Shown here: positions 1-33,276 of the stretch, piece after piece
How positions within the stretch are numbered: the stretch's first letter is position 1
Layout of the letters: every line of letters begins with the position of its first letter
Source: Elusimicrobia bacterium RIFCSPLOWO2_02_FULL_39_32
GTDB lineage: Bacteria; Elusimicrobiota; Elusimicrobia; 2-02-FULL-39-32
Length of the DNA stretch: 33,276 nucleotides
Assembly: GCA_001800135.1 (NCBI GenBank)
Contig: MGUU01000003.1
Span: 1 to 33,276 of the forward strand
Direction of reading: 5' to 3'
Notes under the pieces: model-generated
Seen by the model: the letters and a program-made list of their open reading frames with translations, nothing else
What the model was told of the DNA's origin: nothing
Databases searched by the model: none
Made by a program: the position numbers and the translations under genes

Positions 1-106
1 ACCGATTTATTCCAGTTAAACAAAATCGGCATGCTGTCCGCTTTTGCGCTCCCATCTGTCCTGTTTTAATGCTACAGAACAGCATTTAAGAGTTATGAAA
101 ACATAC
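1..106. other. left-edge flank, possible tail of an upstream gene
   Basis: Two forward frames are open from the window edge, one stopping at 67-69 and the other near 88-90. Either could be the last codons of an upstream gene, but neither is long enough to recognise. A small inverted repeat (AATGCT/AGCATT, about 69-87) lies here without a following T-run, so I do not call it a terminator. Nothing else can be supported. Confidence 0.2.
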
Positions 107-167
107 AAAAATGTTACAAAAATGTTACAAAAAGTTGAAGAAAAGTTATCGGATTTAGTTGTATATG
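107..167 (+). promoter_or_regulatory. promoter/regulatory block of the first giant gene, copy 1 of a shared element
   Basis: AAAAATGTTAC occurs twice in tandem (107-117, 118-128). An A-rich stretch follows to 147, and a TATATG box lies at 162-167. The same block stands before the second giant gene at 17783-17843. The first 41 bases match at 40 positions, the next 14 are unrelated, and the TATA-like box falls at exactly the same offset. That arrangement fits a binding site plus a -10 element. The giant gene starts 52 nt after the box. The binding protein is unknown. Confidence 0.6.
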
Positions 168-219
168 TATCTTAAGATGAAACAAACTATGATGCGAATA
201 AAAAAGGTGGTGATTTAAA

Positions 220-3200
220 ATGATTAAGTTCTGGACGGAAAAAAGCAATAAAAATTGGCTGCAAACAACTGGCACAGCAGTGGCAGTTAGTTTTCTTTTT
301 ACCACAGTGGCCGCGCCTTTTGCCCAAGCCTCTATCTGGCAAGAAAGGAAGACCGCAGTAGAACAGCTGAAAAAAAGCTCTGAGGATCAAGAAAATAATT
401 ATACCCAGCTCGCCTCTGCCGCTAATTTTCAAACTGTGATTGGCAATGGGATGTTAATGCCTAAAGGAGTGAGTCCAGAGTTATTAGAAAGTCTTTCTAA
501 AACTATAACTCCCGCTTTACAACATAAATCCAATGCGAAATCTCAAAGGCTTAAATTGCCTTCCTATCTAGTAAATAGAATCGAACAGTTTGGCGAAATA
601 GAAAGAGTTTATTTAGCAGAGGGTCAGAAGGTAAAACTAGAGTCTGATAAAAATAGAATCAAGGAATTTAATTTAGACGCAAAAATGCCTCTTGTCATCC
701 ATGTCCAAGATGCCCATGAAATCTATAGCGTGCAGAAAAATATCGCTTTCCTATTAAAGGAATTCATGGGGTTGGGAGTGAATGTGGTGGGAGTGGAAGG
801 CGCAGAAGGGGTTATGCAAGGGATAGAAAAATGGAGAAACAATCCAGATCAAGAGAGTTTAAAAGAAGTGGCAGGCTATCTATTAAGGAAAGGGATATTA
901 ACTGGCGTGGAAGTGGCTGGTTTAAGCAAAGGAAAAGATCAGGTTGAATTTTATGGTGTGGAAAAAAGAGAAAAATATTTAGATCAAGTTAAAAGTTTTA
1001 AAGAGACTTTAGGAAAAAATAATGAAATGAAGCATTGGCAAGATTCCACTCATGGTAAGATTGCCGGCCTTAAAGCAAGAATTTATGCTGAGGATTTAAA
1101 AAGATTAGATGAAACTAAACAAAAATATGAGAATGGCGAAATAAAATTAGGGGATTGGGCAGGATCTTTGCAGGAGGCAACTTCTAAAACCCTTACGGAA
1201 GAAGATAGAAATTTTTCTAATGTGGCTAAATATTTAAATGCCTACCATATTGAAAAAGAGATAGATTTTAAAAGTGTTGAGAAAAAACAAAGAGAGTTAT
1301 TGGAGAAATTGTCTCAAAAACTTTCACGTCAAGAGTTGGTGGAATTATTGGAAGAAAGTTTGCTTTACCGTTTAGGCAGCATGGGATATGCGGAGTTTTA
1401 CAATCATTTGGTTGGCCGCGCGAATCTGGCAGGTCTTAAGCTGACTCCTGAAATTAAAAAATACATTCAGTATCTGGTAAAGGTAGAAGGGATTGACCGG
1501 GAAAAATTGTTTGAAGAACTTAAAAGTTTTTCCGATCAGGTTTTTAATGAAAAAGTAAGGGACAATCCTTTAATGGCTGAAGTTTATGTGCTAGATAAAG
1601 ATTTTAGTTTGATGAATAAGGGTTTAAATTTTAGTTTGAATGTTGAGGAATGGCAGGATTATTTAAAGAGAGAAAAAGAATTAACAAAAATTACAGAAAA
1701 GATCGCAAAATTAGAAGGTAAAGAGCCTCAATTAAAAGAGAAAACAGAGTTTGAACAGGTGAAAGATGTCCTTAAAAACGTAGAAAAATTTAGCCGTCTT
1801 TCTGAAGAAAGAAATGGAATCTTTACCAGCCAATTAGCGGAAAGGATGAAACAAAAAGAGCAAAAGATCAGTGTTCTAATTGCCGGGGGTTATCATAGCT
1901 CAGGAATTGAGGAGTCTTTAAAGGAAAAGGGAATTTCTTTTATTACGGTAAGACCCAGAATGGATGTGGCAAAAGTTGACAAAGAATATCATCCTTTAAA
2001 TGGTTTTAAAAGAGGGTTGCTCCCATTAGAAAAAATGTTTTTGCCGGAAAAAGTTTCTTTAGCATCTTTGCTTGCAAGTGAATATCCAAATACATCAAAA
2101 GGCATTGGCGCGAAAGGCGCGTTAGATACATTTACTCCTGTTTTAAGCAAATTAAAAGGCAGAAAAATTGCAGCCAATTTAGAAAAAATAATTCAAGCCA
2201 AAAAAAATGGAGAGATTTATAGCGCGGAAATTCAAACGGCCAATGGAAAAACCATAAAAGTATGGACACTTATTAAAAATAATAATAAAGAGCTGAATAA
2301 AAAATTGTTGGAAAATCCAAAAGAGATATTAACTGAATTAAATCTTTTGGATGGAGAAGATGAATTAGATACAGGATTGGCAGGAGAAATTGGTTCTGAA
2401 AAAGAAGCACGGGTATTAGTAAGTGGAGAAAAACCAGCTACGATCTTGGCTAGAGTCTCTAAATTTGTTCGCGCCATACCAGTTCAATATATGCAAGGCG
2501 CGGCTGCTATTATAGTTGCCATACCTACTCTTATAATGACAAATGGTTTCTATTCCTCCAATGGCTTAGCTCTAACAGTTCCCGGAGTTATTTTAGTTGC
2601 TGTTATTATTGCATTAGCTTTCATCGGTCTAGCTCTTTTAGAAGGCAAGAAACCAACCATTATAGAGCAAGTGGAAAAACCAGCTATTTTTCCAGGGGCT
2701 GAATTTGGAACTTCTTATCTTTTTAGTAAACCAACAACTAGATTTATCTCTATTTTAGCCGCAGCAATGTTAGCCTTGCCTTTAGGCGGGTGTCCTTTAC
2801 CTCCTCAACTATTAAGAGCTGTTGGGGTTCAGTCTGTTTTAGATGTTTCAGATTTTAATGAAGGCGATTTGTCTGAACTAGATATTACAGATGTGGTGCG
2901 GGTGGGTTCATTTGTAAAAATAAAACCAGAAAGTGAAACTACTTTTGTAGTTGACTGGAAATATAGCGAACCAGAATCTCAAGATGAAGTAGCTGGAGTT
3001 TTCCTTAAATTAGGCAACCCCAATCAAGGGCTTGATTTACAGAATCAAAACATAACGCCATTTTCTCTGGAAATAATTAATGGTCCTTCTCAACCTTCAA
3101 TGGAAATTGAAGATGCCACCCCGGGGAACGGAGGTTCAGGCAACAAATATTTTGAAAAGTCTGTGCAAGGCTTTGAAAAAGGGAAAATGAAGGATCCTAA

Positions 3201-6200
3201 AATTAATTTTGGTCATAAAGATATAGCTCAGTATGCGATTCTTACAGATCGCGTGGATGGAATAGGGATATTTTTTAATAAACGTTATACAGCTGCTTGG
3301 GAAAATGAAGGATCATTTAGAGTTAGAATAAATCCAAAAAATAAAAAAGTGCTAATCAATAAGCCTTTTAGTCCTTCAACCACGCCAGATGCAAGCGCTT
3401 CAATTTCACCTTTAATTAAAGTCACTAAGGGGGGAGATCCTACCGCAGAGCCTGTGGCAAAAGAAATGGCGCGCATTGGCCGTCAAACCATTATTAATTT
3501 TAATGGCGCTGAACGCAACGGAAGAACAACCACTGTAGTGGATGTTAAGGATGTTTTGGGAGGGGGTTTTTCTTTAGTGTTTGCAGACGCTATTACTAAC
3601 GCAAGCAATAGTTATGGAGTAGTTGTAAAACCAGTTTTCCCTGCTAATTTTGTAAAGGAAAAGAATGATTATGTGAGAGTGGAATTAAAAAGATTTGGCA
3701 GAGTTGTGTATGATGAGAATTTGTTAGAAAGATTAAATGAACCTGATTATTTCACCACGTTCATTGAAAATTTACCCCAGTATGGCCCTATTGACGAAAT
3801 TACTTATGTTTCTAATAAACCAATGCTGTTTGAAGTGGATGCGAACGTTAAACGTCCCAGCCCTTCAACTACAGCATCCGCAAGCCCTTCAGCCACACCA
3901 GACGCAAGCGCTTCTATTGCTCCTCTTATTCAGGTGACTAAAGGTGGAACCCCTTCTTTAGAACCAGTTGCAAGTGAAGTTGTAGTGATTGGCCGTCAAA
4001 CGATCCGTAATTTTAATGGACCTGTACGCAACGGAAGAACAACCACAGTGCTTGATGTTAAAGATGTTTTGGGAGGCGGCTTTTCCTTATTATTCTTAAA
4101 TCCAATAACCAATGCAAGCAATAGTTATGGAGTAGCTGTTAAATCAGTTTTTCCTGCTGGCTCTGTAAGGGCAAAGGACGATTTTATAAATCTAGAATTA
4201 AAAAGATTTGGCAGAGTAGTCTATACTGAGAATATATTGGGACGGGTAGATGAGAGCGATTATTTTACTCAACTGATTGAAAATTTAACTCAGTATGGCC
4301 CTATTGACGAAATTACTTATGTTTCCAATAAACCAGTGCTTTTTGAGCTGGACGCAAATGTTATTCGTCCCACACCGCAACCCTCACCTTCTCCCACAGC
4401 AACGCCTAGTCCAACACCAACTCCAATGCCAACTCCTAATGTGCCAGTAATTGCGCGCGTTATACCGAGCAATAGCATTTCAGTGGTGGGCATGTTCTTT
4501 AGTAATCCCATTATTAGAAGGATTTCGCAAGGCGGACAAGATTTTATAAAAACAACCGCGACTAAATTCACACTTGAGTCTGGATCAGAAATTGACGCTT
4601 TAAAAGTGCAGGTATTAAGAGGAGCAGCCAGAGATAGCAATGGGTTTGGCGGGACCCTATGGACTTTTGCAGCAGGTGAATTTTCTAGAACAGATCGCAC
4701 AAATCCAATAGTTGTGTTTCCTATTAAGGCAGATGGAATCCAGAATATTGATATAGAGATTGGAAAATTTGGCTCTCGCTTATTCCCAATTCCAGACCGT
4801 CTAGTTGTAACTCAAGATGGAAAGGTTTATGGGGTGGAGATTAATTTGAACAATCTGCCGGAAACTGCAAATCGAGATGAGTTCGACACCATTGGAATTT
4901 TCACTAAGGATATGAATGCGATTAATAATCAAGGAAGTTATATTGTTGGAAGTTTAGGCTATACTGCTGGTACGGCAGTGGCTGGGGTTCCTTCATCTAA
5001 TCCTTGGCTTAAGAATAGTTTAGCAGAATTTTTTCTTGGTTTTGTGGGTATTCCTACTGAGGCTGCTCCAGTTGATCCGCCAGTAAACCCAGATTCAAAT
5101 CCAGGCCCAAATCCAAATGAACCTTCTTCTAATCAGCCAATTGGACCAGAAGCTTCTCGTCGTGGTTCAAGTAAGGATGAGAAGACTGATAAAAATCGCG
5201 CATCGCGCAACAATCCTATTCAGAACGGTTTTGTCAACAGATGTCTGGAAATTCTTTATCAGAAAATAGAGCCTTATCATGCTCAGATTAAAGAATTACT
5301 TGATCAACGCCAAAATTCTGAGATTACACCTTTAGCTAAACAAAAGATTGACAAGGAAATACAAAAAATTGTGGATAAAATTAATGCTTCTGACTTCGTT
5401 GATGCTAAAGAAGGGGAATATACTGCTTTGCCAGATGAGCTGGATCCTGAAGCATTATATCAGAAGTTTATGGATTCTGAAGATCACGGCATCTATGTGC
5501 AAAGAGTAGAAGATCTTTTATTAAAAGGAGAAATCTCTTTTCATTTAATGTTTGGCGGCGCGGCTACGCGTCTTGGGGTTGGATCCATGTTTGGTTTAGA
5601 CCTTATTGATGTTGCAGATAGGGTTTTAAAGACTAGCGATTCTTCTGGGACTGGAAATACAAATGACCGCATGCTCACTCTAATTTTTAAAGCTATCAGA
5701 GAAATGGTTTTAAGAAAGAGAAAAATTGAGACAGAAAAGACACAAGAAAAAGTGGCAGAAGAACTTACAAAGTTACGCATGGCTGTTAAACATGCTAAAA
5801 ATTTGTTATCTGAAGAAACGCACAAACTGACCTTAGCTCAAAGACAGTTGTGGCAATATAGGTATCTTTTAGAAAAGATAGGTAAATTAAAAGGTTACTC
5901 TCAGGATCAAATCCAAACAACCATATTTAATTTGCCCATGGTTCTTTATATTGATGAAAATAATTGGGAAGAGGTTAAAAATGATTTTGTTGAAAACAAT
6001 TTTTATGGGTTGAACCCAGAAAAAATTTATTTTATCAGGCAGCCATATTATCCACTCTATCAATATAAAACCGGAAAATTAGACAAGTACGAAGGAGAAG
6101 AAGAGCTGCCATTTGGACATGGTTCTGCAACTTTATCGCTCTATTATCAAAAAGGTTGGGCATTTCAATTAGATTGGAGTGGGGTAGAGAAGTTAGTGGA

Positions 6201-9200
6201 TGAGAGTGTAGCTGCTATTCTTGGAAATCAGGGAGTAGATATGGCGGTTTATCATCGTTTGAATGATTTAACCATGATGACTGGAGGAGCCATAGATTTA
6301 GACTGGCTGGCATTTGTTCTATATCAATTAGAGCATGGGCATCATTTTGTAGGAGAATTGGTCTCAAACCCTGAAAATCAAAAAGGCGGCAATGCTATTT
6401 TTAACACAAAGACAGGAAAACCCATGCTGATAGAGACTGTGAATTCCAATGGTTCAAAAGCATTAAATAAATTGGTTACAGAGTTGAGTGAATCTGGAGC
6501 TCCTTACAATAAGTTTACCCTTGGCATGAGCATGAAAGGGATTTGGCCGATTCTGGAAGGAGATTCTTTTTCACCCCCTGCTTTAAGGGCAAATGTACGA
6601 TACAAAGATGGTCATTTCACTGTGGATATTATTACCGGGGATATTTCTCAAGATCCAAGGTCTAACCCTCTATTTTTCTTTAGAAACGAGGCTATTCATG
6701 ATTTTAAAGATTTTGATCAGTTGGCAGAGGCCTTGTTATTTGTGAATGAGCAAGAAAAAGATGAAGATTTTGTTAATTTCCTGCAACGTGAATTAATGAT
6801 CTTTAAAGAACAGTTTACACAGGATGAATATGATGTTGTGAATAAATTTATAATTAGATTAACGAAGTTTTTAAGTGGTGAAAAAGAGGGCGAGCAATTA
6901 TTTTTTGGATTTCAATCCATTCTTGATTTAATTCATTCAGAAAATCCAGAGGTTCGCGAAAAGATTATCCAGATATATAAGAGGGTGCTTAAGAAATTTT
7001 TCCCTGGATATGAAACTTCGGGTTTAAGTCAAGTTGCCATAGAACAGAATTCTCAATATAGAAAAGCTCTGGAGATGTTGACTTTTGTTTTACAACGCAA
7101 AGCTCCTCCTCAACGAATAAACATTTTAAGCATACTTAGGAATGGTGGCTCTGCCTTATATCTTTTTATTGCAGGGTTCATAGGTCTCGTAATCTTAGGA
7201 GCCATTTTGTCATGTGCAGCTATAGGATTACCATCAAAAACGATTCTAACAACCATAGGAACGCCTCAGGCTCAAGGTATAGAATCTGTATTGTATTCTA
7301 CTCCAGAGCCTTTAGTTTCAAATGTTCCATCACCTATCGTCTCCCATACTCCTACTCTAGAACCTACAGTTTCAGCAGCTCCTTCTCCAATGGTTTCTCC
7401 CACACCGGAACCTACAAGAACTCCTTCTATCAGCAATGATACGTTTGGCAATGTTATTCCTAGTCCTGTTCCTACAGCTTCTGCGGAGCCAAGCTGGGAG
7501 ATGATGAGCGGAAGGTTTACTGCTAAGTTTGAAACAATGAATGTTGGCGGGCCATTTGTCCAAACCATCATAACCATCACTGACAGCCAAACTGGGGAAG
7601 TAAAAACTGTGAAGATTGATGGCGCTATTAAATATTCGGATTTTAACAAAAATGGAAACCGTTTAGTTGTAATTACTAGGGATGGCGCAACTTCCAGTAG
7701 TTATGTAGTTAGGAATTTCTTATGGGTAGTTAATCCTCTGGATGGAACAGCAATGAAAGCAATCTCCTATTCAGAGAAATATTATCCCGATACCACCATC
7801 AATGGCTTTGTGCTTAGTTCAGATGGAAAGCATGCGGTTGCTTATACTTCTAGAGGAGAATTCTTGAGAGTTCGGCTATTGGATGGAACTAAAGTAGATG
7901 CCACCAATGCTACAGTCGGCTATATGTCTAATTTAGAAAATATTGAGAATGTTATTTTAGAATCTAAATCTGGCAAAGATCTAATTTTTGTGCAAGGCAA
8001 ATTTAGCAATCGCGCCATTGAAGCGGGTTTTGAACTAAAATCAGATGGCAAACTAGAATCTTTAGGTGTGACTGGCGGATCTCAGCAGGAATCTGCATGG
8101 CTTACCCCAGATGGAGTGATTTCAGTCTATAAGGAGCATAATCGGGATACAAATAAAATTAATTTAGTTTTAAAAAATCACTATAAGCAGACAGAGACAA
8201 AAGTGTTTCTAATGGATTGGCTAGGGTACGAGGATGTGGATCATATTGCGTTTAGCCCTGATGGAAAATATATATGGGTTAAGAGATATTGGACTCATGG
8301 AACTATCATAAGAAAACAACTCTGGACATTGGATGTTTTTGATTATAAAGGAAATAGAGCGGCTCAATTTAACAGTGATGCAAATAGCAGCCCAATCTTC
8401 TCTATTGATAGAACAAGGGTAACAAAGAATTCTGTCATTGTAGATTTTAAGCCTGCAATCCCTACTAAAGAAAAATGGGGAACTAACTATCCGCCTGCGG
8501 ACACCTATAAAGCAGGAGAGCCCGCAACTGTAGAACTACCTTTAACTGAAGCAGCTGCATCTGTTGCTTCTAAAGATTCGCAATTGCCAACAGATACAGG
8601 TAAAGGAATAAATGGGCTATCAGTTATGCTTATGAATTTAATTAAAAACGAAGATGGTCAAGCAGATGCTAGTTTTATGATACGACTGATCAAAATCGTT
8701 GGTATCCTTTCTCTTTTATTTCTTCTAGCCCAATGTGTTTTTGAACCTGCATTTGCCGCACCATTGAGCGAACCGAGTTCTTCCAGTTTTAAAGTAGAAT
8801 TGTGGAATGGGATCAATTTAATCTCCCCATTAAATTATTTTGTTTCTAATACGCTTGTTTTAGCTGCGGCAGTAGCAGCACTTATTTTTGTGGTTGGAGT
8901 GATTTTATACGCAACAAAGGATGATGCGCAAAAAAAAGAGATACTAAAAGCTCTTCAAAAATTTAAATTAGCTTTTGGAACCATGGCGCTAGCGATTTTA
9001 GCAGCATGCAATATTTCAGGGAATCCAGTAACAACGCCTCAAGTTGCAATATCAGCTTCAATCAATGTTCCTACCGCAGTCTCTGCAACTAATGCGCCAT
9101 TAGATGCTGAGGGCAAGGTTATACCTGTCATTGAAACAAAGACAGAGACAAATGTTCCTGTGGCAATTGTTCAAACTCCAGAGCCGCAAACACAAACTAC

Positions 9201-11532
9201 GATTCAGCCTACGCCTCAACCTACCGTATCCCCAACAGCTCCTACAGGTTGGGATATGATCAGTGATAAATTTACTGTTAAGTTTGAAGTAAAACAGGCT
9301 AATATAGGAGGACCTTATTATCAGACCATTGTCACATTAAGAGACAATCAAACTGGAAAAGAGACCATCATTCCTATTGACGGCGCTTTAAAATATTCAG
9401 AATTCAATAAAACCGGGGACAGGCTAGTCATTATCAGTAAGGATGGGGCAACGCCCAGCAGTTTTGTGGTGAGAAATTTCTTATGGGTCATTGATCCTAT
9501 AGAAGGAAATGCAGAGAAAGTGATTGATATTCAACAAAAATACCCTCCATTTACGGATCTTAAAGGATTTGTTTTAAGTTCAAATGGAAAATACGCAATG
9601 GTTTATACTGCCAGTGACTTAAGAGTAGTTCGTCTTGAAGATAGAACTCAAATTAAAAATATCAGCATTATTGCAGGGTATATGTCTGTATTCTCAGGCG
9701 TTGAAACAGTTACTTTAGAAACAAAATCCGGAAAAGATTTTATTTTTGCCAATGGACAATATAATGATAGTCTTTTAGAAATTGGTTATGAGCTGGAAAC
9801 AGATGGAAATTTAAAATGGTTAGGCATCACTGGAGGAACTTTAAGGAGCGACCTTTATTATAATGGGTCAGATACAATGATCAGAGCTGCTCTCCTAGAT
9901 CCAAAACACTTAAAAATTGAAGATGAAAAAACTAAAAGCGTAAAGGAATTGGAACTATTTCCAGTTTCTAATGGAACCTTAGCTGACCATGTTTCTTTTA
10001 GCCCTGATGGAAAAACTCTTTGGGTAAGAGCGCATACAGGCAATGAGCAGATGTTAGTTTTACTTGAAGCTAATGGAAATGAGTTGAAACGATTTATTGT
10101 GGATAGCAAAGAAAGAAAAATTTTCTCAGTTGACCATGTTAGATTCAACTCAAATTCAGTGTTGGTAGATTATAAACCAGCTGTTCCCGCTCTATATACA
10201 GACACTAAACCCGGGGATCAAGAAACTGAAGAGCTGTTATTGAATCATACAGTTCAAAATCAAAGTTTGCAAAGCTCAGAATCTTCAAAAGTCTCAGAAC
10301 TCTCTTTAAAAAATGGGAAGAGCTTAAATAAAACTTTAGCAATTTTGGCTGGTGTGGGCGCAGTTGTGGTAGATACCTTAAAGAACCTTATATCCCATGC
10401 TTTGCCTACAGATGCTTCTGCATCTATAGCTCTCCAATCTTTACCAACCGCTCCTGCTGGTTTTGGCTCTATTCTACTTCCAGTTTTGGCGATTGTAGTT
10501 CCTTTGGCTTTAGCTGTCATAGCTTACACATGGCTTACTACTCCTTCAGTTAAGATGACTAAGACTTTAGCAAAAGTAAATGATCAGCTAGCGATTTTAA
10601 GCCGAACCCTTCCTTACATGACTCAAACAGAAAGGGATGAAGCTCTTAAGCCTTTAGAAAATGATTTAAAAACAATTTATCAAGATCAGGGCATAAAGAA
10701 AAAATTTGGCAATAAAGAACTTATTGCTGAGGCTTATGGAATAGCAGGCTCCATGGGAGTAGAGATAAGCGAGGATATGAGCAGATATTTTAAGGCAAAA
10801 AATGTGGAAGTTTCATCCTTGCCTTTAGATCGTCTATTCCCTGAGGTTCGCTCCACTTATCTTCAAGATTGGATTGAGTTTAAGAGGATGGAAGTGACTG
10901 TGGATCAAACGGAATTCTTAAAAAATATTAAAGATAAACTTGGGCTGGATAAAAAGAAGGGACTAGCCTATCAGAAATTTATTGAAACTTATAGTTATGG
11001 CTATGCTAAAGGCGCTGTAGTACAAGTGGCCAGAGATACCAGAATTAAAGTTGGAAAACAGGCTCCAAATTTAGGACATGGGGTAAGATGGATAGATGTT
11101 CAAGACATCCAGCTTTCATTTGTCAAAAATGATGTTCAAGATTCTCTAGAACAAATTGAAAAAGAAGAGTTGCGCGGACTTTTGTTAATTGGCAAATCTC
11201 AAACAGAACTCTTAAAAGTTTTAGATGAAAAACATCGGGTGATTCTAAATCAAGCTGTCAAAAACGGAAAAATCCGTTTGCTTGGCAATGAAAGTGTGAA
11301 GAATGGCATTGCTTTAGATACAATTTATAGAGAGACAATGCGCTGGGGCTGGAAAGGGGTTAGTGTGGACTTCTTAACCAATGATTTAAGCCGGTTGAAT
11401 GAGAGTTTCACTTATGCCAACATGATTCAAACCGTATTAATGACTGCCACTGGCATGAAACTTGTTCAAGGTCTTGTGAACGACGTTTCCCAAAGAGCTT
11501 TAGAACATCAAGTCTTAGTGATTAATCAGTAA
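220..11532 (+). CDS. giant modular exported protein with internal lipobox-like segments and a UDPGP-type domain
   Basis: 3770 codons, ATG preceded by AAGGTGGTGA (204-213). Order of parts: signal peptide 1 to about 38 (…PFAQA-S); residues 150-580 resembling ChaN/EreA-type proteins (HVQDAHE at 161-167, GVEGAEG near 193, GGYH at 556-559); two membrane helices 757-808; lipobox-like LGGC at C858; a 171-residue beta-domain repeated at 1057 and 1228 with a weaker third copy; UDPGP-type nucleotidyltransferase about 1770-2180 (GGAATRLG 1779-1786, PFGHG 1964-1968); lipobox-like ILSC at C2332; propeller-like domain 2426-2752; signal-like helix 2820-2847; helix 2879-2897; lipobox LAAC at C2930; second propeller-like domain 3011-3327; helix 3417-3440; unrecognised C-terminal domain to 3770. 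Pro/Ser/Thr-rich linkers follow the lipobox segments. The ORF and its modularity are clear. Functions are inferred: probably an envelope-anchored surface protein. No activity is proven, and a nucleotidyltransferase fold in an exported protein is odd. Confidence 0.9.
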   Translation: MIKFWTEKSNKNWLQTTGTAVAVSFLFTTVAAPFAQASIWQERKTAVEQLKKSSEDQENNYTQLASAANFQTVIGNGMLMPKGVSPELLESLSKTITPALQHKSNAKSQRLKLPSYLVNRIEQFGEIERVYLAEGQKVKLESDKNRIKEFNLDAKMPLVIHVQDAHEIYSVQKNIAFLLKEFMGLGVNVVGVEGAEGVMQGIEKWRNNPDQESLKEVAGYLLRKGILTGVEVAGLSKGKDQVEFYGVEKREKYLDQVKSFKETLGKNNEMKHWQDSTHGKIAGLKARIYAEDLKRLDETKQKYENGEIKLGDWAGSLQEATSKTLTEEDRNFSNVAKYLNAYHIEKEIDFKSVEKKQRELLEKLSQKLSRQELVELLEESLLYRLGSMGYAEFYNHLVGRANLAGLKLTPEIKKYIQYLVKVEGIDREKLFEELKSFSDQVFNEKVRDNPLMAEVYVLDKDFSLMNKGLNFSLNVEEWQDYLKREKELTKITEKIAKLEGKEPQLKEKTEFEQVKDVLKNVEKFSRLSEERNGIFTSQLAERMKQKEQKISVLIAGGYHSSGIEESLKEKGISFITVRPRMDVAKVDKEYHPLNGFKRGLLPLEKMFLPEKVSLASLLASEYPNTSKGIGAKGALDTFTPVLSKLKGRKIAANLEKIIQAKKNGEIYSAEIQTANGKTIKVWTLIKNNNKELNKKLLENPKEILTELNLLDGEDELDTGLAGEIGSEKEARVLVSGEKPATILARVSKFVRAIPVQYMQGAAAIIVAIPTLIMTNGFYSSNGLALTVPGVILVAVIIALAFIGLALLEGKKPTIIEQVEKPAIFPGAEFGTSYLFSKPTTRFISILAAAMLALPLGGCPLPPQLLRAVGVQSVLDVSDFNEGDLSELDITDVVRVGSFVKIKPESETTFVVDWKYSEPESQDEVAGVFLKLGNPNQGLDLQNQNITPFSLEIINGPSQPSMEIEDATPGNGGSGNKYFEKSVQGFEKGKMKDPKINFGHKDIAQYAILTDRVDGIGIFFNKRYTAAWENEGSFRVRINPKNKKVLINKPFSPSTTPDASASISPLIKVTKGGDPTAEPVAKEMARIGRQTIINFNGAERNGRTTTVVDVKDVLGGGFSLVFADAITNASNSYGVVVKPVFPANFVKEKNDYVRVELKRFGRVVYDENLLERLNEPDYFTTFIENLPQYGPIDEITYVSNKPMLFEVDANVKRPSPSTTASASPSATPDASASIAPLIQVTKGGTPSLEPVASEVVVIGRQTIRNFNGPVRNGRTTTVLDVKDVLGGGFSLLFLNPITNASNSYGVAVKSVFPAGSVRAKDDFINLELKRFGRVVYTENILGRVDESDYFTQLIENLTQYGPIDEITYVSNKPVLFELDANVIRPTPQPSPSPTATPSPTPTPMPTPNVPVIARVIPSNSISVVGMFFSNPIIRRISQGGQDFIKTTATKFTLESGSEIDALKVQVLRGAARDSNGFGGTLWTFAAGEFSRTDRTNPIVVFPIKADGIQNIDIEIGKFGSRLFPIPDRLVVTQDGKVYGVEINLNNLPETANRDEFDTIGIFTKDMNAINNQGSYIVGSLGYTAGTAVAGVPSSNPWLKNSLAEFFLGFVGIPTEAAPVDPPVNPDSNPGPNPNEPSSNQPIGPEASRRGSSKDEKTDKNRASRNNPIQNGFVNRCLEILYQKIEPYHAQIKELLDQRQNSEITPLAKQKIDKEIQKIVDKINASDFVDAKEGEYTALPDELDPEALYQKFMDSEDHGIYVQRVEDLLLKGEISFHLMFGGAATRLGVGSMFGLDLIDVADRVLKTSDSSGTGNTNDRMLTLIFKAIREMVLRKRKIETEKTQEKVAEELTKLRMAVKHAKNLLSEETHKLTLAQRQLWQYRYLLEKIGKLKGYSQDQIQTTIFNLPMVLYIDENNWEEVKNDFVENNFYGLNPEKIYFIRQPYYPLYQYKTGKLDKYEGEEELPFGHGSATLSLYYQKGWAFQLDWSGVEKLVDESVAAILGNQGVDMAVYHRLNDLTMMTGGAIDLDWLAFVLYQLEHGHHFVGELVSNPENQKGGNAIFNTKTGKPMLIETVNSNGSKALNKLVTELSESGAPYNKFTLGMSMKGIWPILEGDSFSPPALRANVRYKDGHFTVDIITGDISQDPRSNPLFFFRNEAIHDFKDFDQLAEALLFVNEQEKDEDFVNFLQRELMIFKEQFTQDEYDVVNKFIIRLTKFLSGEKEGEQLFFGFQSILDLIHSENPEVREKIIQIYKRVLKKFFPGYETSGLSQVAIEQNSQYRKALEMLTFVLQRKAPPQRINILSILRNGGSALYLFIAGFIGLVILGAILSCAAIGLPSKTILTTIGTPQAQGIESVLYSTPEPLVSNVPSPIVSHTPTLEPTVSAAPSPMVSPTPEPTRTPSISNDTFGNVIPSPVPTASAEPSWEMMSGRFTAKFETMNVGGPFVQTIITITDSQTGEVKTVKIDGAIKYSDFNKNGNRLVVITRDGATSSSYVVRNFLWVVNPLDGTAMKAISYSEKYYPDTTINGFVLSSDGKHAVAYTSRGEFLRVRLLDGTKVDATNATVGYMSNLENIENVILESKSGKDLIFVQGKFSNRAIEAGFELKSDGKLESLGVTGGSQQESAWLTPDGVISVYKEHNRDTNKINLVLKNHYKQTETKVFLMDWLGYEDVDHIAFSPDGKYIWVKRYWTHGTIIRKQLWTLDVFDYKGNRAAQFNSDANSSPIFSIDRTRVTKNSVIVDFKPAIPTKEKWGTNYPPADTYKAGEPATVELPLTEAAASVASKDSQLPTDTGKGINGLSVMLMNLIKNEDGQADASFMIRLIKIVGILSLLFLLAQCVFEPAFAAPLSEPSSSSFKVELWNGINLISPLNYFVSNTLVLAAAVAALIFVVGVILYATKDDAQKKEILKALQKFKLAFGTMALAILAACNISGNPVTTPQVAISASINVPTAVSATNAPLDAEGKVIPVIETKTETNVPVAIVQTPEPQTQTTIQPTPQPTVSPTAPTGWDMISDKFTVKFEVKQANIGGPYYQTIVTLRDNQTGKETIIPIDGALKYSEFNKTGDRLVIISKDGATPSSFVVRNFLWVIDPIEGNAEKVIDIQQKYPPFTDLKGFVLSSNGKYAMVYTASDLRVVRLEDRTQIKNISIIAGYMSVFSGVETVTLETKSGKDFIFANGQYNDSLLEIGYELETDGNLKWLGITGGTLRSDLYYNGSDTMIRAALLDPKHLKIEDEKTKSVKELELFPVSNGTLADHVSFSPDGKTLWVRAHTGNEQMLVLLEANGNELKRFIVDSKERKIFSVDHVRFNSNSVLVDYKPAVPALYTDTKPGDQETEELLLNHTVQNQSLQSSESSKVSELSLKNGKSLNKTLAILAGVGAVVVDTLKNLISHALPTDASASIALQSLPTAPAGFGSILLPVLAIVVPLALAVIAYTWLTTPSVKMTKTLAKVNDQLAILSRTLPYMTQTERDEALKPLENDLKTIYQDQGIKKKFGNKELIAEAYGIAGSMGVEISEDMSRYFKAKNVEVSSLPLDRLFPEVRSTYLQDWIEFKRMEVTVDQTEFLKNIKDKLGLDKKKGLAYQKFIETYSYGYAKGAVVQVARDTRIKVGKQAPNLGHGVRWIDVQDIQLSFVKNDVQDSLEQIEKEELRGLLLIGKSQTELLKVLDEKHRVILNQAVKNGKIRLLGNESVKNGIALDTIYRETMRWGWKGVSVDFLTNDLSRLNESFTYANMIQTVLMTATGMKLVQGLVNDVSQRALEHQVLVINQ
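3388..4371 (+). repeat. tandem 171-residue beta-domain duplication inside the first giant gene
   Basis: Two direct copies with a period of 513 nt (DASASI at 3388 and again at 3901). Both carry VTKGG, GRQTI, NFNG, RNGRTTTV, DVKDVLGGGFSL, NASNSYGV, KRFGRVVY and YGPIDEITYVSNKP. Long stretches are also near-identical as DNA, so the duplication is fairly recent. Pro/Ser/Thr-rich linkers separate the copies. A more distant relative follows to about 5000. The strand-rich pattern suggests a beta-sandwich, possibly carbohydrate-binding; no family was recognised. Confidence 0.85.
7495..10200 (+). repeat. two diverged copies of a beta-propeller-like domain
   Basis: Copy 1 at about 7495-8475 and copy 2 at about 9250-10200 align from start to end. 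Shared landmarks are W-(E/D)-M at the start, GGP, QTI, KYS-(D/E)-FNK, RNFLWV, GFVLSS-(D/N)-GK, SGKD, SFSPDGK or AFSPDGK, and VD-(F/Y)-KPA at the end. SPDGK motifs are typical of WD40/TolB-like blades. Each copy follows a lipobox-like segment and a Pro/Thr-rich linker, so the duplicated unit appears to be helix, Cys, linker and propeller together. Confidence 0.8.
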
Positions 11533-11552
11533 TTTAAATCACCTATATTTTT

Positions 11553-11591
11553 AAATGCCAGACGCTTCTAAAATGCGTCTGGCATTTTTAT
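11553..11591 (+). terminator. intrinsic terminator after the first giant gene
   Basis: A perfect 13-bp stem (11553-11565 pairing with 11575-11587) carries a 9-nt loop and runs into a T-rich stretch, about 20 nt after the stop codon. It separates the giant gene from the signalling genes that follow. Confidence 0.9.
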
Positions 11592-11614
11592 TATGATTCA
11601 TCTTATCCTTAAGT

Positions 11615-11643
11615 TTGAATGGAATATAATTTTTTAGTATTCT
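11615..11643 (+). promoter_or_regulatory. candidate promoter of the receiver-adaptor/kinase operon
   Basis: TTGAAT (11615-11620) is followed after 17 nt by TATTCT (11638-11643). A perfect TATAAT also lies at 11625-11630, without a good -35 box. Either would start transcription within about 15 nt of the ATG at 11652, and no Shine-Dalgarno sequence is visible, so the message may have a very short leader. Confidence 0.4.
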
Positions 11644-11651
11644 AATTCTTT

Positions 11652-13565
11652 ATGGCAAATTTGCACAGAATATTGGTAGTGGATGATGACCTGGAATTGT
11701 GCCAGGTGATTGTGGATATACTAAAAGAGCGCGGTTATGATGTAAATTTTGTGCAAACAGCGGAAGAAGGGTTAGAAAAAGGGATATCCAACACTCCCGA
11801 CCTTTTTATTCTTGATCTTGAAGTCCCCAAAATGGGCGGACTTGTGCTCTGTCAAAACCTTAGGGCGCATCCAAAAACTAAAGATATTCCAGTGGTTTTT
11901 CTCACGGTTCGGGATTCAGATTTTGACAAAAAAACAGCGATGAGTTTAGGAGCGAATCAATATATTACGAAACCTTTTCGCAGGAGCGTGCTCTTAAAAG
12001 AAGTGGAAAATTTGTTAGCGGCTCAAAAAGAGGATTGGGTCATGCCCCGTCTCCCATCTCAATTAAAGGATTCTGCTGGAACATCTGCTCCATCGCAAGT
12101 TTCAAAACCTTTAACTCCTTCTGAAACTCAAACTGCTTCTTCTCTACCTCCGAGCGCTCTTAGTAAACCGCGAGCAAAGAGCGAGACTCCTTCCACACCT
12201 ATTTCAGAGTCAAAAAAAATGGAATCTGACGAGGATAGTTCCACTGGAATTCCTCCAATCACAGAACCAAAAGTTTCTGCTGAAGAAGGGTTGGAAAAAC
12301 AATCTGCCCAAACGCCTGAACAACCTAAAGGAGATGTGTCTCAACCGGGTCCAGTAAAAGAATTAAAAACATTTGAATCCTTTGCTGGTAAAAAAGAAGC
12401 CAAACCCTCTAAGATTTTAGCTTTGAAGACATGGGCTTTTAAGAGCAAGAAAAATAAAATTATTTCTATTGGAGTTTCATTTAGTTTGCTGGTTGGATTA
12501 ACTTATGGGAGTTTCATGCTTTATAAAAAATTTTTAGGGTCTAAAAAAGATAAATCCAAAACAGCTGAATCCGGAGAGCTTACAGAAGTTTCTGTGAATG
12601 TGATGCAGGCTGCCCCTGCTCCATTTCAAGATATTTTAAGCGCTGTGGGCACTGTGGCAGGCGGTTCAGAGATTGAGCTTCGTTTTCAAACAGAAGGGAA
12701 TCTGCGCTCCCTTAATTTTAAAGAAGGGGACAGCGCGCATGCAGGGCAAATTATTGCGCAATTAGATCAATCGCAAATATTAATTAAGCTTGAAAGAGCA
12801 AAATCTGAGTACTATCGTTATGAAAAACTTTATGCTTTAGGCGGTGTTTCTAAAGACCGCTTGGATGAGGCTAAAGTTCAATTGGATTTTGCGCAGAGCG
12901 AAGTATCTAAAACTATTTTAAGAGCCTCCCAAGACGGTATTTTTGGAGATAAAGGCGTGGAGGTAGGGGAGTTTATTACGCCGCAAAAAAAGGTTGGAAC
13001 ATTGGTTAGCCTGCATACCGTGCTTGTGCGGATTGGAGTCATAGAAAAAGAGATTGATAAAATTTTTCCCGGACAGATGGTTTTAGCCACTGTAGAAACG
13101 TATCCCAACGTAGAATTTAAAGGAAAGGTAGAGAATATTTCACCTCTAGTGCAGGGACAATCTAAAACATTGATGGTGGAAGCCCGCATGCCAAATACAG
13201 GCAAACTTCTTTTGCCTGGGATGTTCGCGCGCACGCGCATTATTATTTATGAAAAAGATAATGTGATTGCTCTGCCGAACGATGCGCTAGAAAAAACAGC
13301 AGAGGGTTACCGCATCTTTATTGTTGGCAAAGAGAATAAAGCTGAGGTTAGGACGGTTGAGGTCAGCTATGTTTCTTTGACACATAGTGTGGTTGCCTCT
13401 GGACTTCAAGCTGGAGAACAAGTTATAATACAAAGGCCGCAAGAATTAAAAGAGGGCTCTCCATTAAAGATTGTTGAGGTAGAAAAGTCAGTATCTAAAG
13501 TTGAGGGGGGTCAAGAAGACGGCGCTCAAGGCCATGAAGAAACTCAGGAACAACCCATACATTAA
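11652..13565 (+). CDS. receiver domain fused to a membrane-fusion (HlyD/RND-type) periplasmic adaptor
   Basis: 637 codons. Residues 1-125 are a CheY-like receiver with the acidic cluster D11-D13, phospho-acceptor D55, T85 and K107. A Pro/Ser/Thr-rich linker (about 130-255) leads to one membrane helix (about 269-291). After it come periplasmic-adaptor features of the RND/HlyD class: a barrel-sandwich half near residue 345, a short alpha-hairpin, the second half (GVEVGEFI), and a beta-barrel with PGM-(F)-A-R. The predicted topology puts the receiver in the cytoplasm and the adaptor in the periplasm. Each half is a standard family; having both in one chain is unusual, and there is no DNA-binding output domain. 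The histidine kinase downstream is the likely partner. No inner-membrane pump or TolC gene is present, so the transported substrate is unknown. Confidence 0.88.
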   Translation: MANLHRILVVDDDLELCQVIVDILKERGYDVNFVQTAEEGLEKGISNTPDLFILDLEVPKMGGLVLCQNLRAHPKTKDIPVVFLTVRDSDFDKKTAMSLGANQYITKPFRRSVLLKEVENLLAAQKEDWVMPRLPSQLKDSAGTSAPSQVSKPLTPSETQTASSLPPSALSKPRAKSETPSTPISESKKMESDEDSSTGIPPITEPKVSAEEGLEKQSAQTPEQPKGDVSQPGPVKELKTFESFAGKKEAKPSKILALKTWAFKSKKNKIISIGVSFSLLVGLTYGSFMLYKKFLGSKKDKSKTAESGELTEVSVNVMQAAPAPFQDILSAVGTVAGGSEIELRFQTEGNLRSLNFKEGDSAHAGQIIAQLDQSQILIKLERAKSEYYRYEKLYALGGVSKDRLDEAKVQLDFAQSEVSKTILRASQDGIFGDKGVEVGEFITPQKKVGTLVSLHTVLVRIGVIEKEIDKIFPGQMVLATVETYPNVEFKGKVENISPLVQGQSKTLMVEARMPNTGKLLLPGMFARTRIIIYEKDNVIALPNDALEKTAEGYRIFIVGKENKAEVRTVEVSYVSLTHSVVASGLQAGEQVIIQRPQELKEGSPLKIVEVEKSVSKVEGGQEDGAQGHEETQEQPIH

Positions 13566-13578
13566 CTAATATCTATAA

Positions 13579-15045
13579 GTGAAATTACGCACACGCTTCA
13601 TACTATTCTCCCTATTTTTAACCGGCATTGTTGTGGCAGGCACCAGCTACACAACCTTATATTTTTTAAAAAAATTAGTTCTTGCTGAAATTGAATCCAA
13701 CCAAAAGTCTGTTCTGCAAAATTTAAAAAAAGTTTGCGAAGAGTCCCAGATCAGCCGGGACGATATTTTTGCTTTTAATTATGTGGCTTCTTTAGAGAAA
13801 ACCGTAAAAGGAATCGCATACGCTGTTTTTGTGCATAATAAGCGGCAGTTGATTTTAGGCAAGAATAATCCTTTTGCTGAGCTGATGGGCAGTGATCCGG
13901 AAATTTTAAAAAAAGCTCAGAATCCAGCCATATTTGAAAACCTGTCTCTTAAAGACGGCAGAAAAATTATGAATTTCTCTTCCAGCGTGGACTCATCCGG
14001 GGGCAGAGTAGGATCAGTTTATCTTGGTTTTTATGAAAATAAAATAGAAGAAAATATTCAAGAATCTGTTTCCAGAATTAAAAAGATCATTATTTATGTA
14101 GCCTCAGGAGTTTTTGTGGTTGGGTTCATCCTCTCCCTGATCTTCGCCATCCAGTTAAGCCGTCCTATTATCAGGCTGGCTAAAGGAGCCCAAGCCATTG
14201 GCGAAGGGAATTTAGAAACGCAGATTGATATTAAAAGAAAAGATGAAATTGGGGTTTTAGCGGATGAGTTTAATATCATGGCGGTCAAATTAAAGGAATT
14301 GGATCAACTTAAAGATGCGTTTGTTTCCAGCGTTTCCCATGAGCTGCGCAGCCCTTTAACAGCTATTTCCGGCTATGTAGAGCTCTTGACCATGAAGCCT
14401 GTGAATGAACTCAATCCAGATAAGGTGAAAAAAGCTCTTAATATTATTCAGGAGAGCACCACTCGTTTAACTCAGTTTGTAAACGATGTTTTAGACGCTG
14501 CAAAAATTAAAGCTGGCAAGATGGAAATTCATAAATCTCCTTTTGATATTCGAGCCACTGGAGAAAGCGTTATGGGATTATTCCAACCCTTGTTTGATAA
14601 AAAGAAACTTACAGGTAAAATACAAATTGCGGAAAATATTCCCATAGTTCCTGGGGATGGGGAAAAGGTGCGGCAGGTCATAACCAATTTTCTTTCCAAT
14701 GCTTACAAATTTACGCCTGAAGGCGGCGTCATTACTTTAATTGCGGAAGAGTTTGATAAAAATGAATTTATTAAAGTCTCTATAAAAGATAATGGCATAG
14801 GCATCCCAAAGCAGCATCAACATCTTGTTTTTGGAAGGTTCCAGCAGGTGCCGGGTTCTAAGGATAAGATTCAGGGACCTAAAGGAACTGGTTTGGGTTT
14901 AGTCATTGCCAAAGGCATAGTAGAAGCCCATGGCGGAAAAATTGGTTTTGAAAGCGAAGAAGGCAAAGGCACCACTTTCTTTTTTACCATGCCTGTTAAG
15001 GGGGAAATGGGTAGGACTGTAGTTGAATCCAAAAAACTAGCTTAA
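13579..15045 (+). CDS. membrane sensor histidine kinase
   Basis: 488 codons with a GTG start 13 nt after the preceding stop, so probably one operon with the receiver-adaptor gene; no strong Shine-Dalgarno is visible. Membrane helices at about 7-30 and 170-191 enclose a sensor region of some 140 residues. HAMP covers about 192-245, HisKA carries SHELRSP with phospho-acceptor H254, and the ATPase domain shows the N box (N370, N374), DNGIGIP at 404-410 and GTGLGL at 436-441. All catalytic boxes are intact. It most likely phosphorylates D55 of the upstream receiver. The sensed signal is unknown. A hairpin terminator lies about 20 nt after the stop. Confidence 0.93.
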   Translation: MKLRTRFILFSLFLTGIVVAGTSYTTLYFLKKLVLAEIESNQKSVLQNLKKVCEESQISRDDIFAFNYVASLEKTVKGIAYAVFVHNKRQLILGKNNPFAELMGSDPEILKKAQNPAIFENLSLKDGRKIMNFSSSVDSSGGRVGSVYLGFYENKIEENIQESVSRIKKIIIYVASGVFVVGFILSLIFAIQLSRPIIRLAKGAQAIGEGNLETQIDIKRKDEIGVLADEFNIMAVKLKELDQLKDAFVSSVSHELRSPLTAISGYVELLTMKPVNELNPDKVKKALNIIQESTTRLTQFVNDVLDAAKIKAGKMEIHKSPFDIRATGESVMGLFQPLFDKKKLTGKIQIAENIPIVPGDGEKVRQVITNFLSNAYKFTPEGGVITLIAEEFDKNEFIKVSIKDNGIGIPKQHQHLVFGRFQQVPGSKDKIQGPKGTGLGLVIAKGIVEAHGGKIGFESEEGKGTTFFFTMPVKGEMGRTVVESKKLA

Positions 15046-15066
15046 ATTTTTTAGCGCTTATATTAT

Positions 15067-15096
15067 AAAAATCCCTCTACTAAAGAGGGATTTTTA
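15067..15096. terminator. bidirectional terminator between convergent genes
   Basis: A perfect 12-bp stem (AAAAATCCCTCT at 67-78 of this hundred, AGAGGGATTTTT at 84-95) with a 5-nt loop has A and T tracts on both flanks. It can end transcription of the kinase gene on + and of the small membrane-protein operon on -. It touches the stop codon of the - strand gene. Confidence 0.88.
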
Positions 15097-15486
15097 TTTT
15101 TGTCTTTGTTGTCTTTGGATTTCTTGTTGGAGCTGCTGGTTCATGCGGTTTATGCGGTTGATTTCATTAATGGTTTGTATGGTTTGCTGGGTTTGCATGA
15201 TAGATTGCTGGGTATCTTGTTGAATTTGTTTTTGCAACTCCTGCATTTGAGCCATTTGGTTAGCTGTTTTTTCCTGCCTCTCTTGCACATTCTTTAGTCG
15301 GCTCTTTTCATCCTTTTCCACAGCCCCCTTGCTTCTGGACAAAGAAGTTTTATTTTTTAGAAAAGGAATTTTGGAAACAAGATTCTTTAAAGCATCTTTT
15401 TGTGAAAACCAGAGATAAAAAAAACCTATTACAATAACACTGCCTAAACTTAAGACAGCGATTGTAATAGGTTTTTTAAACGACAT
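15094..15486 (-). CDS. small membrane-anchored Gln-rich coiled-coil protein
   Basis: 130 codons. One membrane helix (about 8-27) is followed by a basic stretch. From about residue 60 to the end comes a strongly Gln-rich, coiled-coil-like tail with few hydrophobic residues beyond regular Met, Leu and Ile positions. It starts 8 nt after the stop of the upstream gene and is the last gene of a three-gene leftward operon. No family recognised. The topology suggests a short anchored rod, for instance a scaffold or tether, but that is inference from shape only. Confidence 0.7.
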   Translation of the reverse strand: MSFKKPITIAVLSLGSVIVIGFFYLWFSQKDALKNLVSKIPFLKNKTSLSRSKGAVEKDEKSRLKNVQERQEKTANQMAQMQELQKQIQQDTQQSIMQTQQTIQTINEINRINRMNQQLQQEIQRQQRQK

Positions 15487-15494
15487 AAACGCGC

Positions 15495-15764
15495 TTACTC
15501 TTCTTTTGTTTCTGCTTTTGATTCTGCTTTAGGCTTTGCAGGAGCAGGAGCTGGTTTTACTTTTTCCTCTTTAGTTGCTTGAGGAGGAGTAAACTCTTCT
15601 TCAGGAAACTCCTCTTCCAGTTCTTCTTCAGCCGCTGTTTCCTCTAAGGCAGGAGTTGTGCTATATAAAGAAATTAAGCTCCATGCAAGTAAACCGGATG
15701 CGATTAATATAATTAACGCAGCAATTCCAATTTGTTTACGGGTACAGTCGCATTCATCACTCAT
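15495..15764 (-). CDS. small single-span membrane protein with acidic and Pro/Ala/Lys tail
   Basis: 89 codons. A short N-terminus with CDC (residues 5-7) precedes one membrane helix (about 11-33). An acidic block of Glu runs (about 40-57) and a Pro/Ala/Lys/Glu tail like the periplasm-spanning linkers of TonB-type proteins follow. No catalytic domain. It is the middle gene of the operon, 52 nt from the previous gene and 8 nt from the next. Only a weak GGGG precedes the start. Function unknown. Confidence 0.68.
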   Translation of the reverse strand: MSDECDCTRKQIGIAALIILIASGLLAWSLISLYSTTPALEETAAEEELEEEFPEEEFTPPQATKEEKVKPAPAPAKPKAESKAETKEE

Positions 15765-15816
15765 ATTATAACCCCATGAGATTTAATAAGAAAATAGTTC
15801 TTTATAAAAGAATTAC

Positions 15817-16080
15817 TTATTCTGGAAGCGATCCAACTTTTTTTCTGGTGTTGGATTCAATCGCGATTAAGAGTCTTAAGACCTCAGACACTAGGAAGAA
15901 GAATACGAGATAGAAAAAGCCTAATACCAAAGCCAAGATGGATGTAGCTCTTGGAGCTTCTGGGGTACCGCCGCCAATCAAAATAATAACGAAAAAAACT
16001 AGTCCCAATACAGCGGATATCCATGCGAAGATTTGAAATACGAAACGCAACTTATTTGCAATTTTGTTTGTGTCGTTCAT
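15817..16080 (-). CDS. small two-helix membrane protein
   Basis: 87 codons. Two membrane helices (about 12-36 and 46-70) are joined by a short loop, with a basic C-terminus (NTRKK). AGGAGG lies just upstream of the ATG (revcomp of 16091-16096), which fixes the start. It is the first gene behind the consensus promoter at 16144-16172. The hairpin-like layout resembles DUF4282-type small membrane proteins, but I cannot assign it with confidence. Confidence 0.75.
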   Translation of the reverse strand: MNDTNKIANKLRFVFQIFAWISAVLGLVFFVIILIGGGTPEAPRATSILALVLGFFYLVFFFLVSEVLRLLIAIESNTRKKVGSLPE

Positions 16081-16143
16081 TCTCTTTAGATCCTCCTTAA
16101 TGGATGCACTTTTTTTAATACATTTTTACAAACGTTAAAAAGA

Positions 16144-16172
16144 ATTATAATGGTTTAGTTTCACTTTGTCAA
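16144..16172 (-). promoter_or_regulatory. perfect consensus sigma-70 promoter for the three-gene membrane-protein operon
   Basis: On the - strand, TTGACA (16172-16167) and TATAAT (16149-16144) are separated by exactly 17 nt. The predicted start near 16137 leaves a leader of about 57 nt before the ATG at 16080. Confidence 0.88.
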
Positions 16173-16223
16173 GGTTTAATTAAATTTTTGTTGCAAGCAA
16201 ATAGAAATGTCTGCTAATAAAGG

Positions 16224-16643
16224 TTAAACAACCAGATTTTCTTTGGAGGCAGCTTGAAGTTGTTTCTTATCTGAACTTAAGAAATGAATATCTTCCTTTA
16301 ACTCATCCCGCAAAAGGCATGCAGAAGCTAAGTGAACCGCATCCATCCCTCTTAATCTATGTTTGTCTGATAAATGCCCTGCGGAAGCGGCAAGTTCTAA
16401 GGTAACAGGAATTTTAGAAATTTTAATCCAATCTTGTTCAAAAATAGAGAGAGTTTTTTTATAATCGTTTGTTTTTAAGGCGCCCTCTCTCTTTCTTCTG
16501 GATAAAGCAGAATAGAACTCAGGGTAAGTGATGACAGAAGAGAAGATGATCTGTGAATTTCTGACATGTCTTTGAATTAAACCAGAATCTTCTTCCTCAA
16601 AATAGAGTTTTGCAAGGGAGCTGGTGTCTAGATACAAGATCAT
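16224..16643 (-). CDS. PIN-domain toxin of a VapBC-like pair
   Basis: 139 codons, the usual length of the family. The acidic PIN residues are in place: D6 in the LDTSSLAKLY start, E42, D101 in GMDAVHLASA, and D125 in FLSSDKK. Such proteins are Mg-dependent RNases, often acting on tRNA or rRNA. The gene starts 3 nt after the antitoxin stop, so the two are co-transcribed. GGTAG-AAG before the ATG is a modest ribosome site. No terminator is visible before the next - strand promoter, so read-through into the membrane-protein operon is possible. Confidence 0.88.
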   Translation of the reverse strand: MILYLDTSSLAKLYFEEEDSGLIQRHVRNSQIIFSSVITYPEFYSALSRRKREGALKTNDYKKTLSIFEQDWIKISKIPVTLELAASAGHLSDKHRLRGMDAVHLASACLLRDELKEDIHFLSSDKKQLQAASKENLVV

Positions 16644-16646
16644 CTT

Positions 16647-16919
16647 CTACCACACTCTTTCTTCCAAAATCGTTTTAGAAATACGTTCCCCTTTCAGTTT
16701 GATCGGCCGAGACAGACCCACAGGTTTTCCCGAACATCCTAAAATGACGCCTTTTTCTAACAGGCGACCCAATCGAGAATTCACTTGTAAAGTATTAAGA
16801 GGCATGACCACTGCGATTTTTTGTCCCCGATCAGTAATGGTGATGGGCTCTCCATTTCTAACCCTTGTTAAATAACTGCTTAAATGAGCCTTCATTTCTC
16901 TAATGCCAGCCGTGAACAT
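16647..16919 (-). CDS. Phd/YefM-type antitoxin
   Basis: 90 codons. The N-terminus shows the Phd/YefM fold pattern: start with REMKAHLSSYL, then RVRNGEPITITDRGQKIAVVMPL. The C-terminal half (about 45-90) is basic and would wrap and neutralise the PIN toxin encoded 3 nt downstream. AGGAGG lies 5 nt before the ATG. Members of this family repress their own promoter, so the consensus promoter at 17026-17054 is probably autoregulated. Confidence 0.85.
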   Translation of the reverse strand: MFTAGIREMKAHLSSYLTRVRNGEPITITDRGQKIAVVMPLNTLQVNSRLGRLLEKGVILGCSGKPVGLSRPIKLKGERISKTILEERVW

Positions 16920-17025
16920 ATTGCCTCCTGTCCTTGCTTCACTTTTACCTTTTAGGGCAGCGCGCTTAAAGCCACCCTAATTTTTCCTGCTTTATGATTA
17001 CTCATGTCACTTTAAATGTAGTCAC

Positions 17026-17054
17026 ATTATAATATGAAATGACCTCATTGTCAA
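17026..17054 (-). promoter_or_regulatory. perfect consensus sigma-70 promoter of the toxin-antitoxin pair
   Basis: On the - strand, TTGACA (17054-17049), a 17-nt spacer and TATAAT (17031-17026). The predicted start near 17019 gives a leader of about 100 nt to the ATG at 16919. GTCAC is repeated at 17006-17010 and 17021-17025 and partly mirrored by TGAC at 17040-17043, a possible antitoxin operator overlapping the promoter. Confidence 0.85.
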
Positions 17055-17782
17055 TGGGTTACAATATTTTATAGCTCTTTGGGGGAAGAGACCATCAACT
17101 TATTTTATAAAGAAAGTTTTGTTTACATAGAATTTTTTTTGCTTGGACGCGAATGGAAATAATTTTAAGTTTAAAGTAACAAATTCTAAGTAGTCCTCCA
17201 TATTGAGATGTCTCTCGATGAAAGTTTTTCTTTTAATAATTGGAAGTTCTAATTTTTTCATTTTATTTTATTTATTGGCATTGGTGGTCTTCATTATAAT
17301 TTAATGAGCCTTAGGCTTACAAGTAAACTGATTTAATAAACAAGTAGTGAAAAATTTTTCAGGGTAGGAAAAAGGGAAATGGATGGGAAGGCAGTAAGCC
17401 CAAAGGTAAGAGATATAAAGACTTATGTGATATAATATAGCAAAAGGTTAAGGAAGAAACTAAAAGATAAAATATAATAATATATGGAAATGTGGAATTA
17501 TTTCCATACCTGTGTGGAGTTAGACACATAATTTTTTATAATAAAGAGAATAAATAAACTGTTTGTTGTGGCATTCTTTTTGCTACTAATTAAATAGGAT
17601 ATTTAAGGTTATCCTTAATAATTGGGATTATCTGATTATTTAATAATTTTAGTGATGCTTCGTAAGGATTCATATTGTTTTAAAAGTATAGCGAGGATTT
17701 TGCACTTTTCTTTGTTCAGATATTTGAGGGTTTTCAGATAAATTTAGGATTGACTCTTAGATTAGTGTCCAAATTTGGGGTG
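17055..17782. other. AT-rich intergenic region without a recognisable gene
   Basis: No convincing coding frame on either strand; stops are frequent. It holds an extended -10 box and two hairpins (see the ncRNA candidate) and a small perfect inverted repeat TTAAGG/CCTTAA at 17603-17618. Otherwise I see nothing. Confidence 0.6.
17428..17540 (+). ncRNA. candidate small RNA
   Basis: TGATATAAT at 17428-17436 is a perfect extended -10 box, though no -35 is seen. Downstream, a perfect 9-bp hairpin (TATGGAAAT at 17483-17491 with ATTTCCATA at 17500-17508) is followed by a 5-bp stem (TGTGT/ACACA, 17511-17528) and then a run of six T. Together they would give a transcript of roughly 100 nt. The last stem is weak for a terminator, so this stays a candidate. 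Confidence 0.25.
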
Positions 17783-17843
17783 AAAAATGTTACAAAAATG
17801 TTACAAAAAGTTTAAGAAAAGTTTAAGTGACTTCTGCTATATT
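17783..17843 (+). promoter_or_regulatory. promoter/regulatory block of the second giant gene, copy 2 of the shared element
   Basis: AAAAATGTTAC twice in tandem (17783-17793, 17794-17804), then the same A-rich stretch to 17823 as before the first giant gene, with one mismatch in 41. TATATT sits at 17838-17843, the offset at which copy 1 has TATATG. The start of the giant gene is about 190 nt further on, against 52 nt in copy 1, leaving a long leader. Confidence 0.6.
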
Positions 17844-17870
17844 CTATCTACACCTGCGGTTCAATCTAAT

Positions 17871-18050
17871 CATGTTCAGTTTATTTTTATTCATGGAGAA
17901 AATTCTAGAGAGAAAAATATTATACCTATTGGCCATTTAATATAATTTATTCAATGTTCCAAATAAAAATTATTGGAGAAAGTTCTAAAGAAAAGATTAT
18001 TGTTCATGTTGGTTGTTTGTTCCAATAGACATAATGATCAAAATAAAAAT
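17871..18050 (+). repeat. imperfect 80-bp tandem repeat in the leader of the second giant gene
   Basis: Segments 17881-17960 and 17961-18040 match at a fixed 80-nt offset. GGAGAA at 17895 recurs at 17975, TTCTA at 17903 at 17983, and AAATAAAAAT at 17961 at 18041. ATG codons fall at 17872, 17954 and 18034 in corresponding places. The first two open frames of 22 and 24 codons; the third opens the giant gene. This looks like duplication of the start-codon neighbourhood. Confidence 0.5.
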
Positions 18051-21000
18051 TAGACGACTTTACAGAAAAACCAAAAGAAACTTCTGGAGGGCATTTTTTT
18101 GTCCGATTCCACACACCTCACCCTTTTCATTTTTAATTTTTAAATTAATCCCCACTAGCCAGTTTTATAAAAAGACAGTTGCTCTCACAACTGTCTTTAT
18201 TTATTTTACTACACAGATTGCGTTTGCGCAGAATGTGATGATGGCCATGCCAAAAAATGCTCTACCAGAACTGTTCCAGAATCTAAAAGTTAAATTCAAT
18301 CTTTATTGGACCGCAGGAAGAATTGTGTTTCATGCCCTGCCCGGATATGACAAATTAAGAGAAGATAGGGACCGCTCCGGCTACATGAGCCCGGAAAGAT
18401 TGATGGAAAGAGAAAAACAGCAATTGGATCGTCTGGAAACACCGCAGCAGTTGATGAAAGACAGAGGCTTACAAATGCCTAAAGGCCAAGAGCAGTATAA
18501 CGGCAAAGAAAAGATGACAGCAGAGCAGTTCTGGCAGAACATGGAGACCATGAAAGGGATTCAAGGGGATATAGCCAGAGTGAGACAGCAATCTAAACAA
18601 GATGTGGCTGCCGGCACAGAAGCGAACTACATACTTTACAATGATGGGAAACAGGTATTTTTTAAAGATGGATTAACGACCAGGGTATTAAATGAGCGGG
18701 TGTTAGATCCCAGAGGAAATTTGACTTTAAGGAATACCTTTCAGATGGGATATAACAACAAGCGTTTAATGACCTCTTACATTGCGGATGAGACTGACTC
18801 ACAAGGGAATATTACGACCACCCGACGTAAAGATATTACCTACACTGATGACTCTGTATATTACGCGGGCAAAGATACTGTGGCGAAGCAACAGATCACA
18901 AGTTTTGAAGAAAATCGCGTAGATCCTTTAGGTAACGCAAGCACGATTATCCGTAAAAACATGAAATATGATGATGATTCTCGAGTAAAACATTTTGAGG
19001 AAGATCAGATAGATACCTTTGGCAATAAGAGCAATAAGACTTGGACCAATGCCAATTATGACAGCAATGATAACTTAATGAACTATGATGAAAATACAAT
19101 AGATTCTTTTGGCAATAAAACCTCTAAACATTGGGGAGATGCAAAGTATATTATGAATCCTCAATGGACTGGGGATTCAGATCGGGTGCATCAAAAATAT
19201 TTGCTTGCAGAATATACACAAACCGTTGTGGATGCGTCTGGGGCAAAAAGCGTGGAGAAGTGGGGCGAAGCCCAATACAATCAATATAATGAGCTGGTAT
19301 ATCATAAAACAATTCGCACGGATTTCTTAGGCTTTAAAACAGTTACGGAATTTTCTGATGGACAGTACAACCAATATGGGCAAATGACCAACTTTAAACA
19401 GCAAACTTTAGACGCGCATGGGAATTTTCAGCTTATGGAAAGAAATGGCATTACCTATACAAAGCTTGGGGATACTCTTTCCTATAATGAGATTGTTTCT
19501 GATGATAAAGGTAAAAGAATAGAGAGAACAAGAACTAATATAGTTTATAACGATAAGCGTTTGCAGATTGGTTATTTTGAATTAGAAACTTTGCCGGATC
19601 TAACCCAAGTGGGCAAAACATGGTCTGTTGCTGAAAAAGAAGGGGAGAAAATAAAAGGATATAAGGAAGTCAAGGGCAAAGCCGGATATTTTAAACAAGA
19701 AGCCTTGTCTGTTCCATCTCTTATTCAGACACAAATTATTAAAGATTGGTCTGCTTATGGAAAAAACGAAGGTTATAATGAGCGAGGCCAACTCATAGGG
19801 TACAGAGAAATTAGTGGTATTTACAGAAATGGTATTAAGGAAGGAGAAAGAGATATTGAAGTTAAAAAATATGTTTCTGATATTACTTATGATAAGTCAG
19901 GTAAACAATCCGGATCTATAGAGGACACTTTCACTCTTGGCAAAAATGAGAATGGAAAAAACATTGATGGCCGTTTACTTATTTCTACCGCAAGATTATC
20001 TACAGAAGAAGATATTGAAGGCAAGATCATTGGTTATAAAGAGCGTGTGGATACAAAAGGCTGGGATGGGGAAGGGAGTTTAAAGCGAGACCTATCAGTA
20101 GAAAAAGTTAGGGACAGCATTACTTTAACTAGCTATAACGAGACTGTGCATACCTTTTCTCAAGATGGGGATGATAAATTAGATACTACTAGTTACACGG
20201 AAAGAAAAGATATGGTCCTAGATGGGTTTGCCCGTTTAGTTTCTTATAAGGAAGATTTTTTTTCCGAACATGGAAACGAAGATTCAAAAGTTTCAAGAGA
20301 GGTTTCCACCATCCATTACGATTTGCGGAATTTGATGGTGGGCTCTTACGAGGTGAGCAAAGATATCAGAGGCGCGCTCACCACCACCTTCCTTTCCAAC
20401 AGCCTCTATAACGCTTTGAGCCAGTCGATCTCATTCTTGAGGCAAACAATCCAAGAAGGGAAATCGGGCGCCTCTGCGGTCGAGCTTTTTAGGTCGAAGA
20501 TCACCTATAACGGGCTAGGGGATATGATGAGCTACACCGATCATTCGAGGAAGTTCGATAAAGATTTCAAAAATCAGCTTTCGAACAAGGTAGATGTGAT
20601 TGATTGGAATGCGCTTGGCTACAACCGTTTTGGTCAGCTCACCGGCTATGTGCAAGGATTCGTAGAGAACGGATTAAATATTGAGATGAAAGTAACTAGC
20701 ATCAAATATGATTCTTTCGGCAGAACCACGGAGCAGTTGACCACCAATCATAAAACGGGAACGGAAACGCGCGTCTCTTATACTTTGGGAGACGGCACTG
20801 TTTTGTCTCCAATGGATCTTTCGATGTTATTGGAAGAGAACGGCCTTAAAAGTTGGGATCAGCTCTTGAAAGATGGAGTAGATGGAAATATCTATCAAAC
20901 CATCAGCCTCTCTGAGTTTATGAAAATGCTGGAGTCCAATGAGGCGAAAGGAAAAGATCTGGAAGCCTTGATGAATGAAGGGTTGTTGAAGTTCAGCGTT

Positions 21001-24000
21001 GAAGGGAATCTTGTCACCTACGCCAGATTGCGAGAAAATATCGTTGCCAGACTTTCCGACGAAGAGAAAGCGGCGAATGCGGAGAATTTAGCTCAAATCA
21101 TAAAGGAAAAGATCATCAGAGAAATCCAAAATCAAACATTAAAGGTACAGGTTCGCCAGCTCTTAAGGAAGGTAACTCAATTTGCGCCGGTGGATGTTAC
21201 GGATCGAACAATCCGCACCGGATCGAAATATTATGAGAAGGGCATCAACTACGGTTTGATGAAGGAGTACACCGACACCGCCTTCAACCTCGTTTTGGGC
21301 GGAGAATCGGTTGATGATGACACCATGCAGATGCTATTGGATAAGGCGGAAAGAATGTTTGCGGACGCGAGAGATGACCCCAGCGCGGAAAAAGAAAATT
21401 TGAATATCGAGTTCTATTTGATCAAGGCGCTTTCCCATTATGCCTTAAAACTTGAGGCGGACGGAAAGAAAATAGACGATATCCTTCTCTTCCAAAATTC
21501 CGTTAAGCAGATGGATTATAACGATTTAGGCCGGGCGACCGGTTATATCAATGTGCAGGGCTATTCCTTAAATATCAAGAGCGATTACATGATGGATGGG
21601 CATAAACTGAGCTGGGATGAATTGAAAGCGTTTGTGGGGAACGACGGCTCAAAAATTTGGAAGCTCCTCAAAGATGGCACGCTCACTCGCGTTTCTAAAT
21701 TGGCGGCGAATACTGAGAGCTCAATTTCGATTCGTTCGAATGTTGGATACAATGAGTTGGGAAGCATTCAAGGTTATGACGAGAAATCTACCGACGAAAA
21801 GGGGGGGGTCCTATCGCTCATCGTCCATACGGAACTCACCTATAACGAGCTAGAGCAGGTTTTGACCACCTTTACGAAAACTTCTATCTCCCGTGTGAAA
21901 GGAGGGTATGAAGAGAGCTATCTTTTGACCAGCAACCAATATAATAAAGAAAATAATCAATTGATCGGAGCTGTCGCGGCCACCCCCAAAGATAAAAGGA
22001 ATTTCACGCGGGATTTAGTCTGGACGAATGTGGATGAGAACGGGGAAGGGGGCGAGTTGGTGGAATCGATCAGCGAGTCGGGCAGTAGTGTGATGTCTTT
22101 TTTTACCGCGATCAACGGTATGACAAAGCTTTTGGCTCAGAGCGTCTATTCAGAAACGAGATTAAAGAAGGGAGATTTCAGCTCCTCCAATCAAAATATG
22201 TTCTATGAATATGATCCAGTCACCGGAAGGCTTCTCAATGCGAGCGGAATCACATTCTCCTCTTCACAAGGAGCATACCTCACGGAAGATGGCACCGCGT
22301 TGGTTCCGGTTCTCTCCACAACGATTTCAAGAAGCGTTTTTTCTACTTACGGGAGCCAAACCAAGTTGGTGATAAGCATTAGCGACAGTGATTCAAGAGG
22401 CGCAGATACCAGCCAGACCAAGCAGACGATGGTGACTGTCAATGAGTATAAAGATAACGGCAGGTTGGAGGATTCATGGGGCCGCGGCAGCTCCATCTCC
22501 CACGGCAGTTTTAAAAAAGATATGGATGGAAATCTAATAAGAGATGAATGGGGGATGCCTATTCCAAACGACATGACGGTTGGAACCATGATTCAGGAAT
22601 TTATGGTGATCAACGATGAGGCTCTATTGGAATCTCAAGGGACGAAGTCCACCCAGCTCTATTATAATGACGCGACCGGCGAGTGGGTGCCAGAACTCAA
22701 TGGAAACAGCTACTCAACCCAAAACATGCAGATCTATATTTATGATTCTGTAGGGCGTTTAAAAGGCGTGCAAGGGGGGATGGGAGCCGAAACCGGCATT
22801 ATAGCGAGAGGATTCACTCAAGGTGAGATCGCTTTAAAAGAGATCAATAAGGCTTTAAAATTAGGGCGGCCTCAAGACTTAGCTGTGCTTGAGGCTCTCA
22901 ACATGACTTTGGAAGAGCTGGAGGAACTGAAAGATGACGAGGCGGAAGAAAAAATCCTCACCGCCTTCAATTCGATTCTTGCCCTGCCAGAATTTTATGA
23001 GTCTGTTGATGTAGAGGCTCTGGGGCTTACGGATGATATGAAATCGCGATTGGATCGGATCAAAAATCTGGTGGTCAAAGGGAAAGAGGAGAGGGGGAAG
23101 GTTAAAAATCTTTTTGGAAGCGAGGATCTAAAAACTTTAAGGATTTTCAATAAGGCTCTGCTGCAAGCGCTCTATGCGGATGCAATGAAAGAGAGCCTCG
23201 TTGCGAAGTTGGTTTCGGGAACATTCACCGGCACAAGCGAAGGGGGCGGAAGATCGAGCGGTCTCATCTTTAACAAGTTCATGGTTATTATGGGCCAGGC
23301 GATGATGATCAACTCATACACGCTCTCAGATCAAAAAGAGCAGTGGACCAAAGAGATCACATTCACAAAACCTGTACCGCCGGTTTCAGCGCCGCCAGCT
23401 TTGGTGGAGACGATTGAGCCAGTGTCTCCTCCCTCCGGCGCCGAAGCGCCTCAATCTCCAGAGGCAACTCCTGAAACTGTTCCACAATCGGCGGCGGTTG
23501 CGGAAAGCGCCGGCAAAGTTTCTGATATGGCAAGAGCGATCACAGGCGGTCCCGTGGTCTCTCCTTTGCCTAAGATTTCGGAGGAAGAAGTTGCCAAAAG
23601 CAAAGCGGCTGTGGCTCCCAAAATAATTCCTTTATCCGAAGAACAGCTTTCTCAAGCGCCGCAGCCTGAGCCTTCTCTTGAACCTGCTTCAGAAATGCCT
23701 CAAGAAGCTCCCGCTCCAGATTTATCGGCCCAAGGTCCCATGCCCGCGGAGACCACCCCAACTTCCCCTCCGTCGGCACCCTCCCTTGAGCCTCAAATTC
23801 AAAAACAGACGATTCGCTTTAGGGATGATAACCAAGTGGTCGGAGCTTCCTTAATTGTAAATAACAACGCTTACTTGATCGGATATGATTCTAATACGGA
23901 CAGTTTAATCGTTTACCGAAAGGACCAAAACAATCAGTGGGAGCAGGTGGGTAAAGCGGAAGTTATTTATGGAGACGATACTACCTCTCTTTATCTTGTG

Positions 24001-27000
24001 ACCGGAGAGGGAACGGATCAAACGAGAGAGATGCTTGCGGAGTATGACGCCAGAACTAATACCTTGAGCAACTCAAGTGAGCGAACAGAGATGTGGAATT
24101 TTTCCGATGAGAAAACTGGGCAGGGGGTTCAGTATCAGGAGATGACGGTTTCATATAAGTTCAACGCTTTAGGATTGATGATGGCGGCTCATGGGATCGG
24201 TTTTACTCAAGCGGATGACGGCTTTAGAAACATCACCAACAGCCTCATTGAGCAAAAGTACGACATCATCATGGGGCAGGCGAAGATGCGGGTTTCGGAG
24301 ACTAAATCCTTCACTCAAAATCTCGACGGCACTTGGAGCGCCATGGGCTGGATTATCAATGGGCAAAAAAATGGACTTCCCGTTGGCAAACCGATGACTG
24401 TGGAGTATGATTACAATAAGGATGGGGAAATGATCGGCGCCAGAGGGTACGGCGAATCGGTAACCGCTAATAGCGATGCCTCCATCACATTCAGCACTAT
24501 CGAGCAGGATTATGAAATCTTGGATGGTCAAGCAAAACTCACCCACACCAAAACAACTTCCGACACCAGCTCCAACGATACCGAGACAACCCAAGTCATC
24601 CACGTTTATTACAGCTACGATAATCGTTTGCGTCTCGTTAAAAGAGGCGGCGTTTATGGCGGAAAAAAAGATAAGAGCGGAAAATGGATCCGCTCCACAT
24701 TTGGAGAGGGGACAACCTCTTCGATCCAAAGGGACAAAAACGGCATCATCACCAACATTTCTAAAGGAAAGATTTTTCAAACATACGACATCTTTTTTAA
24801 CCAGGCTAAACTGATCGAGTCTGTAACTGTCAATGATGGTTGGTTGGAAGGGGCTGAGACGTGGAGCCAAAAACAGAGCACCTTAAAATATATTTATGAT
24901 AAGTCGGGCAGGATTGCCGGCGCCAATGGATTCGAACGGGAACTCAAAGGAGACCTGTTCCTTAAAAAAGATGTCACCGAAACACTCACCTACCAAACCT
25001 ACGAAATCATCCAAGGCCAAGCCAAAGTCACCAACTATAAATCTATTTCAAGAGCTCGTCATTTTATAACTCTTGCAGGAAAAAACGATCTAGATATAAG
25101 AGAGATGGTGATCAATAGCGCCATCATTGGGGAGATGCTCGATCAATTCAGGCGCGACGATTTTAAAGATAATCCCGATGTGGTCTATAGCAGAACCGAA
25201 AGTTCAGGCGGCAATAGCTATGATTCTTATGGGAATCTAGTTGGAGTCACCGGTATCACAGATTCTAACACCATCAATGCGGCCACCGGCGAGCCTTCGA
25301 GAAGCGTGGATGAGCAGATCTTCATGATGTTTGACTATTCGTTCGAGAAAGATGGAATCAAGGTGCTGGGCAGGCAATCTAAAATGGTGGGCACCAAGAA
25401 CATCTCGCGGACCGGAGAGGATATTACGGTGTTGAGCAGGGCCCAGGCGGAAGGGTTGATGGCGAAGATTGCCGATGCTCTGGGGCTTTCTCAGCTTGAA
25501 ATAAAAGATCAAACCGCATTGGTTAATTTAGCGGTAGCCCTGACCAAATCGAACGAGCCCATTTCACAGCTGATCGAAAAAAGCAAGCTCTCCGCAAAAG
25601 ATTTCTTCTCGACGGTGCTTTTCATACTGGATGAGGCTGGAGCCACACTCAACGCTCTACAGCTCGACATGTTTGAAGCGATGTTTCAAGTGGTGGGGGA
25701 GGCATTAAAAACTGTTTTATTCAGATTCACTTCGCTGTTGATTGGCGGCGAAGAATCGGAGATGACTCAAACGGTGCAGTCTGTTTTTAACGATCTTAAA
25801 GAGAATTTCAGTACTCTAAAAGATCCAACCGATCTAACGAGTTTCGTCTTGAATGGAGTCTATGTTATCGATACCCTAGAAGGGGCGCAGTTGCCCGAAG
25901 GCGTGGAGACCAAAAAAATGCTTTGGTGGACGGCCGATGGCAAGCTTGTGATCCATAGAGATGTATTAAATGAGTGGGCAAGGCTTGAAAGGGAAGATAC
26001 AAACGAACCCAAAAAATTTACGGTTCGGGGCGCCCTGCAAAAGATGATGCTCCAGGAAAATTATGAATACTCCCACGCCAAGGCGAAGTGGGATGAAGGC
26101 GAAATCGCATCTGCTCAAGATTTGAAAGGATGGAGCATGCATGCGGAAACAGAAAAAGAAAAAGGCGGGTTGGGTTATACTGTTCCCGGCATCATTGGAA
26201 ATTATGGGGCGCCTACGATTTCGGCAGGAGGCAAAACACCTGGCGCCTCTTCTCTATATGGAACGGATAACTGGAGCGCGCTCTTGAAAGCGCTTAGCAA
26301 TGTGAAGGTAGTGAGGATGAATGCCGATGGCACATATGTAAGAGATGAGAGCGATAATCTTGTTGAAGATCCGATCAATACCGAGATTGCGATCGAGGGA
26401 GTGACAGATACGTTATTGCAAGGGGAGAATGCGGGCATTGTTACAAATGTGGATATGGATAGGGCTGCGGTGAAGGTGGGAGCTTTCGCATCCGATGTGG
26501 ATGGCAGCTGGAAGCTGGAATGGAGTGAATCAACTCAAAAGTTTTCTTTTGTGAGGCGGGATGCGGCAGGGACTGTGGCAGAAAGTTTTCTATTTGAAGA
26601 TCAAGATCCGTTGATCAGCGGTTATATTGTGAAAGATGGAGTTGCTGTTCCAACTTTCGGCGAAGAGCTTCCTCCAACTTGGACAGAGGAGCAGAAAGAG
26701 GCTCGGAAAAACGATAAAGATTTCTTTAAGAGCGAGTTTAGAGTGGGCGATAATGTGATGGGGCGCTATATCCGCTATGGAAGCGGAAAGAATGTGCGAA
26801 TCATGATTATTCTTTATAGGGAGGATGGCAACCTTAAAGCCCGCTACAACAAAGATTCAAGTTCGATCTCTTTCGATATCAAAGGGCCAGAAATAGTAAA
26901 AACTGGCGGCGGAACATGGGTTTATGCCGATGGCGATGATAGAGGGACGCCGGTGGATGTGGACGCCAGCATTTCGGATCCTGACGGCGATATGAGGAGC

Positions 27001-30000
27001 GAGTATAATGGCAGAGCTGTGGAATTTAGAAGGGATACCGCCTTCGACTTTATGAAGTATAGCTTTGCCGCCAACACCGACAAATTTAGTCAGGACTATT
27101 TTGTTGGCAACGCCCCGCCCCTTGGTTTTGCAACGGCGCTTGCGGGTAAAGCCGTCTTTGACCAAGCGGCGATTGATGCCTATACCGAGGCCTATAAGCT
27201 AGCTAATAGTGGAGCTGATTATAAAGATAGCCAAGAATATAAGGATATTCTTGCGGCGAACGAAAATAATGCGGCGACTGCAACTAAAATATTCCATGAG
27301 AATCATCAGCTTTTGACCTCGCTCGATTTGGCTGAGATGAAGCCGAAGTACCAAGAGGATCCCCATTACAAAAAGCTGGATGTTTCAAATAAATCGGAAT
27401 ATTTTAGGCAGAACGCAATCTTTAAAGTTGGGGATACCAGCCGCTATGCGGTGCTGGGTTACAGTCTATTGATGCAGATTAAGAAAGTGGATGCGCCCAT
27501 CAATGTAAATGGTTCGGTGGAGAAAAAAGATCTGATCGCTAAAGAGACCGTCAACCGGGGATTCCGCGATCCCGCCCGTGAAGCTTTAAGTTGGAGAATC
27601 AACAAACTATCCATCTCTTTCAAAGGGCCCGCTGGCGAAACGCTTGTGGGGATTGATGGGTTTAAGAATTTTATTCTTAAGTTTCAAGAAGCTGAGAACG
27701 TAGAAGCATCTAAACGAATTGATGTCACAAAGGATCTTTTTTATGATCGGGTTGAAGAAAAGTTCACAGATAATCCTCAGAGCGGCGAAGGGGATAAGGT
27801 AAGAGCAAATATCCGTGTCAACAATGATTTTCTGCAATACTTTGTAACTACCAAGAAATTTTTAAATCCCATCACCATGAAGTTGACCGATTCTCCCTAC
27901 AGGCATCCGTCGAGCGGCAAAAGAGATGATTGGGGAGAGGATTCAAGCTCCTATCAAACGGAGGAAGATACTGACAGCAATGGAGTTAAGGAGAAGTTTG
28001 ACAATCTGGTCAATCTGCGGCTTGTTGAAATGGAAATTTTTAGCCGCAACTACAACTCTGAAGATGGGTTTGGCGCAGCCACCAATGCTCCCTTCCGCGC
28101 TCCATCAGCGGCGAACCTCAACCGGATTTATCAGGATGCGACTCATATTTATGAAAAGATTATCGGCTCCTATAGCGGCGCAAAATATTATTTTAACTCT
28201 ACCACCAAGACATTTACCACGAAACCATATAGAACCTCCGCTGGCGTGGACACTGACAATGCAACCGAAGGAACGACTAACAATATCGCCAATGATGGGC
28301 CCTTTAAGTTGGTGGAAGTGCCAGATAAAAAACCTACCGCCAATGCGGATGTCCTTTGGTTCTACAATTCTAAAAAAGAGGATTACACTCAGTCCCCATT
28401 CAGATTTACTGAAGATTATACCTTCGAACAAGATCTGTATGACAATTCTACTCCGCCGACAAAATTATATAGCGCAGGGCAAACCGTTCACGCAGGGGAT
28501 GATACGATGTTGAGTTCCTTTGTTAAGAATGGAAGAACGGTCTTTAACACCCCTAACGAAGGGGTCGCAAACTTTAATCCTGTCACGGGCGAAATTACTG
28601 TGCGGGGATTTAGAGGCAATGGAAATGCGGGGGAAGGGAATTCCAGCGCTCAGGAGTGGAGCCAGCTCTTTCACAATCCAAAAGATATCATAGATTCTTC
28701 TCAAACGGATCCAGCGAAAAGATTTCAGCAAACCGACTATAAATTTACCTATCTGAATGAAAAAGGAAAATACGCTTATACCGATAAACAGATGCGCATC
28801 AGGCTGGATAAAACGGAAGGCGACCCGCCCGTTACTACAACTACTTTTGAGTTTAAGGATCTCAGTGACTTCACAAAACAGGATGGCAGTGCGGATCTTT
28901 ATACGGATAAAGAGGGCAATATTTGGAGGAAGGCTGGCAATGAGTTCTCTTTTGTCAGCGATAAAGAGGGTGGAACCGGCGGTAAATATACTGGGGCCAA
29001 GTGGGAGATGAACGAGAGTCTGGAAGCCTATGAGCATATCGAAAATATCAAGAATGTGGAGAACAAGGCTTTAGACGCCAAAACTTTAGGAGCGATCAAA
29101 GATAATACTCAAGTGGTGAGCGCAAGCAAGCTCCACAGGATCGGCCTCGGGGATAATGTGGGCGTCATTACCCGTTTTGACACCAATAAATTTATGGAAA
29201 ACGGAAACTGGAAAACAAGTTTTGGCATGTTCTCCAAAGATATGGCGCAGGCCGATTCGTTATTTAGAGTCTTCACTGGTTTTAAGAAAAATGAGCAGGG
29301 GAATATGGAGAGGGTGATCATGGTGACCGCCGGCTCCTCGGATGATCCGATTAAGGCGACCATCAAATGGAACCGTGAGGGCAACTCTTTCTCCTATGAA
29401 CAGGATAAGGATAATAAATTTATACAAGAGTGGAATCCTGCCGGCGCTCCGGCGAACACATTGGTTTTAAAAGACAAAGTGACCGGCAACGAGGTGGCGC
29501 GCTTTACGTTTGAGTTGGGCGGGCCGCGGGGCAAGCTGGTCACAATTAAGAAAAACGGGGAGATTTTTGCCCGAATTGCTGGTAACGGCGACTTTATTTC
29601 CAAGGATGGGAACTTGTATACAGAAGAAAAATCCGGCTTTAAGCGTGGCGATTCAAGCGCCAGCGTCTCTTCGCTTTTTGGCGTGGTAGATTTTTCAAAA
29701 TTCTTCAGTCCTGTATTCGATATCGGGGCAGAAAAAGCAAGGTCGTTTGTCAGCTCTCTATTCAAAGCGCTTTCTCCTAAGAAACTTTTCCAGGAGCTCG
29801 AAACAAAGTTTGAAGTGATGCCTGTGGGGGAGATGAAGGTAGTCACGCCTCCTGCCGCTCTGCAGGGGCCCGAAGCGCTTTTAGCCTACCTAGCCAACAC
29901 TCCCGCTTTAGAAGGGATAGACTTAAGCAATGTAAAACTCACTCAGCTCGCTGACGGGAAGGTAGATATCTCTATTAAGGAAGGCAATACCACAGCCAAA

Positions 30001-33000
30001 GGAACGATTTCCAAACCTAAAGAGGAAACAGCTGCGGATGGATCGAGAAAGCTGACATGGAGCCTCAATGTGGAGCGGGGAGAAGAAAAGGTCTCCGGCT
30101 TTGGTTCAAGTTCTTATCAGGAGATGTACACTACCTATGAGTATGACAGCAAAGGATTTTTGATTGGAGCAAAAGGGAAAGGGTGGTATAAAAATGATGA
30201 CGGCTTTGGCAATATCACCACAGGAAACATCACACAAACCTATGTGATCATCAAAAACCAGGCGAAGATTAAAACTTCCGAATCCACAAGCTACTCTGTG
30301 AATGTGGATGGGAGCCAGAGCTGGCAGGATGGCTCAACCCGGTTTGGAGCGCGCACTCAGGCAAGCGTGGTCACTTATGATTATAACGCCAACGGCCTTC
30401 TTCAAGGAACCGGCGCTACTGCATCGAAGGGAACTTCTGTTACTGATGATGGTTTCGGCAACTGGACCAAAACAGATATTTTTCAAACCTATACACTCGT
30501 CAACAATCAAGCAAAACTTAAATCGTCCCGCTCTGTTTCCGATACTTCAAATCTGGATCTTTCCACTTCCCATCAGGATTTGACGGTTACCTATAGCTAC
30601 TATGGAGAAAGAGATGAGGATGGGAGGGTGAAGTTCCCTGCGAGTGAGGAGCTCGACCACCGTGTTGGGCAGATGGCGGATGCCCACGGAGTTGGATCTA
30701 CAAGCTCCAATGACGGTTTCGGAAATACGAGCGAAGGGGAGCTGATTCAAGGCTACTCCATTATCCGCGGCCAGGCGAAACTTTTGACCTCTACCACGAA
30801 GAGCCGCTCCACAAATGCGGATGGCTCAAGAAGCTGGCAAGATGGCTCTGTGCAAAATGAGATCCAAACTCGCGCGATGACTGTCACTTATCGCTATGAT
30901 GAGAACGGCCACTTAAGAGATGACGGCGCTGTGATCGAGGAGGGGAACGAAGGGATTTCCGTTAGCAACGATGGCTTTGACAACTGGACCACGAGCATCA
31001 TCAAGCAGGAGTTTTCGATCCTCAACGGTCAGGCGAAGATGAAGGATTCGATCACACGCTCTTTCACAAGAAATGTGGATGGATCTTGGAGCGTGATGGG
31101 CTGGGGCTGGGAAGATTTTGCAAGCCTTGGAATCAACACCGGCAATTATGGAACCAAGGCGGGCTGGCAGGGCGGCAATGCGATGCGGCTCTCCTATTAT
31201 TATTATGGCCAGGACAGGGAAGATTCTGAAACGAGAAACTATAAATCCAGAGTGGATCGAAACGCCAAGCGCTATAAAGGAACTACCGCCTACGCGGAAG
31301 GGAGCGGAAGTTCGATTTCGAACGACGGCTTTGGAAATAAGAGTTTCGCGGATATCCGGCAGGTTTTTGAGATATATAAGGGGCAAGCCAAAATATTGAC
31401 CAACGAAACCAAAAGCCGCTCAGAAAATATTGATGGATCAAAGAGCTGGCAAGATAGGAGCGTTCGAAATGGGGTCACGACTGTCAGTAATATAGTCACC
31501 TACATTTATAATGCCAACGGCGTTTTAATTGGAGATGGAGCTAGCGCTAACACAGGAATTCTGATGAGTGATGATGGCACCGGCAACTGGACTAAGAGCA
31601 CCATTAGCCAAAAATATGTTTTGGTGAACGGCCAGGCGAAAGTGAAGAGCTCACGCAACATCGCAGAAAGCGCCACAGTGGGAACGAAAAATGCCGATGA
31701 GTCCACCTCCTATCAAGATACCACCGTTGTTTACAGCTACTATGGAGAAAAAGATGCGAATGGGAATGTGATCGCTGATTTGAGGACGACTTCGGACCAT
31801 CTCCTTGGGCAGACGGCAAAAGTGGAAGGGAAGGGCACCACCCGCTCCAATGACGGTTTCGACAACTGGACCGCGGGCACGCTGGAACAGAAATTTGAGA
31901 TCATCCGCGGCCAGGCAAAAATTACGATGAGCCGAACAAAGAGCTGGTCGAGCGGCTCCGCGGGGGCTGGCGCGTGGGAATATCAAAATGGAAGTTGGAC
32001 ATTCAATGCGGAAGCGAGTGGGGGCAGCTATCAAAATCCAGTTGCCAATAGCGACGGCTCTTGGAACAAACAGGATGTGACGGTTTACTTCGCCTACGAC
32101 GCGAACGGGAGTATCGTGCTTGAGGGGGGGCTCTTTGGAGGCAAAGAGATCAAAGATAATGAAGGGCAGGTGATCAATCGGTTGACGACAGGAGAGGGCG
32201 TTACTCGCTCTGACGACGGTTTTGGAAATATTAGCGCGGGGACCATCCTTCAGAATTATCGAATCGTCAAAGGGCAGGCGAAACTTGCGAGCACCAAGAA
32301 CATTGTTGAGGCGGCAAAGATCAAGCTCGACCCCAGTGGACGTGTGGTTCGGGATGCGGATGGGGAAGCGGTTTTAGAAGATGCGCGGGGCAATATTGAC
32401 GGCTCCACTAGTTTTCAAGAGATGTGGACGAAATATGATTATGAGGAGTCCACAGGAAAACAGACAGGACAGAGCGGCAAAGGAACCTCTCTTTCGAACG
32501 ATGGTTTTGGCAACTATACCGCAGGGACGATCGAACAGGAATATTCTTTGGAAGGGAGAGAAAATCAGGGGCAAAGCTGGAAAATTTTAAAAACGACGAA
32601 CCGAAGCTGGAGCTCGACCGCGAGTGGAGCTGGAGCCTATGAAGTGTTGAATGGTTCGACTTGGAGATTTACAGCAAGCTCGGACGGTGGAAGTTATGAT
32701 GATCCTGCCGCCGCAAGCGATGGAACCTGGTCCAAACAGAAGATGGAGACCCTCTATCGTTATATTTCTAATGGAAAACAGAAGGGGCAGTTTGGAGTGG
32801 GGAGCTCACTTTCGAATGACGGCTTTGAAAACTATACAAGAGGGGCGGTTCTGCAGGAGTTTGGACTAAAGGGGAGCGCATCTGGAGGAAAACAGTTTAA
32901 AGCTCTCAATTCAAAGAGCCTCAGTTGGACGAGCAACTCAAGTGAAGCGAATTTGGAAATTCCTCTTGCCGTTTGGGATGCGGCAAAGAATGGAGGTTTA

Positions 33001-33276
33001 GGAAGTTACTCATTTGATAGTGTTATGACCAGCTCTATTTGGAGTTTAACCGCTCCGGCGCTTAACTCCAACAGCGACTCAAGCTGGAACAAGCAGACGA
33101 TGGAGACGGTGTATGAGTATGGTGCGAATGGGAGGCAGAGCGGGCAGTATGGGGTAGGGGATACATTCAGTGACGATGGATTTGGGAATTACACAAAGGG
33201 GAAGGTAGTGCAGAGATTTGCGCGAGAGTGGGAGGGGAAGGTATGGACTAGTTTTAAGCTGGTGAGTTCAAAGAGT
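18034..33276 (+). CDS. second giant repeat-rich exported protein, 3' end outside the window
   Basis: I read the frame line by line: 5081 codons from ATG 18034 to the window edge without a stop, so the protein is longer still. N-terminus: basic stretch, then a hydrophobic segment ending TTQIAFA-Q (cleavage after about residue 65), similar to the signal of the first giant protein (FTT…FAQ). Residues 310-502 hold 30-residue repeats with a Y-D…L…D-x-x-G-N pattern, a relaxed relative of RHS/YD repeats. Motifs such as YDSVGRLKG recur further on. A helical region lies near 1600-1770 and a Pro/Ala/Glu-rich linker at about 1779-1925. A unit with DDGF and GQAK begins at 2061, and unassigned sequence fills about 2500-4000. 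From 4055 to the edge there is an array of DGFGN/GQAK units. No enzyme domain was recognised. Probably a giant cell-surface fibre or adhesin; function unproven. Codon use changes sharply near residue 769. Confidence 0.88.
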   Translation, partial: MIKIKIRRLYRKTKRNFWRAFFCPIPHTSPFSFLIFKLIPTSQFYKKTVALTTVFIYFTTQIAFAQNVMMAMPKNALPELFQNLKVKFNLYWTAGRIVFHALPGYDKLREDRDRSGYMSPERLMEREKQQLDRLETPQQLMKDRGLQMPKGQEQYNGKEKMTAEQFWQNMETMKGIQGDIARVRQQSKQDVAAGTEANYILYNDGKQVFFKDGLTTRVLNERVLDPRGNLTLRNTFQMGYNNKRLMTSYIADETDSQGNITTTRRKDITYTDDSVYYAGKDTVAKQQITSFEENRVDPLGNASTIIRKNMKYDDDSRVKHFEEDQIDTFGNKSNKTWTNANYDSNDNLMNYDENTIDSFGNKTSKHWGDAKYIMNPQWTGDSDRVHQKYLLAEYTQTVVDASGAKSVEKWGEAQYNQYNELVYHKTIRTDFLGFKTVTEFSDGQYNQYGQMTNFKQQTLDAHGNFQLMERNGITYTKLGDTLSYNEIVSDDKGKRIERTRTNIVYNDKRLQIGYFELETLPDLTQVGKTWSVAEKEGEKIKGYKEVKGKAGYFKQEALSVPSLIQTQIIKDWSAYGKNEGYNERGQLIGYREISGIYRNGIKEGERDIEVKKYVSDITYDKSGKQSGSIEDTFTLGKNENGKNIDGRLLISTARLSTEEDIEGKIIGYKERVDTKGWDGEGSLKRDLSVEKVRDSITLTSYNETVHTFSQDGDDKLDTTSYTERKDMVLDGFARLVSYKEDFFSEHGNEDSKVSREVSTIHYDLRNLMVGSYEVSKDIRGALTTTFLSNSLYNALSQSISFLRQTIQEGKSGASAVELFRSKITYNGLGDMMSYTDHSRKFDKDFKNQLSNKVDVIDWNALGYNRFGQLTGYVQGFVENGLNIEMKVTSIKYDSFGRTTEQLTTNHKTGTETRVSYTLGDGTVLSPMDLSMLLEENGLKSWDQLLKDGVDGNIYQTISLSEFMKMLESNEAKGKDLEALMNEGLLKFSVEGNLVTYARLRENIVARLSDEEKAANAENLAQIIKEKIIREIQNQTLKVQVRQLLRKVTQFAPVDVTDRTIRTGSKYYEKGINYGLMKEYTDTAFNLVLGGESVDDDTMQMLLDKAERMFADARDDPSAEKENLNIEFYLIKALSHYALKLEADGKKIDDILLFQNSVKQMDYNDLGRATGYINVQGYSLNIKSDYMMDGHKLSWDELKAFVGNDGSKIWKLLKDGTLTRVSKLAANTESSISIRSNVGYNELGSIQGYDEKSTDEKGGVLSLIVHTELTYNELEQVLTTFTKTSISRVKGGYEESYLLTSNQYNKENNQLIGAVAATPKDKRNFTRDLVWTNVDENGEGGELVESISESGSSVMSFFTAINGMTKLLAQSVYSETRLKKGDFSSSNQNMFYEYDPVTGRLLNASGITFSSSQGAYLTEDGTALVPVLSTTISRSVFSTYGSQTKLVISISDSDSRGADTSQTKQTMVTVNEYKDNGRLEDSWGRGSSISHGSFKKDMDGNLIRDEWGMPIPNDMTVGTMIQEFMVINDEALLESQGTKSTQLYYNDATGEWVPELNGNSYSTQNMQIYIYDSVGRLKGVQGGMGAETGIIARGFTQGEIALKEINKALKLGRPQDLAVLEALNMTLEELEELKDDEAEEKILTAFNSILALPEFYESVDVEALGLTDDMKSRLDRIKNLVVKGKEERGKVKNLFGSEDLKTLRIFNKALLQALYADAMKESLVAKLVSGTFTGTSEGGGRSSGLIFNKFMVIMGQAMMINSYTLSDQKEQWTKEITFTKPVPPVSAPPALVETIEPVSPPSGAEAPQSPEATPETVPQSAAVAESAGKVSDMARAITGGPVVSPLPKISEEEVAKSKAAVAPKIIPLSEEQLSQAPQPEPSLEPASEMPQEAPAPDLSAQGPMPAETTPTSPPSAPSLEPQIQKQTIRFRDDNQVVGASLIVNNNAYLIGYDSNTDSLIVYRKDQNNQWEQVGKAEVIYGDDTTSLYLVTGEGTDQTREMLAEYDARTNTLSNSSERTEMWNFSDEKTGQGVQYQEMTVSYKFNALGLMMAAHGIGFTQADDGFRNITNSLIEQKYDIIMGQAKMRVSETKSFTQNLDGTWSAMGWIINGQKNGLPVGKPMTVEYDYNKDGEMIGARGYGESVTANSDASITFSTIEQDYEILDGQAKLTHTKTTSDTSSNDTETTQVIHVYYSYDNRLRLVKRGGVYGGKKDKSGKWIRSTFGEGTTSSIQRDKNGIITNISKGKIFQTYDIFFNQAKLIESVTVNDGWLEGAETWSQKQSTLKYIYDKSGRIAGANGFERELKGDLFLKKDVTETLTYQTYEIIQGQAKVTNYKSISRARHFITLAGKNDLDIREMVINSAIIGEMLDQFRRDDFKDNPDVVYSRTESSGGNSYDSYGNLVGVTGITDSNTINAATGEPSRSVDEQIFMMFDYSFEKDGIKVLGRQSKMVGTKNISRTGEDITVLSRAQAEGLMAKIADALGLSQLEIKDQTALVNLAVALTKSNEPISQLIEKSKLSAKDFFSTVLFILDEAGATLNALQLDMFEAMFQVVGEALKTVLFRFTSLLIGGEESEMTQTVQSVFNDLKENFSTLKDPTDLTSFVLNGVYVIDTLEGAQLPEGVETKKMLWWTADGKLVIHRDVLNEWARLEREDTNEPKKFTVRGALQKMMLQENYEYSHAKAKWDEGEIASAQDLKGWSMHAETEKEKGGLGYTVPGIIGNYGAPTISAGGKTPGASSLYGTDNWSALLKALSNVKVVRMNADGTYVRDESDNLVEDPINTEIAIEGVTDTLLQGENAGIVTNVDMDRAAVKVGAFASDVDGSWKLEWSESTQKFSFVRRDAAGTVAESFLFEDQDPLISGYIVKDGVAVPTFGEELPPTWTEEQKEARKNDKDFFKSEFRVGDNVMGRYIRYGSGKNVRIMIILYREDGNLKARYNKDSSSISFDIKGPEIVKTGGGTWVYADGDDRGTPVDVDASISDPDGDMRSEYNGRAVEFRRDTAFDFMKYSFAANTDKFSQDYFVGNAPPLGFATALAGKAVFDQAAIDAYTEAYKLANSGADYKDSQEYKDILAANENNAATATKIFHENHQLLTSLDLAEMKPKYQEDPHYKKLDVSNKSEYFRQNAIFKVGDTSRYAVLGYSLLMQIKKVDAPINVNGSVEKKDLIAKETVNRGFRDPAREALSWRINKLSISFKGPAGETLVGIDGFKNFILKFQEAENVEASKRIDVTKDLFYDRVEEKFTDNPQSGEGDKVRANIRVNNDFLQYFVTTKKFLNPITMKLTDSPYRHPSSGKRDDWGEDSSSYQTEEDTDSNGVKEKFDNLVNLRLVEMEIFSRNYNSEDGFGAATNAPFRAPSAANLNRIYQDATHIYEKIIGSYSGAKYYFNSTTKTFTTKPYRTSAGVDTDNATEGTTNNIANDGPFKLVEVPDKKPTANADVLWFYNSKKEDYTQSPFRFTEDYTFEQDLYDNSTPPTKLYSAGQTVHAGDDTMLSSFVKNGRTVFNTPNEGVANFNPVTGEITVRGFRGNGNAGEGNSSAQEWSQLFHNPKDIIDSSQTDPAKRFQQTDYKFTYLNEKGKYAYTDKQMRIRLDKTEGDPPVTTTTFEFKDLSDFTKQDGSADLYTDKEGNIWRKAGNEFSFVSDKEGGTGGKYTGAKWEMNESLEAYEHIENIKNVENKALDAKTLGAIKDNTQVVSASKLHRIGLGDNVGVITRFDTNKFMENGNWKTSFGMFSKDMAQADSLFRVFTGFKKNEQGNMERVIMVTAGSSDDPIKATIKWNREGNSFSYEQDKDNKFIQEWNPAGAPANTLVLKDKVTGNEVARFTFELGGPRGKLVTIKKNGEIFARIAGNGDFISKDGNLYTEEKSGFKRGDSSASVSSLFGVVDFSKFFSPVFDIGAEKARSFVSSLFKALSPKKLFQELETKFEVMPVGEMKVVTPPAALQGPEALLAYLANTPALEGIDLSNVKLTQLADGKVDISIKEGNTTAKGTISKPKEETAADGSRKLTWSLNVERGEEKVSGFGSSSYQEMYTTYEYDSKGFLIGAKGKGWYKNDDGFGNITTGNITQTYVIIKNQAKIKTSESTSYSVNVDGSQSWQDGSTRFGARTQASVVTYDYNANGLLQGTGATASKGTSVTDDGFGNWTKTDIFQTYTLVNNQAKLKSSRSVSDTSNLDLSTSHQDLTVTYSYYGERDEDGRVKFPASEELDHRVGQMADAHGVGSTSSNDGFGNTSEGELIQGYSIIRGQAKLLTSTTKSRSTNADGSRSWQDGSVQNEIQTRAMTVTYRYDENGHLRDDGAVIEEGNEGISVSNDGFDNWTTSIIKQEFSILNGQAKMKDSITRSFTRNVDGSWSVMGWGWEDFASLGINTGNYGTKAGWQGGNAMRLSYYYYGQDREDSETRNYKSRVDRNAKRYKGTTAYAEGSGSSISNDGFGNKSFADIRQVFEIYKGQAKILTNETKSRSENIDGSKSWQDRSVRNGVTTVSNIVTYIYNANGVLIGDGASANTGILMSDDGTGNWTKSTISQKYVLVNGQAKVKSSRNIAESATVGTKNADESTSYQDTTVVYSYYGEKDANGNVIADLRTTSDHLLGQTAKVEGKGTTRSNDGFDNWTAGTLEQKFEIIRGQAKITMSRTKSWSSGSAGAGAWEYQNGSWTFNAEASGGSYQNPVANSDGSWNKQDVTVYFAYDANGSIVLEGGLFGGKEIKDNEGQVINRLTTGEGVTRSDDGFGNISAGTILQNYRIVKGQAKLASTKNIVEAAKIKLDPSGRVVRDADGEAVLEDARGNIDGSTSFQEMWTKYDYEESTGKQTGQSGKGTSLSNDGFGNYTAGTIEQEYSLEGRENQGQSWKILKTTNRSWSSTASGAGAYEVLNGSTWRFTASSDGGSYDDPAAASDGTWSKQKMETLYRYISNGKQKGQFGVGSSLSNDGFENYTRGAVLQEFGLKGSASGGKQFKALNSKSLSWTSNSSEANLEIPLAVWDAAKNGGLGSYSFDSVMTSSIWSLTAPALNSNSDSSWNKQTMETVYEYGANGRQSGQYGVGDTFSDDGFGNYTKGKVVQRFAREWEGKVWTSFKLVSSKS
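18086..18143 (+). other. orphan ribosome site and alternative start of the second giant gene
   Basis: GGAGG at 18086-18090 lies 8 nt before TTG at 18099, better placed than anything before ATG 18034. The TTG frame stops after 14 codons at 18141-18143. Removing one base from the T-run 18137-18141 would join it to the giant frame just before the signal peptide, giving a signal of ordinary length (about 44 residues). So the true start may be 18099 with a single-base error or slippage in this run. Confidence 0.35.
18961..19539 (+). repeat. 30-residue (90-bp) tandem repeats near the N-terminus of the second giant protein
   Basis: Units of exactly 30 residues start at 18961, 19051, 19270, 19360 and 19450; the unit at 19141 is enlarged to 43. 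Shared pattern: aromatic Y at position 3, often D or N at 4, L, M or V at 9-10, F or Y at 11-12, D near 18, G at 21, often N next. DNA identity is low, so the array is old. The spacing of Y-D and D-x-x-G-N resembles YD repeats, but the unit is longer. Confidence 0.75.
23368..23808 (+). repeat. Pro/Ala/Glu/Ser-rich low-complexity linker
   Basis: About 147 residues of the second giant protein rich in P, A, E, S and V with PxP and EPS motifs, followed by a beta-rich block. It divides the protein into an N-terminal part and the part holding the DGFGN/GQAK units, much as Pro-rich linkers divide the first giant protein. Confidence 0.7.
30196..33276 (+). repeat. array of DGFGN/GQAK surface repeats, cut by the window edge
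   Basis: The motif (S/D)-(N/D)-D-G-F-x-N starts at 30196, 30445, 30709, 30967, 31321, 31570 (DGTGN), 31849, 32212, 32497, 32815 and 33172. In most units it is followed by x-I-x-Q-x-(Y/F) and GQAK, then S-x-T-(K)-S and a variable beta-rich part ending YxYxxNGxLxG. Spacing is 249 to 363 nt. A related isolated unit starts at 24214, and eroded ones occur near 22580, 24490, 24730 and 24970. The array is still running at the edge. Confidence 0.85.

What the first reader, a model, noticed from the sequence alone, without database searches (positions are those of the whole stretch)
18034..33276. Second giant ORF of at least 5081 codons, still open at the window edge
A continuous frame with no stop was followed for 15.2 kb. 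It carries an export signal and several repeat systems but no domain I recognise. Giant exported ORFs are reported from Omnitrophota; this one may belong to an undescribed surface-protein family.
Basis: partly seen in the sequence, partly recalled or inferred. Interest (0 to 1): 0.85.

Follow-up and report, generated by a model that had tools for sequence, protein, structure and literature searches.

The report
Bacterial gene encoding 24,000-residue exported protein
The open reading frame is the first fifth of one gene, about 24,100 codons long, in an uncultured bacterium of the phylum Elusimicrobiota; it encodes an apparently exported protein with about 90 copies of a repeat related to Rhs/YD repeats and a tail with a helicase-like ATPase and two possible metal-enzyme sites, which fits a giant contact or delivery protein.

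Summary
Confirmed: the frame is open from ATG 18034 to 33276 (5,081 codons), but 33276 is the physical end of the contig. The gene continues on contig C20, which opens with an 18,984-codon frame of the same repeats. Duplicated ends (87 and 97 identical bases) imply a 110-base gap that keeps the frame: about 24,102 codons, 2.6 MDa. A sister species carries the same gene, broken in the same repeat tract; both ends are under purifying selection (dN/dS 0.09 and 0.18).

The organism is an elusimicrobiote, not an omnitrophote. About 90 copies of an ~88-residue unit are related to Rhs/YD repeats: the window's copies miss Pfam's cut-off, but homologous giants pass it. The tail carries an SF2-helicase-like ATPase, a JAMM-like HxH..(S/T)xxD motif and an HExxH motif. 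The ATPase slot is not alignable between sister species, though both keep ATPase motifs. The protein has 6 cysteines in 24,065 residues.

Best reading: an exported Rhs-like contact/delivery protein with a fast-evolving enzymatic tail. Giant genes in this phylum are already known; I found no report of this architecture or of the swapped ATPase slot. Function is inferred, not shown.

The parts
18034..33276 (+). 5' part (5,081 codons) of the giant ORF; continues on contig C20 of the same genome (C20:2-56953, stop TAA at 56954; loci L011-L013)
   Evidence: No stop in frame; continuation and junction
18034..18228 (+). Putative extended Sec signal peptide, residues 1-65 (charged n-region, hydrophobic TVALTTVFIYFTTQ, cleavage motif AFA|Q)
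   Evidence: Read from the translation; similar in G001, G003, G020, G032 homologues
18355..19623 (+). Conserved N-domain (residues ~108-530) made of YN..G / D..GN repeats of ~45 residues
   Evidence: N-terminal 700 residues matched in 17 of 60 related genomes, in ORFs up to 18,143 codons; dN/dS 0.087 over residues 1-530 against G001
24217..24921 (+). First block of the ~88-residue unit (residues 2062-2296, three copies above 19 bits)
   Evidence: Unit profile scan
30199..33276 (+). Start of the main repeat tract (units from residue 4056 on; the tract runs to joined residue ~13,898)
   Evidence: Unit profile scan, 85 units above 10 bits in the whole protein
33190..33276 (+). Last 87 bases, identical to C20:824-910: the repeat at which the assembly broke
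   Evidence: Exact-match comparison of the contig ends

Best explanation
This is the 5' fifth of one intact gene for a ~24,102-residue (2.6 MDa) exported protein of an elusimicrobiote. The chain leaves the cytoplasm through Sec by an N-terminal signal peptide. Some 10,000 residues of nearly continuous YD/Rhs-related repeats (joined residues ~4,020-13,900), preceded by sparser repeats, form a long beta-rich shaft or shell. Hydrophobic segments anchor the ~10,200-residue tail or insert it into a membrane. The tail holds an SF2-helicase-like ATPase, a JAMM-like site and an HExxH site and is proposed to act in or on a neighbouring cell, as the tails of Rhs/polymorphic toxins do. Shown by computation: the open frame, the in-frame junction, conservation with purifying selection at both ends, repeat relationship through intermediates, and the ATPase motifs. 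Inferred: export by Sec, the shaft or shell, delivery to another cell, and any enzymatic activity. My confidence is about 0.9 for 'one real giant gene with YD-related repeats' and about 0.4 for the delivery mechanism; the figure below is for the whole statement.
For: Junction with a 110-base gap that keeps the frame; same gene with the same layout in the sister species G001, 5' part on C5 and 17,466-codon 3' part on C22, followed by the same genes; a 15,714-codon relative on one contig in G003. dN/dS 0.087 (N-terminal 530 residues) and 0.18 (C-terminal ~1,000). RHS_repeat above Pfam cut-off in the homologous giants G003 (43 bits) and G020 (34.3 bits); the window's unit model finds 49 and 115 units in those, none in shuffled sequence. 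ATPase motifs TGGGKS, ADEADV, GGSATMD, TNESGLRG, QALGRAGR conserved; the model of a relative matches almost only SF2 helicases. HxH..T..D and HExxH invariant among divergent giants. 6 cysteines in 24,065 residues, none in the last ~11,250, against 0.43% in neighbouring ORFs, as expected of a chain that is exported whole. The ATPase slot is replaced between sister species whose N-domains are 84% identical, the kind of divergence seen in tails of polymorphic toxins.
Against: The window's own repeats do not reach the RHS_repeat cut-off and no giant of the family shows the Rhs core motif DPxGL at the end of the repeats. The repeat model is of low confidence and has no significant fold match. The far C-terminus is conserved (58%), not variable as in a classical polymorphic toxin. 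An ATPase has no ATP outside a cell, so the tail might stay in the producer. No immunity gene or secretion apparatus was tied to the locus. Low cysteine can also reflect composition.
Confidence: 0.45

Rival explanations
1. Surface coat or adhesin: the repeats form a fibre or coat that holds the cell to a surface, a prey or a host, and the tail stays at or in the producer as an anchor with its ATPase in the cytoplasm. Nothing is delivered.
For: Hydrophobic segments on both sides of the ATPase module allow it to lie in the cytoplasm, where ATP is available. Omnitrophota giants are proposed to be coats or adhesins (PMC10066038). Long beta-rich repeats suit a fibre.
Against: Cysteine is absent from the tail as well, the ATPase module included. 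The rapid replacement of the ATPase slot is unusual for an anchor. No known adhesin domain was found.
Confidence: 0.3
2. Self-processed polyprotein: the giant chain is cut by its own C-terminal metalloprotease-like sites into several mature proteins.
For: Two candidate metal-enzyme motifs close to the C-terminus, conserved among divergent giants, and long proline-rich linkers in the chain.
Against: No cleavage sites are known; neither motif region reaches a protease family above cut-off. G020 keeps the HxH motif but has no HExxH.
Confidence: 0.15
3. Assembly artefact or decaying gene: C3 and C20 are not adjacent, or the frame is open by chance or low complexity.
For: The join crosses a repeat that the assembler did not resolve; the G001 copy has a frameshift at C5:4268 within the repeats.
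Against: The implied gap is in frame, G001 has the same layout, G003 has a 15,714-codon relative on one contig, dN/dS is low at both ends, and the other frames are full of stops.
Confidence: 0.06

Closest known systems
Rhs / YD-repeat proteins (Pfam PF05593; e.g. the beta-cocoon Rhs effector Tse15, PMC11461821)
   Same: Tyr-Asp/Gly-rich hairpin repeats, related through homologous giants that pass the Pfam cut-off; different enzymatic modules after the repeats
   Different: Unit of ~88 instead of ~20-40 residues, ~90 copies, total length ~24,100 residues, no DPxGL core motif, a tail of ~10,200 residues instead of a short toxin, an ATPase in the tail
Giant ORFs of Omnitrophota (e.g. 39,678 residues in Velamenicoccus archaeovorus, PMC10066038)
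   Same: Giant exported chains with few recognisable domains and several transmembrane segments; L032, an Omnitrophota record, carries the ATPase module in a 3,260-codon open frame
   Different: Another phylum; here a repeat family and a tail architecture can be named. Homology to the V. archaeovorus protein was not tested
Huge proteins of Elusimicrobiota (>5,000 residues, PMC11573180)
   Same: Same phylum and size class; reported there as enriched and without assigned function
   Different: That survey gives counts and clusters; this family's repeats, ATPase slot and metal-site motifs are not described in the passages read
SF2 helicases / SecA ATPase
   Same: Walker A, DExD, motif III-like, V and VI signatures in order; the same genome has a genuine SecA_DEAD domain inside another giant ORF (G000:C25)
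   Different: No significant match to SecA by hhalign nor above cut-off to Pfam Helicase_C (best E 0.0018); embedded in an apparently exported protein

Membership tests
Rhs/YD-repeat family (PF05593) | RHS_repeat profile above the curated cut-off in the protein itself | tested here: not met
   Best E 0.0124 (18.2 bits, cut-off 22) in the giant ORF; no hit in slices
Rhs/YD-repeat family (PF05593) | RHS_repeat above cut-off in homologues that share the N-domain and the unit | tested here: met
   G003 43 bits, G020 34.3 bits; shared units and N-domain
Rhs/YD-repeat family (PF05593) | Core motif DPxGL at the end of the shell | tested here: not met
   Absent from the giant ORF and from the G003 and G020 relatives
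Rhs/YD-repeat family (PF05593) | Spiral beta shell structure | tested here: inconclusive
   All-beta model, mean pLDDT 55, no significant fold match
Rhs/polymorphic toxin | Variable C-terminal toxin with a neighbouring immunity gene | tested here: inconclusive
   The ATPase slot is replaced between sister species, but the far C-terminus is conserved (58%) and RND-type genes follow the giant gene in both genomes; immunity was not tested
SF2 helicase-like ATPase | Ordered motifs I, II, III, V, VI and RecA-like fold | tested here: met
   Motifs in the alignment; Foldseek top matches almost all SF2 helicases, best E 1.1e-3, probability up to 1.0, on a relative's model of mean pLDDT 54, best in the second lobe
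SecA | Significant profile similarity to SecA | tested here: not met
   hhalign probability 1.3%, only the Walker A stretch aligned
JAMM/JAB metalloprotease | HxH...(S/T)xxD motif and family profile | tested here: inconclusive
   Motif invariant in five giants; no Pfam or PDB profile match
Zincin (HExxH) metallopeptidase | HExxH with a third ligand and family profile | tested here: inconclusive
   HExxH plus downstream E invariant in three giants; DUF6782 metallopeptidase below cut-off (E 0.0013, 18.5 vs 27 bits)
Omnitrophota giant ORFs | Source organism in Omnitrophota | tested here: not met
   Same-family genome G005 corresponds to JACPSV01, 'Elusimicrobia bacterium'

The most novel reading that the evidence does not exclude
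A self-contained delivery machine: a Rhs-related giant that carries its own exchangeable SF2-type motor, which pulls or unfolds the tail (or captured proteins) across a target membrane, with the motor replaced rapidly between species.
Probability: 0.1. Interest if true: 0.9.

Novelty: new variant of a known kind. Interest (0 to 1): 0.62.

Why it matters
Giant genes of Elusimicrobiota and Omnitrophota have been counted but not explained. Here one of them gets a repeat family (YD/Rhs-related), a comparable architecture in a relative on a single contig, evidence of selection, and a concrete oddity: an ATPase module embedded in an apparently exported protein and replaced between sister species. 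That turns an unknown giant ORF into testable questions about fold, location and target.

Tried and rejected
Pfam and NCBIfam slices: nothing above cut-off in the giant ORF. PADLOC on four pieces: nothing. Unit profile against PDB sequences: nothing. A home-made 14-sequence YD profile was too weak to decide. SecA membership by hhalign: not significant, so the module is called SF2-like only. Fold search with the repeat model: no significant match, model of pLDDT 55. First genome-contig scan with a single sequence found nothing; the alignment query worked. Overlapping repeat windows gave an unusable alignment. Omnitrophota as source: rejected on kinship. Chance or artefact as explanation of the open frame: rejected.

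Full report
Observation. The frame 18034-33276 is open for 5,081 codons. The other five frames of the stretch hold 135-377 stops and are never open for more than 240 codons. The window is one whole contig (C3), so the frame is cut by the contig end.

Extension. The last 207 bases match contig C20 of the same genome at 97%. C20 opens with an 18,984-codon frame in the same orientation, ending in a TAA. The last 87 bases of C3 equal C20:824-910, and the first 97 bases of C20 equal C20:1021-1117. If both belong to a second copy of that segment, 110 bases are missing, and this length keeps the frame: 5,081 + 37 + 18,984 = 24,102 codons. The 24,065 known residues weigh 2.64 MDa. The sister species G001 has the 5' part on C5 and a 17,466-codon 3' part on C22, again broken in the repeats (with one frameshift at C5:4268), and the 3' part is followed by two RND-type transporter genes as in G000. 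A same-family genome, G003, has a 15,714-codon relative on one contig. The join of the two contigs remains an inference, but a strong one.

Is it a real gene? Between G000 and G001 the first 530 residues are 84% identical with dN/dS 0.087; the last ~1,000 are 58% identical with dN/dS 0.18; the repeats are about 46% identical with saturated dS. These are Nei-Gojobori estimates with high dS, so the ratios are rough.

Organism. The source is therefore an elusimicrobiote, not an omnitrophote.

Anatomy (joined residue numbers unless stated). Putative signal peptide 1-65. N-domain of YN..G / D..GN repeats about 108-530; the N-terminal 700 residues match in 17 of 60 related genomes. First unit block 2062-2343. 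Main tract about 4,020-13,900; 95 units above 0 bits and 85 above 10 bits in all. Hydrophobic segments near 13,960-14,450, 17,510-17,780 and 20,100-20,180. ATPase module at C20-ORF residues 13,780-14,440. HTHPDSPMPTARD at C20-ORF residue 18,364 and HEEVH at 18,721.

Repeats. The unit consensus is DGFGNxTxGxIxQxY...GQAK...DGSWSxQ...YxY...G...GxGxSxSN. Pfam RHS_repeat is below cut-off in the window's protein but above it in giants that share the N-domain: 43 bits in G003 and 34.3 bits in G020. The window's unit model finds 49 and 115 units in those two and none in shuffled sequence. I take this as a relationship to YD/Rhs repeats through intermediates, not as membership: the protein's own score and the DPxGL core motif were tested and not met. 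The unit occurs in 16 of 231 genomes of the class and 11 of 237 of the phylum of L032, an Omnitrophota record. AlphaFold2 on four units gives an all-beta model of low confidence without a significant fold match.

ATPase. The module aligns with four other sequences from giant ORFs, with motifs I, II, III-like, V and VI; in the class it is found in 9 of 235 genomes, nearly always in long open frames. The model of a relative (L026) matches almost only SF2 helicases (best E 1.1e-3); its mean pLDDT is 54, with the second lobe best. Similarity to SecA was tested and is not significant. In G001 the same place holds a sequence with VGGGKT, LDEVHL, GLSGT and RQAFGRVDRG that phmmer cannot align with the G000 module, although the N-domains are 84% identical. 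By eye G003 has a third, degenerate version. So an ATPase-like module keeps its place while its sequence is replaced; whether by exchange or by very fast divergence is open.

Metal-site motifs. HxH with a downstream T..D is invariant in five divergent giants, and HExxH with a downstream E in three. Pfam and PDB profiles do not support the first; DUF6782, a putative metallopeptidase family, is below cut-off at the second. Activity is not shown.

Location. There are six cysteines in 24,065 residues and none after joined residue 12,810, against 0.43% in neighbouring ORFs. This suggests that the whole chain, ATPase included, leaves the cytoplasm. The ATPase would then find ATP only in another cell. 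That, with the replaced ATPase slot, is the main reason to prefer delivery over a static coat; it is an inference, and the coat/adhesin reading stays close behind.

Known context. Elusimicrobiota are reported as enriched in proteins above 5,000 residues, without assigned function (PMC11573180). Omnitrophota giants reach 39,678 residues and are proposed to be coats or adhesins (PMC10066038). PMC12057145 cites a preprint with proteins up to 85,800 residues and names Elusimicrobia among the lineages where giant genes are common; the preprint is not held here. A search for YD repeats together with Elusimicrobia found no paper.

Verdict. A real, conserved giant gene of a known kind, with an architecture that I could not find described; the mechanism is plausible and unproven.

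Noticed in passing
220-11532 +: First giant ORF, 3,770 codons, signal-like N-terminus and several hydrophobic segments, no Pfam family above cut-off. It is of another type: no unit repeats; similar N-termini occur in other giants (G003:C8 next to the giant gene; G000:C25).
   Followed up: partly
L072:2997-16295 - (G000:C25): A 4,433-codon ORF with an N-terminus like the first giant ORF contains a genuine SecA_DEAD domain (E 5e-63), also in the sister species (G001:C42, 5,255 codons). A SecA copy inside a giant, signal-bearing protein is odd in itself.
   Followed up: partly
11652-13565 +: One ORF joins a response-regulator receiver domain to an HlyD-type membrane-fusion domain, followed by a histidine kinase gene at 13579-15045.
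   Followed up: no
16224-16919 -: PIN-domain toxin and Phd/YefM antitoxin genes (both above Pfam cut-off): a type II toxin-antitoxin pair upstream of the giant gene.
   Followed up: yes
15094-15486 -: Small coiled-coil protein with a sub-threshold match to UPF0242 (E 1.9e-5).
   Followed up: no
L013:18460-L014:5393 (G000:C20, downstream of the giant gene): Two consecutive AcrB/RND-type transporter genes follow the giant gene in G000 and in G001. A link to the giant protein is not shown.
   Followed up: partly
L049:2939-L051:17367 (G020:C10): An 18,143-codon relative with one cysteine; it lacks HExxH but ends with FHTH...PTPEDV, like the JAMM-like site.
   Followed up: partly
L084 (G003:C29): A 3,812-codon ORF with many RHS repeats above the Pfam cut-off: an ordinary YD-repeat protein in the same family of bacteria.
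   Followed up: no

What the first reader, a model, noticed from the sequence alone, without database searches (positions are those of the whole stretch)
30196..33276. Higher-order repeat inside the DGFGN/GQAK array
Unit types alternate. Those at 30196 and 31321 share SxNxDGSxSWQD. Those at 30445 and 31570 share SSR, TSxQD and YSYYGE-(R/K)-D. The pair recurs with a period of 1125 nt (249-nt first interval in both). Units at 31849, 32497 and 32815 form a third type with SWSS or SWTS and a duplicated Trp-rich part. This points to stepwise duplication of multi-unit blocks.
Basis: seen in the sequence. Interest (0 to 1): 0.7.

Follow-up and report, generated by a model that had tools for sequence, protein, structure and literature searches.

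The report
Block-duplicated Rhs-like repeats in giant protein
The window ends inside a gene for an exported protein of roughly 24,000 amino acids from a groundwater bacterium (phylum Elusimicrobiota), and its long array of repeats, which resembles the Rhs/YD kind of beta-sheet shell, grew by copying blocks of several repeats at once rather than one repeat at a time.

Summary
The finding is real and its interpretation is right, though the window alone could not prove it. The motifs, the 1125-nt period and the 249-nt interval check out, but within the window the two-unit block is not significant (554 of 5000 permutations as good). The window is a whole contig; the gene continues on a second contig (C20). 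A gap of about 110 nt is implied, in frame, inside a near-identical duplicate, giving about 24,100 aa. The array has about 85 units. Over all units, block registers at lag 3 and lag 15 beat every one of 300 permutations, and only 3 of 85 units resemble a neighbour most. The block D-A-B-C-E-C2-Y (30955-33159) recurs on C20 at 53% identity over 671 aa. A same-genus genome has the orthologous array, colinear unit by unit (z=30), with block lag 12; the lag of 15 here equals 12 plus one extra three-unit block. Order is shared within a genus or family, absent between families. AlphaFold models of 4 and 9 units are confident and all-beta; the 9-unit model best matches Rhs effector shells (Foldseek E 9e-12). 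Growth by multi-domain blocks, and huge proteins in Elusimicrobiota, are already known. Function is inferred.

The parts
18034..33276 (+). 5' part of the giant gene (ATG at 18034 favoured because the same-genus sequence is conserved from MIKIKIRRLYRK on; TTG at 18013 also possible); open to the contig end, continues on contig C20 (18,984 more codons)
18169..18228 (+). signal-peptide-like segment KKTVALTTVFIYFTTQIAFA|Q near the N-terminus (by eye)
   Evidence: inference from sequence
24205..25255 (+). four early, diverged units of the same repeat family, before a non-repeat stretch of about 5 kb
   Evidence: three of the four are reciprocal best matches in the same-genus genome
30184..30432 (+). 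unit A1 (SYSVNVDGSQSWQD)
30433..30696 (+). unit B1 (SSR..YSYYGERD)
   Evidence: orthologue support 0.96
30955..33159 (+). seven-unit block D-A-B-C-E-C2-Y whose paralogue lies at C20:2687-4822 (53% identity, 671 aligned aa, best of 21 registers)
30955..31308 (+). unit D (NVDGSWSVMGW)
31309..31557 (+). unit A2 (SENIDGSKSWQD)
   Evidence: orthologue support 0.97
31558..31836 (+). unit B2 (SSR..YSYYGEKD)
31837..32199 (+). unit C (SWSS, Trp-rich insert)
32200..32484 (+). unit E (paralogue C20:3890, support 0.96)
32485..32802 (+). unit C2 (SWSS)
   Evidence: orthologue support 0.93
32803..33159 (+). unit Y (SWTS), first unit of the three-unit block Y-Z-X
33160..33276 (+). unit Z, cut by the contig end
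33070..33276 (+). near-identical tract: 97% identical to C20:704-910 (last 87 nt exact); its counterpart C20:1-97 is 100% identical to C20:1021-1117; both give a spacing of 1020 nt if about 110 nt is missing between the contigs

Best explanation
The region is part of a coding array of about 85 units in one exported giant protein (about 24,100 aa if the two contigs are joined as the sequence implies). The array grew by nested duplication of multi-unit blocks, most likely through homologous recombination (unequal crossing-over and gene conversion) between repeats, followed by long divergence under purifying selection. Shown: unit types recur in the same order at fixed lags; an old block of about 12 units is shared with a same-genus species; this genome has one further three-unit block (spacing 1020 nt) and a set of three-unit blocks on C20; near-identical tracts with sharp borders lie inside diverged copies; unit order is conserved within a genus. 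Supported by prediction: the units form a continuous antiparallel beta-sheet of the Rhs/YD kind. Inferred: the protein is exported (signal-like N-terminus, almost no cysteine) and the array is a long surface or shell-like scaffold, perhaps adhesive; lengthening by whole blocks adds scaffold length while keeping the local sequence of unit types.
For: Block registers: lag 3 score 20.6 and lag 15 score 16.7 against a null maximum of 6.2 +/- 1.0, 0 of 300 permutations each; 3 of 85 units have an adjacent nearest unit. Unit tree with matching clades in matching order. Seven-unit block at 53% identity over 671 aa; scores fall off on both sides of the right register to a background of about 620-850. 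Replicate in a same-genus genome: lag 12, 0 of 300; colinearity of units between the two species z=30 (66.5 vs 23.7 +/- 1.2). Orthologues group together within the old block, e.g. 31312 with G001 34245 at 0.97 and C20_3890 with G001 39119 at 0.94, so that block predates the split. Contig ends explained by a duplicated tract with 1020-nt spacing, and in G001 the units matching the end of C3 and the start of C20 lie on one contig. Codon positions 1/2/3 differ by 0.27/0.26/0.60 between orthologous units. Models: 4 units pLDDT 86, pTM 0.82; 9 units pLDDT 82, pTM 0.74. Foldseek top three for the 9-unit model: Rhs effector Tse15 twice (9e-12, 9.5e-12) and TcdB2-TccC3 (1.4e-9), next hit 2e-4.
Against: The junction of C3 and C20 is implied, not read; the true gap could hold more units. 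The G001 copy has two frame changes near the same place and its own contig break in the three-unit-block zone, so part of the copy-number difference could be assembly. In the combined tree Y (C3_32806) sits with the G001 unit (0.95) and Y' (C20_389) just outside, so the extra three-unit block may be a loss in G001 rather than a gain here, with later conversion. A third D-A-B-C-E copy at C20 17531-18731 is not significant. Whole-model TM-scores to Rhs shells are very low (0.05-0.10) despite the strong local match, and the second aligner ranks porin-type sheets first. Export and surface function are inferred only.
Confidence: 0.86

Rival explanations
1. The array grew by duplication of single units only; the matching types are chance.
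For: Within the window alone the lag-4 pairing is reached by 554 of 5000 permutations, and C2-Y are adjacent and similar. A lag-1 run (C20_8528..C20_19061) also scores above nearly all permutations, and G001 has a strong lag-1 run, so some single-unit growth or regional likeness exists.
Against: Only 3 of 85 units have an adjacent nearest unit; lag 3 and lag 15 beat all 300 permutations; one contiguous register gives 671 aa at 53% identity; lag 12 in the second species.
Confidence: 0.03
2. Types recur because the fold needs alternating unit types, so similarity reflects convergent constraint rather than block copying.
For: The order of types is kept under purifying selection for a long time, so position matters.
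Against: Block copies share specific residues over seven units, including idiosyncratic inserts, and near-identical DNA tracts exist. Families of relatives have arrays with no shared order (z about 0), so no fixed order is required by the fold.
Confidence: 0.04
3. The higher-order pattern is an assembly artefact (chimeric or collapsed repeats).
For: Contigs C3 and C20 both end inside a near-identical repeat; G001 breaks in the array as well.
Against: The old blocks differ by over 40% in protein sequence, far beyond assembly error. An independently assembled genome has the same order, unit by unit.
Confidence: 0.03
4. The array is the Rhs-type shell of a polymorphic toxin or similar delivery protein, with the cargo in the C-terminal half, rather than an adhesive or structural scaffold. 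(A rival on function only; it is compatible with block duplication.)
For: Foldseek top hits of the 9-unit model are Rhs effector shells. Metalloprotease-like motifs (HEEVH, HEYLEA; HTHP..) lie near the C-terminus of the giant protein, with a sub-threshold hit to a putative metallopeptidase family (PF20573, E 0.0043).
Against: No Rhs, TEN_YD-shell or toxin family passes a cut-off in the window or on C20. About 85 units are many more than one known shell needs; about 10,000 residues follow the array.
Confidence: 0.25

Closest known systems
Rhs/YD-repeat beta-shells (Rhs effector Tse15, TcC component, teneurins)
   Same: All-beta, antiparallel strands of about 13 residues, YxYDxxGxL-type hairpin in each unit; top three Foldseek hits of the 9-unit model are Rhs-type shells; teneurin-2 is the top hit of the 4-unit model. 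RHS_repeat (PF05593) scores over its cut-off once in a relative's array frame and below it on many of its units.
   Different: Unit is about 69 aa at core (83-135 aa here) with DGFGN and GQAK motifs; own units do not reach the Rhs cut-off; about 85 units in one protein of about 24,000 aa; no Rhs core or toxin domain detected.
Expansion of protein domain repeats by multi-domain duplication (nebulin seven-domain units; PMC1553488)
   Same: Arrays expand by duplication of several domains at a time, often in the middle of the array; single-domain duplication is less common.
   Different: That survey stresses eukaryotes, vertebrates above all; here the block history is read in a bacterial array with an outgroup species.
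Huge proteins of Elusimicrobiota and Omnitrophota (PMC11573180, PMC10066038, PMC12057145)
   Same: Elusimicrobiota are among the bacterial phyla richest in proteins over 5000 aa; Omnitrophota have open frames over 20 kb, up to 39,678 aa, with proposed attachment or predation roles.
   Different: Those papers report few annotated domains and poor conservation; here a repeat family with an Rhs-like predicted fold and conserved unit order is described.
Giant surface proteins of Apilactobacillus kunkeei (PMC12863079)
   Same: Signal peptide, long imperfect repeat arrays, recombination hot spots inside repeats.
   Different: 3000-8000 aa, mostly helical repeats in three of the five; no sequence comparison was made here.

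Membership tests
Multi-unit (block) duplicated repeat array | Unit tree with alternating clades in matching order, nearest relatives at a fixed lag above 1 | tested here: met
Multi-unit (block) duplicated repeat array | Order beyond chance under permutation of units | tested here: met
   0 of 300 permutations for lag 3 and lag 15; lag 12 in G001 0 of 300
Rhs/YD repeat family | Match to RHS_repeat (PF05593) over the curated cut-off | tested here: not met
   Best in own genome E 0.012, 18.2 bits, cut-off 22, no hit listed in the window. Relatives: one hit of 22.4 bits in the G003 array frame and one of 30.4 bits in the G020 giant frame, the latter outside the recognised units.
Rhs/YD repeat family | TEN_YD-shell domain (PF25023) | tested here: not met
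   No match in G000 at E<=1
Rhs/YD repeat family | Continuous antiparallel beta-sheet like that of solved Rhs shells | tested here: inconclusive
   Foldseek E 9e-12, prob 0.98 to 8uxt, but TM-score 0.07; VIA-align lists porin-type sheets first
Rhs/YD repeat family | Hollow shell that encloses a C-terminal cargo | not testable with these tools
   coordinates of the models are not returned; the whole array is too long to fold
Huge protein (over 5000 aa) of Elusimicrobiota | Open frame over 5000 codons in an Elusimicrobiota genome | tested here: met
   5088 codons to the contig end and 18,984 on C20; relatives named Elusimicrobia
Surface adhesin | Surface exposure and binding | not testable with these tools
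   only a signal-like N-terminus and lack of cysteine

The most novel reading that the evidence does not exclude
A bacterial protein of about 24,000 aa carries an exceptionally long Rhs/YD-like beta-sheet of about 85 units, forming a continuous spiral or filament whose unit types and order are maintained by selection within a genus while it lengthens by whole-block recombination; arrays of different families were built independently from the same unit.
Probability: 0.3. Interest if true: 0.65.

Novelty: new variant of a known kind. Interest (0 to 1): 0.45.

Why it matters
It gives a readable history of how a giant bacterial gene lengthens: an old 12-unit block, later three-unit blocks, and recent tracts that still break assemblies, with an outgroup species to order some of the steps. 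It also offers a fold hypothesis (Rhs/YD-like sheet) for giant proteins of Elusimicrobiota, which published surveys list as poorly characterised. It shows that such genes can be split across contigs at their own repeats, so their length is underestimated.

Tried and rejected
Pfam, NCBIfam and PHROGs gave no family for the giant gene in the window; weak hits (Ntox33 E 0.008, Pyocin_S, CBM65) are below their cut-offs and were taken as chance. Profile of the unit against PDB sequences: no hit. Tandem Repeats Finder finds no DNA array in the region because the units are too diverged. A first guess of Omnitrophota was dropped after (relatives are Elusimicrobia). The helicase-like stretch on C20 had no PDB or NCBIfam support. 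Unit order between families: no colinearity (z between -1.1 and 1.8). BFVD fold search: nothing below E 0.001, the best a phage protein at the border. A first multi-unit alignment (A2) contained rows overlapping the target and was replaced by A3.

Full report
Where the finding lies. The window is the whole of contig C3 (33,276 nt) of a 2.52-Mb genome in 27 contigs, 97% complete. Its last open frame runs from 18013 (ATG at 18034 is favoured, since the same-genus sequence is conserved from there) to the contig end, 5088 codons. A 637-aa protein upstream in the window has its nearest named relative, at 89% identity, in an Elusimicrobia groundwater genome (JACPBF010000008.1), and the next ones are Elusimicrobia too. 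So the host is an uncultured member of Elusimicrobiota.

The gene continues on contig C20. That contig (104,648 nt) starts inside the same kind of repeats and its frame 2 is open for 18,984 codons. The last 207 nt of C3 are 97% identical to C20:704-910, the last 87 nt without a difference, and C20:1-97 is 100% identical to C20:1021-1117. Both matches fit a single picture: C3 ends and C20 starts inside one copy of a duplicated tract whose other copy is intact in C20; 110 nt lie between, the frame is kept, and the two copies are 1020 nt (three units) apart. The implied protein has about 24,100 residues. I only computed lengths; the missing stretch was not filled in. Support from another species: in G001 (same genus) the units that match the end of C3 and the start of C20 lie on one contig, although two frame changes occur there in that assembly.

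The observation. The array is larger than stated: a profile of the unit finds 4 units at 24205-25255, 11 in 30184-33276 (the last cut by the contig end) and about 70 on C20 up to position 25,900. In the window the types run A1, B1, A', D, A2, B2, C, E, C2, Y, Z. B1-B2 is the best-scoring pair (53%), but A2 is closer to A' (30712) than to A1. With only the 11 window units, the two-unit block at lag 4 is reached by 554 of 5000 permutations, so the window alone does not prove it.

The higher-order pattern over the whole array. With all 85 units, the best run lies at lag 3 (score 20.6) and the next at lag 15 (16.7, from C3_30700 to C20_1712 against C20_2039 to C20_7166); the null maximum over 300 permutations is 6.2 +/- 1.0 and never above 10.7. 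Only 3 of 85 units have an adjacent unit as the nearest one. The block of seven units at 30955-33159 aligns to C20:2687-4822 with 53% identity over 671 residues, score 1606; shifting the register lowers the score on both sides down to a background of about 620-850. From C2 on, the copy on C20 is one unit longer (the unit at 4160), as the tree shows C2 next to C20_4493 and a weaker run lies at lag 16. A third D-A-B-C-E copy at C20 17531-18731 is suggested by the types but is not significant.

Order of events. In G001 the same analysis gives a block at lag 12 (0 of 300). Unit order is colinear between the two species over 61 pairs (66.5 vs 23.7 +/- 1.2; z=30). Within the old block, orthologous units of the two species mostly group together (31312 with G001 34245 at 0.97, C20_3890 with G001 39119 at 0.94), so this block is older than the split. 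The lag of 15 in this genome is 12 plus one extra three-unit block Y-Z-X, of which G001 has a single copy. Whether that is a gain here or a loss in G001 is open, because Y groups with the G001 unit (0.95) and Y' lies just outside. Inside these copies a tract of about 414 nt is nearly identical while the flanking paralogous DNA is 78% or less; sharp borders like these are what gene conversion or recombination between repeats leaves (inference). A set of three-unit blocks on C20 (5192-8524) has no clear counterpart in G001, but the G001 assembly breaks just there, so that difference may be technical. Between families, unit order is not conserved at all (z between -1.1 and 1.8), while three genera of another family share their own order (z 12-16).

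Selection and fold. Between orthologous units the codon positions differ by 0.27, 0.26 and 0.60 and fourfold sites by 0.67, so the array is a real, constrained protein. In G003, a relative of the same family, the unit is plainer: about 69 residues, of the form SNDGFGNLTSGxIxQTYxIIxGQAKLxxSxTxSxTxNLDGSTQxQxVTVxYxYDSxGxLxSASGxG (consensus read by eye). Its last third looks like a YD hairpin, and RHS_repeat (PF05593) hits fall on many units of that frame, mostly below the cut-off. AlphaFold2 gives confident all-beta models with long antiparallel strands for 4 units (pLDDT 86, pTM 0.82) and 9 units (pLDDT 82, pTM 0.74). For the 9-unit model the three best Foldseek matches are Rhs-type shells (E 9e-12, 9.5e-12 and 1.4e-9; the next is 2e-4). 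Whole-model TM-scores are very low and the second aligner ranks porin-type sheets first, so I call it Rhs-like, not a proven member; the window's own units fail the sequence cut-offs of PF05593 and PF25023.

Likely role. The N-terminus carries a signal-like segment, and cysteine makes up about 0.1% or less of the part on C20, as expected for an exported protein. The rest of the protein matches no family at a cut-off. The best guess is a very long beta-sheet scaffold outside the cell, lengthened by whole blocks; an adhesive or attachment role is in line with what is proposed for giant proteins in a related phylum (PMC10066038). A polymorphic-toxin-like shell is the main functional rival.

Novelty. 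Growth of repeat arrays by several domains at a time is established (PMC1553488), and Elusimicrobiota are known to be rich in huge proteins (PMC11573180). New here, as far as the papers searched show, are the unit family with its Rhs-like predicted fold, its extent in one gene, and a block history that can be ordered with an outgroup. I rate it a new variant of a known kind.

Noticed in passing
window 114-129 and 17790-17805: The box TTACAAAAATGTTACA (11-bp phased direct repeat, PhoB/OmpR-like layout) lies upstream of both large open frames in the window; 22 sites with up to one mismatch in the genome against 0 for the reversed control, and the same box precedes both orthologues in G001.
   Followed up: partly
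window 11652-13565 (P0003): A response-regulator receiver domain is fused to an RND-type membrane-fusion adaptor (PF00072 E 5.5e-25, PF16576 E 1e-21), with a histidine kinase next to it (13579-15045); two AcrB-type pumps follow the giant gene on C20.
   Followed up: partly
L012 (C20:40001-60000), C20 41426, 41798, 43004: Helicase-like motifs (AGGGKS, DEAD, LGRAGR) lie inside the giant protein far downstream of the array, without any family or PDB match.
   Followed up: partly
C20 53438, 54242, 55091, 56162: Metallopeptidase-like motifs (HEVRGH, HEYLEA, HTHPDS, HEEVHAY) near the C-terminus of the giant protein; only sub-threshold support (PF20573 E 0.0043).
   Followed up: no
L041 (G001:C5:1-20000): The orthologous gene in the same-genus genome changes frame twice around C5 3600-4510; assembly error or real decay is not resolved.
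   Followed up: no
L048 (G003:C8:5001-25000): A relative's array holds about 20 very uniform units of about 69 aa (208 nt) in a row, a plainer form of the unit; a lag-1 run is the strongest signal there.
   Followed up: partly
window 220-11532 (P0002): A second giant frame (3770 aa) without matches over the cut-off in NCBIfam or Pfam, under the same upstream box as the giant gene.
   Followed up: no
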